Origin: Poseidonocella pacifica
GTDB taxonomy: Bacteria; Pseudomonadota; Alphaproteobacteria; Rhodobacterales; Rhodobacteraceae
Assembly: GCF_900111875.1 (NCBI RefSeq)
Contig: NZ_FOJU01000002.1
Location: forward strand, 620,001-684,000
Direction: 5' to 3'
Length of the DNA stretch: 64,000 nucleotides
In this document: one piece after another, positions 1 through 64,000 of the stretch
Numbering within the stretch: position 1 is the first letter of the stretch
Layout of the letters: every line of letters begins with the position of its first letter
Made by a program: the position numbers and the translations under genes
Notes under the pieces: model-generated
What the model was told of the DNA's origin: nothing
What the model saw: the letters and a program-made list of their open reading frames with translations, nothing else
Database searches by the model: none

Positions 1-1524
1 CTGCGCACCGTGCTCGCGGATGCCTTCCCGGTAGAGATTGCGGTAACGCCGCTTCGAATTTCGACACATACCGGCCTACGGGAAGCCTATCTGCTTGGCC
101 TGACCAATATATCCGAGGTCGAAGTGTTGCGCTCGGCGCTGGAATACCGGGTAAACCACGACCCGCTTACGGGGCTATTGAGCCGGCAGGGTTTCCTACG
201 GCGGGTCCACGCCGCGCATCAGGCGGGTGAACTTGGTCTGGTGCTTCTCGACGTCGATCACTTCAAAACCGTGAACGATAATTTCGGCCATGATACCGGC
301 GATGCGCTTCTGCTTGCCGTGGCTGAGGCGCTGCGCAGCGCCATCGGGGCGAACTGCGCGGCGGGCCGGCTTGGCGGTGAGGAATTCGGCATCGTCTTCC
401 CCTGTCGTGAGGACTCCGAACTGATCGACTTCGCCCAGAAGGTCCGAAAGACTGTGCGTCGCGCCTCCGTCGCCTGCGGCACGCGCCGCATCTCGCGCAC
501 ATGCAGTCTCGGGGCGATCCTTCCCCCGTCTGACATGTCCGTCGAACAGGCCGTGACGCTTGCCGATGCCGCCATGTTGGAGGCGAAATCCATCGGGCGT
601 GATCGCGCCATTCTTGCCGATGACGCCTTTATCGAAAGCCATGATGCCCGTGGTGGGGGGATCTCGATGGAAGAGATCCGCGAAGCGATCAACAGCGGTG
701 CAATTCGCAACTATCTGCAACCAATCGTCGATGTTGAAACGCGTGAAATCGCAGGCTTCGAGGCTTTGGTCCGCTGGGAGAAATGCGACGGCAGCCTGAT
801 CCTGCCCGATAAGTTCCTCGGAAAATTCCTGTCCCTGACCCATGCCGAAGAAGGCGTCAGCCTGTTGCGCCGTCTGCGCATGCAGGTGATGGAGACGTTG
901 ACGATCGCACCCGGTGCCTATGTCGCCTTCAACGTGGAACTCGACAGTCTTGCCGTGCCCGGCGCGGCGGCACAACTCGCGGAGAGTTTCGGGCCTTATT
1001 GCGGCGGCGACAGGCCCATCGTTCTGGAAATCTCCGAGCGGGCCTTCAATGAGCGGCTTGATCTCAAGACCGTTCTGTCCGAGTTGGAGAAATTGCGCAG
1101 CACCGGATTCCGGCTCGCGCTCGACGACTTTGGCGCGGCTTCCTCGAACATCGCACGTCTGCTCGATTTTCCGGTGGATATCGTCAAGCTGGACAAATTG
1201 CTGATCAACGATTTGCTCAATGAGAGCACCACGCGCAAGCCGCTTTTCCCCATCGCCATGATGTGCTCATGGCTCAACGTGCGGATCGTGGCGGAGGGCG
1301 TGGAAGAACAGGCGCAACTCGAACTGCTACAATCTGCACGGATTACACATCAGCAGGGGTTTCTCTTCAGCCCCCCGCGGCCGGTTGAGGAAATCAACGC
1401 GATCAAGCTCACAATCGGGACCGATCCCGAGGCCAAGAGCGCCGATGTGCGCATACCGGAGAGCACAGCGGCCGCCGGAATGCTGGATGATGAACTGGCC
1501 GAACTGGATCAGATCGGCCAGTAA
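1..1524 (+). CDS. GGDEF-EAL cyclic-di-GMP signalling protein, 5' end outside window
   Basis: This is a protein for making and/or breaking down cyclic di-GMP, cut by the left window edge; the frame is open back to base 1. The GTG at base 10 is only the first possible start inside the window and is probably internal. Counting from it, the GGDEF domain spans about residues 45-205, with an intact GGEEF signature at 122-126 and the preceding DVDHFK..ND metal/substrate motif. The EAL domain follows at about 220-480, with FEALVRW, LEISE, LALDDFG, VKLDK and AEGVEE, so the main metal-binding acidic residues are present. Both domains therefore look potentially active. The missing N terminus probably holds a sensory domain. 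It ends 4 nt before the convergent hemP. Confidence 0.9.
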   Translation: MRTVLADAFPVEIAVTPLRISTHTGLREAYLLGLTNISEVEVLRSALEYRVNHDPLTGLLSRQGFLRRVHAAHQAGELGLVLLDVDHFKTVNDNFGHDTGDALLLAVAEALRSAIGANCAAGRLGGEEFGIVFPCREDSELIDFAQKVRKTVRRASVACGTRRISRTCSLGAILPPSDMSVEQAVTLADAAMLEAKSIGRDRAILADDAFIESHDARGGGISMEEIREAINSGAIRNYLQPIVDVETREIAGFEALVRWEKCDGSLILPDKFLGKFLSLTHAEEGVSLLRRLRMQVMETLTIAPGAYVAFNVELDSLAVPGAAAQLAESFGPYCGGDRPIVLEISERAFNERLDLKTVLSELEKLRSTGFRLALDDFGAASSNIARLLDFPVDIVKLDKLLINDLLNESTTRKPLFPIAMMCSWLNVRIVAEGVEEQAQLELLQSARITHQQGFLFSPPRPVEEINAIKLTIGTDPEAKSADVRIPESTAAAGMLDDELAELDQIGQ

Positions 1525-1528
1525 CGCC

Positions 1529-1690
1529 TTATTTCGTCAGGATAAGCTTGCCGGCGCGGGTGATGCGCAGGGTATAGACCTGCTCCCCGAGAATGATCTG
1601 GGCTGTCTTGCCCCCATCGGTGAGTACTTCGGCATCATGCTGCGGCAGGGCCGCGGTCGCGCCAGTCGTCGATACAATGCGGTTCATCAT
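1529..1690 (-). CDS. hemP: Hemin uptake protein HemP family, 53 aa
   Basis: This small protein ends in YTLRITRAGKLILTK, the hallmark C-terminal signature of the HemP/HmuP family, which supports haem uptake gene expression in many proteobacteria. The start at 1690 is chosen because GGAG lies 9 nt upstream and the resulting 53 aa suits the family; a TTG start at 1750 would give 73 aa but has no clear ribosome site. No haem receptor or ABC genes are adjacent, so this is a stand-alone copy. It converges on the GGDEF-EAL gene with a 4-nt gap and lies downstream of the RND gene on the same strand, with enough space (about 158 nt) for its own promoter. Confidence 0.85.
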   Translation of the reverse strand: MMNRIVSTTGATAALPQHDAEVLTDGGKTAQIILGEQVYTLRITRAGKLILTK

Positions 1691-1771
1691 GGCCAACTCC
1701 GTGTTCTGTCGCGCGCGCAGTGGCGCGCCAAAATAAGACTGACCGTTCAAAATCGGCCCTCAAGCTATAGT

Positions 1772-1796
1772 TGATAGAATCACTCGGAATTGTCAA
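1772..1796 (-). promoter_or_regulatory. Candidate hemP promoter/operator region
   Basis: On the minus strand TTGACA (1796-1791) resembles a -35 box and is followed by the perfect 11-bp palindrome TGATTCTATCA (1782-1772) and then TATAGC (1769-1764). The 21-nt spacing between TTGACA and TATAGC is longer than ideal, so the promoter call is weak. The palindrome sits where a repressor would act, and hemP genes are usually iron-regulated. It matches neither the Irr ICE nor the RirA TGA-N9-TCA consensus. Confidence 0.3.
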
Positions 1797-1848
1797 TCGC
1801 CCAACGGGCAGCCATAAACTTCTAAGGTCATGACTGCCCGAGAGTTGC

Positions 1849-4800
1849 TCAGGCGGCGCGTGCTTCGGCCTTACGTTCCTTGGGGAACACAAGGTAGTAG
1901 AACACCGGCGCAGCGATCAAAGTTAGGATCGTCGCAAAGCCAAGTCCGCCCATGATGGTCACCGCCATAGAGGCAAAGAAGGCATCGCCAAGCAGAGGCA
2001 CCATCCCCAGGATCGTGGTCACGGCTGCCAGCATGACAGGCCGCAAGCGCGAGGTGGATGCTTCGACCACCGCATCGGTGAACTTCAACCCCTCGGCTCG
2101 CTTGATGTCGATCTCCTCGACCAGAACAATCCCGTTCTTGATCAACATGCCGGACAGGCTCAGCAGCCCGAGAAGCGCGGTGAAGGTGAACGGCAGGCCA
2201 GAGCCAAGCAATCCAAGCGCCACCCCGTTGACGGACATCGGCACCAGAAGCCAAATGACCAGCGGTTGCCGAAGTTTTCCGAAGAGCAAGATGGAGATCA
2301 AGACCATCACGAGGAGCGAAAGCGGAAGCTGCTTCCCGAGGCTTGCTTGGGCATCGGATGAACTTTCGTACTCCCCGCCCCACTCCATCCGGTAGCCTTC
2401 GGGCAACTCGATCGCCTCAATATCCGCACGGAGATCCGCGAAAACTTCAGCAGCATTCGCATCGGCCACGATATCGGCCTCTACCGCAATCGTCGGCAAT
2501 CGGTCACGCCGCTGAATGAGAGTGTCCTGCACCAGATAGTCAAAGCCATCGATAAGTTGTTCCAGCGGAATGAAGGTGCTGGCTGGCTCCGAATATATGG
2601 GCTGATCGATCAGCGCGTGGACCTGAGCGTCGTTCCCGTCGGCGGTTCGCACTACAAGAGGTATGAGGCGATCATCCTCGCGATACACCCCGGCCCTTGT
2701 GCCGTCCGTCGCCGTTTGCAGCGCCTGAGCGACATCCTCACGGGCGACCCCTGCCGTTTGCGCCCGCTCAGCCGCATAGACAGGCTTTATCACAAGCTCC
2801 CGCTCTCGCCAGTTCGTACGCAGATTGACGAGGTCGTCTGACGCGGCCTGCATTCGCCGTGCGGCCTCTTCGGAAATCGCGCGAAGCGTATCCGCGTCCG
2901 AGCCGGAGAACCGAACCCCGATAGGGGCGCCGCCGCCCGGCCCGAAGGCAAGACGCTCGGTCCTGAACTCCCCTTGAGGAAGCGCGTTCTGGCCAAAGGC
3001 ATCCAGATCGTCCCGAAGTTCCGGAATCTGGTCGAGTCGGTCCGTACGGATGATGAGGTGCCCGTAGCTGGGCAGCGCTTCTTCCGGCCCGTAGGTCAGC
3101 ATGAAGCGCGTGGCACCACCGCCGACAAAAGTCGAAACGGATCGTACCTCTTCCCGCTCCAACAACCACTCCTCGACCATCGCCATATCCCGCGCCGTGC
3201 GCGCGATATCCGCCCCTTGAGGCAGTTTGTAGTGGACGTAGAAGAGCGGTGTGTTGCTGTCCGGAAAGAAGGCCTGTTTGACCATACCGAAGCCAGCATA
3301 GCAGGCGACGGTGATCACGATGAGGCCTGCAACCACCAACCAGCGCAGTTTAAGTGCCAATCGCAGCATGGCCGCATAGGCGCGAAAGATCGGGCCGTCA
3401 TACTGGCCCGCTTCGCCCCCTGTTCCCTTCCGGAAGAAGTAGTGCGCCATGAGAGGGGTCGCGGTAATGGCGAGCACCCACGAGAGCAGGAGAGATATCC
3501 CGATCACGGCAAAGAGCGAGAACAGGAATTCACCCGTAGCGTCGGGGCTGAGGCCGATCCCCGCAAAGGCCATGATGCCGATCACTGTGGCCCCAAGAAG
3601 GGGGATCTGCGTCTTGCTGGCCACTTCATCGGCCGAGTCGCGGGCGGAGCGGCCGGACGCCATTTCGCCCTGCATCCCTTCGGCGACCACGATCGCGTTG
3701 TCCACCAGCATCCCCATGGCGATGATGAGCGCCCCGAGGGAAATCCGCTCCATCTCGATCTCGAAGATGGCCATGAAGAAAACCGTACCGACGACCGTCA
3801 GCAACAGGGTGATGCCGACGACGAGGGCCGCGCGCCAGCCCATGAAGAGCGCAAGCACGACCACAACGATGGCCACCGACATGGCAAGGTTCACAAGAAA
3901 GCCGTTGGCCGCATCTTCGACCACGAGGTGCTGTTGATAGATCGGGTGCAGTTCGACGCCGACCGGTATGTCGGCCATAAGCTGATCGATACGCGCATCG
4001 ACCCTGTGCCCTACCTCCACGATGTTCAAGTCGGCCTTGCCGGCGACACCGAGGGTAAAGGCTTCCTTTCCGTTGAACCGGATCAGCATCTGTGGATCGG
4101 TCGTGCGCCCCCGATAAACATTGGCGACATCGGTGAGTTCGATAACCTCGCCCGCCACACCGATGGTGAGGCCCTGTATCTCTTCGACACTGTCACTTCC
4201 CGACGGGGCTTCAATGCGGATTTTCTGGCCATTCTGATCTATCGAGCCGGCGGAAACGACCGAGTTGGAGTTGGCGATCGCGGCGACGATGGCCGAAGGC
4301 GGCAAGCCAAGGTTCGTCATGATCGCGCGGTCCGGCTCGACATAAATCGCCTCGTCGGGAAGACCCGCAACAGCGACATCGGCCACCCCGTCAACGGCAA
4401 GGATCTCGCGTCGCAGGAAGGTCGCAAGATCATGCACTTCGGCATCGGTGAATCCCGGCGCGGTTACGCCGAAAAAGAGGCCGTAGACGTCGCCAAAGCT
4501 GTCGTTCACGAGCGGCGTTCCAACCCCTTCGGGGAGGTTCCCCTGCGCGTCGTTCACCCGGTTGCGCAGTTTGCTCCAGACTTCGGGAAGCTCGCTACCG
4601 TCATAGGTGCTCTCGATCTCGACGGAGATACGGCTGACCCCTGGTTTGTTTGAGGAGGTGATGAAATCCACCTCGGACATCTGCTGGATGGCGGATTCGA
4701 GTGGCTCGCTGACCTCCCGGGCCACTTGTTCCGCCGAAGCTCCCGGATACTGGGTGATGATGACGGCTGTCTTGATCGTGAAGGACGGGTCTTCGAGCCT

Positions 4801-4899
4801 GCCGATGGTGGCAAAACCCCAGATGCCGCCAAACAGCAGGCCGAGCATCAGCAGCCACGTCAAAAGAGCCTTGTCGATAGAGGCGCGGGCGATCTGCAT
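1849..4899 (-). CDS. RND-family efflux pump inner-membrane permease
   Basis: This 1016-aa protein is an inner-membrane proton-driven exporter of the AcrB/HAE type. It begins with the usual first helix (residues about 10-30), followed by a large periplasmic porter domain, helices 2-6, a second porter domain and a closing set of helices. The helix-4 proton-relay motif reads GMLVDNAIVVAEG, so there is one Asp where AcrB has an Asp pair; this is common in other RND subgroups. It starts 4 nt after the adaptor gene ends, so the two form an operon with the upstream TetR regulator. No TolC-type outer-membrane channel is encoded here, so a shared one is probably used. The substrate cannot be predicted. 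Confidence 0.93.
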   Translation of the reverse strand: MQIARASIDKALLTWLLMLGLLFGGIWGFATIGRLEDPSFTIKTAVIITQYPGASAEQVAREVSEPLESAIQQMSEVDFITSSNKPGVSRISVEIESTYDGSELPEVWSKLRNRVNDAQGNLPEGVGTPLVNDSFGDVYGLFFGVTAPGFTDAEVHDLATFLRREILAVDGVADVAVAGLPDEAIYVEPDRAIMTNLGLPPSAIVAAIANSNSVVSAGSIDQNGQKIRIEAPSGSDSVEEIQGLTIGVAGEVIELTDVANVYRGRTTDPQMLIRFNGKEAFTLGVAGKADLNIVEVGHRVDARIDQLMADIPVGVELHPIYQQHLVVEDAANGFLVNLAMSVAIVVVVLALFMGWRAALVVGITLLLTVVGTVFFMAIFEIEMERISLGALIIAMGMLVDNAIVVAEGMQGEMASGRSARDSADEVASKTQIPLLGATVIGIMAFAGIGLSPDATGEFLFSLFAVIGISLLLSWVLAITATPLMAHYFFRKGTGGEAGQYDGPIFRAYAAMLRLALKLRWLVVAGLIVITVACYAGFGMVKQAFFPDSNTPLFYVHYKLPQGADIARTARDMAMVEEWLLEREEVRSVSTFVGGGATRFMLTYGPEEALPSYGHLIIRTDRLDQIPELRDDLDAFGQNALPQGEFRTERLAFGPGGGAPIGVRFSGSDADTLRAISEEAARRMQAASDDLVNLRTNWRERELVIKPVYAAERAQTAGVAREDVAQALQTATDGTRAGVYREDDRLIPLVVRTADGNDAQVHALIDQPIYSEPASTFIPLEQLIDGFDYLVQDTLIQRRDRLPTIAVEADIVADANAAEVFADLRADIEAIELPEGYRMEWGGEYESSSDAQASLGKQLPLSLLVMVLISILLFGKLRQPLVIWLLVPMSVNGVALGLLGSGLPFTFTALLGLLSLSGMLIKNGIVLVEEIDIKRAEGLKFTDAVVEASTSRLRPVMLAAVTTILGMVPLLGDAFFASMAVTIMGGLGFATILTLIAAPVFYYLVFPKERKAEARAA

Positions 4900-4902
4900 G
4901 GT

Positions 4903-5946
4903 TTACTCCCCGACAGCGGTAAAGCGACGGACGGATTGACCATCCTCGAGAAAGGAGACACCGGTGGTGACGATCTCATCCCCCGGCTCCGCGCCGGACA
5001 GGAGTACGATCTGGCCATCGGAGCGCACGCGGATTTCGACGGGCACGCGGGTCACCGTGCCGGTCATGCCATCCTCGCCAGACGCATCATACCGCATGAC
5101 GGACGGAGAGCGATCGGGCCCGAACAGAAGGGCCGTTTCAGGGACGAATATCTCGTCACCGATGCCATTTGCGCTCCGCGCGGTCACTGTCGCGGATGCA
5201 CCGGGCAACAGCCAGTCTCCGGGGCTTTGCGCAAACGCGAGAGTGATGGAAAAGGTCTGACCGACCTGCGCTGTCTCCGCCTCATATTCGCGAATCTCGA
5301 GCGGATACCGGGCGTCATCACCGGGAAAGCTAGCTTCAAGCTCGATCCCCTGCCCCCCCTTCGCGCTTCGGAACAGCACCTCGGGCACGTCTATGTCCAC
5401 GCGAAGCTCCGACATGTCATGCAGCCGCACAACCGGTGTACCGGGCGATACGGTTGCGAACGCGGGCACGAGCCTGCGGGCGACGAGGGCATCGAACGGC
5501 GCCGTCATCGTCGCGTCATCAAGCTGATCCTGCGCATTGCGGACGCTGACCCGGGCCAGCTGTTCTTGGGTGCGGGCGTCTTCGATCTGCACCTCGGGCA
5601 CGTTTGCATCCGACAACCTCTCAAGCCGTGCAAGATCACGCTGCGCCTTTGCGAGGTTGATATTGGCCTGCTCTAAAGCAAGCTCAAAATCCGTCAGATC
5701 GAGTTGCGCGATCAGTCCACCTTCATCGATACGCTCGCCTTCAGTGGCCTGCATCTCAACGACTTGGCCGCCGACCTGAAATGCCAGATCGACGGTTTCA
5801 CGGGCCTTTACCCGGCCGAAGAAACGACGCTCGATTGTTGCACCGCCTGAGGTCAGCTCCATGAGCTTGGCAGGTCGGGGCACATCCTGCGCAAGGGCGG
5901 GAAAGGCGAGGAACGCCGACAGGAGAAGGACAGTAAAACGTTTCAT
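4903..5946 (-). CDS. RND efflux periplasmic adaptor subunit (MFP)
   Basis: This is a 347-aa membrane-fusion protein linking the RND permease to an outer-membrane channel. The start at 5946 gives a clean signal peptide (about residues 1-19, ending FPALA-QD). The mature protein shows the first lipoyl half and a helical hairpin (the ELALEQANINLAK region), then the second lipoyl half and beta-barrel domains. The start codon lies one base after the TetR stop codon (TGA-T-ATG), which implies translational coupling, and the next gene begins 4 nt downstream. The regulator is therefore probably made in fixed proportion to the pump. Confidence 0.9.
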   Translation of the reverse strand: MKRFTVLLLSAFLAFPALAQDVPRPAKLMELTSGGATIERRFFGRVKARETVDLAFQVGGQVVEMQATEGERIDEGGLIAQLDLTDFELALEQANINLAKAQRDLARLERLSDANVPEVQIEDARTQEQLARVSVRNAQDQLDDATMTAPFDALVARRLVPAFATVSPGTPVVRLHDMSELRVDIDVPEVLFRSAKGGQGIELEASFPGDDARYPLEIREYEAETAQVGQTFSITLAFAQSPGDWLLPGASATVTARSANGIGDEIFVPETALLFGPDRSPSVMRYDASGEDGMTGTVTRVPVEIRVRSDGQIVLLSGAEPGDEIVTTGVSFLEDGQSVRRFTAVGE

Positions 5947-5947
5947 A

Positions 5948-6541
5948 TCAGGTGCTTTCGTCAAAAGGGGGCGCCGCGCCAAGCCGGCCGTTGAGCGCGA
6001 AATCGGAAAAGGCACGCCCCATGGCGTAGGGGTCTATTCCGGGGGGAGACTGGACCCAGTAGCGCAACGCACCAATGAAGGCTCCAGTGAAGAAATGAGC
6101 TTTGAATCGCCGGGCTTCCGCGCTCCAGACCTTGTGATCAGGCACATCCGCGCGGACCATGATCCGCTCGACCACCGCGGCGAAACGGGGTTCGGGGGCG
6201 AGGTTGGGAACGCCTTGAAACAACGCGATCAGACGAGGATCATTCCGGTCGATCTCGGAAAAGACCGACGCGGAGAATCGCCCCATTCCCTCAAGGCAAT
6301 CTGTTGCGCCGCCTCCGTCCATCATCGCCTCCATCCGCGCCTCTACTTCGACGAGGAGACCCTCAAGGTATTCGTCGAGCATATCGGTGAGAGCCGCGTA
6401 GTTGGAATAGAAGGTCGGCCGCGTTACGCGCGCCTTTGCGGTCAACGCCTCCACGGAGATCGCCGACAGGGGTTGCTCTGCAAGCAGGTCGCATAGCGCG
6501 CGATGAAGACGTATGCGGGTACGGCGGCGGCGAATATCCAT
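5948..6541 (-). CDS. TetR-family transcriptional regulator of the efflux operon
   Basis: A 197-aa protein with an N-terminal TetR helix-turn-helix at about residues 10-55 (ISVEALTAKARVTRPTFYSNYA). The remaining helical domain is divergent and presumably binds the inducer. It is the first gene of the tetR-MFP-RND operon and so probably represses its own operon. GAGG just upstream of the ATG (spacing about 4-5 nt) serves as ribosome site. A TTGACA on the minus strand (6576-6571) lies close to the start, so the leader would be short. Family is clear; ligand and operator are not. Confidence 0.88.
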   Translation of the reverse strand: MDIRRRRTRIRLHRALCDLLAEQPLSAISVEALTAKARVTRPTFYSNYAALTDMLDEYLEGLLVEVEARMEAMMDGGGATDCLEGMGRFSASVFSEIDRNDPRLIALFQGVPNLAPEPRFAAVVERIMVRADVPDHKVWSAEARRFKAHFFTGAFIGALRYWVQSPPGIDPYAMGRAFSDFALNGRLGAAPPFDEST

Positions 6542-6722
6542 GGCGCCTCATGTGCGCTTTCTTTTACATCTGTCAAGAAAGCCGTGTAGAAAATTCGACC
6601 CATTTCGAATTTAGTCACATTTTGGCTTGAGTATTTCTCTGTATACGCGGCACCTTGGCCCAAAAATGTTCTAAATGATAATTTTCAGGGGCGACCAGCC
6701 CCGCTCTGTTGAGGTGTGTTCG

Positions 6723-7229
6723 ATGACAAACTCTTCCCCCATGGCGGGAACGACCGAACTGAGATCCGGCGAGCAAAGCGTCGGCTCGGACATCAAGGCC
6801 AACGCGACGCTGACATTCATCGGCAGGATCCGTACACCATTCCTCAGCCGCGAAGACTGCCCACGTCAGGGGCGGCTTGACGGGCCAGAGTGCAGGCTTG
6901 TGCTCAATCCCGAATGGGCGGACTCCTTGAAGGGCCTCGCTGATTATCGCCTTCTGGAAGTGCTCTACTGGCTTGATCAGAGCCGGCGCGACCTGATCCT
7001 GCAAAGCCCGAAGTTCGATGGGGAAACCATCGGCACATTTGCCCTGCGCTCTCCTTGCCGACCCAATCCCATCGGCACGACAATGGCCCGACTGGAACGG
7101 ATCGAAGGCAACGAACTGGTGGTGCGTGGCCTTGATTGCCTGGACATGACCCCTCTGCTCGACATCAAGCCGGATCGCTGCCTGTTCACGGAAAAGGCCC
7201 CGGCCAAGGCCAGACAGAGCACTTTTTAG
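6723..7229 (+). CDS. trmO: tRNA (N6-threonylcarbamoyladenosine(37)-N6)-methyltransferase TrmO
   Basis: This 168-aa protein belongs to the TrmO/TsaA (YaeB) family, which methylates t6A37 of threonine tRNAs with SAM. Visible family features are the FIGRIRTPF start of the beta-barrel fold, LLEVLYWLDQ, and the SPCRPNPIGTT motif followed by LDCLDMTPLLDIKPD. The start at 6723 is preceded by GAGGTG at a good distance; an upstream in-frame ATG at 6675 would add 16 residues without a ribosome site. It overlaps the convergent ectR by 4 nt at the 3' ends and has no functional tie to its neighbours. Confidence 0.9.
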   Translation: MTNSSPMAGTTELRSGEQSVGSDIKANATLTFIGRIRTPFLSREDCPRQGRLDGPECRLVLNPEWADSLKGLADYRLLEVLYWLDQSRRDLILQSPKFDGETIGTFALRSPCRPNPIGTTMARLERIEGNELVVRGLDCLDMTPLLDIKPDRCLFTEKAPAKARQSTF

Positions 7230-7702
7230 GTCGTCTTTCTGAAGTCAGCGGTATCAAGGACCGGCACCGCGTCCACGTCGGATGGGTCCAACATCGCTGC
7301 CACCCGCTCCAATGCCGACACGAGCATCGACTGCTCCCAATCCTCGAGCCCCTCGAAGGTCCGGACAAACCGTTGCTGCAGGGCATCGGGGGCGTCACGT
7401 GCCGTTCGCGCGCCTTTCTCGGTCACTTCGATATGCGTCTGACGACGGTCACGCTCTGATCTTTGGCGAAGCACCATCCCTTGAGCGACGAGTTTGTCGA
7501 CCAGAGAAGTGACCGTTGCCTGACTGATCTTCATGCGGCGCGAGATATCAGTCGCCGTGCATGGCCGACTTTCAGAGACCAGTTGCAACACGCGGAACTG
7601 TGCGGCAGTCAACCCGGCGGCCTGAGCAAGGTCCCGGCCGTAGCGCTCTGTTGCCCGTAGAATCCGGCGCAAGGCAATCAGGCTGTCATCAGTACGATCC
7701 AT
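7226..7702 (-). CDS. ectR: MarR-family regulator, probable ectoine regulator EctR
   Basis: A 158-aa winged-helix MarR-type protein: helices up to about residue 30, a helix-turn-helix and recognition helix near residues 52-75 (ATDISRRMKISQATVTSLVDKL), then the wing LRQRSERDRRQTHIEVTEKG. It is divergently placed from ectA, the standard position of ectR in ectoine clusters, so it probably controls ectABC-ask. The ATG at 7702 follows GGTGAAG at about 3 nt; a GTG at 7711 would add three residues. EctR proteins elsewhere repress ectABC; the operator proposed here (AGCATT repeats) has not been tied to any published EctR site. Confidence 0.85.
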   Translation of the reverse strand: MDRTDDSLIALRRILRATERYGRDLAQAAGLTAAQFRVLQLVSESRPCTATDISRRMKISQATVTSLVDKLVAQGMVLRQRSERDRRQTHIEVTEKGARTARDAPDALQQRFVRTFEGLEDWEQSMLVSALERVAAMLDPSDVDAVPVLDTADFRKTT

Positions 7703-7786
7703 GGTCTTCACCGCAAATTATGGGGACGCGCAGTTATGCCAGACTCCCTCCAGCCTCGCAAGATACACGAAAACCAAAGCATATGG

Positions 7787-7916
7787 AGTCCAGCATTTAA
7801 GCATTATACTTGGACTTCATTAGCATTTTGGGGCGCCAGAGACGCATTTACCGGGATTTTGGCCAAAATTTACTTAGCCTGTTGAAATATTTTCCAAAGC
7901 ATTATATTTCAATGCT
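7787..7916 (+). promoter_or_regulatory. ectR-ectA control region with repeated AGCATT elements
   Basis: The 237-bp divergent region holds four AGCATT copies on the plus strand (7792-7797, 7800-7805, 7822-7827, 7898-7903) and one inverted copy AATGCT (7911-7916). The last two form AGCATT-N7-AATGCT, close to ectA. The upstream cluster lies inside and beside a wider inverted repeat, AGTCCA (7787-7792) and TGGACT (7811-7816). A possible ectA promoter is TTGAAA (7882-7887) with TATATT (7903-7908), spacing 15, which would put the proximal AGCATT pair over the -10 and start site. Repeat positions are read directly; the role as operator is inferred. Confidence 0.5.
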
Positions 7917-7939
7917 CGAAGCAATGAGAGGCCAGATCC

Positions 7940-8470
7940 ATGCGTCATGCACGCGAGATGAAGCAACCGACCAAGATCGCAACCCTGCGCAAGCCCACCG
8001 CTGAGGATGGAGCTGCAATCTGGGAACTGATCCGGGAGTGCAAACCGCTCGATGAAAATTCGATGTATGCAAACCTGCTGCAGTGCGATCACTTTGCGGA
8101 TACTTGCGTGGTGGCCGAGCTTGATGGCGAGATCGTCGGCTGGATTTCCGGGTATCTTGTCCCGAAGGATGACGCCCTGTTCGTCTGGCAGGTGGCCGTT
8201 TCCGGCAAGGCGCGCGGAATGGGCCTTGGCTCACAGATGTTGCAGCATCTTTGGAACCGAGACGACTGTTCAGGTGTTGAACGGATGAAGACCACTATTA
8301 CCCAAGACAATGAGGCGAGCTGGGCGCTGTTCCGCAAGTTCGCCAAGAAGATGAATGGTGAGCTCTCATCGCAAGCGCACTTCAAAGAAAACGACCACTT
8401 TGCCGGTCAACACTCGACCGAACACATGGTGTCGATCAACGTACCAGTGGAGATGAAGAAGGCCGCCTGA
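7940..8470 (+). CDS. ectA: L-2,4-diaminobutyrate N-acetyltransferase EctA
   Basis: This 176-aa GNAT-fold enzyme acetylates diaminobutyrate with acetyl-CoA, the second ectoine step. Typical EctA segments are present: LRKPTAEDGAAIWELIRECK at the N terminus, the tract LDENSMYANLLQCDHF, VGWISGYLVP, the acetyl-CoA-binding loop ARGMGLGSQML, and ITQDNEASWALFRKFA. GAGAGG lies 8 nt before the ATG. It is first in ectA-ectB-ectC-ask and is read away from ectR. Expression is probably osmotically induced, as in other ectoine producers. Confidence 0.96.
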   Translation: MRHAREMKQPTKIATLRKPTAEDGAAIWELIRECKPLDENSMYANLLQCDHFADTCVVAELDGEIVGWISGYLVPKDDALFVWQVAVSGKARGMGLGSQMLQHLWNRDDCSGVERMKTTITQDNEASWALFRKFAKKMNGELSSQAHFKENDHFAGQHSTEHMVSINVPVEMKKAA

Positions 8471-8525
8471 GCGCGGCTTTCTCCTCCGCCCCCCCCTTTC
8501 ACGCCGAAAAATCGAGGACTTTCCC

Positions 8526-9812
8526 ATGCCGAAGGACACTTCGACATCCAAAGAGATATTTGCCCGTCGCGAATCCGAAGCACGCAGCTATTGCCGTAGC
8601 TTCGATACCGTTTTCACCAAGGCTCAGGGCTCTGAGTTGACCGATGAGGAGGGACGCACCTACATCGATTTCCTCGCGGGCTGTTCCTCCCTGAACTACG
8701 GGCATAACGACCCCGACATGAAGCAAGCTCTGATCGAGCATATCACCGCCGATGGCGTCACCCACGGCCTTGATATGTTTACAGATACCAAGGCGCGGTT
8801 TTTCGAGACCTTTGAGGAGAAAATCCTTGTGCCGCGCGGCATGAACCACAAGATCATGATGACTGGCCCGACCGGCACGAATGCTGTCGAGGCCGCCATG
8901 AAGCTTGCGCGCAAGGTGACCGGCCGCGACCAGATCATCGCGTTCACCAATGGCTTCCACGGCATGACGATGGGCGCATTGGCAGCGACCGGAAACGCCG
9001 GCAAGCGTGCCGGTGGCGGCATGGCGCTCAGCGGTGTCACGCGCATGCCTTATGAGGGTTCCCTCGGCGAGGTCGATACGCTCGCGATGATGGAAGCGAT
9101 GCTGGACAATCCCTCAAGCGGTATTGATGCGCCAGCGGCCTTCTTGCTGGAACCTGTTCAGGGCGAAGGTGGTCTGAATGCCGCCTCCAAGGAATGGATC
9201 GAGGGAATTGGTCGTCTGGCCAAGAAGCACGGCGCCCTACTCATCCTTGATGATATCCAAGCAGGCTGTGGTAGAACGGGCACGTTCTTCTCCTTCGAGG
9301 ATATGGACGTCGATCCGGACCTTATTCCGATGGCAAAATCGTTTTCCGGCATGGGCCTTCCCTTTGCTGCGTTGCTCGTGAAGCCGGAGCATGACATCTG
9401 GAAGCCCGCAGAGCACAACGGGACGTTTCGCGGGAATAACCACGCGTTCGTGACAGCGCGGATCGCGATCGAGAAGTTCTGGTCCGATGACAAGTTCCAA
9501 CGCGAGATAGCCGACAAATCCCTCATGCTGACGAGCGGCCTTCAGGCTATTGCCGATGAGATCCCCGGTGCTGTCCTGAAAGGGCGCGGCATGATGCAGG
9601 GTGTCGATGTGGGTGATGGAGAACTGGCGGGCCGGGTTTGCGCGCGGGCGTTTGAGAAAGGCCTCGTGATCGAAACCTCCGGCGCACATGACGAAGTTGT
9701 AAAGGTTCTCGCCCCCCTGACGACGCCTGCGGAAACGCTCCGGCGCGGGCTTGATATCTTGCTCGAAGCGGTGCGCGACGTGAACACATCCACCAAGATA
9801 GCTGCGGAGTAA
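8526..9812 (+). CDS. ectB: Diaminobutyrate-2-oxoglutarate transaminase EctB
   Basis: A 428-aa class-III PLP-dependent aminotransferase that converts aspartate-semialdehyde to L-2,4-diaminobutyrate with glutamate, the first committed ectoine step. Recognisable parts are the N-terminal FxRRESEARSYCRSF tract, SLNYGHNDP, TGPTGTNAVEAAMKLAR for the cofactor phosphate, GFHGMT, LEPVQGEGG, the Asp of LILDDIQ that pairs with the PLP ring, and the Schiff-base Lys in MAKSFSG. Length matches EctB. GAGGA before the ATG is the ribosome site. It sits 55 nt after ectA and 5 nt before ectC. Confidence 0.96.
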   Translation: MPKDTSTSKEIFARRESEARSYCRSFDTVFTKAQGSELTDEEGRTYIDFLAGCSSLNYGHNDPDMKQALIEHITADGVTHGLDMFTDTKARFFETFEEKILVPRGMNHKIMMTGPTGTNAVEAAMKLARKVTGRDQIIAFTNGFHGMTMGALAATGNAGKRAGGGMALSGVTRMPYEGSLGEVDTLAMMEAMLDNPSSGIDAPAAFLLEPVQGEGGLNAASKEWIEGIGRLAKKHGALLILDDIQAGCGRTGTFFSFEDMDVDPDLIPMAKSFSGMGLPFAALLVKPEHDIWKPAEHNGTFRGNNHAFVTARIAIEKFWSDDKFQREIADKSLMLTSGLQAIADEIPGAVLKGRGMMQGVDVGDGELAGRVCARAFEKGLVIETSGAHDEVVKVLAPLTTPAETLRRGLDILLEAVRDVNTSTKIAAE

Positions 9813-9817
9813 CCGAC

Positions 9818-10216
9818 ATGATCGTCCGAGATTTCAACGAACTTAAAAACTCCGACCGCGCGGTGTCCGATGCGAAGTGGACCTCTGTCAGAATGCTGTT
9901 GGCCAATGACGGAATGGGGTTCAGCTTCCACATCACGACGCTTCAGGCGGGCTCGGAGCACCAGTTCGAGTACAAGCACCACTTTGAGAGCGTGTATTGC
10001 ATCTCCGGAAAAGGGTCGATCACCGACCGGAATACTGGCGAGACTCACGACATCAAACCCGGAGTGATGTACGCCTTGGATAAGCACGACCCCCATATCC
10101 TCCGGTCCGAAGAAGAACTAGTGATGGCATGCTGCTTCAACCCGCCCGTGACGGGCACCGAAGTCCATCGCGCGGACGGATCATATGCCCCTGTGGATGA
10201 ACTCGAAGAGAGCTGA
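9818..10216 (+). CDS. ectC: L-ectoine synthase EctC
   Basis: A 132-aa cupin enzyme that cyclises N-gamma-acetyl-diaminobutyrate to ectoine. The start MIVRDFNEL, the cupin segments HQFEYKHHFESVYCISGKG with the metal/substrate-contacting Glu and Tyr, and GVMYALDKHDPHILR with its metal-binding His are all as expected. Length is typical. GCGGAG precedes the ATG and the gene follows ectB by 5 nt. No ectD hydroxylase follows, so this cluster alone would yield ectoine and not hydroxyectoine. Confidence 0.97.
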   Translation: MIVRDFNELKNSDRAVSDAKWTSVRMLLANDGMGFSFHITTLQAGSEHQFEYKHHFESVYCISGKGSITDRNTGETHDIKPGVMYALDKHDPHILRSEEELVMACCFNPPVTGTEVHRADGSYAPVDELEES

Positions 10217-10250
10217 GGAGGGTCCGGGCGATAGGTCCGGACGACCATAC

Positions 10251-11687
10251 ATGACCATTTCAAAAGATGAGTTCACCGTCGAGAAAATCGGCGGAACGTC
10301 CATGAGCCGAGTGAAAGAGCTTCAGGAAACGCTCTTCATCGGTGATCGGACGGAAGCGCAACTCTACAATCGGTGTTTTGTCGTCTCGGCGTTCGGTGGG
10401 ATTACGAACCTCCTCCTGGAGGACAAGAAAACCGGTGAGCCGGGCGTCTATGGCCTGTTCTCGAATGACGATGCCGATCACGCTTGGCTGACCGCGCTGA
10501 ACCGCGTGGCGGACGCCATGGGCAAGGCACATCGGGAGGCCCTCGACCACCCTGCCGAGATCGCGGCGGCAGACGAATTCGTCCGCGAGCGCATTGAGGG
10601 TGCCCGCAGTTGTCTTTTCGACCTGCGCCGTCTGTGTTCCTACGGGCATTTCCGGCTCGAAAACCACATGATGGTGATCCGGGAGTTGCTCTCGGGTTTG
10701 GGAGAGGCGCACTCAGCTTTCGTGACGACCCAGATGCTCCGGCGTTCGGGTGTGAACGCGCGTTTCGTGGATCTGTCCGGTTGGCGTGATGAAGCGGAAT
10801 ATTCGCTGGATGAGCGTATCCGTGCAGGGTTTGCTGACGTGGATCTGAAGACGGAACTGCCAATCATCACGGGCTATGCCCAATGCTCCGAAGGGCTCAT
10901 GGGGGCCTATGACCGTGGCTATTCCGAGGTGACCTTCGCGAATATCGCGGCCTTGATGGGCGCGGCTGAGGCTATCATCCACAAGGAGTTCCATCTCTCG
11001 TCAGCTGATCCGAAGTTGGTCGGTGCTGAGAACGTTCGAAAGCTGGGACACACGAACTACGACGTGGCCGACCAGCTTTCCAATATGGGAATGGAAGCGA
11101 TCCACCCCAACGCCGCCAAGATCCTGCGTCAGGCCGAAGTTCCGCTTCGGGTAACCAACGCTTTCGAGCCGGAAGATCCCGGTACGCTGATTGATGACAA
11201 ACCGGCCGAAGGTAGCTCGGTGGAGATTGTCACGGGTCTGGGCGTCGTGGCGCTGGAAGTCTTTGAGCAAGACATGGTCGGGGTGAAGGGCTACGATGCC
11301 GCGATCCTTGAGGCGCTTAAACGGCACAAGGTCTGGATTGTCTCAAAGACATCCAACGCGAATACCATCGTTCACTATGTGCAGGCATCCCTCAAAACCG
11401 TGCGGCGCGTGATCGCGGATCTCGAAGAGCAGTTCCCATCGGCTTGTATCTCTGCGCGCAACCTCGCGATCGTCTCCGTGATCGGTCGGGATCTTACCGG
11501 ATTGAAGGCGATGCGTCGCGGGCTTCAGGCGATGGAGGATGCAGAAGTCGAGGTGATTTCGGCACACCAAACCCCGCGAAGTGTCGATGTTCAGTTTGTA
11601 CTGCCCAAAGACCGAATGGAAGCGGGGGTGAAGGCCCTCCATGATGCTCTCGTGGGTCGCGCAGAACGCTTGGAAGCCGCAGCGTAG
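10251..11687 (+). CDS. ask: Ectoine-cluster aspartate kinase (Ask_Ect)
   Basis: A 478-aa aspartokinase supplying aspartyl phosphate for ectoine. The N terminus carries the divergent kinase motif VEKIGGTSM seen in ectoine-linked enzymes in place of the usual KFGGTS. The catalytic domain runs to about residue 300 and two ACT-type segments follow (around KVWIVSKTSNANTIV and ISARNLAIVSVIG). Such copies are considered less sensitive to feedback by lysine and threonine. It closes the ect operon and is followed by a strong terminator. The only good SD (GAGGAGGG, 10215-10222) lies 28 nt before the ATG with a small hairpin between them. Confidence 0.93.
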   Translation: MTISKDEFTVEKIGGTSMSRVKELQETLFIGDRTEAQLYNRCFVVSAFGGITNLLLEDKKTGEPGVYGLFSNDDADHAWLTALNRVADAMGKAHREALDHPAEIAAADEFVRERIEGARSCLFDLRRLCSYGHFRLENHMMVIRELLSGLGEAHSAFVTTQMLRRSGVNARFVDLSGWRDEAEYSLDERIRAGFADVDLKTELPIITGYAQCSEGLMGAYDRGYSEVTFANIAALMGAAEAIIHKEFHLSSADPKLVGAENVRKLGHTNYDVADQLSNMGMEAIHPNAAKILRQAEVPLRVTNAFEPEDPGTLIDDKPAEGSSVEIVTGLGVVALEVFEQDMVGVKGYDAAILEALKRHKVWIVSKTSNANTIVHYVQASLKTVRRVIADLEEQFPSACISARNLAIVSVIGRDLTGLKAMRRGLQAMEDAEVEVISAHQTPRSVDVQFVLPKDRMEAGVKALHDALVGRAERLEAAA

Positions 11688-11715
11688 CAAGCCGCGCCTT
11701 TGAGACACCGACAGC

Positions 11716-11743
11716 AGGCCCCGCGTGATTCCGCGGGGCCTTT
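11716..11743 (+). terminator. Intrinsic terminator of the ectoine operon
   Basis: A 10-bp perfect stem, AGGCCCCGCG (11716-11725) with CGCGGGGCCT (11732-11741), encloses the loop TGATTC and is followed by TT. It lies 29 nt after the ask stop codon. Confidence 0.85.
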
Positions 11744-11799
11744 GACGCACCCGCCGCGACGGGTTTCTTAAAAAACGATACGATTTCATCGGCTAGACC

Positions 11800-11818
11800 A
11801 AATGCTTTCTTAGCATTT
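11800..11818. promoter_or_regulatory. AGCATT-type inverted repeat upstream of the PAS/GGDEF/EAL gene
   Basis: A perfect inverted repeat, AAATGCT (11800-11806), spacer TTCTT, AGCATTT (11812-11818), lies about 64 nt before the chosen start of the next gene. The arms contain the same hexamer that is repeated five times upstream of ectA, but here the half-sites face each other the other way and with a 5-nt spacer. It looks like an operator for a dimeric regulator. Confidence 0.5.
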
Positions 11819-11881
11819 TCAGCCCACGTTCCCTCAACTTGACCGCCTTACAGTGTCTTGATGGAGTGGAGCCGCGCCGGC

Positions 11882-14800
11882 ATGGACAAACGGTATATTG
11901 ACGCCAAAAACTGGTTCGACCGGATGTTTGACGGCGCGGATATCGCCGCCGGCATGATGACGCTTGATGGCACCATTCTCTCAGTAAATCCGACATTTTG
12001 TGCGCTTTTGGGCTATGAGCGCGAGGATCTTCTCGGGCAGAAGAACTATGAGGTCGTCTCTCAAGGAGCTATCCGGCAGCTTGAAAGCGAATTCGCCGCA
12101 CGCCGCGGCCAGCGCGTATCCAGTTTCTCCACCAAGATGGAATTGCGGGGACGCGACGGAAAGCTACGAACCGTCCAAGCGACGCTGCGTACGATCAGGG
12201 ACGAATACGGCCGCGCATTTGCGATACTAGGGCAGGCTTGGGATATCACCAGCGAGATCGATGCCCGATCGGCGGCCGCCCACGCACGGCACGAGCTGGA
12301 GCGGCACGAGCAAGTCCTTCGCCTGCTGTCAAAAAATGGCCAAGTCGGACTTTGGAGCTTTTGCCCTGAGTTGAACACCAGTTGGGCAAGCGACAGTTGG
12401 CTTGCGATGCTCGGCTATGAGCCGGGGGAAATTGAAGTCGATGCCGACTTCTTTTCCGACATGCTCCACCCCGAGGACCGGGACGGCACCTTGGCCGCGC
12501 TGCAAGACCTTCTGGACGGAGTTTCAGCCAACTATGCCGTAGACTTCCGTCTGCGTGGAAAGGATGGAGAGTGGCGATGGATCTCCTCCACGGCACAGAA
12601 ATTCGACGGTGGGGCGGAGGGGCCTTCGACCCTGATCTATGGAATGCACATCGACATTTCGGGCCGCAAGCAACTGGAATGTGCGCTGGCAAGCTCCGCC
12701 CAGGCTGCGGAAGCGGCGCGACAGGAGGCCGTATCCGCGCGCATCGGAATGAAGCGGAATAGTGAAATTCTGCGCGTCTCCACCGAGAGCGGTAGCATTG
12801 TTCCCTGGCACTATGTCCCCGATACAAATGAGATGTGGGTCGGCGATTTCTTCTTCGAATTGTTGGGTTATGAGCCGGGTGAACTCGATCAGGCCACCAA
12901 TCTCGTCGGCCTTTTGATCCATCCAGATGACGCTGATGAAACCGACGCGACATTTCAGGATCTCGTCGCCGGGCATAGCGATTTCTACAACGTCGATTTT
13001 CGTCTGCGCCACCGTGATGGAAGCTGGCGCTGGATGAACTCGACCGGGCGGCGGGTGAAACGTCTGGACGACTCCCTCCCAGTGCTCATTTGTGGAAGCT
13101 TCAAGGACATCTCCGACCGCAAAGCGAACGAACGACAGCAGGAAGAGGCGGCCCGCGCAGCCAATGCCGCACGATGCGATGCCGAGATCGCCCGCGAAGA
13201 GGCTCAACGCAGCGAAGAGCTTCTACGTACCGCCACCGATGGAAGCGGTATTGGGCTATGGCACATCATGCCCGATACGGGCGAATGCTGGTTGAGTGAT
13301 CGTTGGTACACCCTTCTGGGCTTTCAGCCCGGAGAGTTTCCTCCGACGATTCCCGCCTTTCACGGTCGCATCCACCCCGCAGACCGGCATCACATCAGGA
13401 TCTCCTATGAGGCGCTGCTGTTTAACGGGGCAGATTTCTACCAAGCCGACTTCCGCATGCGGCACAAGGATGGGAGATGGATCTGGTTCAGTGGGACCGC
13501 ACGATCGATTTCTCATAGCAAAAGCCCCGTCGTCGCGGGCACCTTGATCGATATTTCTCTGCGGAAAGATCACGAAGAGCAGCTTCGGACTGCCGCGAGC
13601 GCCGCGCGTCTGGCGAGTGATCGGCTCAATACACTCTCCGACAATGCCCCCGGCGCGCTGTTTGAGTACCGGATTACCGCCGAGGGCAACATAAGCTGTA
13701 CCTATCAAAGCGCGAAACTCGCCGGACTTTGCGGGGTTGCGGCGAGCGACATCGATGAGGAACCCATCTCTGCGGGACGACACATCCACACCGGGGATCG
13801 GGACCGGCTGATCGCACAGTTCCGAGCGGCCCAGCAGGACAACACCCGGTTTCAAAGCCGTTTGCGCATCGAGCACCCGAGGCGGGGTCTGCGCTGGCTT
13901 TTGGCCACGGCGATCCCTCACGAACAGGACGATGGCGCGGTGGTGTGGTACGGAAACCTGCTGGACATCACCGAACAACTGCAAAGCGAGCACCGAGCAA
14001 GCCTTGCCGCCCGAGCGGTCCGCACGGCCCATGAACGCCTGACGGACATCGCTGACAATGCGCCTGCGGGCCTGTGCGAGTTTCGACTGCATGACGACGG
14101 GCGCATAGATTTCCCCTATGCGAGCGAGCGATTTTGCGAACTCATGGGCCTGACACGCACAGAGCTTTCAGCCAACGGCACGCGGTTGATGGAGCGGCTA
14201 AAACCCAAAGACCGGCAGAAGATGCGCAAATCGCTTCTGACCTCAGCACGCACCATGAATTCCTGGGTACAGAAGGTAGAGATCGAGCACCCCACGCTAG
14301 GAAGCCGCTGGATCGGCGGTTCGGCCAGTCCGCGTCGTGATGCGGGCGGTACCATCCGTTGGGCCGGTGCCCTTTACGACATCACCGAGGACATGCGGCG
14401 AGAAGAAGAGCTTGAACGCGCACGCCTTGATGCTGAGGACATGCGCACACAGATCGAGCATCAGGCCTTGCACGATGTTCTGACCGAACTGCCAAACCGG
14501 CGCTACTTCGACCAGCAGATGCACGAACGACAATCCCGCGCCGAAAGCAGCGGCGAAAAGTTTGATTGCTCGCTCATTCGGATGGACCTGGACCATTTCA
14601 AATACGTGAATGACACGCTGGGCCATGAGGCGGGCGACCGGTTGCTCGTCCACGTGGCCGATATCCTGCGCAAGGAGATCCGAAAGGGTGATCTGGCGGC
14701 CCGCGTAGGGGGTGACGAATTTTCGATCCTGATGGCCCCGGGCTCCGGTCTCAAAGCCTCCAAGTCCCTCGTTGAGCGGCTGCAGAAAAGGCTACGGGAG

Positions 14801-15757
14801 CCCGTTCTATACAAGGGAAGGCAATGCCGCTACGGGGCGAGTTTCGGCGTGGCCTCGACCGATATGGTCGAAGAGATCGGCGATGACCTACTCTCCTTCG
14901 CCGACGTGGCTCTTTATCGCGCCAAGGAAAGCGGCCGCAATCGGGTCGAGATTTTCACCGGTTCGCTGCATCAGGACATCCTGAACGACCGCCGCCTCGC
15001 CACGGAGCTTCAGGACGGATTGGACCGAGAGGAGTTCGTTCCCTACTTCCAACCACAGGTTTCCGCATCAGACGGCCGTATCACAGGTCTCGAAGTCCTG
15101 GTCCGCTGGCAGCACCCCACGCGGGGTATTTTGCAACCCTCTGCCTTTCTCGATGTGGCAGAGCAGGTCCGTATGGTGCACGACATCGACCGGATGATGT
15201 TCGAAAAATCTCGCACCGCGCTTGCGAAGTGGCGCACGATGGGCATTACAGTTCCGAAGATCAGTTTCAACGTCAGTTCGGCCCGCATCCACGATCCCGA
15301 TGTCCTGGATGCCGCATTCAGCATCGGCAACTCCGAAACGCGGGTCGCATTCGAATTGCTGGAGTCCATCCTGGTCGAGGAAGAGAGCAGTTCCTTCCGC
15401 TTCCATCTTGACCGGATAAAAGATGCCGGGATCGATATCGAGATTGATGACTTCGGCTCTGGCCATGCATCCATTATCGGTCTGATGGAGATAGAGCCGA
15501 CCATTCTGAAAATCGACCGCAGGATCGTGGCCCCCGTTGAAAAGGGCGAGAAGGCGCGCAAGCTTGTCAGCGCGATCGTAGAGATCGGCCAGACACTGGG
15601 GATAGGAATCCTCGCCGAAGGTGTCGAAAATGCCGAACAGGCGCGCATCCTGCGAGATGTCGGCTGCGACACGCTTCAGGGTTTCCACTTTGCCACTCCG
15701 ATGCCCGAAGCGCAGTTGCTGGACTTCATCATCGGCAGCGAAAAGCGCAGCGCCTGA
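11882..15757 (+). CDS. Six-PAS diguanylate cyclase/phosphodiesterase (GGDEF-EAL)
   Basis: A 1291-aa protein without signal peptide or membrane segments, so probably cytoplasmic. Six PAS-like modules can be made out, beginning near residues 15, 145, 285, 425, 570 and 705; modules 2-4 are close relatives (ending GYEPGE, GYEPGE and GFQPGE). The GGDEF domain follows with an intact RVGGDEF (943-947) and RMDLDHFK..ND. The EAL domain has EVLVRWQHP, FNVSSARI, FELLES, IDDFGSG and AEGVEN, so the main metal ligands are kept although EAL reads EVL. The start at 11882 is preceded by GGAG repeats; starts at 11858/11861 lack a ribosome site. It stops 2 nt before the convergent tamB ends. Confidence 0.92.
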   Translation: MDKRYIDAKNWFDRMFDGADIAAGMMTLDGTILSVNPTFCALLGYEREDLLGQKNYEVVSQGAIRQLESEFAARRGQRVSSFSTKMELRGRDGKLRTVQATLRTIRDEYGRAFAILGQAWDITSEIDARSAAAHARHELERHEQVLRLLSKNGQVGLWSFCPELNTSWASDSWLAMLGYEPGEIEVDADFFSDMLHPEDRDGTLAALQDLLDGVSANYAVDFRLRGKDGEWRWISSTAQKFDGGAEGPSTLIYGMHIDISGRKQLECALASSAQAAEAARQEAVSARIGMKRNSEILRVSTESGSIVPWHYVPDTNEMWVGDFFFELLGYEPGELDQATNLVGLLIHPDDADETDATFQDLVAGHSDFYNVDFRLRHRDGSWRWMNSTGRRVKRLDDSLPVLICGSFKDISDRKANERQQEEAARAANAARCDAEIAREEAQRSEELLRTATDGSGIGLWHIMPDTGECWLSDRWYTLLGFQPGEFPPTIPAFHGRIHPADRHHIRISYEALLFNGADFYQADFRMRHKDGRWIWFSGTARSISHSKSPVVAGTLIDISLRKDHEEQLRTAASAARLASDRLNTLSDNAPGALFEYRITAEGNISCTYQSAKLAGLCGVAASDIDEEPISAGRHIHTGDRDRLIAQFRAAQQDNTRFQSRLRIEHPRRGLRWLLATAIPHEQDDGAVVWYGNLLDITEQLQSEHRASLAARAVRTAHERLTDIADNAPAGLCEFRLHDDGRIDFPYASERFCELMGLTRTELSANGTRLMERLKPKDRQKMRKSLLTSARTMNSWVQKVEIEHPTLGSRWIGGSASPRRDAGGTIRWAGALYDITEDMRREEELERARLDAEDMRTQIEHQALHDVLTELPNRRYFDQQMHERQSRAESSGEKFDCSLIRMDLDHFKYVNDTLGHEAGDRLLVHVADILRKEIRKGDLAARVGGDEFSILMAPGSGLKASKSLVERLQKRLREPVLYKGRQCRYGASFGVASTDMVEEIGDDLLSFADVALYRAKESGRNRVEIFTGSLHQDILNDRRLATELQDGLDREEFVPYFQPQVSASDGRITGLEVLVRWQHPTRGILQPSAFLDVAEQVRMVHDIDRMMFEKSRTALAKWRTMGITVPKISFNVSSARIHDPDVLDAAFSIGNSETRVAFELLESILVEEESSSFRFHLDRIKDAGIDIEIDDFGSGHASIIGLMEIEPTILKIDRRIVAPVEKGEKARKLVSAIVEIGQTLGIGILAEGVENAEQARILRDVGCDTLQGFHFATPMPEAQLLDFIIGSEKRSA

Positions 15758-15758
15758 C

Positions 15759-18700
15759 CTAGTAGTCCCTCTCGAAGAACACGCCGATCCCGGTATCCCC
15801 GTCATTCGCGACAGACCCGCGCGCCGTGATGGAGGGCGTGACGTTGAGGTTGAGGTTGATCTCGCTCCGCCCTGTCGAATCCACGGTCACGTCGGTATAG
15901 ATGTTGTCGGAGATGTATTTGCCGACAGTCACACCGGTGTTGCCTTCCTCATCCGTGGACAGGTCGAGATCGTCGACACCGAAATCCTCACGCAAGCGCG
16001 AAAGCATCCCCTCGCCGCCGTATCCGGCCAGCGTGCGAACGGCGTTGGCGATCCGCAACGCCTGAAGCGCCGAAATCTCTGATATGTCGCGCCCGAAGAG
16101 AAGGCGTGACAGGATCTCATCCTCGGGCAAGTCGGGGTTTGACGAGAAGCTTACCTGTGGGTCCGTGGAGGGCCCAGCGACGGTGATGGCGATGTCGGTT
16201 TCTGCATTCGTGGTACCGGCCACAATGCTGATCTCCGGGTTGAAATCGCCTTGCAGCCGCACAAGACCCTCGGTCAGGGACAGCCGTTGTCCCAATATGT
16301 CGAGACGACCGCGGATCAGTTCGAAACGGCCTTCGGTGATCGGTGTACGGGTCGTGCCGCGAAGTTGGACTGTTCCGCCAAGCTCGGCATCAAGCCCGCG
16401 ACCGCGCACGAACACACGGCTTGGGGCCACAACTTCGATCTCGAGCCCATAGGCCGGACCATTCGCAGAAGGCGTATCTTCGGTAAGCAGCCCCGCGCGA
16501 ATACGCGATTGACGTACCGCCGCCGGCTCGTTCCGGTGTTCGAGTTCCGGCAGGGCCACGGCGGTTGCCCCCCCGGCGGCAGGAATACGTATTTCCGTTT
16601 CACCCAACGTCAAACGGCCAGCCAACCGCGCCCCACCTGTGAGCGGGCCAGCGAGGGCCAGCTCTCCATCGACCGTTGTGGCGAGCAACCCGGGCCGCAC
16701 GTAGTCCACTTCGTCCAACTCTACGGCAAGATCGCCCGCAAACGGTGCTGTGAGCGTAACGGGACCGGAAATAGCGAGCCGCCCCCCTTCCGCGACTTGC
16801 GCGGTAAGGTCGATCTCCGCCCGCCCCGTGGACAGATTGACTGTCGCGTCTATGCCGCGCAAGGCAGCGCCGACTTGCGGCAACGCCAGACGCGCGCCGC
16901 TGGTCGTGATGCGACCCGAAAGGGAGGAAAGCTGCGGTGCGCCATTCACCGCAAGATTGAAATCCGCCGAGCCGGTGAGCGTGCGCGGCGTGATGAAGCG
17001 ATTGGCAAGTCCAAGCGGCGCATTCCCATCTGCCGACAGATCGAGGCGGCTCGTATCCGGCGCGGCGCTCCCCGTCACGCGGGCGCGGGTCCCGCCGGGG
17101 GCGGAGAGCACGGCGTCAATCCCCCAATCGGCAGAGGCGCTCGGGCGTGTCAGGGTTCCGTCTGCTTCCACCGGACCTGGCAGATCCTCCACGAAGATCC
17201 CGAGATTGGCGAGCCGAGCGGTGAGGGCGACGCGACTCTCATTTGGTCCGTAGCGCCCGGAAACCTGCGCCGATACCAGCGGGGCATCCACCTCCATCCG
17301 GCCGATTTCCAACGTCCCATCGTCGATGCGCGTAACATCTGCGACGAGAGATGTGCGGCCCGCCATCAGTTGATCGAGTTCCGCCACACCGAGCGAGAGG
17401 TTCTGCCCGTTTGCGTCAAGCGATATCGAACCGGTTCCGAGCGAGAGGTTCCCCTCGCCCTCGGCTTCAACGGAGATGCTGCCGCCCAAGGGACGGCCCG
17501 CAAGTTCGGAGAGCACCGAAATCTGGGGGATATCGGCAGAGAGGGTCCCGGACGTCGCGCCCAGAACACCATCCCGAAGCGTGGTCTCCACCACGGCGTT
17601 GCCTCGAAGCCCGTCGGCCCCCTCAAGCGTCGCGAATACCGCCCACTGCTCGTTCTGCTGCCTCGCTTCAAACGACAGGGCGGCCTCGCCCGACAATCCC
17701 GGGGTGAACAGCGCCGCATCGAATACGGTCAACCGAAGGTCCGCCTGACTGGCGGTGCTATTGAGCCGTGCACTGCCGAAAATCTGAGCGGCGGGGGAGG
17801 ATATGTTGATACCATCGAGAGCCAACCCCAAGGCATCGCGGCGCGCGGCCAAAGCCACATTCGTCTCGCCTGCGATGAGCGGATCGAGTTGTGCCTGTCC
17901 GATACCCAAATCATTTGTCCGCCCTGCGATCCTGAGGTCGAAACCGCCACTGACGGGTGTCATGGACCCTTCGACATCGAGCCGCGCGGAACCGGAGATA
18001 GATTGCCCGGCCAATCCCGCAAACCGGCTGAGGTCCTGCGCAGAGAGGCTGATCGTGCCCCCGGCACGCAGATCAACCTGTCCTTCGACGCCCGCGATCG
18101 TCAGATCGCCAGACAGCGCATAATCGCTCCCTGAAAGCTCTACCTTTGGCAGACGAAGCGGCTCTCCTTGGGTCCAATCGAAATTGATTGTCCCGCCCAG
18201 CGCCTCACCAACAGCTTCCTGAAGCCCCGCATCCGCCAATCCGAGCCCCTCGGCGCGCATGTCGACCGTACCGGAAACGCTCCCCGGTGCGGTGCCTTCG
18301 CCGCGCGTCAAAGCCCCTGCACCAGTAACTCGCAGAACGGCAATCTCCGTCGCGGCACGTTCCACGCCATCCGCGTCAAGCTCAAGAGCCCAACGATCGC
18401 CCTCCGCCGCGTCAAAGCGCAGGGAGATTGTAGCAGAGCGCAGGTCGGTCGGCTCCCCGGGAACGGGCAAGGTCACCGGTTCGCCGGACGGTAAACCAAT
18501 GCGCCCCGATAGATCGATCTTTGCCGGCCAGTTCTGTGCATCGAGGGTCAGCATCCCCGCGAGCGAAAGCGCCTGCGCCTCCACTGCAAGAGCGTCTATC
18601 TCCAGCCCGCCCGTAGACCGTGCGATCCCGCCCACCTCCAGCGATACGCGGTCGCCAAGAAACTCGTGGTATTGCGTGTCGAGCAACGGGCGAAGATCGC

Positions 18701-19532
18701 CGTTCAGGTTCGCCGCGAACTGCCGGTCCCCCTCCTCGGTACCGCGAAGCTGCACATTCCCGGAAAGACGCGGCTCGCCCTCGGTTTCAAGCGCGATATC
18801 CGCGCCGAAGTCATCCAACTCCCCGCTTCCCTCGACAGTAAGGGCGAGCGCGGGGGTGCCCGGCACCCCCAGCTTGGTTGCGGCGATCCCGCCATCCCCT
18901 TCGCGCAGCGCGAGCGACAGATCCAGCACTTCGGTTGCATTGCTGTACCCGCCCTGAAGGGCGAATTCCCCCTCCATTCCGTCGACGCGCGCGATACGAA
19001 GCTGTGCGCTCCCCTCGCCACCGGCCAACGAAGCCGCCCCTTCCAACTCCGCAATCAGCTCTTGGCCCAGAACGGGGGCCCCGAACTCTGCCCTCTCGAC
19101 CCGCAGCGCTCCTATGTCCACGGAAACGGGGAGGTCCGGAAGGGAAAATCCCCCACTCGCCTCGGGGGCGGGCATGCTTTCCGTCTCGCTTACCGGAAGT
19201 CGCGGCATCACCACTTCGGCGGCAGAAAACTCCGTCACGTCCAGCGCGCCGCGCAGCAAGGCCGAACGGTTCCAGTCGAGCACGATGTCACGAACGGTCA
19301 GCCAGACTCCGTCATCATCGGAAACGGTCAACTCGGCGATCCGGGCGGTGGAGCTTAGCGCCCCTTGGAACCCCTGAATGCGCACATCTCGTCCCGCACC
19401 GGATAGGTTGTCTTCGAGCAACCCTTCAAGAAAGCCCCGATCTTCGGCCTCCTGTGCGTCTTGGGCCGGTGCCGACAGGGCGAGAAGGAGCGCGGCAACG
19501 ACGCCCAGAAGGATACGATACACGGGGGTCAA
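15759..19532 (-). CDS. tamB: Translocation and assembly module protein TamB (DUF490)
   Basis: A 1257-aa TamB/YtfN-type protein. An N-terminal signal anchor (about residues 5-24) is followed by a very long, repetitive beta-rich region of the AsmA-like/bridge type and the conserved C-terminal DUF490 segment, recognised by ILGQRLSLTEGLVRLQGDFNP, AETDIAITVAGPSTDPQVSF, and SNPDLPEDEILSRLLFGR. The family spans the periplasm and, with TamA, assists outer-membrane protein insertion and is implicated in phospholipid transport. It overlaps the tamA stop by 4 nt (ATGA). The ending near VFFERDY fits the family. Confidence 0.93.
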   Translation of the reverse strand: MTPVYRILLGVVAALLLALSAPAQDAQEAEDRGFLEGLLEDNLSGAGRDVRIQGFQGALSSTARIAELTVSDDDGVWLTVRDIVLDWNRSALLRGALDVTEFSAAEVVMPRLPVSETESMPAPEASGGFSLPDLPVSVDIGALRVERAEFGAPVLGQELIAELEGAASLAGGEGSAQLRIARVDGMEGEFALQGGYSNATEVLDLSLALREGDGGIAATKLGVPGTPALALTVEGSGELDDFGADIALETEGEPRLSGNVQLRGTEEGDRQFAANLNGDLRPLLDTQYHEFLGDRVSLEVGGIARSTGGLEIDALAVEAQALSLAGMLTLDAQNWPAKIDLSGRIGLPSGEPVTLPVPGEPTDLRSATISLRFDAAEGDRWALELDADGVERAATEIAVLRVTGAGALTRGEGTAPGSVSGTVDMRAEGLGLADAGLQEAVGEALGGTINFDWTQGEPLRLPKVELSGSDYALSGDLTIAGVEGQVDLRAGGTISLSAQDLSRFAGLAGQSISGSARLDVEGSMTPVSGGFDLRIAGRTNDLGIGQAQLDPLIAGETNVALAARRDALGLALDGINISSPAAQIFGSARLNSTASQADLRLTVFDAALFTPGLSGEAALSFEARQQNEQWAVFATLEGADGLRGNAVVETTLRDGVLGATSGTLSADIPQISVLSELAGRPLGGSISVEAEGEGNLSLGTGSISLDANGQNLSLGVAELDQLMAGRTSLVADVTRIDDGTLEIGRMEVDAPLVSAQVSGRYGPNESRVALTARLANLGIFVEDLPGPVEADGTLTRPSASADWGIDAVLSAPGGTRARVTGSAAPDTSRLDLSADGNAPLGLANRFITPRTLTGSADFNLAVNGAPQLSSLSGRITTSGARLALPQVGAALRGIDATVNLSTGRAEIDLTAQVAEGGRLAISGPVTLTAPFAGDLAVELDEVDYVRPGLLATTVDGELALAGPLTGGARLAGRLTLGETEIRIPAAGGATAVALPELEHRNEPAAVRQSRIRAGLLTEDTPSANGPAYGLEIEVVAPSRVFVRGRGLDAELGGTVQLRGTTRTPITEGRFELIRGRLDILGQRLSLTEGLVRLQGDFNPEISIVAGTTNAETDIAITVAGPSTDPQVSFSSNPDLPEDEILSRLLFGRDISEISALQALRIANAVRTLAGYGGEGMLSRLREDFGVDDLDLSTDEEGNTGVTVGKYISDNIYTDVTVDSTGRSEINLNLNVTPSITARGSVANDGDTGIGVFFERDY

Positions 19533-21331
19533 AATGCCTGTCCTATGCCGAGGTAAATCTGAACGTCTTCGCCCGCGTTATCGCCGAGCGGTGTCGCAAC
19601 GTCGAACCGTACGGGGCCGATACCGGTGTTGTACCGAATGCCAAGGCCCCCGCCAGAATGCCACATGCCTGAGCCGTCATAAAACTCCTCCGCGCCGACA
19701 TAGCCGGTATCGGCAAAGACCACCGCCCCGAGGGCCTCAGTGATCCCGACGCGCACCTCTCCCGAAAGGCCGACGAAGCTGCGTCCGCCAAGATCCACGC
19801 CGCCGGGCAAAGTCACGCCCAGCGATTGATAGGACTGGCCCCGCACAGTGCCGCCACCGCCGGAATAGAACAGAAAATCCTGCGGTGTTTCGGTGATATC
19901 CGGCCCGTAAACCGACCCGAACTGAAGCCGCCCCGCCAACACGAAACGGTCCTCTTCGTCGATACCGTAATATCCACGGGCATCGAGCGTGGAGCGCAGG
20001 CCGGAATCAAGCCCTTCGATTGCGCTGAACGGGCGCAACTCCCCACGAACGTACAGGCCTTGCGTCGGGTTGAGCTGATCGTTTCGCCGGTCCCACGTCA
20101 GGGCAAGTGGAAAACTGAGATACTGGAAGGTCCGGTCGCCCAGCTCGTCTTCAGTCTCCGCATAGGTGTAGGTCAGGGAGAACTCTCCCTCCAGTGAGGA
20201 CGAGATATAGCGGGTCGCGCCGATGCCTGCCTCAAGACGGTCCGACAGGTAATCCGGCTCATCCTCATGGGTATAATTGGCAAAGGCAAAAAGAACGGTA
20301 TCGGCCCCGAAGCGGCCCGGCGTGGTAATCCGGGAGCCAAGGAAATAGTCGATCCCCCCGGCCTCATCCGTGCCGATGTTGGAAATCTCCGCATCGAACC
20401 GAAGTCTCTCGGCACCACCCAGCAGGTTGCGGTGGAACCAATAGGCCGAGAGTTCCAGCCCCTCGAGCGACGACAGTTCAGCGCCAAAGCCGAAACGGCG
20501 CGGGGCCTCGTCAGCGACCTCGACGACGATATCGACAACACCGCTGCTGGGTGAAGGACGCTCTTTCAGAACCACAGAGGAGAACGCACCGGTCCGGCGT
20601 AACCGCTGCACCACCTGATCGAGTTCGGCCGGGGAGAAAGTCTCCCCTTCGGGCAGTCCTCCGATCCGCCGGATGCGCATACTCCGCACCGCACTCTCGC
20701 TTCCCACGACCAACCGCCCAAAGACATAGCGGCGGCCCGGGTCAAGGGTGAGATCGGTGTCGAGCCTGCGACGTGCATGGTCGGCGACCACACGTTGATC
20801 CGCGACGGCGGCCTCCGCAAATCCAGCATCGCGCCAGTCATCCACCGCCGTTTGGGCAGCGTCACGGATGGCACCTGCCCGCGCGCGCTCCCCACGGGAG
20901 AATTCCGGGAGCGGTACGGTTTCCGGGACGAGGGGGCCTATCTCCGCGCGGCCAAAGCGGAACGGCTCGCCGGGCTCCACTTCGATGAGCACCATGGAAA
21001 TCTGGTTCGGAACCGAAAGCGGAGAAACAGCCGAAGCTTCGCGCCCGTCGAGTTTGATGGAGATGACGCCGTTGTAATACCCTTCGGCATAAAGCGTTTC
21101 CGTCAGGCGGCGATAGTCGGCGAGGGCCGCGGCATAGACATCGCGGCCGGTGGGCAACTCCTCTTCGGATGTACGCAGGATCGAACTGGCCACGAGCGTG
21201 TCCCGCAAGCCCTCTTCGGTGCCGTCGGGCACCCGCAACTTGATATCATCAAGCGCGTAGGCAGAGCTTGCCGCCCAGACCAGAAAGCCCGCGCCAAACT
21301 TGCGCCATGCCCGGCAAGCGATCACGCCCAT
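19529..21331 (-). CDS. tamA: Outer-membrane assembly factor TamA (Omp85 family)
   Basis: A 600-aa Omp85 protein: signal peptide to about residue 26 (SSAYA-LDD), POTRA-type domains to about 270 (GEPFRFGRAEI, GRRYVFGRLVVG, TFSPAELDQVVQRL) and a C-terminal 16-strand barrel. The barrel contains the L6 VRGQSYQSLG segment (the VRGY/F counterpart), FADTGYV, and ends with GIGPVRFDVATPL... and a terminal Phe, the beta-signal recognised by the Bam machinery. The partner tamB follows with a 4-nt overlap. It is 600 aa, as is normal for TamA, and shorter than BamA. Confidence 0.93.
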   Translation of the reverse strand: MGVIACRAWRKFGAGFLVWAASSAYALDDIKLRVPDGTEEGLRDTLVASSILRTSEEELPTGRDVYAAALADYRRLTETLYAEGYYNGVISIKLDGREASAVSPLSVPNQISMVLIEVEPGEPFRFGRAEIGPLVPETVPLPEFSRGERARAGAIRDAAQTAVDDWRDAGFAEAAVADQRVVADHARRRLDTDLTLDPGRRYVFGRLVVGSESAVRSMRIRRIGGLPEGETFSPAELDQVVQRLRRTGAFSSVVLKERPSPSSGVVDIVVEVADEAPRRFGFGAELSSLEGLELSAYWFHRNLLGGAERLRFDAEISNIGTDEAGGIDYFLGSRITTPGRFGADTVLFAFANYTHEDEPDYLSDRLEAGIGATRYISSSLEGEFSLTYTYAETEDELGDRTFQYLSFPLALTWDRRNDQLNPTQGLYVRGELRPFSAIEGLDSGLRSTLDARGYYGIDEEDRFVLAGRLQFGSVYGPDITETPQDFLFYSGGGGTVRGQSYQSLGVTLPGGVDLGGRSFVGLSGEVRVGITEALGAVVFADTGYVGAEEFYDGSGMWHSGGGLGIRYNTGIGPVRFDVATPLGDNAGEDVQIYLGIGQAF

Positions 21332-21500
21332 ACCCCACCCCGTCTTGTCGCCCCGGTCCCCGCGCCGGATTTGACCTCAATATAGGCGAGTGCGCAGGCC
21401 GCGACCACTCAACTTTTGTACCGGCATGCTTGGAAATGGCCACGGCGTCCGCATAAGGCGCGGCGGTGCCTTGCCCGCGAGAATTCGTCGGGATGTCAGG

Positions 21501-22559
21501 TCAGGAGACCGCCCAGTCGGCGGATTGCATTTCCCGAAGGCGGCTTGCCGTCCGCTCAAACTCAAAGACGCCTTCGCCCTCGACATAAAGGTATTCCGGC
21601 TCGGCCGCGGCGGAACAGATCAGGCGCACATGCGCCTCATAGAGCGCATCGATCAACGTGACAAAGCGCTTGGCCTCGTTGAAGTTGTGACGGCCAAGTG
21701 TGGGGATGTTTTCGAGGATCAGGACACGGACCGCTTCGGCGATCGCGAGATAGTCCGCTGGGCCGAGAGGTTGACCACACAGGTCATAGAACCGCGCGCG
21801 CGCCACCCCGTCCTTGAACGCCGGAAGTTCAACCACGCGCCCCTTGACCGTGAGGTGCAGCGGACTTTCACCACCTGCAAGATCCTGCCAGATCGCTTGA
21901 ATGGCCGCGCGGGACTCGGCGTTTGCCGGGCTGAAGTACACCTGCTCGCCCGTAAGACGTTCCTGCCGATAGTCGCGCGGAGAGATCAACTCGTGCACCA
22001 CCATCTTATCCTTGAGGAGTTCGATGAAGGGCACGAAAAGGTTACGGTTCAACCCGTCCTTGTAGAGATCGTCAGGCACCCGATTGGAGGTGGTGACCAC
22101 GGTCACGCCCGCGGCAAAAAGCTTCTCGAACAAACGCCCGACAATCATCGCATCGGTGATGTCCGTGATCTGCATCTCATCAAGCGCGAGGAGGTCAAGA
22201 TCGCGCCCGATCTCCTCGGCCACAGGCGCAATTGCATCATCGACGCCGCGCTTGCGGGCGGTGTGCATCCCGGTGTGAACTTCCTGCATGAAAGCATGGA
22301 AATGAACCCGCCGGGTACGCGCGCCCGCATGTGAAACGAAAAGATCCATCAGCATGGATTTTCCGCGTCCGACCCCGCCCCATAGATACAGCCCCTTGGG
22401 CGGATCGGGCGAGCGCCGGAAAAGGCCTCCGCCCTTGGCGCGCGCCGCGAGACCTTCCTGAATCCGGTCGAATTCCGGCATGACCGCGTCTTGAGCGGGA
22501 TCATGGGTCAGATCCCCCGAGGCGATCTTGGCCGAATAGATGTCTGACAGTGTTTGCAT
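21501..22559 (-). CDS. zapE: Cell division protein ZapE (AFG1-like ATPase)
   Basis: A 352-aa ATPase of the AFG1/ZapE family, which acts at the division site in bacteria. It has the Walker A motif LWGGVGRGKSMLMD near residue 60, the family stretch RVHFHAFMQEVH, the Walker B LLALDEMQITD, the arginine-finger region TSNRVPDDLYKDGLNR and the C-terminal HEAKRFVTLIDALYE-like segment (FNEAKRFVTLIDALYE). An ATG 12 nt upstream (22571) is also possible. It is divergent from the MFS gene and not linked to tamA, from which it is separated by 169 nt. Confidence 0.9.
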   Translation of the reverse strand: MQTLSDIYSAKIASGDLTHDPAQDAVMPEFDRIQEGLAARAKGGGLFRRSPDPPKGLYLWGGVGRGKSMLMDLFVSHAGARTRRVHFHAFMQEVHTGMHTARKRGVDDAIAPVAEEIGRDLDLLALDEMQITDITDAMIVGRLFEKLFAAGVTVVTTSNRVPDDLYKDGLNRNLFVPFIELLKDKMVVHELISPRDYRQERLTGEQVYFSPANAESRAAIQAIWQDLAGGESPLHLTVKGRVVELPAFKDGVARARFYDLCGQPLGPADYLAIAEAVRVLILENIPTLGRHNFNEAKRFVTLIDALYEAHVRLICSAAAEPEYLYVEGEGVFEFERTASRLREMQSADWAVS

Positions 22560-22657
22560 CGCGCATCGCATACCCCACCCATTGACGCTTGTGTAGGGGG
22601 GCGAGATTGACCTTTGGACGTCGCTCGCTATCGTGACCGCGCCGTCAGGAGATCTCC

Positions 22658-23893
22658 ATGCAGAGCCGTGCCAAACTCTTCTCCCCCGTGCTTGTCGTGG
22701 GATGCCTTATAATCATGATTTCCTTCGCGATCCGCGCGAGCTTCGGTGTCTTTCAGATCCCGATTGCGGAGGAGTTTGGCTGGCTCCGGGCGGAATTTTC
22801 ACTCGCCATCGCGATCCAGAACCTGTTTTGGGGGATCGGACAGCCGCTCTTTGGTGCGCTGGCCGAGAAAATCGGGGACCGTAGGGCGATCATCATCGGC
22901 GCGCTCTTCTATGCCGCCGGCCTCGTTCTATCGAGTTTTGCCACAACCCCCGAGGCGCATCAGATGCTGGAAATTCTGGTGGGCTTTGGCATCGCAGGCA
23001 CCGGTTTCGGGGTGATCCTCGCCGTCGTGGGGCGTGCAAGTTCGGACGAGAACCGCTCCATGTCCCTCGCTATCGCGACGGCTGCGGGCAGCGCGGGCCA
23101 GATCTTTGGTGCGCCGGTTTCGGAGTGGATGCTTGGTTTTCTCGCGTGGCAGCAGGTCTTTGTCGTCTTTGCGGCTGTCATGCTCTTGGTTCTCTTTGCC
23201 TTGCCCTTCATGCGCGCGCCTATCACGGCGAACCGTGCCGAGCTTGAAGAGAGCATGGGAACCGTCCTGAAGCGCGCGGCGCGGGATCCGTCGTTCTCGC
23301 TCATCTTCATCGGGTTTTTCTCCTGCGGATATCAGCTTGCGTTCATCACCGCCCATTTCCCGGCCTTCGTCAGCGAGATGTGCGGGCCAATCCTGCCCGG
23401 CGGCGTGCTGCATAATATCGGCATTACCACCACCTCCGCACTCGGGGCCGTGGCAATCTCCCTTATCGGTGCCGCCAATATCGCCGGAACGCTGGCCGCG
23501 GGGTGGGCCGGGCGGCGATTTTCCAAGAAATACCTGCTTGCCGGGATCTATGTCGGGCGAACGCTGGTCGCGACGGCCTTCATCCTGACGCCAATCACCC
23601 CTGCGACGGTCATCCTGTTCTCGGTGTTCATGGGCTCCCTCTGGCTTGCCACGGTACCGCTGACCTCTGGATTGGTCGCCCACATCTGGGGCCTGCGTTA
23701 CATGGGAACGCTCTATGGCATCGTTTTCTTCAGTCACCAACTCGGGAGTTTCCTCGGTGTTTGGCTCGGGGGGCGCATGTACGACCTCCATGGCGACTAC
23801 ACCGCCGTCTGGTGGGTCGGCATCGGTGTCGGGGCGCTGTCAGCAATCGTGCACCTGCCAATTCGAGAAAAACGCGCCCTCGCGCCCGCCTAG
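22658..23893 (+). CDS. MFS transporter, OFA/monocarboxylate-like
   Basis: A 411-aa protein with twelve predicted helices. The loop between helices 2 and 3 reads GALAEKIGDRRA, matching the MFS G-x-x-x-D-R-x-G/R motif. The internal layout (FGVFQIPIAEEFGW near the start, a cytoplasmic central loop at about 190-220) resembles the oxalate/formate and monocarboxylate antiporter subgroup. The substrate is not evident. It converges on the ornithine cyclodeaminase homologue with a 4-nt overlap at the stop codons. Confidence 0.85.
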   Translation: MQSRAKLFSPVLVVGCLIIMISFAIRASFGVFQIPIAEEFGWLRAEFSLAIAIQNLFWGIGQPLFGALAEKIGDRRAIIIGALFYAAGLVLSSFATTPEAHQMLEILVGFGIAGTGFGVILAVVGRASSDENRSMSLAIATAAGSAGQIFGAPVSEWMLGFLAWQQVFVVFAAVMLLVLFALPFMRAPITANRAELEESMGTVLKRAARDPSFSLIFIGFFSCGYQLAFITAHFPAFVSEMCGPILPGGVLHNIGITTTSALGAVAISLIGAANIAGTLAAGWAGRRFSKKYLLAGIYVGRTLVATAFILTPITPATVILFSVFMGSLWLATVPLTSGLVAHIWGLRYMGTLYGIVFFSHQLGSFLGVWLGGRMYDLHGDYTAVWWVGIGVGALSAIVHLPIREKRALAPA

Positions 23894-24786
23894 ATCGCGC
23901 TCAGGATATAGCGGCTGGTCATCAGGTCGAGATGCGCGCCGCCGCCATTCTTGAAAACCGTGATCTCCTCGTCGGAGGTACGTGCAAACCTCGCGGGATC
24001 GTAGAAATCGGCGATCAGATCGGCTTTGGTGATCGTCCCCGCCGTGAGGGGGATGTCGATTTCACCAATATGGCCGATGGTGGTATCGAGACTGTCGACA
24101 AAGAGACTGGCGCGCCGAAGCACATCATCATCCGCCTCCCGCATGTCGGGACGAAAGGCGCCGATCAGGTCCACATGCTGGCCCGGGCGCAACCACTCTC
24201 CGCGCAGCACCGGCGATTTTGCCATGGTCGCACAAGCGACGATATCGGCTTTGCCCACGGCCCCGGCCAGATCATCGGCGATCTCCGCCCCCAATTCAGC
24301 GGCAAGCTCGGCCGCCTTTGAGGCGGTGCGGTTCCACAGGGTGAACCGAGCTTTGGGGAAGGCCGCGCCATAGGCTTCGACCAGCGATCGCGCGACCGCC
24401 CCCGCGCCGATGATCAGGATCTCCCGGCTATCAGGGCGCGCAAGGCGTCGCGCCGCCAGAAGGCTGTCGCCTGCGGTTTTCCACTTTGTCACGAGGTGAA
24501 AATCCAGCACCGCCTCAAGCCGCCCATCCCCACCGAAAAGCGTCACTGCCCCGTTGACGGAAGGCAGGCCCTGCGCCGCATTACCGGGCGTGATCGTCGC
24601 GGCTTTCACGAGGCTTCCGAGGCCGGGAATGGCCGCGGCGCGCGTCAGAAGCGTGGCGTCGCCCTGATAAAGAAAGCTATCTGTCAGGGTGGCCTTCGGC
24701 AGCTCGTGGCCCGCGGCAAGGGCATCGGTCAGCGCGAGCCAGTCAAGCTTCGCTTCGGCGTCCGCTGGGACAAAGCGCGGCGTCAT
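23890..24786 (-). CDS. Ornithine cyclodeaminase / mu-crystallin family protein
   Basis: A 298-aa NAD(P)-binding protein of the ornithine cyclodeaminase family. The substrate-contact segment SLVKAATITPGN contains the family Lys, and a Rossmann site ILIIGAGAVARS begins at about residue 144, followed by LWNRTASKA. The C-terminal IGAFRPDMREAD...SLFVDS stretch is family-typical. Members include true ornithine cyclodeaminases and delta1-pyrroline/piperideine-2-carboxylate reductases; I cannot tell which this is. It is co-directional and overlaps the preceding HAD gene by 4 nt (ATGA), so the two are co-translated. Confidence 0.85.
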   Translation of the reverse strand: MTPRFVPADAEAKLDWLALTDALAAGHELPKATLTDSFLYQGDATLLTRAAAIPGLGSLVKAATITPGNAAQGLPSVNGAVTLFGGDGRLEAVLDFHLVTKWKTAGDSLLAARRLARPDSREILIIGAGAVARSLVEAYGAAFPKARFTLWNRTASKAAELAAELGAEIADDLAGAVGKADIVACATMAKSPVLRGEWLRPGQHVDLIGAFRPDMREADDDVLRRASLFVDSLDTTIGHIGEIDIPLTAGTITKADLIADFYDPARFARTSDEEITVFKNGGGAHLDLMTSRYILSAI

Positions 24787-25403
24787 TTCGCTTCATCCGG
24801 CGTCAGCAGCCCGGCGGACACCAAACGTTCGGCCCATCCGGCGGGTCCCGTGAAATGATGCACCTGCCAGCCACGTGCGGAGGCGGCCGCGATATTCTCC
24901 GCCCGATCATCGGTAAAAAGCAAAGCGTCGGGCGGCAGGCCGCTGTCGGCCTCGACCATGGCATAAATCTCCGCATCGGGTTTCGCCGTCTTCATGTGGC
25001 CCGAAATATAGGGGCGGTCGAATTCACTAAGAAAATCAAACTGGGTCTGGGCATAGGCAAAGCTCTCGACCCCGAAATTGGTCAGCGTGAATACCGGCAC
25101 TCCTTTCTCCCTCAAGGCCCTGAGCAACCTGACAGAGTGGTCAATCACCGGACTTGCCAATTCGATCCAATTATCGTGCCACATTCGGATTTCGTCCCCG
25201 AAGTCGGGATAATCGAGCGCTGTGGCATAGATCGTTTCCCTGAAGGGTGCCCCCCGGTCGACCCGGTCATTCATCTGGTGCAGATCGACGGCCTCGAACA
25301 TTGCCTTGCGCCTCGGCTCCCCGACCGTGCGATCATAAAACCGTTCCGGCTGCCACTCGATAAGGACATTTCCAATGTCGAAGATCACTGCGTGAGGGGT
25401 CAT
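24783..25403 (-). CDS. HAD-family hydrolase
   Basis: A 206-aa haloacid-dehalogenase-type phosphatase. Motif I FDIGNVLIEW has Asp9 as nucleophile but Gly-Asn at the following positions instead of the canonical DxD, as in the epoxide-hydrolase N-terminal-like subgroup (HAD-IA variant 3). Motif II is TLTNFG, motif III has K-P-D (TAKPDAEIY), and motif IV is LLFTDDRAENI. The cap is a short helical insert at about 20-90. Substrate unknown. It is translationally coupled to the downstream cyclodeaminase homologue. Confidence 0.85.
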   Translation of the reverse strand: MTPHAVIFDIGNVLIEWQPERFYDRTVGEPRRKAMFEAVDLHQMNDRVDRGAPFRETIYATALDYPDFGDEIRMWHDNWIELASPVIDHSVRLLRALREKGVPVFTLTNFGVESFAYAQTQFDFLSEFDRPYISGHMKTAKPDAEIYAMVEADSGLPPDALLFTDDRAENIAAASARGWQVHHFTGPAGWAERLVSAGLLTPDEAK

Positions 25404-25416
25404 ATGGGCTCCGGGA

Positions 25417-25887
25417 TCAGGGTTTCAGGGTGCGCACCGCCCGTTCAAGGGCATCGAGAAAACGGGATCTGTCCGCCTTGCCGAACGGGCGGCCTCCGCC
25501 CCCTGTTCCCAAAGGGTTCGCTCCGCGAAGGTCGGTCATCAGGTTCCGTGTCGCCAATGCCTGTCCGACATTTCTTGAGGTAAGGGCCTCTCCGTCAGGT
25601 TTCAGAACGGTGCCGCCCGCTTCGACCACACGGGCCGCAAGCGGTATGTCAGCCGTAATTGCAATGACCCCGGGGCGCGCGCGTTCCGCGATCCAGTCAT
25701 CCGCCACATCGGGACCGGCCGAGACGATCACGGTTTCCACCAGAGGGTTGGCCGAGGGCCGTATTCCCCCGTTGGAGACGACATGCACCGGTATCTTGTG
25801 ACGTGTCGCGACCCGTTCCACCTCTGACCGGACGGGACAGGCATCCGCATCCACGAGGATCGCGGGACCTTCGGCAAGCGCGCTCAT
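25417..25887 (-). CDS. YaiI/YqxD family protein (UPF0178)
   Basis: A 156-aa member of the UPF0178 family, a PIN-like fold without established function. Diagnostic stretches are ILVDADACPVRSEV, VVSNGG, VIVSAGPDVADDWIAE, VITADIPLAARVV, and the C-terminal GGGGRPFGKADRSRF. The start at 25887 overlaps the stop of the upstream AEC carrier gene by 4 nt (ATGA), so they form a unit. Confidence 0.88.
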   Translation of the reverse strand: MSALAEGPAILVDADACPVRSEVERVATRHKIPVHVVSNGGIRPSANPLVETVIVSAGPDVADDWIAERARPGVIAITADIPLAARVVEAGGTVLKPDGEALTSRNVGQALATRNLMTDLRGANPLGTGGGGRPFGKADRSRFLDALERAVRTLKP

Positions 25888-26810
25888 GGCCCCACCCAAG
25901 CGATGACCGCGCTGACCGTCAGTATGGAAAAGGCCGTCGATATGAGAATGGAAGCCGAGACGCGCTGCGGCGCGACCCCGTAATGCTGGGCAAGGATGTA
26001 GACATTCCCCGCGACGGGAAGGGCCGCCGCGCTGATGATCACGCCTGCCCTGTAGGGATCGACCGGAAAAACCCACAAAGCCGCAATAGCCACCGAGGCG
26101 GGGTGAAGCACGAGTTTGCAGAAACTCAGCCAGCCCGCCACATGCAGACGCTCCGCCGCCTTCGTCGCAAGGGAGGCCCCGATTGCAAAGAGTGCCCCCG
26201 GTGTCGCGGCGCTTCCCAAGATGGAGAGAAACTCATTCATCGGCGCGGGGATCGGCAGCGCTGCGGCAGACCACAAAAGCCCGAGCACCATGGAGACAAT
26301 CATCGGGTTCTTGAGCAGACCCATTCCAACGGTGCGCAAAACACCGAGCGACATGCGCCCATCGCGCGACCCCGTGATGAGGATGACGATGAGCGACGAG
26401 AAGACGATCAGGTCAATCGACAACGCCAGCATGACGGTTCCGATTGCCTCCTGCCCCAGCAGAAGCACCAGCATGGGAACGCCGAGAAAGCCGGTGTTCC
26501 CAATGACCGCGCATTGCGCCTCAATCGCGTTGGTCTGAATATCGAGCCCGCGAAACAGGCCTACCGCGGTCGCGAGCAGGTAAATCACCGTCGTACCCGC
26601 CAGATACGCCGCGGCCAGCCACGGATCCCAGATATCCGCGAATGAGAGATTGGCGGAGAACCGAAAGAGCATGGCCGACAGTGCGAAGTAGAAAACGAAC
26701 TTGGTCAGATAGGCGGTTGCTTCGGCCGTGAAGAATCGTGTGACACCGGCAAGATAGCCGAGGCCAATCAGAGCAAAGAAGGGCAGCGTCTTTAGAAAGA
26801 TCTCGACCAT
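25884..26810 (-). CDS. AEC-family transporter
   Basis: A 308-aa protein of the auxin efflux carrier (AEC) family with about ten membrane helices, beginning VEIFLKTLPFFALIGLGYLAG. Bacterial members move organic acids such as malate or malonate; the substrate here is not evident. The start at 26810 is chosen because it begins directly before the first helix; a further in-frame Met lies 36 nt upstream. The central part NAIEAQCAVIGNTGFLGVPM contains the helix-breaking segment typical of the family. It overlaps yaiI by 4 nt. Confidence 0.85.
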   Translation of the reverse strand: MVEIFLKTLPFFALIGLGYLAGVTRFFTAEATAYLTKFVFYFALSAMLFRFSANLSFADIWDPWLAAAYLAGTTVIYLLATAVGLFRGLDIQTNAIEAQCAVIGNTGFLGVPMLVLLLGQEAIGTVMLALSIDLIVFSSLIVILITGSRDGRMSLGVLRTVGMGLLKNPMIVSMVLGLLWSAAALPIPAPMNEFLSILGSAATPGALFAIGASLATKAAERLHVAGWLSFCKLVLHPASVAIAALWVFPVDPYRAGVIISAAALPVAGNVYILAQHYGVAPQRVSASILISTAFSILTVSAVIAWVGP

Positions 26811-26858
26811 TCGACAAGCGTTAGCCGCGCCCACCAAGGGGCGCAACCATCCCCCCTT

Positions 26859-27572
26859 TTAATCGACCCGGCGAATCAAAAGCTGATTGCCCGCGCCGCG
26901 TTTGGTCTCAAACACCTTCAGATCGGCAACGAGGTCGCTCAACTTGCGTTTGCCATAGGTGCGGGTGTCGAAATCGGGGTTGGACGCGGTGATGAATTGG
27001 CCAAGCTGACCCAGCCCGTACCAATCGTCGTCCTGCTCGATGCCGTCCATCGCCTTGAAAATAAGATCGCGCGCCTCGATCATGTCGCGCTTGACCCTTG
27101 CCGGCTCCGGGGTTGGCGCGCCCTGTTCGTTGCCCCCGCCGAGGTTTTCAAGGAATATGAACCGCTTGCAGGCCTTGCGGAACGCATCCGGCGTTTTTTG
27201 CATGCCCATGCCATAAACCGCGAGGCCCTGTTCCCGAATACGGCTGGCAAGACGCGTGAAATCGCTATCCGAAGATATCAGGACGAAACCGTCGAACCGG
27301 CCAGAGTGCATCAGGTCCATGGCGTCGATGACCAGCGCGATATCCGACGCGTTCTTTCCGACGGTATTCGCTGGCTGATGATGGGGAACGAGGCCGAATT
27401 CCGCCTGCACCTTGGACCACCCGGCCATCTGCTGACTGGAAAAGTCACCATAGACCCGGCGAACGGAGGCCTCTCCGAGCGATGCGATCTCCTCAAAGAT
27501 GGCGCGGGCGTAACGGGGCGAAGTGTTGTCCCCGTCGATGAGAATTGCGAGGAGGGGCGTCGTCTCTGGCAT
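26859..27572 (-). CDS. NYN-domain ribonuclease-like protein with C-terminal OST-HTH/LOTUS domain
   Basis: A 237-aa LabA/DUF88-type protein. The NYN domain (about 5-150) keeps the acidic catalytic residues: LIDGDN (Asp13, Asp15), NASDIAL (Asp77) and SSDSDF (Asp102, Asp104). After a charged linker, residues about 160-237 form an OST-HTH/LOTUS domain (IEARDLIFKAM, DWYGLGQLGQFI, FDTRTYGKRKLSDLV), a likely RNA-binding fold. The combination points to an RNA nuclease of unknown target. GGAGT precedes the ATG. It is a single-gene unit, divergent from DUF2794. Confidence 0.85.
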   Translation of the reverse strand: MPETTPLLAILIDGDNTSPRYARAIFEEIASLGEASVRRVYGDFSSQQMAGWSKVQAEFGLVPHHQPANTVGKNASDIALVIDAMDLMHSGRFDGFVLISSDSDFTRLASRIREQGLAVYGMGMQKTPDAFRKACKRFIFLENLGGGNEQGAPTPEPARVKRDMIEARDLIFKAMDGIEQDDDWYGLGQLGQFITASNPDFDTRTYGKRKLSDLVADLKVFETKRGAGNQLLIRRVD

Positions 27573-27891
27573 GAGAACTCCTAGTTTTTCTTCCTGTTAC
27601 ACGACTCCCCCGCCCCTGACGAGGGCGATAAGTCAGGCAGCCGAGGACACCCCATTAACCGGATGACCGTACGCTGGTTCCCCCAAAGCCGAACGCGAGA
27701 GTAAGACATGTGAAAGCCCTGAGGCGCATTGTGATCCCAACGCGACGAAACAGTCGGATTACAAATAAAAGAGCGGCGGATAAACGTCGCTTTGGCAGAG
27801 CATGCAGGCAACGCGGTCAGGTCAACAGCCTGGCCGCGTTCACATATCCAAAACGCTTGATTTGCCGGGGAAACGGCGCAACTCTCCGAGT
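27573..27891. other. 319-bp intergenic region with a long stem-loop
   Basis: This gap between the divergent NYN and DUF2794 genes has no convincing gene. Its most visible feature is a 12-bp hairpin: AACGCGGTCAGG (27810-27821), loop TCAACAG, CCTGGCCGCGTT (27829-27840), with one G-U type mismatch. It lies 52 nt before the DUF2794 start and has no T-run on either side, so it is not a classical terminator. A short basic open frame crossing it lacks any support. Confidence 0.6.
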
Positions 27892-28230
27892 ATGAACTCG
27901 CTCACCCCCTTTTCGGATCAGAGCGGCGGGGAAAGGGTCTCCTTTCACCGTCAGGAACTGGCCGTGATCCTTTCCCTTTACGGCCGGATGGTCGCGGCGG
28001 GAGAGTGGCGGGATTATGGGATTTCGGCCCTCAGAGAAGTGGCTGTTTTTTCAGTCTTCCGCCGAACCGCCGAACATCCGCTCTACCGGATCGAAAAAAG
28101 GCCGAAGCTGCGAAACCGTCAGGGGCTTTATGCGGTTATCGGAATGGATGGGCAAATCCTGAAGCGTGGCCATGACCTTCGCTCCGTCCTCAAGGTGCTG
28201 GAGCGAAAGTTGATCAGAGTGGTGGAGTAA
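27892..28230 (+). CDS. DUF2794 domain-containing protein
   Basis: A 112-aa protein of the alphaproteobacterial DUF2794 family, recognised by VSFHRQELAVILSLYGRMVAAGEWRDYGIS and HPLYRIEKRPKLRNRQGLYAV. No catalytic motif or membrane segment is seen and no function is known. The start at 27892 gives a normal family length. It precedes pgsA by 42 nt in the same direction and may share transcription with the housekeeping run that follows. Confidence 0.85.
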   Translation: MNSLTPFSDQSGGERVSFHRQELAVILSLYGRMVAAGEWRDYGISALREVAVFSVFRRTAEHPLYRIEKRPKLRNRQGLYAVIGMDGQILKRGHDLRSVLKVLERKLIRVVE

Positions 28231-28272
28231 CGGCCCTTTCGCCCCGCGACGCGCCGGGATAGAACCTCTTTC

Positions 28273-28938
28273 ATGACATTGACCATCCCAAATATGCTTA
28301 CCGTCCTACGGTTGCTCGCGGCCCCCGGCCTCGCCGTGATGTTCCTCTATTTCACGCGCCCCTACGCCGACTGGTTTGCGCTCTTGCTGTTCGTGGGCGC
28401 GGCTGTGACCGACTGGTTCGACGGCTACCTTGCGCGTAGCTGGAAGCAGGAAACAAAACTTGGGGCGATGCTCGACCCCATCGCGGACAAGGCGATGGTT
28501 GTCATCGCACTCATGGTGATCGTGGGCTATTCGTCCATGTCGCCATGGCTCGTGCTGCCCGCCACATTCATTCTCTTCCGAGAGGTTTTTGTCTCCGGTT
28601 TACGAGAGTTTCTGGGGGATACGGCAGGTACGCTCAAGGTGACGAAGCTCGCGAAGTGGAAAACCACCGCACAGATGGTGGCCATTGCGGTGCTCTTTGC
28701 CCAAGGCGTTTTCGAGCATTACCTCGTCATGTCTTCGTGGGGCATGAGCGGCGAGATGATTGAACAGGTCGTGCGCGGGGAGTTTGAGGATACGCAAGGA
28801 TTACGCTGGAAATACACCGGTATGATCTGGTCGGGCCGCGCGGGGCTCTGGCTCTTGTGGATCGCGGCCGGGCTGACGCTGATCACGGGGTGGGATTACT
28901 TCCGAAAGGCGGCGCCATATCTGAGGGGTTCGAAATGA
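28273..28938 (+). CDS. pgsA: CDP-diacylglycerol-glycerol-3-phosphate 3-phosphatidyltransferase
   Basis: A 221-aa inner-membrane enzyme that makes phosphatidylglycerol phosphate. The CDP-alcohol phosphotransferase motif D-x2-DG-x2-AR-x8-G-x3-D-x3-D is complete: DWFDGYLAR, then GAMLDPIADK. Four or more membrane helices and the TIPNMLTVLRLLAAP N terminus match PgsA. It overlaps moaD by 4 nt (ATGA), an arrangement frequently seen in Rhodobacteraceae although the pathways are unrelated. Confidence 0.95.
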   Translation: MTLTIPNMLTVLRLLAAPGLAVMFLYFTRPYADWFALLLFVGAAVTDWFDGYLARSWKQETKLGAMLDPIADKAMVVIALMVIVGYSSMSPWLVLPATFILFREVFVSGLREFLGDTAGTLKVTKLAKWKTTAQMVAIAVLFAQGVFEHYLVMSSWGMSGEMIEQVVRGEFEDTQGLRWKYTGMIWSGRAGLWLLWIAAGLTLITGWDYFRKAAPYLRGSK

Positions 28939-29183
28939 TCGACGTTCTGTATTTTGCATGGGTGCGCGAACGCATCGGCCTCCCGAAGGAGCGGATCGAA
29001 ACCCAAGCCGAAACGGTTGCGGCCTTGGTCGAGGAACTGAAAGGCCGCGAGGCGCGCTATGAGTTGGCATTCGCAGATTCCGATGCCTTGCGCGTCGCGC
29101 TCGATCAGGAACTTTCAGGTTTTGATGCCCCGCTCGCGGGTGTGCGCGAGGTCGCGTTCTTCCCCCCCATGACGGGCGGCTGA
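28935..29183 (+). CDS. moaD: Molybdopterin synthase sulfur carrier subunit MoaD
   Basis: An 82-aa ubiquitin-like protein ending in Gly-Gly (PPMTGG), the C terminus that is thiocarboxylated and donates sulfur to precursor Z. The start at 28935 overlaps the pgsA stop and gives the expected small-subunit length. moaE follows 4 nt later. The molybdopterin made here would serve the formate dehydrogenase encoded further along in this window, among other enzymes. Confidence 0.93.
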   Translation: MIDVLYFAWVRERIGLPKERIETQAETVAALVEELKGREARYELAFADSDALRVALDQELSGFDAPLAGVREVAFFPPMTGG

Positions 29184-29187
29184 CGTC

Positions 29188-29637
29188 ATGCGCATTGTCG
29201 TCCAGGAAGACCGCTTCGACATCGGCGCCGAAACCGCAGCCTTTGCCGCCGGGCGTACCGACATGGGGGCCATCGTCACCTTCACCGGGATCGTGCGGGA
29301 GATCGCAGAGAGCCCGCTGGAGGCAATGGTGATTGAGCACTACCCCGGCATGACGGAGAAGGCGCTGACAGAAATTGCGCAAGAGGCCTCCCGCCGATGG
29401 GCGCTCGGCGATGTTCTGGTGATCCACCGATTTGGCAGATTGGCACCCGGCGAAACGATCATGATGATCGCCACTGCCGCGCCTCATCGCGCCGATGCCT
29501 TTGCCGCGGCCGAGTTCCTGATGGACTATCTCAAATCCCGCGCGCCCTTCTGGAAGAAGGAAATCACCGCAACTGGCGATGGCTGGGTGGCCGCGAAGGA
29601 TGAAGACGAAGCCGCCCTTGACCGCTGGCAAGCTTGA
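29188..29637 (+). CDS. moaE: Molybdopterin synthase catalytic subunit MoaE
   Basis: A 149-aa large subunit of molybdopterin synthase. Recognisable parts are GAIVTFTGIVRE, LEAMVIEHYPGM, VIHRFGRLAPGE, and the C-terminal active-site region APFWKKE with the catalytic lysines. It pairs with moaD 4 nt upstream to form the heterotetramer. Length is typical. Confidence 0.95.
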   Translation: MRIVVQEDRFDIGAETAAFAAGRTDMGAIVTFTGIVREIAESPLEAMVIEHYPGMTEKALTEIAQEASRRWALGDVLVIHRFGRLAPGETIMMIATAAPHRADAFAAAEFLMDYLKSRAPFWKKEITATGDGWVAAKDEDEAALDRWQA

Positions 29638-29697
29638 CTCCGTCCCCCGCCCCCCTCATGTAGCGCGGGACTGAAAATCCTCTGAAAGCCCCCGTTC

Positions 29698-30534
29698 ATG
29701 GCCGAAAAGACCAGCGCCCTCCACAGCGTGCTCGAGACTATCAAGACCATTGTCTACGCGCTTCTGATCGCAGGCATCTTTCGCACGCTGTTCTTTCAGC
29801 CGTTCTGGATTCCCTCCGGCTCGATGAAAGATACGCTGCTGATTGGCGACTTTCTCTTCGTGAACAAGATGGCCTACGGATATTCCTACGCCTCCTGCCC
29901 CTCCATCGTCATTCCCCGTTTCGGCGTGGACGTCGGTTCCGACGATTTCTGTGGCTGGGCCAAGGGGTCGGACAAGCGGCTCTTCGGATCCACGCCTGAG
30001 CGCGGGGATGTTGTTGTCTTTCAACACCCCACATCAGGGCGCGATTTCATCAAGCGCCTTATCGGCCTTCCCGGCGACCGCATCCAGATGAAGGATGGCG
30101 TGCTGCATATCAATGAAGAACCCGTCCAACTTCGGGACGCCGGCATCTTCCGCGAGACCTACGAGCAGCAAGGGCCCCAGGGCCTCCGGCCTCGGTGTGA
30201 AAACGGCGCGGTCGGTGAGGGTGGGACGTGTCTCAAGAGCCGCCTCATCGAAACGCTGCCGGGCGGAACAGAGCACGCAATCCTCAACATCACCACGCAG
30301 AGCAGCGACAACACCCGCGTCTACACCGTTCCTGAGGGGCAGTTCTTCTTCATGGGGGACAACCGCGACAATTCCACCGATAGCCGCGTTCCACAAAACC
30401 TCGGCGGCGTCGGCTTCGTGCCCCTTGAAAACATCGTGGGCCGAGCCGATCGGATCATGTTCTCCTCGGCGGGACGGTCGATGCTCTATTTCTGGACGTG
30501 GCGGGCAGATCGCTTTTTCAAGGGAATCGAGTGA
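29698..30534 (+). CDS. lepB: Signal peptidase I
   Basis: A 278-aa membrane-bound serine protease that removes Sec signal peptides. One N-terminal helix (about 15-33) precedes the catalytic Ser42 in PSGSMKDTL; the Lys general base is Lys119 in [13 protein letters not shown], and the box-E motif [12 protein letters not shown] is near residue 220. The start lacks a strong SD. It overlaps rnc by 4 nt (GTGA), the common lepB-rnc-era-recO order. Confidence 0.96.
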
Positions 30535-31220
30535 AGCTTTCGGCAGAAATGACGGAGTTTTCGGAACGCATCGGTCATGAGTTCACCGATGGCGATCTGC
30601 TGCGCCGTGCTCTGACGCATAGTTCCATGGCGACGGCCAACCGCGAGGACAATCAGCGCCTTGAATTCCTCGGGGATCGTGTTCTGGGGCTGGTGATGTC
30701 CGAAGCGCTGCTGGCTGCCGATCGTGACGCCGCCGAGGGGCTTCTTGCTCCGCGCTTCAACGCCCTCGTCCGCAAGGAAGCCTGTGCCGAAGTCGCCCGG
30801 CAGATCGAACTGGGTGCCGTTCTGAAGCTGGGACGCTCCGAAATGTTGTCCGGTGGCCGCCGCAAGGAAGCACTGCTTGGCGATGCGATGGAGGCGGTGA
30901 TCGCCGCCGTTTATCTCGATGGCGGGTTCGAGGTTGCCAAGGCGATGATCCTGCGTCTTTGGGGAGATCGCATCAAGAATGTGGACAGCGATGCCCGCGA
31001 TCCCAAGACCGCGTTGCAGGAATGGGCGCAGGCGCGCAAGTTTTCACCACCCCGCTACGTCGAGGTTGGGCGGACCGGCCCTGACCATGCTCCGGAATTC
31101 ACCATCGCCGCCGAACTCGACAACGGCAGCAGACAAGTGGCCACGGCCCGCTCCAAGCGTCTCGCCGAGCAGGCCGCCGCCAAAGTCCTCCTCGCGCGCA
31201 TCGAGGCCGGGGAAATCTGA
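30531..31220 (+). CDS. rnc: Ribonuclease III
   Basis: A 229-aa double-strand RNA endonuclease. The signature [15 protein letters not shown] holds the catalytic acidic residues, with the later [19 protein letters not shown] supplying the second metal site; the C-terminal dsRNA-binding domain starts at about 155 ([11 protein letters not shown]) and ends with [14 protein letters not shown]. The GTG at 30531 is preferred because AAGGGA lies 8 nt upstream and it overlaps lepB; an ATG at 30549 is an alternative with no good ribosome site. Confidence 0.94.
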
Positions 31221-31283
31221 TTCAACTGGCCCCACGGGGCGGAATCGGCTAGAGACGCAACCTTGCAGAACGGATGGCCGGAT

Positions 31284-32192
31284 ATGAGCACACGCGCAGG
31301 TTTCATTGCCCTTATCGGGGAGCCCAATGCGGGCAAATCGACGCTCCTCAATCGCATGGTGGGGGCCAAGGTTTCTATCGTGACGCACAAGGTGCAGACG
31401 ACACGCACGCGCATTCGCGGCGTGGCGATGGCGGGACAGAGCCAACTTGTCTTTGTCGATACTCCGGGGCTCTTCAAACCGCGCCGCAGACTCGACCGCG
31501 CCATGGTCGCCGCCGCTTGGGGCGGCGCGACGGATGCAGACGTGATCGTTCTGCTGATCGAAGCGCACCGTGGATTGACCGAAGGCGTCGGACGCATCCT
31601 GGAGAGCCTCGGCGAAGTGGCTCAGGGCCGCAAGGTCGCATTGGCCATCAACAAGATCGACCGGGTCAAGAGCGAGCGGCTTCTCAGCCTGACGCAGGAC
31701 GTGAATGCGCGGTTCAGCTTTCTCCGGACCTTTATGATTTCCGCCGAAAAGGGCCACGGCGTAGAGGATCTGCGCACATGGCTCGCCGGCGAAGTGCCTG
31801 AGAGCCCGTGGCTCTACCCCGAGGATCAGATCGCCGACCTGCCGATGCGCATGATCGCCGCAGAGACCACGCGTGAGAAACTGACCCTGCGCCTGCATCA
31901 GGAAATTCCCTATCAACTCACCGTCGAAACCGAGAGCTGGGAAGAGCGTGAGGACGGCAGCGCCCGGATCGACCAGATCATCTATGTGGCGCGCGATGGC
32001 CACAAGGGCATCGTCCTTGGCAACAAGGGCGAGACGATCAAGGCCGTGAGCAAGGCCGCGCGCGAAGACCTCGAAGAGTTTCTCGGCCGTCGCGTGCATC
32101 TTTTCTGTCAGGTCAAGGTTCGGGAGAAGTGGCTGGATGAGGCCGAACGCTACGAACAGATGGGCTTGGATTTCCGCGACGGGAACGCCTGA
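31284..32192 (+). CDS. era: GTPase Era
   Basis: A 302-aa GTPase that assists 16S rRNA/30S maturation. G1 is GEPNAGKST, G3 is DTPG and G4 is NKID. The C-terminal KH domain carries GHKGIVLGNKGETIK. The ATG at 31284 is preferred over an in-frame TTG at 31263. It follows rnc by 63 nt and continues into DUF1491 and recO. Confidence 0.95.
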   Translation: MSTRAGFIALIGEPNAGKSTLLNRMVGAKVSIVTHKVQTTRTRIRGVAMAGQSQLVFVDTPGLFKPRRRLDRAMVAAAWGGATDADVIVLLIEAHRGLTEGVGRILESLGEVAQGRKVALAINKIDRVKSERLLSLTQDVNARFSFLRTFMISAEKGHGVEDLRTWLAGEVPESPWLYPEDQIADLPMRMIAAETTREKLTLRLHQEIPYQLTVETESWEEREDGSARIDQIIYVARDGHKGIVLGNKGETIKAVSKAAREDLEEFLGRRVHLFCQVKVREKWLDEAERYEQMGLDFRDGNA

Positions 32193-32195
32193 CCC

Positions 32196-32525
32196 GTGCG
32201 GTTGACGTCCCGGTTCTGGGTGGATGCCTATCTCGCGCGGCTGCGCTTTTCCGATATCCCCGCCTATGTTGTCGCTCATGGCGACGATACCGCAGGGGCC
32301 GTACTCGTGAAACTCAGCACTCTCGATGGATCCGCCCGCGTCTTCCAACGCTCATTCGACCTCATGAGCGGCGAGCGGAACTGGATCGTGCTCAGCGAAG
32401 GGGCTGAGAGAGAGGTCGACCAGATGATCGCGCGGCAAAGAGGCTATGACCCCGATCTATGGGTGATAGAGGTCGAGGATCGTGCGGGCCGCCACCTTTT
32501 GGACGAAGAAGGGCTTTCCACCTAA
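32196..32525 (+). CDS. DUF1491 family protein
   Basis: A 109-aa protein starting with GTG 3 nt after the era stop. It matches the small alphaproteobacterial DUF1491 family, recognisable by RFWVDAYLARL near the N terminus and the WVIEVEDRAGRHLLDEE close. No membrane segment or catalytic motif is seen. Its fixed place between era and recO is common in Rhodobacteraceae; function is unknown. Confidence 0.82.
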   Translation: MRLTSRFWVDAYLARLRFSDIPAYVVAHGDDTAGAVLVKLSTLDGSARVFQRSFDLMSGERNWIVLSEGAEREVDQMIARQRGYDPDLWVIEVEDRAGRHLLDEEGLST

Positions 32526-32641
32526 ATACGGGATGACGTTCGTTCCGGGGGGAGAGGCCACGGTAAATTGACGCCCCGCGCCCCTTTGCTCCCTACCCCG
32601 TTGTAGCTTGCATGGCGCGTCAATCACGGGATACTGCGCCT

Positions 32642-33370
32642 ATGATCGAATGGCGTGATCAGGGTATTCTTCTCGGGACGCGGCGCCATGGCGAGACCTC
32701 CGCGATTATTGAGGTACTCACCGAAACGCGAGGGCTGCATGCCGGTATCGTGCGCGGTGGCGCTGGTCGGCGAATGGCCCCCGTGCTGCAACCCGGCGCG
32801 CAAATCGACCTGTCTTGGAAGGCTCGTCTTGAGGACCATCTTGGCACTTTTTCTGTAGAGCCAGTGCGAAGCCGGACCTCCGTTTTGTCTGACCGGCTGC
32901 TGCTGGCCGGCATGGCCTCGGTTCTTTCGCTCCTGCGGTTTTCCCTCCCCGAGCGGGAGGCGCATCCCGCGCTTTACCATGGCTCAACCCGCCTCCTTGA
33001 TCTGTTCCAACACCCGGATCTCTGGCCGCTTGGCTATTTGCGGTGGGAGATGGATTTGCTTGATGATCTGGGCTTTGGCCTCGACCTATCGGCCTGCGCC
33101 GTTTTGGGGACCAATGAGCCGCTCTCCTATGTCTCCCCCCGCACTGGCCGGGCGGTTTCCGCGCTTGGGGCGGGCGATTGGGCGGACCGCCTCCTCCCCC
33201 TGCCCGATGCGCTCCTTGGGCGGGGCACAGGTGATACGCAGGAAGTTCTCGCGGGGCTTCGGGTCACGGGGCATTTCCTCACCCATCACCTCGCGGCGGG
33301 AATGGTGCAAAAACCCCTGCCAGAAGCCCGCGCTCGGTTCATAGACCGACTGGAGGCAAAAGGCGGCTAG
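32642..33370 (+). CDS. recO: DNA repair protein RecO
   Basis: A 242-aa recombination mediator that helps load RecA at gaps. It shows the N-terminal OB fold ([45 protein letters not shown]) and the C-terminal helical domain with [34 protein letters not shown]. The zinc cysteines found in some RecO proteins are not preserved (only one Cys in this area). A beta-barrel remnant frame begins right at its 3' end. Confidence 0.93.
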
Positions 33371-33405
33371 CGGCGCCAAGGCTCGGAGCCGGCGCACGCT
33401 GGATT

Positions 33406-33858
33406 GTGGCACATCGGGTGTCCTACGAGGCGAACGACGAGGAGTTCGAAACCGATCGGTACATGATGGGTCTGGGCCTGAGCGGTTCGGTCGATCATGC
33501 GATCGGCACATTTGAGCCTCGTATCCGCATTGACGCCGCACGGGAGGAATTCCCGGACGACATCGCGGGCCTTACGGGTGGGCGGTTTGAACAGATCGTT
33601 GCATCGGCCGGCGGACGCTTCGATTGGAACACCGGTATTCTCGACACCGGGCTGACACCTTTCGCCTCACTCGACATCGAAATGTCGCGGTCCGAAGACA
33701 CGGATGGAGAGACAGACAGCTTTGCGTCCCCCCGCATCGGCTTTGGTCTGAGCGGATCCTTGAAGGGCGGCTATCTGCACTCCTCCATCGACGTTGGCCG
33801 CGTAGGCTCCGACGTTTATGACGCGGGCCTTGAACTGAGCTACGAGTTCAAGTTCTAA
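33406..33858 (+). pseudogene. Remnant of an outer-membrane beta-barrel (autotransporter-like C terminus)
   Basis: A 150-codon open frame whose product alternates polar and apolar residues as in membrane beta-strands and ends in AGLELSYEFKF, a terminal-Phe beta-signal. There is no signal peptide, no SD and no convincing start; the frame stays open upstream into the 3' end of recO. This fits the last third of an autotransporter or porin barrel whose 5' part was lost by a deletion ending at recO. It could instead be a short expressed gene from the GTG at 33406, but an exported barrel without signal peptide is unlikely. Confidence 0.55.
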
Positions 33859-33864
33859 GAACTA

Positions 33865-33890
33865 TCGGGGCGGGTGATCGCCCGCCCCGA
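33865..33890. terminator. GC-rich hairpin between convergent genes
   Basis: A 10-bp perfect stem, TCGGGGCGGG (33865-33874) with CCCGCCCCGA (33881-33890) and loop TGATCG. It lies between the beta-barrel remnant (plus) and the mcd stop (minus). There is no T-run on either side, so it would be an untypical bidirectional terminator. Confidence 0.5.
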
Positions 33891-33897
33891 CACTACG

Positions 33898-35559
33898 TTA
33901 CCCGAGCAAGCGCCGCGCGATGACTTGCGCCTGAATTTCCGCAGCGCCTTCGAATATGTTCAGAATACGCGCATCGCAGAGAATTCTCGAAATACGGTAT
34001 TCGAGCGCAAATCCATTCCCTCCATGAATCTGAAGCCCGTTGTCGGCGGCGGCCCATGCGACCCGCGCGCCCAGCAATTTGGCCATCCCCGCCTCAAGAT
34101 CACAGCGCTGACCGTGATCCTTCTCCCATGCGGAGAAGTACGTAAGCTGGCGCGCGATCATGATCTCCACCGCCATCATGGCCAGCTTTCCCGACACGCG
34201 CGGGAAGGCGATCAGGCTCTTTCCGAATTGTTTGCGGTCCTGAGCGTATTGCAGCGACACATCGAGCGCGGATTGCGCGACGCCGATTGCCCGGGCCGCC
34301 GTCTGAATCCGGGCGCTCTCGAATGTCTCCATGAGTTGCTTGAAACCGCGCCCTTCCTCGCCACCAAGCAGGTTTTCGCCCTTCACCTGGAAGTTGTCGA
34401 AGGCAAGCTCGTATTCCTTCATGCCACGATAGCCGAGCACCTCGATTTCGCCGCCGGTCATCCCTTCGGTTGGAAAGGGATCATCGTCGGTACCGGGGGT
34501 CTTTTCCGCGAGGAACATCGACAGGCCCCGGTGATCGGTACTGCCCGGATCGGTACGCGCCAACAAGGTCATGACATGAGTGCGGGCGGCATGGGTGATC
34601 CAGGTCTTGTTGCCGGTAACGCGGTAATCCTTGCCCTCCTTGACCGCCCGCGTGCGCAAACTGCCCAGATCAGAGCCGGTATTGGGTTCGGTAAAGACCG
34701 CGGTGGGCAGGATTTCGGCGGACGCAATCCGGGGAAGCCACTGGGCCTTCTGCGCATCAGTTCCGCCGCACAGGATAAGCTCGGCGGCGATTTCCGACCG
34801 GGTTCCAAGAGAGCCGACACCGATATAGCCGCGCGACAATTCCTCTGACACGACACACATGGAGGCCTTCGAGAGACCAAGACCGCCGTGCTCCTCGGGA
34901 ATGGTGAGGCCAAAGACGCCCATTTCAGCCAACTCATCGATGATCTCCATCGGGATGAGTTCGTCCTTGAGATGCCAATCATGCGCATGAGGGTCGATCC
35001 GATCCAGCGTATAGCGCCGGAATTGCTCGCGGATCATTTCCAGTTCATCGTCGAGCCCGGTCGCACCGGGGGTGATCTCGGCCCCGCGTTCCACGAGCAG
35101 TTCGGCAAGACGGGTACGGGCGGACTGGGTATTGCCCCGCGCGATCAACTCCCCCGCAACCGACGCGCGCAGATCGTCCGACGACAGGCCAAGGTCGGAG
35201 AGGCGAAAGATCTCTCCTTGGTTCATCGGGATGCCACCGACGATCTGGGCCAGATATTCACCGAAGCCGATCTGAAGCAGAAGTTGCTCCAACTCCGACA
35301 AACGCCCTTGCTCGGTGAGCCGCTCCCCCCAAGCATGCATCTGCCGCAGCGCCTCCACATAGGTCGCAAGCCAAGCGAGGCCGTGCGCGGCGCTTTGGTT
35401 CTGTTCCAGCAACGCGCCAGAGACGCGATCCCCCTCGGACACGGTGGATCGCAACGCGTTCTTGGCTTTCTCCAACAGGGCCTCCACCGGCGAAAGCGCC
35501 GCCCCTGCCCGTTCAAGCAAACCCTCCAGGATCACACCGCTCGTCATCGCACCATCCAT
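33898..35559 (-). CDS. mcd: Probable (2S)-methylsuccinyl-CoA dehydrogenase
   Basis: A 553-aa FAD-dependent acyl-CoA dehydrogenase, about 160 residues longer than ordinary members because of a helical N-terminal extension (about 1-150). The core contains TEPNTGSDLGSLRT and KTWITHAARTHVM for FAD/substrate, SARIQTAARAIGVAQSALD, and the catalytic Glu in NIFEGAAEIQAQ. Length and extension fit Mcd of the ethylmalonyl-CoA pathway, which oxidises methylsuccinyl-CoA to mesaconyl-CoA during acetyl-CoA assimilation. No other pathway gene (ccr, ecm, mch) is present here, as is usual for scattered pathway genes in Rhodobacteraceae. A different long acyl-CoA dehydrogenase remains possible. Confidence 0.8.
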   Translation of the reverse strand: MDGAMTSGVILEGLLERAGAALSPVEALLEKAKNALRSTVSEGDRVSGALLEQNQSAAHGLAWLATYVEALRQMHAWGERLTEQGRLSELEQLLLQIGFGEYLAQIVGGIPMNQGEIFRLSDLGLSSDDLRASVAGELIARGNTQSARTRLAELLVERGAEITPGATGLDDELEMIREQFRRYTLDRIDPHAHDWHLKDELIPMEIIDELAEMGVFGLTIPEEHGGLGLSKASMCVVSEELSRGYIGVGSLGTRSEIAAELILCGGTDAQKAQWLPRIASAEILPTAVFTEPNTGSDLGSLRTRAVKEGKDYRVTGNKTWITHAARTHVMTLLARTDPGSTDHRGLSMFLAEKTPGTDDDPFPTEGMTGGEIEVLGYRGMKEYELAFDNFQVKGENLLGGEEGRGFKQLMETFESARIQTAARAIGVAQSALDVSLQYAQDRKQFGKSLIAFPRVSGKLAMMAVEIMIARQLTYFSAWEKDHGQRCDLEAGMAKLLGARVAWAAADNGLQIHGGNGFALEYRISRILCDARILNIFEGAAEIQAQVIARRLLG

Positions 35560-35609
35560 CGCACATACCTCCTGCCGCTAGCTTCAAATAACTCCTTCGC
35601 ACCTGCAGC

Positions 35610-35653
35610 GCAATATAAATACCCTATGACAGGGTTTTATTGCCTTTTATTGC
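35610..35653. promoter_or_regulatory. TTTTATTGC repeats upstream of mcd
   Basis: Two direct copies of TTTTATTGC (35635-35643 and 35645-35653) lie exactly 10 bp apart, and an opposed GCAATA (35610-35615) and the inverted pair ACCCT (35621-35625)/AGGGT (35631-35635) sit between them and mcd. One helical turn between copies fits a regulator bound on one face of the DNA. The site lies in the 142-bp divergent region of mcd and the TSUP gene and could serve either. Confidence 0.35.
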
Positions 35654-35701
35654 TACGCCGGATCGTATCGACACGCCCTCAGATTGCTGGAATAAGGGGC
35701 C

Positions 35702-36466
35702 ATGGTCATTCTCTCCGATCCAACATTAGTGTTTGTAGCCTTCGCAGTAGGGCTTTTCGCCGGTGTCATCAAAGGGCTCGTAGGCTTTGCGATGCCCATG
35801 ATCCTGATATCGGGCCTGTCCACGTTTCTTGAACCGGATATTGCGCTTGCAGCGTTGATCGTCCCGACGCTTGTGACGAACTGGATGCAAGCACTGCGCC
35901 AAGGTGTGGGTGAGGCGTTGGCCTCGGTGAAGCGGTTCCGGATCTTTCTGATTGCCGGGCTGATCATGCTGCTGACCTCGGCCCAACTGTTCCGGGTCCT
36001 GCCCGCAGAGACCATCTTGCTGTTCATCGGGGTGCCGATCACCGCCTTCGCGGCGATACAGCTTTTGGGTTATGAATTGCGCCTGCCCCGCGGCCCATCA
36101 AAGAAGATCGAAGTCATCGTGGGCGGCTTCGCTGGTTTCATCGGCGGCGTCTCCGGGGTATGGGGCCCGCCGACGGTTGCCTATCTCAACGCGATCGACA
36201 CCGAAAAGCGCGAACACCTTCGGGTGCAGGGCGTGATTTATGGGCTGGGGGCGGTGGCGCTTCTGCTGGCCCACCTCGGGTCGGGCGTTCTCAACCGCCA
36301 AACTTGGCCGCTGTCGTTGCTGATGGTCATTCCAGCAGTGGGCGGCACGCTGATCGGACTGCGCTTGCAGGACAGAATCGACCAGCGCGCCTTCCGTAAG
36401 GCCACCCTCATTGTCCTGCTGTTTGCCGGGCTTAACCTGATACGGCGCGCAACTTTTAACGGCTAG
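35702..36466 (+). CDS. TSUP family transporter (TauE/SafE type)
   Basis: A 254-aa membrane protein with about eight helices in two repeats. The duplicated family motifs are visible: FAVGLFAGVIKGLVGFAMPMIL near the N terminus and GFAGFIGGVSGVWGPPTVAYL in the second half. Members export sulfite, sulfonates or other small organosulfur anions and some move organic acids; no neighbouring gene indicates the substrate. Confidence 0.88.
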   Translation: MVILSDPTLVFVAFAVGLFAGVIKGLVGFAMPMILISGLSTFLEPDIALAALIVPTLVTNWMQALRQGVGEALASVKRFRIFLIAGLIMLLTSAQLFRVLPAETILLFIGVPITAFAAIQLLGYELRLPRGPSKKIEVIVGGFAGFIGGVSGVWGPPTVAYLNAIDTEKREHLRVQGVIYGLGAVALLLAHLGSGVLNRQTWPLSLLMVIPAVGGTLIGLRLQDRIDQRAFRKATLIVLLFAGLNLIRRATFNG

Positions 36467-36478
36467 TTACCAAACGGA

Positions 36479-36494
36479 CGGGGCCTCAGCCCCG
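36479..36494 (+). terminator. Small hairpin after the TSUP gene
   Basis: CGGGGC (36479-36484), loop CTCA, GCCCCG (36489-36494), 13 nt after the stop codon. The stem is only 6 bp and there is no T-run, so terminator function is tentative. Confidence 0.4.
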
Positions 36495-36699
36495 CTTCGA
36501 TACCGTTGAAGCCGGCCCAAGGGCCGATCATTTCGGAATTAAGCGTCTCAAAACAGGGCCAATTTATGGCGTCTGTTTGCCGGTTTTCGACATAGTTCCA
36601 ACAATTCTTACTATTCACTCAATCAAAAGGACTCACATCTAACGTCCTCTCGCATGTGTAGTGAGCGGCGGTTCTCCGTCGGAATGGAAGGAAACACTT

Positions 36700-37269
36700 A
36701 TGCGAGCCGTTATCGTCGCCGCCATAATCGCGGCAACCGGAGCCTCTGTTTCAGCCAATGAATTCGCCCCGGCGATGCAGACATATCTGGATACTGAAAT
36801 CCGCGGATGGTCAGACAACCCTCTTTTGGTAGAGGCGATCAAGTCTCAGAACGCCAAGACCGCCGGATATGCCGAAGCAACCATTCTGGAGCTTGACTCC
36901 CAATGGCGCTCGGAAGTCGGATCCGGAAGCTCCGAACTGGTGAATGGCGTGCTCGATAGCGAAGCCTCCACATATCTTCGCGATGTCATCGAACGGTCGC
37001 AGGGATCAGTCACCGAAATCTTCTTGATGGATTCCGTCGGCCTCAACGTCGCGGCGAGCGGGGCAACGTCGGACTATTGGCAGGGGGATGAGGCGAAGCA
37101 CGCCGAGACCTATGCCAAGGGGCCCGATGCGGTCCATTTTGGCGATGTCGAATTCGACGAGTCCAGCCAGACCTTTCAGGTCCAGATTTCATTCCCCGTC
37201 ATCGACCCGGCCAATAATGAGCCCGTGGGCGCGATCACCGTCGGCCTGAACGCCGAAGCGCTCTACTGA
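36700..37269 (+). CDS. Secreted PDC/Cache-like sensor domain protein
   Basis: A 189-aa protein made of a signal peptide (about 1-19, ASVSA-NE) and one small alpha/beta domain: a long N-terminal helix, then SVTEIFLMDSVGLNVAASGATSDYWQGDEAKH and FQVQISFPVIDPANNEPVGAITVGLN, the pattern of the extracellular PDC/Cache domains of chemoreceptors. It has no membrane anchor or output domain, so it should float in the periplasm. GGAAGGA precedes the ATG. The chemoreceptor gene starts 39 nt downstream, suggesting this is a ligand-binding partner of that receptor. Function is inferred from fold-like pattern and context. Confidence 0.72.
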   Translation: MRAVIVAAIIAATGASVSANEFAPAMQTYLDTEIRGWSDNPLLVEAIKSQNAKTAGYAEATILELDSQWRSEVGSGSSELVNGVLDSEASTYLRDVIERSQGSVTEIFLMDSVGLNVAASGATSDYWQGDEAKHAETYAKGPDAVHFGDVEFDESSQTFQVQISFPVIDPANNEPVGAITVGLNAEALY

Positions 37270-37308
37270 TCCCGGTCGGCGTAAAGCCAGTCAAAGAAGG
37301 CACGAAAG

Positions 37309-39852
37309 ATGAGTAAAGTTTCCAAACAATCCGTTTTCAAGTCCGTATTCGTGAAGTGTACGGCCCTGATCGCGCTCTGTGCGGCGCTCGTCGCCGTGTC
37401 TCTTACACTTGAGGCGAGGGCCCTTGGCAACAACGTTGCCACAAAGGGTGCTGTCCTCATGGTGGACAAAGTCACCGGCTTGATGGCCAAGCAACTCGGC
37501 GGCGCATTCAAGTTCAAGAAGTACGATCCCGTGGGCCCCTTGCTCACCAGCACACTCGAAAAGTCAGAAGGCGGCATTACGCAGATCCTCGGCGTGGCTG
37601 GCACCGGTGAAGTGGTCGTTGAGGTTGGTGCAAGCGCAGGCGACTCTGGCGCGGCTCTTTCCGAATTGGCCATGGAGGCCATAGCCTCTGGCGAGCCAGC
37701 CTATAGCGCGGACGGCATGTCGGTCGCGCACCCGGTATTCATGGGTACGAACCCCACGCCTCTTGGCGCGATAGCCTCCAACGCGTCCACCGCGCCCATG
37801 GTGGCCACAATCACAGCCGATTTGACCTTGGCGTATATCATTGCCGGTGTGGTCATGGTCGTGGCGCTGATTTCTTCGGCAATCCTGCTGCGTTATATCA
37901 TCTCCCGCCCGCTGACGAATGTCGGCGAAGCCATGCGCAAGGTTGGCGAGCGTCAATACGACATTGAGGTTCCGAACCAGAACCGCGGCGACGAAATCGG
38001 GGCCATCGCACGGCAACTCGATACCTTCCGCGCGGATCTCCTGAAGGCCGAAGCGGCGACCAAGGAAGCCGTGAAGAAGGGCGCAGGCTTCCAGAACAGC
38101 TCGGCCCCGATGCTGATGCTCAATCTCGATGGCCAGATCGAAGCCTGGAACGCAGCGGCCTCCAGCCTCCTGCAGGACAAGTTCGGGCTTGAGGCTCCGG
38201 AAGAGGCGCTTGAGAATGCGCGTCTTGCGACGATCCATCCCGACTTCGCCAAGGCCCTCTCCGCTGCCGAAGGGCAGGCAACCTCCCATTCGGAAATCGT
38301 TGTGGGCAACGCGAATATCTCGGTGGAATTCAACGCGATCAAGGATGATGACGGCGCGACCGTTGGCACCGTCGTCGAAATGGCCGACGTGACCACCGCA
38401 AAGATCAACGAATCCGTCTTCTCTGCACTCGACACAGAGCGGGTACGCGCCGAATTCACACCCAAGGGCGACTGCCTCAGCGCGAACGACAACTATTCTG
38501 AGATGGTTTGCGACGGGTCGGGCACCTGCGGGAACCTCGGCACGACGATGAGCATGGACGGTGTCTCCGGCTCGGAACTCATGGCGCGGCTGGCCACAGG
38601 GGAATCCATCTTTGGTCGCTTCGAGGTTTCCTCCGGCGGTGCCCCGAAGGCGCTCATGGATGGTGGATTGTGCGCCATTCGCGACGTCAACGATCAGGTC
38701 TTCCGTCTGGCTGTCATTGGCACCAACGTGACCCAAGAGGTCGCCGAACGTAAGGCCGCTCAACAAAAGGCCGAGACGACGCAACAGGAACAGGGCGCTG
38801 CCGTGGGTGGCCTCCGCGACGGGCTTCGCAGCCTTTCTGCCGGGGATCTTACCGCGCGCATCGAAACACCCTTTGCCAGTGACTATGAAACCCTGCGGGC
38901 CGATTTCAACAACGCGCTCTCAATGATGGAAAACATGGTGATCGCGATCAACGAAAAGGCCGCGAACATCAACGGAGAAATCGCAAGCATCTCCGAAAGC
39001 TCTTCCAACCTCTCCGAACGGACAGAGCATCAGGCGGCCACACTCGCCGAATCCGTCGCGGCGATCACTGAAATCACCGCCGCCGTCAACACCGCGACGG
39101 CAGGTGCCCGGGAAGCCGCCAAGCTGGTCGACTCAGCCCGTAGCGATGCGGCAAATTCCGAGAAAGTCGTTGAACAGGCAATCGACGCCGTGGGCAAGAT
39201 CGAGGCGTCCTCGCAGCGGATTTCCCAGATCGTCAGTGTCATCGACGACATCGCCTTTCAAACCAACCTCCTCGCGCTCAACGCTGGGGTCGAAGCGGCG
39301 CGCGCTGGCGAAGCGGGTCGTGGCTTTGCAGTCGTCGCCTCCGAAGTCCGCGAACTGGCACAACGCTCGTCGATTGCGGCAAAGGAAATCTCGGACGTTA
39401 TCCTGCGCTCACGCGCGGACGTGGACAACGGTGTGGAACTGGTCCGCAAGGCTGGCGACGCATTGAACCAGATCGCCGGCTCCGTCGCGCAGATCTCCGA
39501 GCATGTGAGCGGTATCGCCAGCTCGAGCAATGAGCAATCTGCCGGTCTCAACGAAGTCAACGAAGCGATGAACCAGCTCGATACCGTAACCCAGCACAAC
39601 GTCGGCACCTTTGAGGAAACCGCCGCCGCGATTTCCGTGCTGTCGAGCGAGACGGGCGAATTGTCCCAATCCCTCGAAGGGTTCACCATCAACTGGCAGC
39701 AAAAGCCGAAAGCGGTCGCAAAGCACCCTGCGAATTCCCCCGGTGTTGCGGAGGATCGGGCGCCCGCGCAGTCCTTCAAGAAGGTCGCGAACGGACCCGA
39801 TGTCGATGATTTCTTCGATGACGGCGGGGATGCGGACTGGAAAGACTTCTAA
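37309..39852 (+). CDS. Methyl-accepting chemotaxis protein with HAMP and PAS-like domains
   Basis: An 847-aa chemoreceptor. Helix 1 is at about 14-34, a small periplasmic region at 35-172, helix 2 at 173-196 and HAMP at 197-249. Two PAS-like segments follow (about 262-365 and 380-478); the second has four cysteines (389, 401, 407, 455). A second HAMP-like stretch (about 500-555) leads into the signalling domain (about 560-800), whose tip [33 protein letters not shown]-type hairpin binds CheA/CheW. The C terminus is a flexible linker ending in DWKDF, resembling the CheR/CheB-tethering pentapeptide. It is followed by a strong terminator. The upstream secreted sensor protein is probably co-transcribed. 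Confidence 0.93.
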
Positions 39853-39875
39853 GTCCTGCCCCCAAGGCACAAGAC

Positions 39876-39903
39876 AACGGCAGCGCGGTGCGCTGCCGTT
39901 TTT
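39876..39903 (+). terminator. Intrinsic terminator after the chemoreceptor gene
   Basis: An 11-bp perfect stem, AACGGCAGCGC (39876-39886) and GCGCTGCCGTT (39890-39900), loop GGT, followed by TTT. It lies 24 nt after the stop. It also sits 17 nt beyond the convergent response-regulator gene but has no T-run on that strand. Confidence 0.9.
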
Positions 39904-39919
39904 CGCTTCCGCAACCGAT

Positions 39920-41269
39920 TCAGATACCCCAGGCGGCGCATTTCCGGTCGATGGTCTTGCGAGACACCCCTAGCCTGCGGGCCGCTTCGGCGCGGTTTCC
40001 ACCGCAAGCATCCAGAACCTGCAGGATATGGCGCTGTTCGACGAGTTCGAGCGTTTCGATGGCCTGCACCCCGCTCACCTCACCCTCGCCCGCAAATTCA
40101 GGCGGTAGCGCCCCCAACAACAGCGACCGTTCGATCATGTTGCGCAGTTCGCGCACGTTCCCGGGCCAACTGTAGCGGCTGAGCTTCAACAGAACGACAT
40201 CGTTCAACTCAAGTGGCGGCACGCCCAGTTCAGCCGAAAGTTGCGCCATGAAGTGACCGGCCAGTTCAACGATATCTTCGCGCCGATCCTGCAAGCGTGG
40301 CATCTCGATCTGCAGCACGTTGATCCGGTGAAAGAGGTCGGCCCGGAAGCTCCCCCCATCCACTTGTGCGGCGAGGTCAGCATTCGTGGCAAAGAGGAAC
40401 CGCAGATTGAGCGGAATTTCCCGCTCGGAACCGAGGGGACGGACACGCCGGTCTTCGAGCACCCGAAGGAGACTGGCCTGCAAGGCAAGCGGCATTTGCG
40501 CGATCTCGTCAAAAAAGAGCGTGCCGCCATCGGCATGGAGCAACAGACCTTCCTTACGCTGCACATCCTGATCGACCACACCAAAGAGATCCTGAGCAAT
40601 CCGTTCCGGCGCAAGCCCGGCGCAGTTTACCGCAACAAATGGCGCCCCTGCCCGATCGGACATCTGATGCAGCGAACGCGCGGCAACCTCTTTCCCGCTG
40701 CCAGTCTCCCCGGTGAACAGGACCGTGGTGGGCGCGTGCGCGGCCCTGGCCAGCGTGGAACGAACGGCGTCAATCTGCGGGGAATGCCCGAGCAGCCGAT
40801 TTCCCGCCCGCAGCGGCCCGCTCGAAAGCGCATGCCGCAAAAGCACATTCTCCCCCCGCAGGTATTTGCGGTCGAGAGCGCGGGCCGCAGCGTTCAGAAT
40901 CTGATTGGCGCGAAATGGCTTCAGCACGAAATCGGCCACGCCAGAGCGCACCGCCTGAATGGCGGTATCGAGGTCGGCGTAGGCTGTGATCAGGATCGCA
41001 TCGGCGAAAAGGCCAATCCGGCGCTGTTCGGCCATCCATTCAAGCCCCGTCATCCCCGGCATCACGTTATCGAGGATCACGAGATCGAAATGCGCACGAT
41101 CAAGCATCTCGCTGGCGGCTTGGGTCGACCCTGCCTGCTCGACGCGCTTGGCGCGTGGGCCAAGTGTTTTCACCAGAAAGTTGCGCATACCCGGCTCATC
41201 GTCGACCACAAGGATCGACGCGCGGGATAGAATATCACCGAGACCGTCCGCCCCGGGTGCATCACTCAC
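39920..41269 (-). CDS. NtrC-like response regulator lacking the GAFTGA sigma-54 loop
   Basis: A 449-aa regulator: receiver domain (about 15-130; phospho-acceptor Asp67 in VILDNVMPG, Lys117 in FVLKPF), AAA+ domain (about 155-390; Walker A TGETGSGKE, Walker B GGTLFFDEI, arginine-finger region FRADLFHRINV) and a Fis-type helix-turn-helix at the end (GNRAEAARRLGVSRKTIDRK). Between LFG (228-230) and GGT (248) the sequence is VVDQDVQRKEGLLLHAD, so the GAFTGA loop needed to contact sigma-54 is gone. It is the last gene of the fdh minus-strand run; its GTG start overlaps the small membrane peptide stop by 4 nt. It probably controls the fdh genes with another sigma factor or as a repressor. No partner kinase is in the window. 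Confidence 0.88.
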   Translation of the reverse strand: MSDAPGADGLGDILSRASILVVDDEPGMRNFLVKTLGPRAKRVEQAGSTQAASEMLDRAHFDLVILDNVMPGMTGLEWMAEQRRIGLFADAILITAYADLDTAIQAVRSGVADFVLKPFRANQILNAAARALDRKYLRGENVLLRHALSSGPLRAGNRLLGHSPQIDAVRSTLARAAHAPTTVLFTGETGSGKEVAARSLHQMSDRAGAPFVAVNCAGLAPERIAQDLFGVVDQDVQRKEGLLLHADGGTLFFDEIAQMPLALQASLLRVLEDRRVRPLGSEREIPLNLRFLFATNADLAAQVDGGSFRADLFHRINVLQIEMPRLQDRREDIVELAGHFMAQLSAELGVPPLELNDVVLLKLSRYSWPGNVRELRNMIERSLLLGALPPEFAGEGEVSGVQAIETLELVEQRHILQVLDACGGNRAEAARRLGVSRKTIDRKCAAWGI

Positions 41270-41406
41270 TGGGCGGCATCTCCGAGCCGAACCGCGCTGG
41301 AACTCATCGTGCGCTCAGGGCTGCTGAACCCTACGCCATTGAGCAGGAAACCAGCGCCCACGGCAATCAGTCCGACCATGACGGCGGCAAACAAAAAGGC
41401 TTTCAT
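41266..41406 (-). CDS. 46-aa single-pass membrane peptide in the fdh operon
   Basis: A short gene between the cytochrome c gene and the response regulator. The product starts MKAFLFAAVMVGLIAVGAGF, one hydrophobic helix (about 3-23), followed by a polar tail ending SAVRLGDAAQ. The ATG lies one base after the upstream stop (TGA-A-ATG) and the stop codon overlaps the regulator GTG by 4 nt, so it is locked into the operon on both sides. The helix could be an uncleaved anchor or a signal peptide. No family is recognised; a role in membrane assembly of the formate dehydrogenase or cytochrome is inference from context only. Confidence 0.7.
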   Translation of the reverse strand: MKAFLFAAVMVGLIAVGAGFLLNGVGFSSPERTMSSSAVRLGDAAQ

Positions 41407-41407
41407 T

Positions 41408-42694
41408 TCAATTCTCCTGCGGCGCAGTTGCTGTTTTCAGAAATTCGATCAAGTCGTCACGGTCCTTCTGCTCTGTGATACGCTGCATCGGCATCTTGGA
41501 CCCCGGGATATAGTGCTCCGGCCCGAGGTCGAAAAGCGCATCAATGGTCTCCGCTGTCCAGATGAGATCTCCCGCATCAAGCGTATCGGAATAGGGGTAA
41601 TCGGGGAGCGCCCCAGCAGGCCGCCCGAAGAGTTGGTAGAGTGATGGCCCAGCCCGGCGAGATGGGCCCGGTGAAAGATCGTGACAGACCGAACACTTCC
41701 GTTGAAACTGGCGCTCGCCATTTCCCATGGTTTCCGGCGCAAGCTGGAAACTGCGCGGGGCGGGATCGACCGGCTCATAGTTCTGCAAGCCATCCACCGG
41801 CCATGAATAGACGATATCCTCGATACCGCCCGCATAGAGCGTATCCCCGTCCGAAGAGAAGGACAGCGCCCAGATCGGCCCACGGAGCGTCGCGTGAAAA
41901 TCATGGACGATCCGCCAGAGCGCGGTATCAATAACCATGATGTACCCGTGCCCGTCCCCGACGGCGAGCAACGGCACGCTCGGGGACTGATCCATGGCGA
42001 GGATCGGCCGACGGTCAAACGAAAAATCCTTGAGGGGCGCCGCATCGGGCAGAGAGACCACGCGGGTCGCGCCATCCACGGCCCCAAAGGCGAGCCATTT
42101 ACCAGCCCGGTCCACGGCAAGCCGATTGATGCCAAAGCCATTGCCCAGAAGGACGCGCCCTTCGCCAGAAGCGATATCCCAAACACGGATCGTTCCATCC
42201 GCCGACGCGGATAGCAGCTCGCCCCGGGCGGAGAATGCCACGTCATTGACTGCTCCATCGTGCCCTTCGAGGAAACGTGGCGGCCCGCCCCCAACTGGCC
42301 AAAGCCCGATCGTACCATCCCAGCTCGCCGAGGCGATCAGGTCAGCTTTGGGGGAAAGCGCCAGAGAGGCGACCTTTCCCTTATGGCCCTCAAGCCGCTG
42401 GGGGCTATCCCCCCAGAGTATGATATCGAAGTCGTCGCCGCCCGATACGAGCCGACCATCGGGCAACCACAGCAGAGCGACCACGGCCGCATCATGCCCT
42501 TCGCGCCAAGCTGGTTCCGTTTCCGTCCATAGACCGATGGAATTGTCAAAGCTGGCGCTCGCCACCACATCGGTTCGGGGGTTCACGGCGATATCCATGA
42601 TGGGACCGCCGTGCCCCTTCAGCGTTGCAAAGCCTTCGGCCGCCGCCGCATAAGGCAGGACCGAAAGCACCAACCCAAAACCCGCGTTCCTCAT
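41408..42694 (-). CDS. WD40 beta-propeller / cytochrome c fusion protein
   Basis: A 428-aa periplasmic haem protein. A signal peptide (about 1-19) is followed by seven WD40-type repeats, one closed propeller: blades begin near residues 27, 66, 103, 144, 186, 228 and 270, four of them with GH and a closing W. The C-terminal cytochrome c domain (about 322-420) has the haem site CSVCH (Cys334, Cys337, His338) and the distal Met in PGSKMPM (Met401 or 403). Its ATG overlaps the fdhC stop by 4 nt, so it belongs to the formate dehydrogenase operon and may take electrons from, or dock onto, that enzyme. That electron-transfer role is inference. Confidence 0.87.
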   Translation of the reverse strand: MRNAGFGLVLSVLPYAAAAEGFATLKGHGGPIMDIAVNPRTDVVASASFDNSIGLWTETEPAWREGHDAAVVALLWLPDGRLVSGGDDFDIILWGDSPQRLEGHKGKVASLALSPKADLIASASWDGTIGLWPVGGGPPRFLEGHDGAVNDVAFSARGELLSASADGTIRVWDIASGEGRVLLGNGFGINRLAVDRAGKWLAFGAVDGATRVVSLPDAAPLKDFSFDRRPILAMDQSPSVPLLAVGDGHGYIMVIDTALWRIVHDFHATLRGPIWALSFSSDGDTLYAGGIEDIVYSWPVDGLQNYEPVDPAPRSFQLAPETMGNGERQFQRKCSVCHDLSPGPSRRAGPSLYQLFGRPAGALPDYPYSDTLDAGDLIWTAETIDALFDLGPEHYIPGSKMPMQRITEQKDRDDLIEFLKTATAPQEN

Positions 42695-43890
42695 TCCGCG
42701 GGGGTCGCACCTTTTGGCGGTGCCTTACCCTTTTCCTCCAACTCTTCGAGCCAGAGGCCGTGGTGTTCGCGCGCCCACTGTTCTTCGACCTCGCCGGAAC
42801 CCATCGCGTCGAAAGCACCCTCCATCCCGAGCGTTCCGATATAGATATGCGCGATGATGATCGCCATCAGGACGAAGGCAATGATCGCATGCCAAAGCTG
42901 CGAAAGCTGCATTTCCTGATGCGGTGCGAGCGCGGTCGGCAAGGCATCCATACCGAACCACCCCGGAGCCCCGATCGCATTAAGCTTGGAGAAGGTCGCC
43001 GCGAACATCGGAAGCTCAAACGGAAAGAGCAGCGCGAGCCCGGATACGGAAATGGAAGTGCCGAGGATAATGACGGACCAGAAGATGATCTTCTGCCCGA
43101 AGTTGAACTTCTTCGCTGGCGGATGCCCTTTTCCGACAAAACCGCCCCCTGCCTTGATCCACTTCAGATCGGTCTTGTTGGGGATGTTCTCACTGACCCA
43201 CAACACAAAGACAAAGATCAGCGCCACGATGAAGGCCCAGGACACATTGTTATGGATCCACTTGGACCCGATAGCGAGCGTCGAGAATGCCTCATGCCCG
43301 AAGAGAGGGATCAAGACCTTGCGCCCGAACAGCGTGATCAGCCCTGTGAACCCAAGCAGCAGGAAAGACCCCGCAAGAAGCCAGTGGGAGAAACGTTCAA
43401 AGGCCCGAAAGCGCGTGACAGTGCGACCTGTCTTTGGCCCATCGATACGAATGCGTCCCTTTACCAGGTAGAAAAGGGCGAGCAGGACGATCATCCCTCC
43501 AAGCAGCATCGCACCATAGTTGGCCAGTGGCCCTTCGCGGAAACGCAGCCAGCTCATGCCGCTGTCTTGGATCAAGACATCCGTCGCGGGACCGCGCGCC
43601 TGCGTGGTGATATCGAGCGCATTGAAGCGCATGCCGCGCCAAAGGTCCGCGTCCGATTGTCCGCCAAGCGGGCCAAGGCCCGGCGCATTCGCGCCTGCGG
43701 CAGGATCATCATTGCCAAACTCGCGGCGGTAGTCATCGTCGACCTCCAGCCCTTGCTGACGTCGGAGGATGTCTTCAAGGGTGGTCGCGCCGCCCGTGGC
43801 GCTGCGGTCGATGGGTGCGGGCTCCTCCTGAGCGGCAAGTGGCGCCGCCAGAAACAGGGCCAGAAGCCAGGCCAGCAGGATGCGGATCAT
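42691..43890 (-). CDS. fdhC: Formate dehydrogenase cytochrome b (gamma) subunit
   Basis: A 399-aa inner-membrane subunit. A cleavable-type N terminus (about 1-21) and a roughly 90-residue periplasmic segment precede a first helix (about 120-140), then the four-helix cytochrome b556 core with histidines in FERFSHWLLAG, KWIHNNVSW, and LWHAII...AHIYIGT that can bind two haems. It anchors the catalytic dimer and passes electrons to quinone in this family. GAGGAG precedes the ATG at 43890. The extra N-terminal helix region makes it longer than E. coli FdnI (217 aa) but is usual in proteobacterial fdh3-type operons. Confidence 0.92.
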   Translation of the reverse strand: MIRILLAWLLALFLAAPLAAQEEPAPIDRSATGGATTLEDILRRQQGLEVDDDYRREFGNDDPAAGANAPGLGPLGGQSDADLWRGMRFNALDITTQARGPATDVLIQDSGMSWLRFREGPLANYGAMLLGGMIVLLALFYLVKGRIRIDGPKTGRTVTRFRAFERFSHWLLAGSFLLLGFTGLITLFGRKVLIPLFGHEAFSTLAIGSKWIHNNVSWAFIVALIFVFVLWVSENIPNKTDLKWIKAGGGFVGKGHPPAKKFNFGQKIIFWSVIILGTSISVSGLALLFPFELPMFAATFSKLNAIGAPGWFGMDALPTALAPHQEMQLSQLWHAIIAFVLMAIIIAHIYIGTLGMEGAFDAMGSGEVEEQWAREHHGLWLEELEEKGKAPPKGATPAE

Positions 43891-43975
43891 CGCGGGACTC
43901 CTCGGAATCTCTGTCGTGAATTTTACTTGGTGGCGAGGCGGCCCGAAAGCCGCCTCGCGTGATCGACAAGAACGA

Positions 43976-44569
43976 TCAGCCGCCCTTTTGGTCGTAGGCC
44001 GTGCCCCAACCCCAAGCGCCCGAGCCGAAGCCACGTGCAACGACCCGCTCGCGGTAGATCGCAGAGACGACATCGCCGTCGCCGGCGAGAAGCGCCTTGG
44101 TGGAACACATCTCGGCGCAGATCGGCAGCTTGCCTTCCGCGATCCGGTTGCGCCCGTACTTGGAGAACTCCGCTTGCGAAGTGTTCTCCTCGGGGCCGCC
44201 GGCGCAGAAGGTGCATTTGTCCATCTTGCCGCGGGAGCCGAAGTTACCCGCTTGCGGATACTGCGGCGCACCGAAGGGGCATGCATAGAAGCAATATCCG
44301 CACCCGATGCAGAGGTCCTTGGAGTGCAACACCACACCGTCTTCGGTCTGATAGAAACAGTCCACCGGACATACCGCCATGCACGGTGCGTCGGAGCAGT
44401 GCATGCAGGCGACGGAAATCGACCGTTCGCCGGGCTTGCCATCTTCGATCGTCACCACCCGCCGGCGGTTGATGCCCCAAGGCACCTCATGCTCGTTCTT
44501 GCATGCCGTGACGCAGGCGTTGCACTCGATGCAGCGCTCAGCGTCGCAGAGAAATTTAGCTCGTGCCAT
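43976..44569 (-). CDS. fdhB: Formate dehydrogenase iron-sulfur (beta) subunit
   Basis: A 197-aa electron-transfer subunit with four cysteine clusters for [4Fe-4S] centres: CIECNACVTAC, CMHCSDAPCMAVCP, CIGCGYCFYACP, and CTFC...CAEMC. No signal peptide or membrane helix is present, so it is carried through the Tat pathway by the alpha subunit and connects FdhA to the cytochrome b subunit. It starts 14 nt after fdhA; fdhC follows after 85 nt. Confidence 0.94.
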   Translation of the reverse strand: MARAKFLCDAERCIECNACVTACKNEHEVPWGINRRRVVTIEDGKPGERSISVACMHCSDAPCMAVCPVDCFYQTEDGVVLHSKDLCIGCGYCFYACPFGAPQYPQAGNFGSRGKMDKCTFCAGGPEENTSQAEFSKYGRNRIAEGKLPICAEMCSTKALLAGDGDVVSAIYRERVVARGFGSGAWGWGTAYDQKGG

Positions 44570-44583
44570 ATCTCATATTCTCC

Positions 44584-47500
44584 TTACGCTGCCGAGATCT
44601 TGCAGAGAGTGGCCTTGGTCTCCTGCATCTGGGTCACCGAGTCATAGCCATAGGTCTGGGCGGTGTTGGTGGATTCACCAAGCACATAGGGATCGGCACC
44701 ATCGGGATACTTGCTCCTCTGGTCCTCACCCTGGAAATGACCGCCGAAGTGGAAGGGCATGAAGGCGACGCCCTCACCCACCCGTTCGGTCACCATCGCC
44801 ATGACCCGGACCTTGCCGCCTTCCGGGCCTTCGACCCAGACCATCGCCCCGTCCCGAACGCCAAGGTTGTTGGCATCGCGTGGGTTGATTTCGACGAACA
44901 TGTCCTGCTGCAGTTCGGCCAGCCAGGGGTTGGAGCGCGTCTCATCGCCCCCGCCCTCATATTCAACCAGACGGCCCGAGGTCAGGATGATCGGATAATC
45001 CTTCGAGAAATCCTGCTTCTGGATCGATGCGTACATCGTCGGCAGGCGATAGAATTTCCGGTCCTCATAGGTCGGATAATCCTCCACGAGATCGCGGCGG
45101 TTGGTATAGAGCGGCTCCCGGTGCGTCGGGATCGGATCCGGGAAGGTCCAGACCACGGCGCGGGCCTTTGCATTGCCATAGGGCGCGCAACCATGCTCGA
45201 TCGCGACCCGCTGGATGCCGCCGGACAGGTCGGTCTTCCAGTTTATCTTGGAAGCCCGCTCATTGTAGTCCGACGGGAAAGGCGACATCGACTGTTCGCC
45301 GACTTCCTCGTTGCTGGCCTGATCACCATTACCGTTGGAAACGCCGCCTTCGGAGCTCTGAAACTCCATTCCCGCGGCCCTGCCGATGACCCGCTTTTCC
45401 TCTTCTGTGAGATCGCCATCCCAGCCGAGGTCCACGAGCATCTGATAGGTGAACTCAGGATAACCGTCCGTCAGTTCGGCACCCGGATTGGAGACACCTT
45501 CGGCCAGCAGATTGTCTCCGTTACGCTCCACCCCGTAGCGGGCGCGGAACGGCAGACCGCCATCCTTGACCGGTACCGAGATGTCATAAAGGTTCGGTGA
45601 GCCCGGGTGGTTGATTTCGGGCGTGCCCCAGCATGGCCAGGGAAGCCCGTAGAAATCACCGTCGGCCGGACCACCGTTCGCACGGAGCGTGGTCTTGTCG
45701 AAGGTATGCTGATTTTCCATGTGCATCTTGAGACGCTCAGGCGATTGGCCCGTATATCCGACCGTCCACATGCCGCGGTTGATCTCGCGCAGCGTGTCCT
45801 CGATGTTCGGCGTGATCCCGTCATCCTCAATCGAGATGTTGCGGAAGATGCGATCATGAAAGCCAAATTTCTTGGAGAAGAGACCGATGATCTCATGGTC
45901 GGTCTTGGACTCGAAAAGCGGATCGAAAACCTTGGACCGCCATTGAATCGACCGGTTCGACGCGGTGACCGATCCATAGGTCTCGAACTGCGTGGCCGCC
46001 GGCAGGAGATAGACCCCGTCGGTGCGGTCATGCAGTACGGCGGAAACGGTGGGATACGGGTCGATCACGACCAGCATGTCCAGCATCTCCATGGCCTTCT
46101 TCATTTCGACCATACGCGTCTGGGAGTTGGGCGCATGCCCCCAAAGAACCATGGCCCGAAGGTTGTTCGGTTGATCCATGTTCTCCGGCTTCTCCAGCAC
46201 GCCGTCGATCCAGCGGCTCACCGGGATCCCCGTCAGGGTCATGAGCGACTTGTCTTTGCCGTCCTTGTCCTTGACCGTCGCGAACTGGCTCTTCAGCCAA
46301 TCGGGATCTTCTTCCCAGACGCGGGCCCAGTGGCCCCAAGCACCCGCCGTCAGGCCATAGTAGCCTGGCAATGTGTGCGAGAGCACGCCAAGGTCCGTCG
46401 CGCCCTGCACGTTGTCGTGGCCGCGGAAGATGTTGGTGCCGCCGCCCGAAGTGCCCATGTTGCCAAGGGCGAGTTGCAGGATGCAGTATGCGCGGGTGTT
46501 GTTGTTGCCGTTGGTGTGCTGCGTGCCGCCCATGCACCAGATGACGGTGCCGGGACGGTTATTGGCCATCTGCATGGCCACGCGCTTGAGTTGCTCACCC
46601 GGCGCGCCGGTGACACGCTCGACTTCCTCAGGTGTCCACTTGGCTACTTCTTCGCGGATCTGATCCATCCCCCAGACGCGGGTACGGATGAATTCCTTGT
46701 CTTCCCACCCGTTCTCAAAGATGTGCCACAGGATTCCCCAGACGAGGGCGACATCGGTGCCCGGACGGAATCGGACATATTCGTCGGCATGCGCAGCCGT
46801 CCGCGTGAAGCGGGGGTCGCAGACGATGAGCGGTGCATTGTTCTGCTCTTTCGCCTTCAGGACGTGCTGAAGTGAGACCGGATGCGCTTCGGCCGGGTTG
46901 CCGCCGATGATGAAGATCGCTCTGGAATTGTGAATGTCGTTGTAGGAGTTGGTCATGGCGCCGTAGCCCCATGTGTTGGCAACCCCGGCAACGGTGGTGG
47001 AGTGACAAATCCGTGCCTGATGGTCGACGTTGTTCGTCCCCCAATAGGCTGCGAATTTGCGGAACAGGTAGGCCTGCTCGTTGTTGTGCTTTGCCGATCC
47101 CAGCCAATAGACGCTGTCCGGGCCGCTCTCATCACGGATCGAGAGCATCTTGTCGCCGATCTCGTTGATCGCCTGCTCCCAGGACATGCGAACCCATTCC
47201 CCGGCGACTTTCTTCATCGGGTACTTCAGGCGACGTTCGCCATGGGCATGTTCGCGGACCGATGCGCCCTTGGCGCAGTGGGCACCAAGATTGAACGGGC
47301 TGTCCCAGCCGGGCTCCTGCCCGACCCAGACACCGTTGGAGACCTCGGCGATCACGGTGCAACCAACTGAACAGTGGGTGCAAACCGATTTGACCGTCTC
47401 AAGGGCGCCCTCCGCGGCGGTTGCCGCAGTGGCTTGCGTGACCGTTCCGCCGGTCGCGCTGATGGCGGCAAGGCCACCAATGGCCAGGCCAGAGCCACGC

Positions 47501-47598
47501 AGGAACGCGCGGCGGTCTACCGATGTTTCGGAGACTTCGTTGAGGATACTTGTCCGCTGGGAGCGTCGCGCAACCCCGTTGGTCTTTTTCCTGAGCAT
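44584..47598 (-). CDS. fdhA: Formate dehydrogenase catalytic (alpha) subunit, molybdopterin enzyme
   Basis: A 1004-aa molybdenum/tungsten bis-MGD enzyme oxidising formate to CO2 on the periplasmic side. The Tat signal is DRRAFLRG (29-36) followed by a hydrophobic stretch. One [4Fe-4S] is bound by Cys73, Cys76, Cys80 and Cys108. The metal ligand is Cys198 in QARICHST, so this is the cysteine and not the selenocysteine form, with the active-site His199 beside it. The rest shows bis-MGD contacts (IIGGNPAEAHP, VCDPRFTRTAAHAD, MGGTQHTNGNNNTR) and the C-terminal cofactor domain. GGGAGG precedes the ATG. It is in line with fdhB and fdhC. Confidence 0.96.
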   Translation of the reverse strand: MLRKKTNGVARRSQRTSILNEVSETSVDRRAFLRGSGLAIGGLAAISATGGTVTQATAATAAEGALETVKSVCTHCSVGCTVIAEVSNGVWVGQEPGWDSPFNLGAHCAKGASVREHAHGERRLKYPMKKVAGEWVRMSWEQAINEIGDKMLSIRDESGPDSVYWLGSAKHNNEQAYLFRKFAAYWGTNNVDHQARICHSTTVAGVANTWGYGAMTNSYNDIHNSRAIFIIGGNPAEAHPVSLQHVLKAKEQNNAPLIVCDPRFTRTAAHADEYVRFRPGTDVALVWGILWHIFENGWEDKEFIRTRVWGMDQIREEVAKWTPEEVERVTGAPGEQLKRVAMQMANNRPGTVIWCMGGTQHTNGNNNTRAYCILQLALGNMGTSGGGTNIFRGHDNVQGATDLGVLSHTLPGYYGLTAGAWGHWARVWEEDPDWLKSQFATVKDKDGKDKSLMTLTGIPVSRWIDGVLEKPENMDQPNNLRAMVLWGHAPNSQTRMVEMKKAMEMLDMLVVIDPYPTVSAVLHDRTDGVYLLPAATQFETYGSVTASNRSIQWRSKVFDPLFESKTDHEIIGLFSKKFGFHDRIFRNISIEDDGITPNIEDTLREINRGMWTVGYTGQSPERLKMHMENQHTFDKTTLRANGGPADGDFYGLPWPCWGTPEINHPGSPNLYDISVPVKDGGLPFRARYGVERNGDNLLAEGVSNPGAELTDGYPEFTYQMLVDLGWDGDLTEEEKRVIGRAAGMEFQSSEGGVSNGNGDQASNEEVGEQSMSPFPSDYNERASKINWKTDLSGGIQRVAIEHGCAPYGNAKARAVVWTFPDPIPTHREPLYTNRRDLVEDYPTYEDRKFYRLPTMYASIQKQDFSKDYPIILTSGRLVEYEGGGDETRSNPWLAELQQDMFVEINPRDANNLGVRDGAMVWVEGPEGGKVRVMAMVTERVGEGVAFMPFHFGGHFQGEDQRSKYPDGADPYVLGESTNTAQTYGYDSVTQMQETKATLCKISAA

Positions 47599-47721
47599 TT
47601 TCAGAACCTCCCTTGCTTGCTCGGCCTCTTGCGATGGGCCTCACTCGCTTGGTGACGACGAAGGCATCGGCGGTCGGGCGTCACGCAACCAGTTGCCGGA
47701 TACCGGGGAATTAGCGTCCGA

Positions 47722-47913
47722 TCAGAATCGGGCGCTCTCGAGATACGCGCGGGTGTGCGCGGTGTCCTGCATCTTGGTGGATGTCAGGTCTGGCTCCGCG
47801 GCCTCGGCCTTGGTGCCCGAAAGCATCGCGGCGGCAGCTGCAACAGGTGCAGCCGATGCGCCGAGCTTCAGAAAATCGCGACGGCTGCTGCCATCTTCGG
47901 TTTTCTTTGTCAT
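47722..47913 (-). CDS. Formate dehydrogenase region Tat-target peptide, 63 aa
   Basis: A small protein with a twin-arginine signal SRRDFLKLG (10-18) and a hydrophobic alanine-rich core, leaving a mature tail of only about 25 residues. Such peptides are a known small family that occurs next to fdh operons. It sits between torD and fdhA. GGAGGGA precedes the ATG. It might assist export or assembly of the Tat-dependent dehydrogenase; no biochemical role is established that I know of. Confidence 0.85.
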   Translation of the reverse strand: MTKKTEDGSSRRDFLKLGASAAPVAAAAAMLSGTKAEAAEPDLTSTKMQDTAHTRAYLESARF

Positions 47914-47983
47914 GAAGGTTTCCCTCCTCTGGCTGTGGCGGCATGGCCGCCGGCTTTGACGGGCACGCCCGCCGATGTGCGGA

Positions 47984-48592
47984 TCACTCCGCGGTCAGTC
48001 GAAACCCCTCGGACTCGATCTCCATGAAGACACGGCCAACCTGGCCTACCGCCGCATAGAGGACCGAGTTCTTGGCGGCCTCCAGATCCGAAAAGAAATG
48101 TCCCGCCCAAGGAGAGACATGTTTGTTAAAGAATTGTTTCTGTTCGCCAATTGACGCAGGGGAACCGAAACGCCCCACGATCAGCCCGGCCATCATCTCC
48201 ACCAGAGAAGCGATGTTGTCCTCGGGCTCATAGACGTTCTGGGCGCGGGTGATCCCCTTGGCCGCCATATCGCGGCGCAGGGCGGCGAGCGGTTTCTCAT
48301 TGAGAAACCCCGTCAGGTAGTAACTCGCATACGGCAAAAGCTCACCGCGTCCGAGACCGATGAAGAGCGCATTGAATTCGCTGCGCACCGCGCGGGGCTT
48401 GGTGACCTTGGCGACTCGGGAAAGTCCGCCGATGGCTTCGCCCAAAGGCGTTTCATCGCCCGACAAACCGGCACATTGCTGCAACACCGTCTGATCTGGC
48501 GGCCCGGAGAGAAGCAATCCAAGGAAATTATACAGATCCGCCCTGAGGCGGTCCTCCTCCGACACTGTCTGGCTCGCGGCATGCTGGCTCAT
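47984..48592 (-). CDS. TorD-family molybdoenzyme chaperone
   Basis: A 202-aa all-helical chaperone of the TorD/DmsD type. Visible family features are LRADLYNFLGLLLSGPP near the N terminus, the conserved E-x2-x-L-F-I-G of RSEFNALFIGLG, LLPYASYYLTGFLNEKPLA, and EPEDNIASLVEMMAGLI. It should bind the FdhA Tat signal and hold the protein until the cofactor is inserted. GGAG lies upstream of the ATG. It lies between DUF3306 and the small Tat peptide in the same direction. Confidence 0.9.
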   Translation of the reverse strand: MSQHAASQTVSEEDRLRADLYNFLGLLLSGPPDQTVLQQCAGLSGDETPLGEAIGGLSRVAKVTKPRAVRSEFNALFIGLGRGELLPYASYYLTGFLNEKPLAALRRDMAAKGITRAQNVYEPEDNIASLVEMMAGLIVGRFGSPASIGEQKQFFNKHVSPWAGHFFSDLEAAKNSVLYAAVGQVGRVFMEIESEGFRLTAE

Positions 48593-48603
48593 TTAGGCTC
48601 CTG

Positions 48604-49191
48604 TCAGGTGTCTTCGAATGTGAAACGCATGGATCGACGCGGCAGGTCGAGCGGCGCAGGCTCTTCCGTCTCGTCGGAGGCGGCAAGCGCGATGCTTGCG
48701 TTTTCAGGGTTTGGATCGGAGGCTTCGGAAGAGGCGTCAGCCACATCTTCCGCCAGATCATCCTCCTCCGGCTCAGCTTTGGAGTCGGGCTCTGCGAACA
48801 TTTCCCGGAATTGAGAGGCCATGCCCTTGCCGACTTCATACGCCGTCTGGAGGTTTTCGATCACGGTCGCGCTGTCCGTATAATCCTCGCCATACTCCAC
48901 AAGACCATCAACGTTGGCGAGAACCGGATTCGATCGCCACAGCGCACGAAGAGCCCGCCGACGCAGGCGCTCGGGAACCGTTTCCGTCATGAAACGCTGC
49001 AATTCATCCTTGGTGGCCACCGCATCGGGATCTGGCAGATCAAGCTCCGCCAACAACTCCTCATCCGTACGCTCGGCCAGCTCCTCATCGCGTTTGATCC
49101 GCGCAAGTTCACGCTCCTGCTCGCGGACTTCGGCTTCCTCGGCCTCGACACGCGCCTTGCGGCGGGACCAGAAATCGCCACGGACGCTCAA
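48604..49191 (-). CDS. DUF3306 domain-containing protein
   Basis: A 195-aa hydrophilic protein. The N-terminal two thirds match DUF3306: FWSRRKARVEAEE, a charged coiled-coil-like stretch (about 15-50), then LPDPDAV, RLRRRALRALWRSNPVLANVDGLVEYGEDYTD. The last 60 residues are acidic and low-complexity, ending RSMRFTFEDT. The family is confined to fdh gene neighbourhoods with DUF3305; function unknown. It overlaps DUF3305 by 4 nt. Confidence 0.85.
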   Translation of the reverse strand: MSVRGDFWSRRKARVEAEEAEVREQERELARIKRDEELAERTDEELLAELDLPDPDAVATKDELQRFMTETVPERLRRRALRALWRSNPVLANVDGLVEYGEDYTDSATVIENLQTAYEVGKGMASQFREMFAEPDSKAEPEEDDLAEDVADASSEASDPNPENASIALAASDETEEPAPLDLPRRSMRFTFEDT

Positions 49192-49763
49192 TTCACACGC
49201 TCCTTGCGACCTTGCTTCAGCGAAGAGGGAGAGCGGTATACATCGGTGGATTGTGCGATACGCGGATCACCGATGCCGTCCTCTTGTGCGGAAATATCCT
49301 TCACATCACGACGGCGCTTCTTGAACGCCTCATGAGTGTGGTGTTCCGCCACGAACCGCTCCACCCACGCAATAAGGGCGGAGGGCATAGGCACCTTCTC
49401 GACAAGTTCCTCGCCACTGTCGGTGTAATCCTGCGCCTCATAGGGGGACGCGGTCACCAACAGAACCTCCAGCGGCTCGGGGCCGCCTGTTTCACGCAGG
49501 ATGATGTAAACCGACGGCGCGCCGGTGCGTAGGTTTTCAAGATACGCTTCGGTATCGCCCCGAAACAGTTCGAGGTCGCGGGTCGCGGCATGAAACTCAG
49601 TGACGCCATCCTGCTCACGCATGACCTTCCAGTCGGCGGACGCCGCCCCGGGGAGTACCGCAACAGCCTGCCACGCCCACTTCGCCCACCGGGTCACACC
49701 CGGGGCGCGCCTGACGACAACACCCAGACGCATGGCCTGATATATACCGACTGTTTCGGTCAT
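49188..49763 (-). CDS. DUF3305 domain-containing protein
   Basis: A 191-aa protein with the DUF3305 pattern: LGVVVRRAPGVTRWAKWAWQAVAVLPGA, YIILRE, VLLVTASPYEAQDYTDSGEELVEKVPMP and AWVERFVAEHH. GGGAGG three bases before the ATG at 49763 sets the start. It is the first gene of the minus-strand fdh run and is coupled to DUF3306. The pair recurs beside formate dehydrogenase genes; a role in enzyme assembly is inferred. Confidence 0.85.
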   Translation of the reverse strand: MTETVGIYQAMRLGVVVRRAPGVTRWAKWAWQAVAVLPGAASADWKVMREQDGVTEFHAATRDLELFRGDTEAYLENLRTGAPSVYIILRETGGPEPLEVLLVTASPYEAQDYTDSGEELVEKVPMPSALIAWVERFVAEHHTHEAFKKRRRDVKDISAQEDGIGDPRIAQSTDVYRSPSSLKQGRKERVN

Positions 49764-50109
49764 TTCCCTCCCGATGCGCTGTACCGCGCCCTTTTGCATA
49801 CCGTGGTATAGAAACGCCTCCGTTCAAAGCGGAATTTCGCCCATGGCCGACACCTTGGACAAAATGACCGCCCACGCGTGACCTTGGTCCGCCCGCCGGA
49901 CGATTTGACCGTATCGCAGTTTGGTTCTGGCGGCTGGGGGTCAACTCGGGGCAACTTGGTCAGCGAATCGGGCGAATCTTCAGGTTCGCCGCGACCAGAA
50001 TCGCGCCTTGGCGAAGCTATTTGCAGCGGCGCGCCAACAGGACTAGCTTGCAGCTTGGACCGACGCATCGCCATCTTGGCGACGGTTCAGCCGCCACAAA
50101 GGGAACGCC
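49764..50109. promoter_or_regulatory. Divergent promoter region of the formate dehydrogenase island
   Basis: This 346-bp gap separates the two divergent fdh transcription units and contains no convincing gene. It holds the palindromic element ATACC-GT-GGTAT (49798-49809), 35 nt upstream of DUF3305, and an inverted repeat TCGCCA-TCT-TGGCGA (50068-50082), 28 nt before the polyferredoxin gene. Either could bind a regulator; the NtrC-like protein of the operon is an obvious candidate. No clear -35/-10 pair stands out. Confidence 0.45.
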
Positions 50110-52065
50110 ATGTCCAAGCAATTGATTTTGTGCAACTGTCTCGGCACTCAGACGCTCGATGCAGAGGCGCTAGAGACGGCAACCGGCCTGCCCTGTTCGA
50201 AGGTTCATGACAACCTTTGCATGGGTCAGATGGGCGTAGCGGCAGAGGCAATGCAAAACGAAGACGCCGTGATCTGCTGTCAGCAGGAGCGCCGCCGATT
50301 CGAAGAACTCGCCGATGACCTCGGACTAGAGCATCCAGCCTTTCTCGACCTGCGGGATCGGGCAGGTTGGTCCGCAGATATGGCCGCGAAACTTCCCAAA
50401 ATGTCCGCGCTCGTCGCAGAAGCCAAGCTGCCATCGCCTCAGGTAAAGTCGCTAGATATCGCATCCGAAGGGCTTTGCCTTATCTTCGGAGAGGACGAGG
50501 CGGCACTTTCGCTGGCGCGCCAGATCGCGGGACAACTCAACGTGACGGTTTTGCTTTCCGACCCAGAGAGCCTGCCGCTGGACCGCGGATTCGATGTCGT
50601 GGTCGGGCGACTGCGCCGGGTCGAGGGGGCACTGGGCGGCTTCTCACTCACCATCGATGCGCTCCGCGAGTTGATCCCCGGCGGACGCGGTCCCTTCGGC
50701 CTCACCGAGCCGAAAGACGGTGGAAAATCCGCCTGCGATATTCTCATCGACCTGAGTCGCGACGCCCCCATGGTTTCCGCCCCGCAAAAGCGGGAGGGGT
50801 ATTTGCGCGCCGATCCGCACAGCCCCAGAGCGGTGATGGACGTCGCGCTCGAAGCGGTACAACTTGTCGGCACCTTCGAGAAACCGCTCTACGTAAAACT
50901 GGAGCCACACCTTTGCGCCCACTCCCGCGCGAACCAGCCGGCCTGTTCCAATTGCCTCGACATCTGCCCCACCGGCGCGATCACCTCGGCGGGCGAACAT
51001 GTGGCCGTCGATCCGATGATCTGCGCAGGCTGCGGGTCCTGCTCCGCCGTCTGCCCCTCCGGCGCGATCAGTTATGACGCGCCCCCCGTTTCGGAAACCT
51101 TCCGCCGGATGCAGGTCATGAGCGAGGCCTACCGCGGCGCGGGCGGCAAAGCTCCCCGGCTTCTGATCGTCGATGAGGCGCATGGACTGGAGATGATCCG
51201 CCTTGCCGCACGCTTTGGGCGGGGCCTGCCTGCGGATGTGATCCCACTGGAAATCGAGGCTCTTGCCGGGTTTGGACACGCCGAAATGCTCGGGGCGCTC
51301 GGATGCGGCTTTGCCTCGGTCGACGTTCTATTGAACCCGCGCACCGAACGCGACGCACCGGACAGAGAACTTGCACTTGCCGAAGCGATCGCCGGGCCGG
51401 GCAAGCTTCGGCTGCTGGACCTGACGGATCCTGACGCGCTTTCCGAAATCCTCTTTGCGAGTGAAGTTCCCGGGGCGGTCGACACGCCGATGCTTCCCTT
51501 GGGAACCCGCCGCCAGATCGCGCGTCTGGCCGCAAGGACGCTACGCCCCGAAGACAGCAAGATCGACCTGCCGGAGAATGCCCCCTATGGCGCGGTGCTA
51601 GTCGACCAGGATGCCTGCACGCTTTGCCTGTCCTGCGTCTCGCTCTGCCCGTCCGGGGCGCTTGGGGACAATCCCGACAAACCTCAACTCCTGTTTCAGG
51701 AAGACGCCTGCCTCCAGTGCGGTCTTTGTGAGAATGCCTGTCCGGAGGATGCTATCACGCTGCAACCGCGTATGGACCTCACCGACGAAGCTCTCTCGCA
51801 ACGCGTGTTGAACGAGGAAGAGCCGTTCGCCTGCATCGAATGCGGCGCGCTCTTTGGTGTGAAGTCCACAATCGAACGGATCACCGAACGACTGGCCGGC
51901 AAGCATTCGATGTTTGCCACGTCCGACGCGGCAAAGACGATCCAGATGTGCGACGATTGCCGGGTCCGGGCACAGTTCCGCGCCACGGACAATCCGTTTG
52001 CGGGCGGCGAACGGCCACGTCCCCGCACCTCGGATGACTATTTCTCACGCCGCCGGGACCACTGA
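50110..52065 (+). CDS. Polyferredoxin-like 4Fe-4S protein of the fdh island
   Basis: A 651-aa cytoplasmic protein. The N-terminal region (1-70) has its own cysteines (CNC at 8-10, then single Cys and a CC pair). Ferredoxin motifs follow: a variant site ACSNCLDICP with an earlier Cys, a regular CAGCGSCSAVCP (about residues 310-321), and in the C-terminal half CTLCLSCVSLCP and CLQCGLCENACP. The segment between them (about 345-440) looks like a small alpha/beta domain. The tail has two CxxC pairs (CIEC, CDDC), possibly a zinc site. With Mrp downstream it may store or relay iron-sulfur clusters or electrons for formate dehydrogenase; that role is inferred. AAAGGGA precedes the ATG. Confidence 0.85.
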   Translation: MSKQLILCNCLGTQTLDAEALETATGLPCSKVHDNLCMGQMGVAAEAMQNEDAVICCQQERRRFEELADDLGLEHPAFLDLRDRAGWSADMAAKLPKMSALVAEAKLPSPQVKSLDIASEGLCLIFGEDEAALSLARQIAGQLNVTVLLSDPESLPLDRGFDVVVGRLRRVEGALGGFSLTIDALRELIPGGRGPFGLTEPKDGGKSACDILIDLSRDAPMVSAPQKREGYLRADPHSPRAVMDVALEAVQLVGTFEKPLYVKLEPHLCAHSRANQPACSNCLDICPTGAITSAGEHVAVDPMICAGCGSCSAVCPSGAISYDAPPVSETFRRMQVMSEAYRGAGGKAPRLLIVDEAHGLEMIRLAARFGRGLPADVIPLEIEALAGFGHAEMLGALGCGFASVDVLLNPRTERDAPDRELALAEAIAGPGKLRLLDLTDPDALSEILFASEVPGAVDTPMLPLGTRRQIARLAARTLRPEDSKIDLPENAPYGAVLVDQDACTLCLSCVSLCPSGALGDNPDKPQLLFQEDACLQCGLCENACPEDAITLQPRMDLTDEALSQRVLNEEEPFACIECGALFGVKSTIERITERLAGKHSMFATSDAAKTIQMCDDCRVRAQFRATDNPFAGGERPRPRTSDDYFSRRRDH

Positions 52066-52167
52066 TCCGGACCCGTTTGATAAGCGGGCGGGAAATACTC
52101 ATATTGCACCACGAAACACGCGGCGATCCGCCGCCCGCCCCATGGGGCCAAAGGAAGGGAGATCAGG

Positions 52168-52362
52168 ATGAGCGACGATTTCAACATGTCGATGCGTAAA
52201 TTCCTCAAGCAGGTCGGGGTTACGTCCCAGCAGCAGATCGAGGAAGCCATTCGCGCCAAGGGTAACACCGAAGGGCAAAGCTTTGAGGCGAAGGTCGTGC
52301 TGACCATCGACGGGCTTGATCTCGAACACACCGTGACCGGCACGATCAAAGGACAGGGCTGA
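52168..52362 (+). CDS. Small DUF6494-like protein
   Basis: A 64-aa protein, MSDDFNMSMRKFLKQVGVTSQ at the start and a beta-rich second half (FEAKVVLTIDGLDLEHTVTGTIKG). I believe it belongs to the DUF6494 family seen beside mrp/fdh genes. No metal-binding residues are present (no Cys or cluster of His). AAGGAAGGGAG precedes the ATG; the Mrp gene begins one base after the stop. Function unknown. Confidence 0.75.
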   Translation: MSDDFNMSMRKFLKQVGVTSQQQIEEAIRAKGNTEGQSFEAKVVLTIDGLDLEHTVTGTIKGQG

Positions 52363-52363
52363 C

Positions 52364-53434
52364 GTGGCATTGACACGCGAAGATGTACTGGGCGCGCTCA
52401 AGGGGATCACAGATCCGGTGAGCGGCTCCGATATTGTGAGCACCGGAATGGTGCGGGCACTCGCCGTCGAAGAGAGCGGTGCCGTTCGCTTCGTTCTTGA
52501 AATTGATCCCAAGCGCGCCGAACAGATGGAGCCGGTACGCGCCGAGGCCGAGGCAAAGGTAAAAGCGTTGGCGGGCGTGGGGGCCGTCTCGGTCGTGATG
52601 ACCGCGCATAGCACGCAAAATGCCCCCCCTGACCTGAAGCCCAAGAAGAAAGCTGAGCCTACCGGCCCGCAAAAGATCGCCGGGATCGAACACATTATTG
52701 CGGTCGCATCCGGCAAGGGTGGCGTGGGCAAATCGACCGTCTCGGCAAACCTCGCCTGCGCGCTCGCCGCCGAAGGCAAGCGGGTCGGCCTGCTCGACGC
52801 AGATGTCTACGGGCCTTCACAGCCACGGATGCTCGGCGTATCGGGCCGCCCGGCAAGCCCGGACGGCAAGACCATCATGCCGCTCAGGAACCATGGCGTG
52901 ACCATGATGTCGCTTGGCCTCATGGTCAACGAAGGTCAGGCGGTTGTCTGGCGCGGTCCGATGCTCATCGGCGCGCTCCAGCAGATGCTGATGCAGGTTC
53001 AATGGGGCGCGCTCGACGTGCTCATCGTGGATCTGCCGCCCGGCACCGGCGATGTCGGCATGACGCTGGCGCAAAAGGCACATATCGACGGCGTGGTTGT
53101 TGTCTCGACCCCGCAGGACGTCGCGCTGATCGACGCCCGCAAAGGGATCGACATGTTCAACCAGCTCAAGACACCCATCTTGGGCATGATCGAGAACATG
53201 AGCACCCACATCTGCTCCAACTGTGGTCATGAAGAGCATATCTTCGGTCATGGTGGCGTAGCGCGCGAAGCGGAAAAGATCGGGGCGCCACTGCTCGGGG
53301 AAATCCCGCTGCACCTCGACATCCGGACCGCGGCCGACGGCGGCGCACCCATCGTTGTGGCCAAGCCTGAAAGCCCGCAAGCGCAGTCGTTCCGGGAGAT
53401 CGCACGCAAACTGATGGAGATGGGCGTTACATGA
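52364..53434 (+). CDS. Mrp/ApbC (NBP35-type) iron-sulfur cluster carrier ATPase
   Basis: A 356-aa P-loop ATPase. An N-terminal MIP18/DUF59-like domain (about 1-85, LGALKGITDPVSGSDIVSTGMV) precedes the deviant Walker A ASGKGGVGKST (about 115-125), switch DADVYGPSQPRMLG, and DLPPGTGDVGMTLAQ. The cluster-binding Cys pair is ICSNC near residue 285. Such proteins bind and transfer [4Fe-4S] clusters. It starts with GTG one base after the DUF6494-like gene and overlaps DUF4444 by 4 nt, so here it is probably dedicated to the fdh enzymes. Confidence 0.92.
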   Translation: MALTREDVLGALKGITDPVSGSDIVSTGMVRALAVEESGAVRFVLEIDPKRAEQMEPVRAEAEAKVKALAGVGAVSVVMTAHSTQNAPPDLKPKKKAEPTGPQKIAGIEHIIAVASGKGGVGKSTVSANLACALAAEGKRVGLLDADVYGPSQPRMLGVSGRPASPDGKTIMPLRNHGVTMMSLGLMVNEGQAVVWRGPMLIGALQQMLMQVQWGALDVLIVDLPPGTGDVGMTLAQKAHIDGVVVVSTPQDVALIDARKGIDMFNQLKTPILGMIENMSTHICSNCGHEEHIFGHGGVAREAEKIGAPLLGEIPLHLDIRTAADGGAPIVVAKPESPQAQSFREIARKLMEMGVT

Positions 53435-54147
53435 TCGACGCCGCACCGCAGTTCCCACCGTTGTTCCAGGGCCTCGCCGTGGAGCCGGGCATCGACCCCT
53501 TCGCCAAGGCCTGCGCCAAGGGCGCGATGGGCTGCGACGCGGGGCTCGTGGTGCATCGTCTCGCGGCGGACCGGATGTCTGCCGCAGTCGTGCTTGCGCC
53601 CGAGGTTCCGCTCGAAGAGGCCGTGGCGATGCTCCCGCTCTCGGGGGTCGCCTTTCAGAACGCGCTGGGCGCACTTGCCCCGCCGGAGGTCGCGGTTCAT
53701 CTCGAATGGACGGGCGGCATCCGGGTCAACGGGGCGCGTTGCGGTGATCTGCGGATCGCGGCGGGAACAGGCGATCCAGACGCGCAACCGGAATGGCTGG
53801 TTGTCGGACTGGACCTGCCGCTTTGGCCCGAGGATCTCGACCGCACGGGCGATACGCCGGATCAAACAGCGCTTTATGCCGAAGGCTGTGCCGATGTGGA
53901 CGCAATCGCCCTACTGGAAAGTTGGGTTCGGCATCTGCTGCTCTGGATTTCCCGGTGGGAGGAAGCGGGCGCAAAGCCGATCCACGCGGAGTGGCGGGGA
54001 CTGGCCCACGGTATGGGTGAGGATATGTCCATCGATGGGCGTTCGGGCACCTTTCTGGGGGTGGACGAAAGATTTGGACTGCTACTTCGGGATGCGGAGA
54101 CAACGCATCTCATCCCGCTGAGCACTAGGTTGGAGACGATGACATGA
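53431..54147 (+). CDS. Biotin/lipoate ligase-like protein (DUF4444)
   Basis: A 238-aa protein of the lipoate/biotin protein ligase superfamily. PPLFQGLAVEPGIDPFAKACAKG, HLEWTGGIRVNGARCGDLRIAAG, and WLVVGLDLPLW correspond to the ligase fold, though the usual GRGRxGR/GGG catalytic loop is not evident; a C-terminal SH3-like part (GRSGTFLGVDERFGLLL) follows. This fits DUF4444 proteins. It overlaps both neighbours by 4 nt. Role unknown; ligase activity is doubtful. Confidence 0.78.
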   Translation: MIDAAPQFPPLFQGLAVEPGIDPFAKACAKGAMGCDAGLVVHRLAADRMSAAVVLAPEVPLEEAVAMLPLSGVAFQNALGALAPPEVAVHLEWTGGIRVNGARCGDLRIAAGTGDPDAQPEWLVVGLDLPLWPEDLDRTGDTPDQTALYAEGCADVDAIALLESWVRHLLLWISRWEEAGAKPIHAEWRGLAHGMGEDMSIDGRSGTFLGVDERFGLLLRDAETTHLIPLSTRLETMT

Positions 54148-54629
54148 AGCTCGCACGGGCGATCCACTTCGATGAAAGCGACCAGCGCGTCTTTCATTCG
54201 CCGGCCCGCACCGGGGAATGGTGCATCACCGGGGGTTTTGAGTTTTCCAACTGGGGAGAGGCGGACCTTGTCGGCAAGGCACGGCAGGCATTTTCCAACA
54301 GTTGGCTTGGAATGGAGACATGGGGCCGCGTGACTTTCGTCGCCGTGACCCAGATCGAGGCCGCTGAATATGCGCGGCTCGAAGAGCTTCTGACCCTCCA
54401 CTTCATGGAGATGTACGGCGCCCCGGACCGAGAGGCGGCGCGGCCCGTGGCACAGGAAGAATTGGCCTATATGGTCGAACTTTGTGAGGATCATCAGCCC
54501 AATACGCTGTTGACCGTCGCGCGGGAGTTGACCGAAACAGGTGTGCGCGAAAGCTTTCGGGCGATTGAGCCTTCCGAGGCCGGGCTGGAGCAATTCGCCA
54601 TTCACGGTGATCTCGACGACCCCGCGTGA
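54144..54629 (+). CDS. DUF6505-like protein of the fdh island
   Basis: A 161-aa soluble protein beginning MKLARAIHFDESDQRVFHSPA, with GEWCITGGFEFSNW and an acidic helical C-terminal half. I associate it with the DUF6505 family that accompanies fdh accessory genes, with moderate certainty. No catalytic motif is evident. It is the last gene of the plus-strand run and overlaps DUF4444 by 4 nt. Confidence 0.75.
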   Translation: MKLARAIHFDESDQRVFHSPARTGEWCITGGFEFSNWGEADLVGKARQAFSNSWLGMETWGRVTFVAVTQIEAAEYARLEELLTLHFMEMYGAPDREAARPVAQEELAYMVELCEDHQPNTLLTVARELTETGVRESFRAIEPSEAGLEQFAIHGDLDDPA

Positions 54630-54657
54630 GGTCTACACCCGCGCTGAAAACCCCGGC

Positions 54658-55569
54658 TCAGGCATCTGTCTGTTCGGCTTGACCTGCTGCCATGGGGAAT
54701 GCCTCGTGGAACGCCTCTAGGACGCTTGGCTCAGTCTCTGCGTGGTTGGCGATGAGCCGCGCCTTGAATCCTCCTCGTCCGCGTAACCTGCTGAAGTTGT
54801 TGCCATGGTTCGTCATGTAGCAGACGAGCGGAGTGTCGACCGGGGTCAGGGGGCGGCCAGCGAGACGCGCGAGGTATTCAAACATCCGGTGCTCGTAACT
54901 GACCGCGCCGCTGAGAAAATTCTTTGATTTCGGATCGCCCGGCAGAAGCGGAAACGCCGCGCAAGAGCCGCAGAGCTTCCAGAAAGCTCGCTGGTTCGGG
55001 GCCATGAGGCTGCGTGGATTGGCGATGGCGATCTGGCGCTCCGAAACATCATAGAGATAACCCCGGCGCATCAGATACCCGTTCGGGCTGGCGTCTCGCA
55101 GCAGGGTTGCGACCAACTCTGGATGCAGCAGATCGTCCGCATCGAGCGGCATGAGATACCCCTCGGGGCCGCGATCCGTCGCAGCGTTGACCAGATGCCG
55201 AAGCTTGTCCCATTTGTCGAAGCTCTCATCCGCCTTCACGTAGGGCAGGTGAAAGAGGGTTCTGGACCACGGAAGATCGGGCATATCCTCACAGCAGATC
55301 AGCGCTTCCCATCTGGAATCGCTCTGACTGAGGAGACCTGCCACGGTGGCTTGCAGCCGCGCTTCGACGGCCGCCCAATCCTCGATCAGGCGCCGTCCGA
55401 CAACGGGAATGACAAACACAACCCGCTCCGGCTGCCGAAGCCTTGGCGCGGTCCGAAGATCGACCGCCGCCATCTCCGCCGCATCCAGAGACCCGAGCAG
55501 TTGGGGAGCGACTCCCGCTGCGAAGGGGCGTAGAAACCGGCGCCATTTCCCAACCGTCTTGCGTTGCAT
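54658..55569 (-). CDS. Glycosyltransferase-like (GT-A fold) protein
   Basis: A 303-aa protein without clear membrane helices. VVFVIPVVGRRLIEDW begins a GT-A type fold, and YLMPLDADDLLHPELV carries the D-x-D metal/nucleotide-sugar motif (about residues 155-160). The central portion resembles family-2-like glycosyltransferases, and the first 45 residues are a basic leader. GGAG precedes the ATG. It stands alone, so the acceptor is unknown. Confidence 0.7.
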   Translation of the reverse strand: MQRKTVGKWRRFLRPFAAGVAPQLLGSLDAAEMAAVDLRTAPRLRQPERVVFVIPVVGRRLIEDWAAVEARLQATVAGLLSQSDSRWEALICCEDMPDLPWSRTLFHLPYVKADESFDKWDKLRHLVNAATDRGPEGYLMPLDADDLLHPELVATLLRDASPNGYLMRRGYLYDVSERQIAIANPRSLMAPNQRAFWKLCGSCAAFPLLPGDPKSKNFLSGAVSYEHRMFEYLARLAGRPLTPVDTPLVCYMTNHGNNFSRLRGRGGFKARLIANHAETEPSVLEAFHEAFPMAAGQAEQTDA

Positions 55570-55639
55570 TCCGCGCTCCTGAAAACATGCCTTGGCTTCT
55601 ACCTAGCGACCAGACCCTGCGTGGACCAGAGGAAGCGCT

Positions 55640-57061
55640 TCACGGAGCATCGAGATCGAGGATTTCACGCAGGATGCGAACATGCTCGGGGGTTTTGTCC
55701 GGCGCGTCCGTGCTCATCCTTCTTTCCCCGTTCCAGTAGTGATTGTGGGTCACCAGCCCTTCGGGCAGAACGGCAATGTCTCGGGCACCTCGGGCACTCT
55801 TCTCCCCCCGCTCCAGCGCAAAAGGCTCCGCCACGGGGCCAGAAATGAGATCGCCCTTCACGATGCGCGACTGCGGCGAATAGAGGTTGGTCCAGCGCGT
55901 ATATCCGAACACGGCGCCATGATGCGGACATCGCGGCGCCACCGGATCGAATTCCTCCCCTTCGGAGCGCACCACGCCGGATCGGTATGTCCAATGCCGA
56001 CTGCCGGTGCGGGAATCGTATTCGAGCGCGGGCGGGCAACAGGGCACGACGCGGCGGCGCTGTAGCTCGCGCAGGTCGTCGCGATCGGCCGCAATCAGAA
56101 ACTCCGCATGGGTCAACGGCGACCCCATAGAGATGAAGTCTGTGACCTTCCACGGGTTACCTTGAGAAGAAAGCTCGGCAAGCGCCTTTTTCTGCTGTTC
56201 TTGATAGGCGGCCGTGAAATCCTCGGGGGCTTCGCCGTCCTCCAGCCCCAATGCCACGCGCACCATGGCTTCGAGCTTTGCCCGCTCGGGTTGCGGTCCG
56301 ATGCGGTCCTTGTTGAAGCGTTTGTTGGTGCGGGCGAAGGTTTGATTCAGGATATCCAAGGCGACGATGGTGCCCAAAGAATGCGCGGCGACAATGACAC
56401 GGTCATACTCGTCCGACTCAATCAACCGTTCGAGCAGCGCGACCCCGTTTGCGCGTATCTCCTGTCGGCGCGCGACATTGGCGGGCTTGGCCATGACATA
56501 TCGCGCCACATCCCCAAAGCGGTCGATCATCACCGTGCGCAAAAGAATAGGCGAGAGTGCGATCACCCCAAGGAGAACCCAGCCAAGCCATGCGGGCAAT
56601 GGAAGCGCCTCCTTGACCATGGGCAAGGAGGTCCACAGCAGTGCGAACACCCCCAACAGGACGATGACCCAAAGAGAGATCCATGTCGCAAGAACCGGGC
56701 GCGGCACGCGCGTTCGGGGATTTCGCCAGAGCAACGTCCTGAGCCATGAGGTTACATGCTGCCACGTTGTGCCGTGCATGAGATGCGCCCAGTAGAATTC
56801 GTAGAAGTCCGCGCGCCAGCCGTTTTCGGTCCGTTCCGTAGTGACGCGGCGCAATTCGAAATTGTCATAAGCCGCATCCGGCTTGGCCCAGACGGTATTC
56901 TTGGCGCGGGGGCTCTCGCCCGTTTCGCTATCGGGACGGTCGCGCCGAACAAGCGCATCGTCGGTGGTCCAGACCGTATCAATGAAACTGCGCAAGGTCT
57001 GCATGGGGATCTGTTCCCCCATGCCATGCACGATAAGCACCGCCTGTTTTCTGGTGGCCAT
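55640..57061 (-). CDS. Membrane alpha/beta-hydrolase-like protein
   Basis: A 473-aa protein. It starts with the hydrolase strand and oxyanion motif AVLIVHGMGEQ (His12-Gly13... at residues 7-17). Two membrane helices (about 124-146 and 155-176) interrupt the domain, after which the nucleophile elbow VIVAAHSLGT has Ser228. A later Asp/His pair cannot be assigned with certainty (TDFISMGSPLTH, about 310-322, and VTHNHYWN near 440 are candidates). The fold suggests a lipase/esterase held in the membrane. Substrate unknown. Confidence 0.75.
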   Translation of the reverse strand: MATRKQAVLIVHGMGEQIPMQTLRSFIDTVWTTDDALVRRDRPDSETGESPRAKNTVWAKPDAAYDNFELRRVTTERTENGWRADFYEFYWAHLMHGTTWQHVTSWLRTLLWRNPRTRVPRPVLATWISLWVIVLLGVFALLWTSLPMVKEALPLPAWLGWVLLGVIALSPILLRTVMIDRFGDVARYVMAKPANVARRQEIRANGVALLERLIESDEYDRVIVAAHSLGTIVALDILNQTFARTNKRFNKDRIGPQPERAKLEAMVRVALGLEDGEAPEDFTAAYQEQQKKALAELSSQGNPWKVTDFISMGSPLTHAEFLIAADRDDLRELQRRRVVPCCPPALEYDSRTGSRHWTYRSGVVRSEGEEFDPVAPRCPHHGAVFGYTRWTNLYSPQSRIVKGDLISGPVAEPFALERGEKSARGARDIAVLPEGLVTHNHYWNGERRMSTDAPDKTPEHVRILREILDLDAP

Positions 57062-57129
57062 GCGCCCCTCCCCCCAAATCCCTCAACCAATGCGGGCAGC
57101 CTAGCACGAGCGGAAGGGGCGCGGAAGTT

Positions 57130-57438
57130 TTAGAGCGGGCGCCAGTCCATGCCCTTGAAATCCTCGCGGAAGGCAAAGCGGACGAGGTGATCGTCGATGA
57201 TATGCCGCGCGCGGGAAAGCCCGGCTTCGTCCGGCCCGGTGATCTCTATGCGGAGCATTTCCTGACCTGCGTCCAGCCGCGCGGGGCCGGGTGGCAAGGC
57301 GGCGTGACCCGTCTGGCTGTCATACTCAACGTCGATCTTGTGGGCGAAGTGCTTGCACAGCTGCTGAAGGTATTTGCTGGCATGCTCGGTGGCAAACGTG
57401 CCGATTTCGGTCCGAAGTGTTGTTTGGGTCATCCCCAT
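57130..57438 (-). CDS. DUF2218 domain-containing protein
   Basis: A 102-aa protein of the DUF2218 family, with the pattern ATEHASKYLQQLCKHFAHK, followed by beta strands and RHIIDDHLVRFAFREDF. The ATG at 57438 is favoured because GAGG lies 8 nt upstream; the next Met (57432) is possible. It is divergent from the siderophore ABC operon, and such proteins often neighbour iron uptake genes, so an iron-related role is plausible but unproven. Confidence 0.82.
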   Translation of the reverse strand: MGMTQTTLRTEIGTFATEHASKYLQQLCKHFAHKIDVEYDSQTGHAALPPGPARLDAGQEMLRIEITGPDEAGLSRARHIIDDHLVRFAFREDFKGMDWRPL

Positions 57439-57458
57439 CGGTGGGCCTCGTGCTTTCC

Positions 57459-57473
57459 TGACTCTTTGCGTCA
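57459..57473. promoter_or_regulatory. Possible RirA-type box TGA-N9-TCA
   Basis: TGA (57459-57461) and TCA (57471-57473) are separated by nine bases in the 138-bp divergent region of DUF2218 and the siderophore operon. This fits the short iron-responsive operator of RirA in Alphaproteobacteria. Only six bases are fixed, so chance is a real alternative. Confidence 0.3.
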
Positions 57474-57576
57474 ATTTAAGCCTTGCGGCATCTCGGGACA
57501 AGGACGTATCCAAGGCCCCGTATCCGCGCCGCCAGCCAGCCGCCAGCAACGCGCCGTCATTCCGAAGGAGTTCGAC

Positions 57577-58485
57577 ATGACCAGCCGCTTCGTGGCCGCT
57601 TTGCTATTGGCCCTTGCCCCCGCCGTTTCTGCTGTTGCCGAGACCCTCACGCTCGAAACCGCCACCGGCCCGCGTGAGATCGAAGCCGGGCCGGAAAGGG
57701 TCGTCGTCTTTGACCCCGCCGCGATCGACACACTGGAAGCGCTTGGCGTGCCCATCGTGGGCGTACCAAGCCCCATCTACCTCGACTATCTCGCTGACGT
57801 CGCAGAGGAAGCCGAGGTCGTGGGCACGATGTTTGAACCCGACTATGAAACGCTCGCCGCGCTCCAGCCTGATCTTATCGTTGCGGGAAGCCGCTCTTCC
57901 GCTCAGGTGGATGCCCTCTCCCGCGTGGCCCCCACGATCGACATGACACTTTGGGGCGAGGATCTGCTGGGCGAAGCACGTGCGCGGACAGAGACCTATG
58001 CCGCGATTTTCTCCCGCGAGGCGGAGGCAGACGCACTTCTGGCCGACTTTGAAGCCAAGATCGAAGATGCCAAATCGGCCGTCGCAGGCAAGGGAAACGC
58101 ACTCATACTCCTTACCAACAGCGGCAAGATCTCTGCCTATGGCATTGAGAGTCGTTTCGGATGGATCCACACGGCACTGGACCTGCCTCAGGCCGTGGAG
58201 AACGTCAGTGACGAGACCCATGGCGAAGCGATCTCCTTCGAGTTCATCGCACAGGCCAATCCCGATTGGCTGATCGTGGTGGACCGGGGCGCGGCGATTG
58301 GTGCATCGGGCGACTCCGCCGCTGCAACACTGGATAATCCCTTGGTTGCGGGAACCACGGCCGCGCAAAAAGGCCAAATCATCTATCTCGACGCGGGCCC
58401 CATTTATATTGCCGGGGGCGGGATGCAGTCCATGGCGGGCACCCTCGATGAGATCATCACCGCGTTCTCCGGGACCGATAGCTGA
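57577..58485 (+). CDS. Siderophore ABC transporter substrate-binding protein
   Basis: A 302-aa periplasmic binding protein. GAAGGAG precedes the ATG at 57577, and a signal peptide runs to about residue 21 (AVSAVAE). The mature protein is a class-III (FecB/BtuF) fold: VVVFDPAAIDTLEALGVPIVG, ALQPDLIVAGSRSSAQ, a long linking helix and DWLIVVDRG. It resembles FatB/CeuE-type binders of iron-siderophore complexes. It heads the operon with two permeases and an ATPase; the order fits iron-siderophore import. Confidence 0.9.
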   Translation: MTSRFVAALLLALAPAVSAVAETLTLETATGPREIEAGPERVVVFDPAAIDTLEALGVPIVGVPSPIYLDYLADVAEEAEVVGTMFEPDYETLAALQPDLIVAGSRSSAQVDALSRVAPTIDMTLWGEDLLGEARARTETYAAIFSREAEADALLADFEAKIEDAKSAVAGKGNALILLTNSGKISAYGIESRFGWIHTALDLPQAVENVSDETHGEAISFEFIAQANPDWLIVVDRGAAIGASGDSAAATLDNPLVAGTTAAQKGQIIYLDAGPIYIAGGGMQSMAGTLDEIITAFSGTDS

Positions 58486-59434
58486 CCTCTTGCGACCTGC
58501 AATTCTCATAGCGGCCGCGCTCATTGCGTTGACGACGGCGAGCCTCGCCATCGGGTCGGCGTCGCTATGGGGCGGTGATCTCGGCACCGGCTGGCTCCTT
58601 GCGGTGAGCCGCTTCCCTCGCACTGCGGCCGCGCTTCTTGCTGGGGCGGGCCTCGCCGTCGCGGGAACCGTGGTACAACAGGCCGTTCAAAACAGGCTGG
58701 TGGAGCCATCGCTGACCGGGACGACTGAATCCGCTATGCTGGGCCTTATCGCCATAACCCTGATCGCTCCGGGCATGTCCATCGGGTGGAAGGCCGCCCT
58801 CGCCGCTGTCGCCGCCCTCGCGGGCACGGGCGGCTTTCTGATGTTGGCCCGGCGCGTTCCCATGCAGGATCCGCTGCTGTTGCCCATCGTGGGATTGATC
58901 TATGGCGGCATCCTCAGCGCCATGGCGATCTGGCTCGCGTGGAATGCCGACCTGATGCAGCTTCTGGGGGCTTGGCGGCTTGGTGAGTTTTCCGGCATCG
59001 TGCAGGGGCGCTATGAACTTCTGTGGATCATCGCGGCCCTCAGCCTGCTTCTCTATACGCTTGCCGATCGGCTCACCCTGCTCGGTCTTGGGGAGACTCA
59101 GGCCCGGAGCCTCGGCCTCAACTACACCCAAACCCGCCTGCTTGCGCTCGCCGTCATGTCGCTTATCGCGTCGCTCGTAACGGTCACCGTGGGCGCCTTG
59201 CCTTTCGTCGGGTTGGTGGCTCCAAACCTCATCTCCCGCTGGCGCGGCGACAATCTTCGCGCCAACCTGCCCTTCATCGCGGCGGGCGGGGGCGGGTTGG
59301 TGCTCGCGGCCGACATCGCCGGACGACTGATCCGCTATCCCTATGAAATCCCCGCTGCCACCGTCTTCTCTGTTTTCGGAGCGGCGATTTTCCTTTGGCT
59401 GCTTCACTCCGTTCCGGCGCGATCCCATGGTTGA
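58448..59434 (+). CDS. FecCD-family siderophore ABC permease, first subunit
   Basis: A 328-aa inner-membrane permease with about nine helices. It contains FPRTAAALLAGAGLAVAGTVVQQAVQNRLVEPSLTG, the FecCD entry motif, and GALPFVGLVAPNLISR near the C terminus for ATPase contact. The start is uncertain: the ATG at 58448 overlaps the binding-protein gene by 38 nt, whereas a TTG at 58490 would begin 4 nt after it. It overlaps the second permease by 8 nt. Confidence 0.88.
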   Translation: MRSSPRSPGPIADLLRPAILIAAALIALTTASLAIGSASLWGGDLGTGWLLAVSRFPRTAAALLAGAGLAVAGTVVQQAVQNRLVEPSLTGTTESAMLGLIAITLIAPGMSIGWKAALAAVAALAGTGGFLMLARRVPMQDPLLLPIVGLIYGGILSAMAIWLAWNADLMQLLGAWRLGEFSGIVQGRYELLWIIAALSLLLYTLADRLTLLGLGETQARSLGLNYTQTRLLALAVMSLIASLVTVTVGALPFVGLVAPNLISRWRGDNLRANLPFIAAGGGGLVLAADIAGRLIRYPYEIPAATVFSVFGAAIFLWLLHSVPARSHG

Positions 59435-60371
59435 ACGGCGCGTGCTCTGGTTGGTCGGCGCGCTGATTGCGCTGTCGGCGCTCTTCCTGCTCTGGCAGCT
59501 TCGCGCGCCGATGGGCTTCATCCTGTCGCTGCGCGGCACCAAGCTTGCCTCCCTGATCCTCGTTGGTGCGGCAACCGGCATCGCGACCGTCCTGTTTCAG
59601 ACGGTGGCGGGCAACCGCCTGCTGACCCCCGGCATCGTCGGTTTCGACGCGCTGTTCGTGTTCATCCAGACCGCTCTTGTCCTCAGTCTTGGCGGCATCG
59701 GCTATGCGACACTTCCCTCCGTGGCCAAGTTCCTTTTCGAGACAGGGGCGCTGGTCGGAACGGGCCTGTTGCTGTTCGGGGGCTTGCTGCTTCGCGACGC
59801 GCGCGATCTGACCCGCATGATCCTGACCGGGGTGATCCTCGGGGTCATGCTGCGGGGCCTGGCCGAGATGATGCAACGCGTCATGGCGCCGTCGGAATTC
59901 GCCGTCGTGCAGCAGGCGCTTTTCGCAACCTTCGGCGCGGTCGATACCAATCAACTCTGGATCGCCGGCGCCTTGCTTGGGGCCGCGACCGTTGCCGCGT
60001 TACGTCTTGCCCCGGCTCTTGATGTCGCAGCGCTCGGGCGGGATCGCGCTCGCTCGCTCGGTCTCGGCTACGATTTTCTGATGCTGCAGGCACTGGCGCT
60101 TGTCGCCGTGCTCGTGGCCGTCGCGACCGCGCTGGTTGGGCCGATGACCTTTCTGGGCCTGCTCGCAGCCAGCCTCGCGCGCGAAATCACGGGCACGCAT
60201 CGCCATGCCGCCGTTCTGCCTGCCGCGGGCCTCATGGGCGCGCTGATCCTCGTCGCGGGGCAGTTCGGGTTCGAACGTCTGCTGTCACGCCAATCCGCGC
60301 TTGCCGTCATGGTCGAATTCTTCGGCGGGCTTCTTTTCCTGCTTCTCGTGCTCAGACGGAGGTCCGTATGA
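59427..60371 (+). CDS. FecCD-family siderophore ABC permease, second subunit
   Basis: A 314-aa permease with about nine helices, starting MVERRVLWLVGALIAL. It carries GTKLASLILVGAATGIATVLFQTVAGNRLLTPGIVG and the later GPMTFLGLLAASLARE. It forms the membrane heterodimer with the preceding subunit. ATG overlaps the previous stop by 8 nt; the ATPase start overlaps its own stop by 4 nt. Confidence 0.9.
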   Translation: MVERRVLWLVGALIALSALFLLWQLRAPMGFILSLRGTKLASLILVGAATGIATVLFQTVAGNRLLTPGIVGFDALFVFIQTALVLSLGGIGYATLPSVAKFLFETGALVGTGLLLFGGLLLRDARDLTRMILTGVILGVMLRGLAEMMQRVMAPSEFAVVQQALFATFGAVDTNQLWIAGALLGAATVAALRLAPALDVAALGRDRARSLGLGYDFLMLQALALVAVLVAVATALVGPMTFLGLLAASLAREITGTHRHAAVLPAAGLMGALILVAGQFGFERLLSRQSALAVMVEFFGGLLFLLLVLRRRSV

Positions 60372-61126
60372 TCAAGGTCGAAGGCCTGTCTAAAAACGCA
60401 GGAGCTGTAGAGATCCTGAAGGATCTGACGCTGAGCATTCCGCCCGGAGGCATCACCGCGCTTATCGGACCGAATGGTGCGGGAAAATCCAGCTTGCTTC
60501 ACTGCATTGCGGGACTCGATCGCCCCACCTCAGGGATGGTGCGCATCGATGGCACGGATCCGTTCTCCTGTCCCGATCGGGAACGCGCGCGGCACCTTGC
60601 GTTTCTGCAGCAGTCACAGCCCGTCGTTCCGCGCCTGACCGTCCGCGACATGGTGGCGTTCGGGCGCTGGCCCCATCATGGCGGGCGTCCGCGCCCCGAA
60701 GATGCCGAAGCGACCGAGCAGGCCTTGCGAGCCTTTGAACTTGAAGACCTGAGCGAACGCCCCCTCGAAGTACTCTCCGGTGGTCAGCGTCAACGCGCCC
60801 TCGTCGCCATGACCTATGCGCAGGCGACCCCGTGGCTCTTGCTTGATGAACCCCTCAACGCGCTTGACCCGCGCCATGCGCATGACCTGATGCGGCGGCT
60901 CAATGATCTGAGCCATGCCGCGGATGAGCGCAGCGTCGTGGTCGTCCTGCATGATATAAACGCGGCCGCACGCTGGGCAGATCGGATCATCGCCATGAAA
61001 GACGGTCGGATCGCCGCGGAGGGGCTGGTTGCAGAGGTGCTGACCGGCGAAGTGCTTCGGGACCTCTACGATACGCCCTTCGACGTACTTGTCCACGGCG
61101 GGCGTCCCCTCGTTGTGACGGTGTGA
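60368..61126 (+). CDS. Siderophore ABC transporter ATP-binding protein
   Basis: A 252-aa ATPase of the FecE type: Walker A GPNGAGKSS (about 35-43), Q-loop LQQSQP, signature LSGGQRQRA, Walker B WLLLDEP and H-loop VLHD. It powers the two FecCD permeases. An Irr-type box lies 35 nt after the stop, so the operon is probably iron-regulated, although the box itself is downstream. Confidence 0.94.
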   Translation: MIKVEGLSKNAGAVEILKDLTLSIPPGGITALIGPNGAGKSSLLHCIAGLDRPTSGMVRIDGTDPFSCPDRERARHLAFLQQSQPVVPRLTVRDMVAFGRWPHHGGRPRPEDAEATEQALRAFELEDLSERPLEVLSGGQRQRALVAMTYAQATPWLLLDEPLNALDPRHAHDLMRRLNDLSHAADERSVVVVLHDINAAARWADRIIAMKDGRIAAEGLVAEVLTGEVLRDLYDTPFDVLVHGGRPLVVTV

Positions 61127-61160
61127 ACCCGGCCCGAAATTTCCGAGCAATTTCGTCAAG

Positions 61161-61177
61161 TTTAGAATGATTCAAAA
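61161..61177 (+). promoter_or_regulatory. Irr-type iron box (ICE), one mismatch, downstream of the siderophore operon
   Basis: TTTAGAA-TGA-TTCAAAA matches the ICE consensus TTTAGAA-N3-TTCTAAA at 13 of 14 positions. A possible -10 box TAGAAT (61163-61168) lies inside it, with only a weak -35 (TTTCCG, 61140-61145). A strong terminator follows at 61250. The arrangement fits an iron-controlled promoter of a short RNA. Confidence 0.5.
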
Positions 61178-61277
61178 AGACTTGGCAGCGCTGCGAATCC
61201 ATGTCATGTTGCTTGTGCAAGCCAGCGCAATGCCAGCCAGCCAATCATCCCCCACTCGTTTTCGAGTGGGGTTTTTT
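61175..61277 (+). ncRNA. Candidate iron-regulated small RNA, about 100 nt
   Basis: A start near 61175, predicted from the TAGAAT -10, and the terminator at 61250-61277 would give a non-coding transcript of about 100 nt with a 9-bp terminator stem. No open frame of note lies in it. The alternative is that the terminator simply ends the siderophore operon 124 nt after its last gene, and no separate RNA exists. Confidence 0.35.
61250..61277 (+). terminator. Intrinsic terminator between the siderophore operon and nagA
   Basis: A 9-bp perfect stem, CCCCACTCG (61250-61258) and CGAGTGGGG (61263-61271), tetraloop TTTT, followed by six T. It ends either the siderophore operon or the proposed small RNA. 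Confidence 0.9.
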
Positions 61278-61405
61278 GTTTGTGCAGAGCATATTGCGCA
61301 AAGGCTTCGCAACGGGTGCCCATAGGATTGCCGCTTTGACACGGGGCATTTATGGTCCGCGTGTAGCCGCCCGAAGTTGGGCGCTCCGACACAACAGGAT
61401 CCTCC

Positions 61406-62554
61406 GTGACCCGCCACCTGATCCATGCTGAAATCCTTTACGACGGAACGGGCGCCCCCCCTCAATCAGAATGCTTGGTCGAGGTTCTGGATGGGCGCAT
61501 TGTCTCCGTTGGCGAAGCGCCCAGTCCCTTGCCCGCGGAAGCGCGACGGGAAAAGGTAGTCGCTCCGGGGTTCATTGATCTGCAAATCAACGGCGCGGCG
61601 GATGTTCAGTTCAACGACACTCCAACGGCCGAAGCCGCCGCCCGTATTGCGGCCGGGGCCCGATCAGGTGGCGCGGCGCATATCCTGCCGACATTCATCA
61701 CGGCTCCGGGTTCCGCCTATCTCGGCGCGATCTCCGCCGTGCAAGAGGCCCTTGCGCGCCAAATTCCCGGCATTCTGGGCTTGCACCTTGAGGGCCCGTT
61801 CCTCTCACCCCTTAAACCCGGCATCCATCCCCAGGATGCCATCCGCCCGCTAGAGCCGGACGATATTGCGGCAATTCGTTCCGCGCGCCTCCCGCTTTTG
61901 CTGACCCTCGCCCCGGAGGCCCAACCTAGGGAAGCGGTCCGACAGCTCTCAGAGGCCGGGGTGGTGGTCTTCGCGGGCCACAGCGCCGCGACCGCAGAGG
62001 AGCTCGACGCAGCCGCCCGCGACGGGCTTTCCGGCGTTACCCATCTGTGGAACGCCATGCCCCCGCCCGAAGGCCGCGCTCCGGGCATTGTGTCCCGCGC
62101 GCTCACACATCCGATGCTCTTTGCCGGGATCATCGCCGATGGTCACCATGTGCATCCTCTCAACCTGACACTCGCGGCCAAGATGATGGCGCAGCGCCTG
62201 TTTCTAGTGTCCGATACGATGCGGACCTATGCGGGAACCTCAACGGAATTCGACCTGCTCGGCACGCAAGTCACCCTCGCCGACGGGCGACTGACCGGCC
62301 CGGACGGGCGGCTTGCCGGGGCGCATCTAGGGATGGACGATGCGGTGCGTTTCATGGTGGCGCATACCGGCGTCGAACCCGAAACCGCGATCGCAATGGC
62401 AACCTCAACCCCCGCGCGCGCAATGCGCCAGCAGGAGCATCTGGGCCGCATCGCACCGGGGTTTCGGGCCAGCCTGACCTTCCTCGACGTCGATCTGCGG
62501 GCAAAAGGCGGGATGGTCGACGGCCGATTTTTCGAAGACCTGCCCGCGATCTAA
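61406..62554 (+). CDS. nagA: N-acetylglucosamine-6-phosphate deacetylase
   Basis: A 382-aa amidohydrolase. Conserved blocks are APGFIDLQINGAADVQFND, LHLEGPFLS (metal Glu), AGHSAAT (metal His), THLWNAMPP, DGHHVHP, and LVSDTM with the catalytic Asp. It makes glucosamine-6-phosphate and acetate. The GTG start is preceded by AGGA at about 8 nt; TTGACA at 61336-61341 may be a -35 box, without a convincing -10. No nagB or sugar transporter is next to it. It converges on uxuA with a 4-nt overlap. Confidence 0.88.
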   Translation: MTRHLIHAEILYDGTGAPPQSECLVEVLDGRIVSVGEAPSPLPAEARREKVVAPGFIDLQINGAADVQFNDTPTAEAAARIAAGARSGGAAHILPTFITAPGSAYLGAISAVQEALARQIPGILGLHLEGPFLSPLKPGIHPQDAIRPLEPDDIAAIRSARLPLLLTLAPEAQPREAVRQLSEAGVVVFAGHSAATAEELDAAARDGLSGVTHLWNAMPPPEGRAPGIVSRALTHPMLFAGIIADGHHVHPLNLTLAAKMMAQRLFLVSDTMRTYAGTSTEFDLLGTQVTLADGRLTGPDGRLAGAHLGMDDAVRFMVAHTGVEPETAIAMATSTPARAMRQQEHLGRIAPGFRASLTFLDVDLRAKGGMVDGRFFEDLPAI

Positions 62555-63756
62555 CCGTTCGCTGCTGTCAGCGCGGCGATGACCCCGCGCAACTCTGCCA
62601 ATCCTTTCAGACGCCCGATGGCCGGATAGCCCGGTTGCGCGTTCCGATCATGATCGTCGAGGATATTCTGTCCGTGATCTGGCCGGAACGGGATTCCCCA
62701 ATCCGATCGCCCCGAAGCGCGGCGGCGCGTTTCCTCTGCCAGAACGGCCCGCACGAGCGCCACCATATCTGTATCACCGCTCAGATGCTCATCCTCGAAG
62801 AAGGATCCCCGGATCCCCTGCCCTTCCCGCCTGACATTTCGCAAGTGCAGGAAGTGAACGCGATCCCCGAGCCGTCTCATCATCCCCGGCAGGTCATTGT
62901 CGGAGCGTACGCCCAGAGACCCTGAACACAGCGTCAGGCCGTTGGCGGGGCTATCGACCGCATCAAGGATCGCCCGACAGTGTGTTTCGGTCGACATGAT
63001 GCGCGGCAGACCAAGCAGCGGAAAGGGCGGATCGTCAGGGTGACAGCACAGCCGGAGTCCGAGGGACTCGGCAGTCGGGACGACCTCAGTCAGAAAGTCG
63101 ATGAAATGGCCCCGGAGACGGTCCTCCGAGATCGTGTCGTATTCGTGAAGATGTTGCCGCACGTCGTCCAGCGAGAACTTCTCCGCAGCGCCGGGCAAGC
63201 CGAAGACAACGTTTCCTGAAAGCTGTTCGCGCGCGGTTTCGTCCATCTCTTCATACCGGCGGCGGGCGGCCTCGCGCAGATCAGGCTCGTAATCGGCCTC
63301 GACCCCGTCGCGAGACAGGATGAACAAATCGAAGGCCGCAAAGTCGACCAGGTCGAACCGCATGCAAGTGGCCCCGTTCGGGCGACGCCATGACAGATCC
63401 GTGCGGGTCCAGTCGAGAACGGGCATGAAGTTGTAACAGACCGTCTCGATCCCTGCATCGGCAAGGTTGTGAAGCGACATGCGCCACGCCTCCAGATGGG
63501 CGCGCCATTCGCCCTTTTGCTTCTTGATGTCCTCCGACACGGGCAAGCTTTCCACAACGTCCCAAGTCAGGCCGGAGGGGGTGCCATCGCGAAAGGTCGC
63601 AACCTCTCGCTGCCGCTGTGCGATGTCGTCGGCCCGCCATTCCGTTCCGGTTGGAACATGGTGCAACGCCGTGACGATACCGGTGGCGCCTGCCTGCGCG
63701 ATATCATCCGTGGAGACCTGATCGGCGGGGCCGAACCAGCGCCAAGTTTGCTTCAT
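62551..63756 (-). CDS. uxuA: Mannonate dehydratase
   Basis: A 401-aa TIM-barrel metalloenzyme that dehydrates D-mannonate to 2-keto-3-deoxygluconate in hexuronate breakdown. MKQTWRWFGPADQVSTDDIAQAGATGIVTALHHVPTG-type N terminus, ETVCYNFMPVLDWTRTD, LCCHPDDPP and HFLHLRNVRR (metal ligands Cys/His), and HLSGDTDMVALVRA match UxuA. No other uronate gene lies in the window. It is divergent from the acuI-like gene. Confidence 0.93.
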   Translation of the reverse strand: MKQTWRWFGPADQVSTDDIAQAGATGIVTALHHVPTGTEWRADDIAQRQREVATFRDGTPSGLTWDVVESLPVSEDIKKQKGEWRAHLEAWRMSLHNLADAGIETVCYNFMPVLDWTRTDLSWRRPNGATCMRFDLVDFAAFDLFILSRDGVEADYEPDLREAARRRYEEMDETAREQLSGNVVFGLPGAAEKFSLDDVRQHLHEYDTISEDRLRGHFIDFLTEVVPTAESLGLRLCCHPDDPPFPLLGLPRIMSTETHCRAILDAVDSPANGLTLCSGSLGVRSDNDLPGMMRRLGDRVHFLHLRNVRREGQGIRGSFFEDEHLSGDTDMVALVRAVLAEETRRRASGRSDWGIPFRPDHGQNILDDHDRNAQPGYPAIGRLKGLAELRGVIAALTAANG

Positions 63757-63943
63757 TGCCGATCCTTTCCTTGCTGATGCCTTCTGTATCAGATGACGAA
63801 TATGGATGGTAGTATGGAAGTATGCCAGAGAGCGATATCGTAAAGCATCGGTTTAATGCGTCCCTCATAATCGATATATCTCGGGGCAAATCACTGCGGT
63901 CCGCGCCCGGACCGCGATGAGCCATAGGGAGAGGGAGACTCAG

Positions 63944-64000
63944 ATGTTCAGAGCCGTGCTTGTCGAAAAGTCCGAAGAGGGCCAGACCACCGCCAGCGTT
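63944..64000 (+). CDS. Start of an AcuI/YhdH-like acryloyl-CoA reductase, 3' end outside window
   Basis: Only 19 codons are visible: MFRAVLVEKSEEGQTTASV, the usual N terminus of the AcuI/YhdH quinone-oxidoreductase-like family. AcuI reduces acryloyl-CoA and is common in DMSP-using roseobacters. GGGAGAGGGAG lies just upstream of the ATG. The call rests on a few residues and the position. Confidence 0.5.
   Translation, partial: MFRAVLVEKSEEGQTTASV

Follow-up and report, generated by a model that had tools for sequence, protein, structure and literature searches.

An FDH3-type formate dehydrogenase locus of Poseidonocella pacifica with a one-helix microprotein and an optional WD40–cytochrome c protein

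Which proteins make up a membrane-bound formate dehydrogenase, and where may its electrons leave? The question is raised by a 64,000-nt stretch of the Poseidonocella pacifica genome (contig NZ_FOJU01000002.1, positions 620,001–684,000; hereafter the window), in which fdhA, fdhB, and fdhC are followed by genes for a WD40 propeller fused to a cytochrome c (WDc), a 46-aa peptide (PEP), and a response regulator (RR). Reading of the sequence confirmed that this run is real; it occupies the minus strand from 49799 to 39920, in the following order:

49188..49799, minus strand: DUF3305 protein, first of the run (PF11749, E 7e-47)
48604..49191, minus strand: DUF3306 protein (PF11748, E 1e-17), its gene overlapping that of DUF3305 by 4 nt
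47984..48592, minus strand: TorD-family molybdoenzyme chaperone (PF02613, E 6e-30)
47722..47913, minus strand: 63-aa Tat-signal peptide protein (TIGR02811, "formate dehydrogenase region TAT target", E 8e-7; 29 bits, below the 48-bit cut-off)
44584..47598, minus strand: fdhA, Mo/W-bis-MGD catalytic subunit (PF04879, PF00384, PF01568)
43976..44569, minus strand: fdhB (fdh3B), 4Fe-4S subunit (NF038355 FDH3_beta)
42691..43890, minus strand: fdhC, cytochrome b subunit (TIGR01583, 147.8 bits, cut-off 115.85)
41408..42694, minus strand: WDc, with a signal-peptide-like start, a seven-bladed WD40 propeller, and a C-terminal class I cytochrome c
41266..41406, minus strand: PEP, 46-aa single-helix microprotein (helix at residues 4–22)
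39920..41269, minus strand: RR of NtrC architecture, with receiver, AAA+, and Fis HTH domains (PF00072, PF00158, PF02954)

The tight joints described in an earlier note on this DNA were reproduced: fdhC (end 42691) and WDc (start 42694) overlap by 4 nt, WDc (end 41408) and PEP (start 41406) are separated by 1 nt, and PEP (end 41266) and RR (GTG at 41269) overlap by 4 nt. The extent given there, from fdhA to the regulator, holds for the downstream part, while the true start lies further upstream, at 49799, with the DUF3305, DUF3306, TorD, and Tat peptide genes. Of 219 fetched loci with fdhC, short ones counted in, 165 had a DUF3305 gene nearby. Divergent accessory genes were encoded on the opposite strand:

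50110..54629, plus strand: divergent accessory genes, namely
50110-52065, plus strand: polyferredoxin
52364-53434, plus strand: Mrp/NUBPL-type P-loop protein
53431-54147, plus strand: BPL/LplA-like ligase
54144-54629, plus strand: DUF6505 protein

The FDH3 of S. meliloti is flanked by a comparable set (4Fe-4S protein, ligase, DUF6505).

The enzyme, which had been placed beside FDH-N/O, is by its sequence an FDH3-type formate dehydrogenase and not FDH-N/O: FdhB passed the NCBIfam model NF038355 FDH3_beta (345.2 bits, cut-off 240) and failed TIGR01582 FDH-beta (56.7 bits, cut-off 334.7). Its closest solved chain was 9vap_B, and that of FdhA was 9vap_A FdhA (1394 bits); the best model for FdhA, TIGR01591, gave 476.9 bits against a cut-off of 666. 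A twin-arginine motif, DRRAFLRG, was recognized in FdhA by eye. FdhB had no hydrophobic segment in the hydropathy profile, hence no transmembrane anchor. FdhC comprised, by hydropathy, a signal-peptide-like start, an N-terminal region, an extra helix at 125–143, and four b561 helices; its only solved-structure matches were to FDH-N. Four haem-ligand His residues were conserved, and the Asn/Gly aligned with the quinone site of FDH-N were kept whether WDc was present or absent.

The fusion of a seven-bladed propeller to a cytochrome c, proposed from the sequence earlier, was borne out. Four PF00400 stretches (E 1.5e-40) and PF00034 were recognized in WDc, and the haem site CSVCH corresponds to residues 334–338. 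The AlphaFold2 model (pLDDT 92.8, pTM 0.89) had 28 strands, enough for seven four-stranded blades, and its best structural match was 5yzv (TM 0.91 by target length). In 55 sequences, C334, C337, H338, and M401 were invariant, and the cytochrome domain was the most conserved segment (mean 0.76). Met401 is the putative haem ligand; from this Met ligand only, a high potential of the haem may be expected. Beyond the signal-peptide-like start, no other hydrophobic segment was seen by hydropathy, so WDc should be periplasmic.

WDc proved to be a dedicated partner of FDH3, yet an optional one. In the family sample (n=198), the FDH3_beta marker was found in 97 genomes, including all 69 with WDc; 28 genomes had FDH3 without WDc, and 101 had neither (Fisher p 8e-31, only a guide since the genomes are related). 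Neighbourhoods were read for 59 full-length fusions, a count that leaves out 9 further WDc genomes of this sample: fdhC lay in the same region in 56, and in 50 the WDc open frame started, on the same strand, no more than 150 nt from where fdhC ends. Because the fdhC–WDc order is conserved in these other genomes, a chance arrangement is excluded; nor does the fusion occur mostly away from fdh genes, the observation by which the earlier note had proposed to judge it. In the class sample, a hand count found FDH3_beta in 25 of 25 genomes with a full-length WDc match (at least 300 bits; 18 weaker matches were set aside). One genome about 80% complete (G424) contained fdhC, WDc, and PEP (L212) and no FDH3_beta match.

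The arrangement itself varied. The WDc halves were separate neighbouring genes in five relatives: in four (L204, L205, L207, L208), fdhC was followed by the propeller gene (WD) with a convergent pair of the cytochrome gene (CYT) and PEP, and in one (L206), WD, CYT, and PEP lay together on a contig that had no fdh genes. An fdhC–WDc–PEP cassette stood apart from fdhAB in two genomes (L042/L306, L076/L305). Other genes lay between fdhC and WDc at six family loci, being an Mrp-like P-loop gene in L081 and L083 and genes for a CCG Fe-S protein and a cytochrome b in L046, L052, and L065; the insert in L084 was of a size like that in L081 and L083.

On the FdhA tree, the WDc state changed about 20 times, and at least 14 of these changes were forced by well-supported branches; the state was scored per locus, the genomes of L302–L306 carrying WDc or a distant homologue elsewhere, and L272, L300, L301, and L307 form a second FDH lineage. 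WDc was absent from all 20 FDH3 genomes of other classes. Since it is missing from these as well as from 28 of the 97 family genomes with FDH3, WDc is not needed for catalysis.

PEP, recognized before as a one-helix membrane peptide of 46 aa and seen here at the same place, behaves differently, in a way that the earlier note missed: it is the constant part of the locus and WDc the optional one. PEP is the stronger discovery. It was found in 182 of 198 fdhC loci, which are not independent (57 regions from the window and the family; 79 named loci, among which some genomes recur; 24 regions of the class sample; and 38 WDc-less or second-locus regions); the profile was built from 40 family loci with WDc, which match by construction. 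A strict E-value search had left 33 loci without PEP and was replaced by the search leaving 16, one of which (L240) is a fragment of L212. Of the 20 FDH3 genomes from other classes, only 3, belonging to one class, showed PEP close to fdhB, 1.3 kb after it; with the 16 loci, this indicates that PEP is not universal.

Homologues were mostly 41–45 aa long, with the consensus MKAMxxAFxAIAVIxVGAxxxLxxxGFSSAExxSGxxVRLD in a 40-sequence alignment. PEP is under purifying selection, the median pN/pS being 0.22 in frame vs 1.4 and 2.0 out of frame. It directly followed fdhC in 27 of 27 WDc-less loci carrying it, likewise in Sulfitobacter sp. D7, and directly followed the cytochrome gene at the loci with split halves. 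PEP was absent from 7 of 7 loci where the CCG Fe-S/cytochrome b pair comes after fdhC, a pair seen in no further fetched locus searched; PEP, thus, goes with the ordinary FdhC. In covariation scores from which phylogeny was not removed, the top-20 mean z of PEP with FdhA was 4.91 (null 4.28±0.17, maximum 4.74) and with FdhC 5.09 (null 4.81±0.17, maximum 5.10); FdhB and WDc were within the null, and only FdhA exceeded all 40 null draws.

PEP was covered by no Pfam or NCBIfam family. Identity with a known small protein was rejected, as the matches in these collections were weak and scattered, each in one or two of the 40 members; NapE was not among the 11 Pfam families matched by the 40 members at E<=1, and no solved structure matched. 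In the annotated records examined, PEP was a "hypothetical protein", as was its second-lineage cousin.

Regarding the regulator, its domains are those of NtrC. The GAFTGA loop, a mark of canonical sigma-54 activators such as NtrC, was absent from RR, and the strict pattern GA[FYW][TAS]GA was found in none of the 60 RR homologues that scored above 450 bits in the window and the other fetched fdhC loci. A Variovorax relative, 48.6% identical, carries GAFAGA and adjoins a cache/HAMP/HisKA/HATPase histidine kinase, whose sensor half has an unlinked 45% homologue in the genome of P. pacifica, at G000:C6:74845-75990. A sigma-54 promoter upstream of the run was considered and rejected: 104 matches with up to three mismatches were counted in the window vs 105.8 expected, none of them in 49800-50109, and the nearest upstream (50131-50146) had three mismatches. 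RR followed 12 of 55 family loci with WDc vs 15 of 31 without, being no commoner with WDc. RR would form a control layer of its own, probably under a cache-domain kinase whose gene lies elsewhere, with the homologue of the Variovorax sensor half as the likely partner.

We propose that the locus encodes a Tat-exported, membrane-bound FDH3-type formate dehydrogenase with the usual set FdhA, FdhB, FdhC, and PEP. FdhA would oxidize formate to CO2 at Mo/W, FdhB would serve as a 4Fe-4S wire, and FdhC, a predicted di-haem cytochrome b, would reduce quinone. The most likely topology of PEP is a membrane helix with the N-terminus inside and the conserved VRLD tail in the periplasm; PEP may pack on FdhC as a physical subunit and help to keep FdhAB, which has no anchor of its own, on the membrane arm, comparable to CydX in cytochrome bd. 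WDc would be an optional exported partner that docks through its propeller, and its cytochrome c may act as a one-electron outlet from FDH3 to the periplasmic cytochrome c/oxidase pool, in parallel with quinone reduction. Descriptions of the enzyme probably miss some of its working parts, and we lean, with slightly better than even confidence, to FDH3 having an overlooked one-helix subunit, PEP, and, next to the quinone route, an optional outlet formed by a cytochrome c. A bolder version is held only tentatively: FDH3 would have four subunits, PEP being part of the membrane arm in most of the sampled Alphaproteobacteria and in at least one genus outside that class, and a lineage-switchable WDc module would let the enzyme also feed cytochrome c without passing through quinone and the bc1 complex.

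The outlet and docking roles suggested earlier for WDc are compatible with its dedication to FDH3 and with an exported class I cytochrome c, whereas a sensor of electron flow signalling to the co-transcribed RR is given hardly any weight. The two genes are adjacent in the window, and RR does follow some WDc loci; it is, however, commoner without WDc, WDc should be periplasmic and RR cytoplasmic, and the Variovorax relative has a cache-domain kinase as its neighbour, with a homologue of the kinase's sensor half in the P. pacifica genome. It is also very improbable that WDc replaces the quinone route, making FDH3 a formate:cytochrome c oxidoreductase only. The fusion of a cytochrome c to a domain of docking type would suit this, as would the term "cytochrome-linked" applied to Methylobacterium FDH3 (in an excerpt of PMC5784242), but WDc as the sole electron route was rejected because FdhC accompanied by WDc keeps both the haem-ligand His and the quinone-site residues intact.

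Unlikely, though deserving more weight, is a role of WDc in assembly or quality control of FDH3, with the propeller as a chaperone platform and the haem as a redox or maturation helper rather than an electron carrier. The run contains further maturation genes, and genes such as the Mrp-like P-loop one lie between fdhC and WDc at the six family loci; however, WDc was repeatedly lost while fdhABC was kept, so assembly manages without it, and the cytochrome domain with its invariant CxxCH and Met is what is best conserved. For PEP, a transient regulatory or assembly peptide, or a translational coupling element, in place of a stable subunit seems rather unlikely. Its absence from the seven CCG/cytochrome b loci and a few others and its shifting position between fdhC, WDc, and CYT agree with such a role, but protein-level selection confined to the reading frame speaks against pure coupling, and PEP is kept where WDc is lost.

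Such formate dehydrogenases are wanted as CO2/formate catalysts, and the only solved structures found near this enzyme are FdhA and FdhB chains (9vap). Should PEP be part of the complex, enzyme prepared without it may prove unstable or uncoupled, and PEP should be co-expressed in heterologous hosts. Were WDc a cytochrome c outlet, an alternative electron exit would have been gained or lost many times on one respiratory enzyme, providing a natural experiment on quinone vs cytochrome wiring.

Among known systems, E. coli FDH-N/FDH-O (FdnGHI) shares the three-subunit molybdo/Fe-S/di-haem b plan, and FdhC of the window aligns with 1kqf_C, haem His included. FdnH has one transmembrane segment, the beta subunits of FDH-N/O bearing a C-terminal membrane helix, whereas FdhB of the window has none and FdhC differs by its signal-peptide-like start, N-terminal region, and extra helix; to our knowledge, WDc and PEP are not part of FDH-N. 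NapE/TorE, small membrane proteins encoded in operons of periplasmic molybdoenzymes, resemble PEP in size and setting; PEP had no NapE Pfam match. Arsenite oxidase Aio has a Rieske cluster in place of FdhB and is not known to have a propeller fusion or a cytochrome b. It is alike in being a DMSO-reductase-family enzyme giving electrons to a c-type cytochrome, reported to be cytochrome c552 in strain NT-26 (PMC5574378), which favours the outlet reading of WDc. CydX and CioY, one-helix small proteins of cytochrome bd-type oxidases encoded right after the large subunits (excerpt of PMC11955535), resemble PEP in both respects; they belong to another enzyme, and no sequence match to PEP was found. 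The literature surveyed, largely as titles and abstract openings, held neither a WD40 cytochrome nor a small membrane subunit of formate dehydrogenase. For Methylobacterium FDH3, too, no description of PEP or of a WD40–cytochrome c partner was found. In M. bullatum, a weak PEP (22 bits) follows fdhC, and the 16.6 kb read there contains no WDc. Methylobacterium FDH3 is described as cytochrome-linked, as for M. aquaticum 22A (PMC5784242, in part), and the nearest known relatives of the enzyme are this FDH3 of Methylobacterium/Methylorubrum (fdh3ABC), whose equivalog cut-off FdhB of the window exceeds, and the solved 9vap_A/B chains, closest to its FdhA and FdhB.

The formate dehydrogenase genes of the window were found in a closely packed run, with a divergent gene cluster beside it.

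49799 to 39920, minus strand: DUF3305, DUF3306, TorD chaperone, Tat peptide, fdhA, fdhB, fdhC, WD40 propeller-cytochrome c fusion (WDc), 46-aa peptide (PEP), and response regulator of NtrC architecture (RR)
50110-54629, divergent from the run: polyferredoxin, Mrp/NUBPL-type P-loop protein, BPL/LplA-like ligase, and DUF6505

The tight couplings from fdhC to RR claimed in the earlier note were borne out: fdhC and WDc overlap by 4 nt, a 1-nt gap separates WDc from PEP, and PEP and RR overlap by 4 nt. The comparison with FDH-N/O made there was wrong, because in model searches FdhB passed the curated cut-off of FDH3_beta (the NCBIfam model for FdhB of FDH3-type enzymes) and FdhC passed the gamma-subunit cut-off, and chains FdhA and FdhB of 9vap were the nearest solved relatives. 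The accessible part of PMC4464133, in which WD40 goes unmentioned, describes DUF3305/DUF3306 genes as lying upstream of fdh operons that have TorD-family chaperones. A set similar to the divergent cluster was observed near FDH3 of S. meliloti.

The AlphaFold2 model of WDc (pLDDT 92.8, pTM 0.89) contained 28 strands, a number that suffices for seven blades, and then the helices of a cytochrome c; its best solved structural match was the WD40 domain of PkwA. The CxxCH motif and Met401 were invariant in 55 sequences. Full-length fusions (E 1.1e-45 or better; weaker matches were almost all to one domain) were encoded in 69 of 198 family genomes, all among the 97 with FDH3_beta. In the class sample of 289 genomes, FDH3_beta was found in 39 and the WDc profile matched in 43 at E 1e-30: all 25 genomes with matches of at least 300 bits contained FDH3_beta, and the 18 lower-scoring matches, most of which covered a single domain or were fragmented, fell in 8 FDH3 genomes (split cases among them) and 10 others. 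One of these ten, about 80% complete, encoded fdhC, WDc, and PEP at one locus (L212), with fdhB undetected. WDc is dedicated to FDH3.

Gene neighborhoods were read in 60 family regions, representing 59 of the 68 WDc genomes besides the window's own and one weak match (L085). WDc started within 150 nt of the fdhC end, on the same strand, in 50 of the 59; the spacing was 1.3–1.9 kb in six, and fdhC was absent from the region in three, whose genomes carried fdhABC-PEP at another locus (L302, L303, L304); one of these three regions (L082) held a distant homologue of about 30% identity. WDc was inverted relative to fdhC in three loci. In four loci (L204, L205, L207, L208), a WD40 gene followed fdhC, while a separate cytochrome c gene and then PEP converged from the opposite strand; in L206, separate WD40, cytochrome c, and PEP genes were located on a contig without fdh. 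In two genomes, the region around fdhAB that was read contained no fdhC, and an fdhC-WDc-PEP cassette lay elsewhere (L306 with L042; L305 with L076). Since the parts fuse, split, invert, and move, yet keep to one enzyme, a single functional module is the best interpretation. An Mrp/ApbC-like P-loop gene, named by eye, lay between fdhC and WDc in L081 and L083.

WDc was missing from 28 of the 97 FDH3 genomes of the family sample, and a search of 20 FDH3 genomes from other classes detected none. On the FdhA FastTree (112 sequences, states assigned per locus, root not inferred), the fused state changed 20 times, at least 14 of them forced by well-supported branches; the fused or split state prevailed on the deeper alphaproteobacterial branches, suggesting that WDc was lost repeatedly. 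The four heme-b histidines of FdhC, together with the Asn and Gly that align with the quinone site of FDH-N, were kept with and without WDc wherever the letter was present. Optional occurrence and intact heme-b/quinone residues favor WDc as an additional outlet, one of the roles proposed in the earlier note, over a replacement for the quinone route or an essential factor.

PEP was the unexpected and the more constant part. It is 40–59 aa long, mostly 41–45 (171 genes), with one hydrophobic helix and the consensus MKAMxxAFxAIAVIxVGAxxxLxxxGFSSAExxSGxxVRLD. Of 198 loci with fdhC, 182 scored at least 15 bits for PEP in a profile search at fixed database size (149 of 155 fused, all 4 split, both WD40-only, and 27 of 37 with none of these), against a background of at most 5.7 bits in the remaining 16. 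PEP followed WDc in 143 of the 149 fused loci (fdhC in two, neither in four), the cytochrome gene in all four split loci, and fdhC directly in all 27 WDc-less loci, as in Sulfitobacter sp. D7, where a 41-aa 'hypothetical protein' stands between fdhC and RR. pN was below pS in 19 of 19 disjoint gene pairs (median ratio 0.217); over all 43 pairs, pN/pS was 0.222 in frame versus 1.4 and 2.0 for the two out-of-frame readings. In three genomes of one genus outside the class, PEP lay about 1.3 kb after fdhB, a spacing that would fit one fdhC.

A short helix peptide also directly followed fdhC in a second FDH lineage (L272, L300, L301, L307); the first three peptides were weakly similar to PEP (15–17 bits), and that of L307 was unmatched by the profile. 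L272 (G000:C4:80000-99900) is the second FDH of the window's own genome: fdhA-fdhB-fdhC and a helix peptide of 56 aa whose gene shares 4 nt with fdhC, with WDc absent from the region.

Seven loci (L046, L052, L065, L284, L285, L292, L293) had a divergent fdhC with two genes behind it, one for a cytochrome b that resembles nitrate reductase gamma (slightly under the Pfam cut-off) and one for a CCG/4Fe-4S protein; no other locus searched had this pair. PEP was missing from all seven and WDc present in three; PEP therefore accompanies the ordinary FdhC. The set itself is possibly a formate-linked DsrMK/HdrD-like complex.

RR followed 12 of 55 loci with WDc (window included) versus 15 of 31 without (counted per locus over family loci whose downstream sequence spans 1.5 kb or more; a few of the WDc-less loci come from genomes with WDc elsewhere). 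This speaks against the proposed sensor of electron flow tied to the regulator, and RR is a layer separate from WDc. RR keeps the NtrC architecture yet lacks the GAFTGA loop in 60 of 60 homologues, that of the window (39920-41269) included, despite annotation of such genes as sigma-54 dependent; we failed to find a -24/-12 site within 300 nt upstream of the fdh run. RR may not work through sigma-54. In Variovorax sp. RA8, a relative (48.6% identity over 442 positions) that has GAFAGA adjoins a cache-HAMP-HisKA-HATPase kinase. The best homologue of the first 406 residues of that kinase in the window's genome (G000:C6:74845-75990; 45%, residues 10-404), in an unlinked open frame of 789 aa, is a candidate partner kinase for RR.

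An HTH and substrate-binding-like protein (TTRELADLLRIGERKVYDL) often followed WDc/PEP (L042, L044, L046, L065, L076, and others), or alternatively an ABC permease resembling tungstate transport; the FDH3 genes of Sagittula, Alloyangia, and S. meliloti likewise had substrate-binding/ABC sets nearby. Gene content of this kind may hint at tungsten use.

Overall, the system is most likely an FDH3 almost always accompanied by the one-helix PEP and optionally fitted with WDc as a docked outlet through cytochrome c. The earlier observation was confirmed and its interpretation supported in part: WDc as a dedicated partner is supported and an outlet role is compatible with the data; the enzyme type and the regulator tie are not supported. 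No description of PEP or WDc turned up in the literature searched, which included few subscription papers. FDH3 is termed cytochrome-linked (PMC5784242), cytochrome c acceptors are reported for arsenite oxidase (PMC5574378), and PMC11955535 shows how a small subunit of an oxidase was recognized beside the operon. We infer that PEP may be a physical member of FDH3. Hydropathy shows no membrane helix in FdhB and one additional helix in FdhC. The membrane arm is thus unlike that of FDH-N, and a further small helix such as PEP is plausible there.
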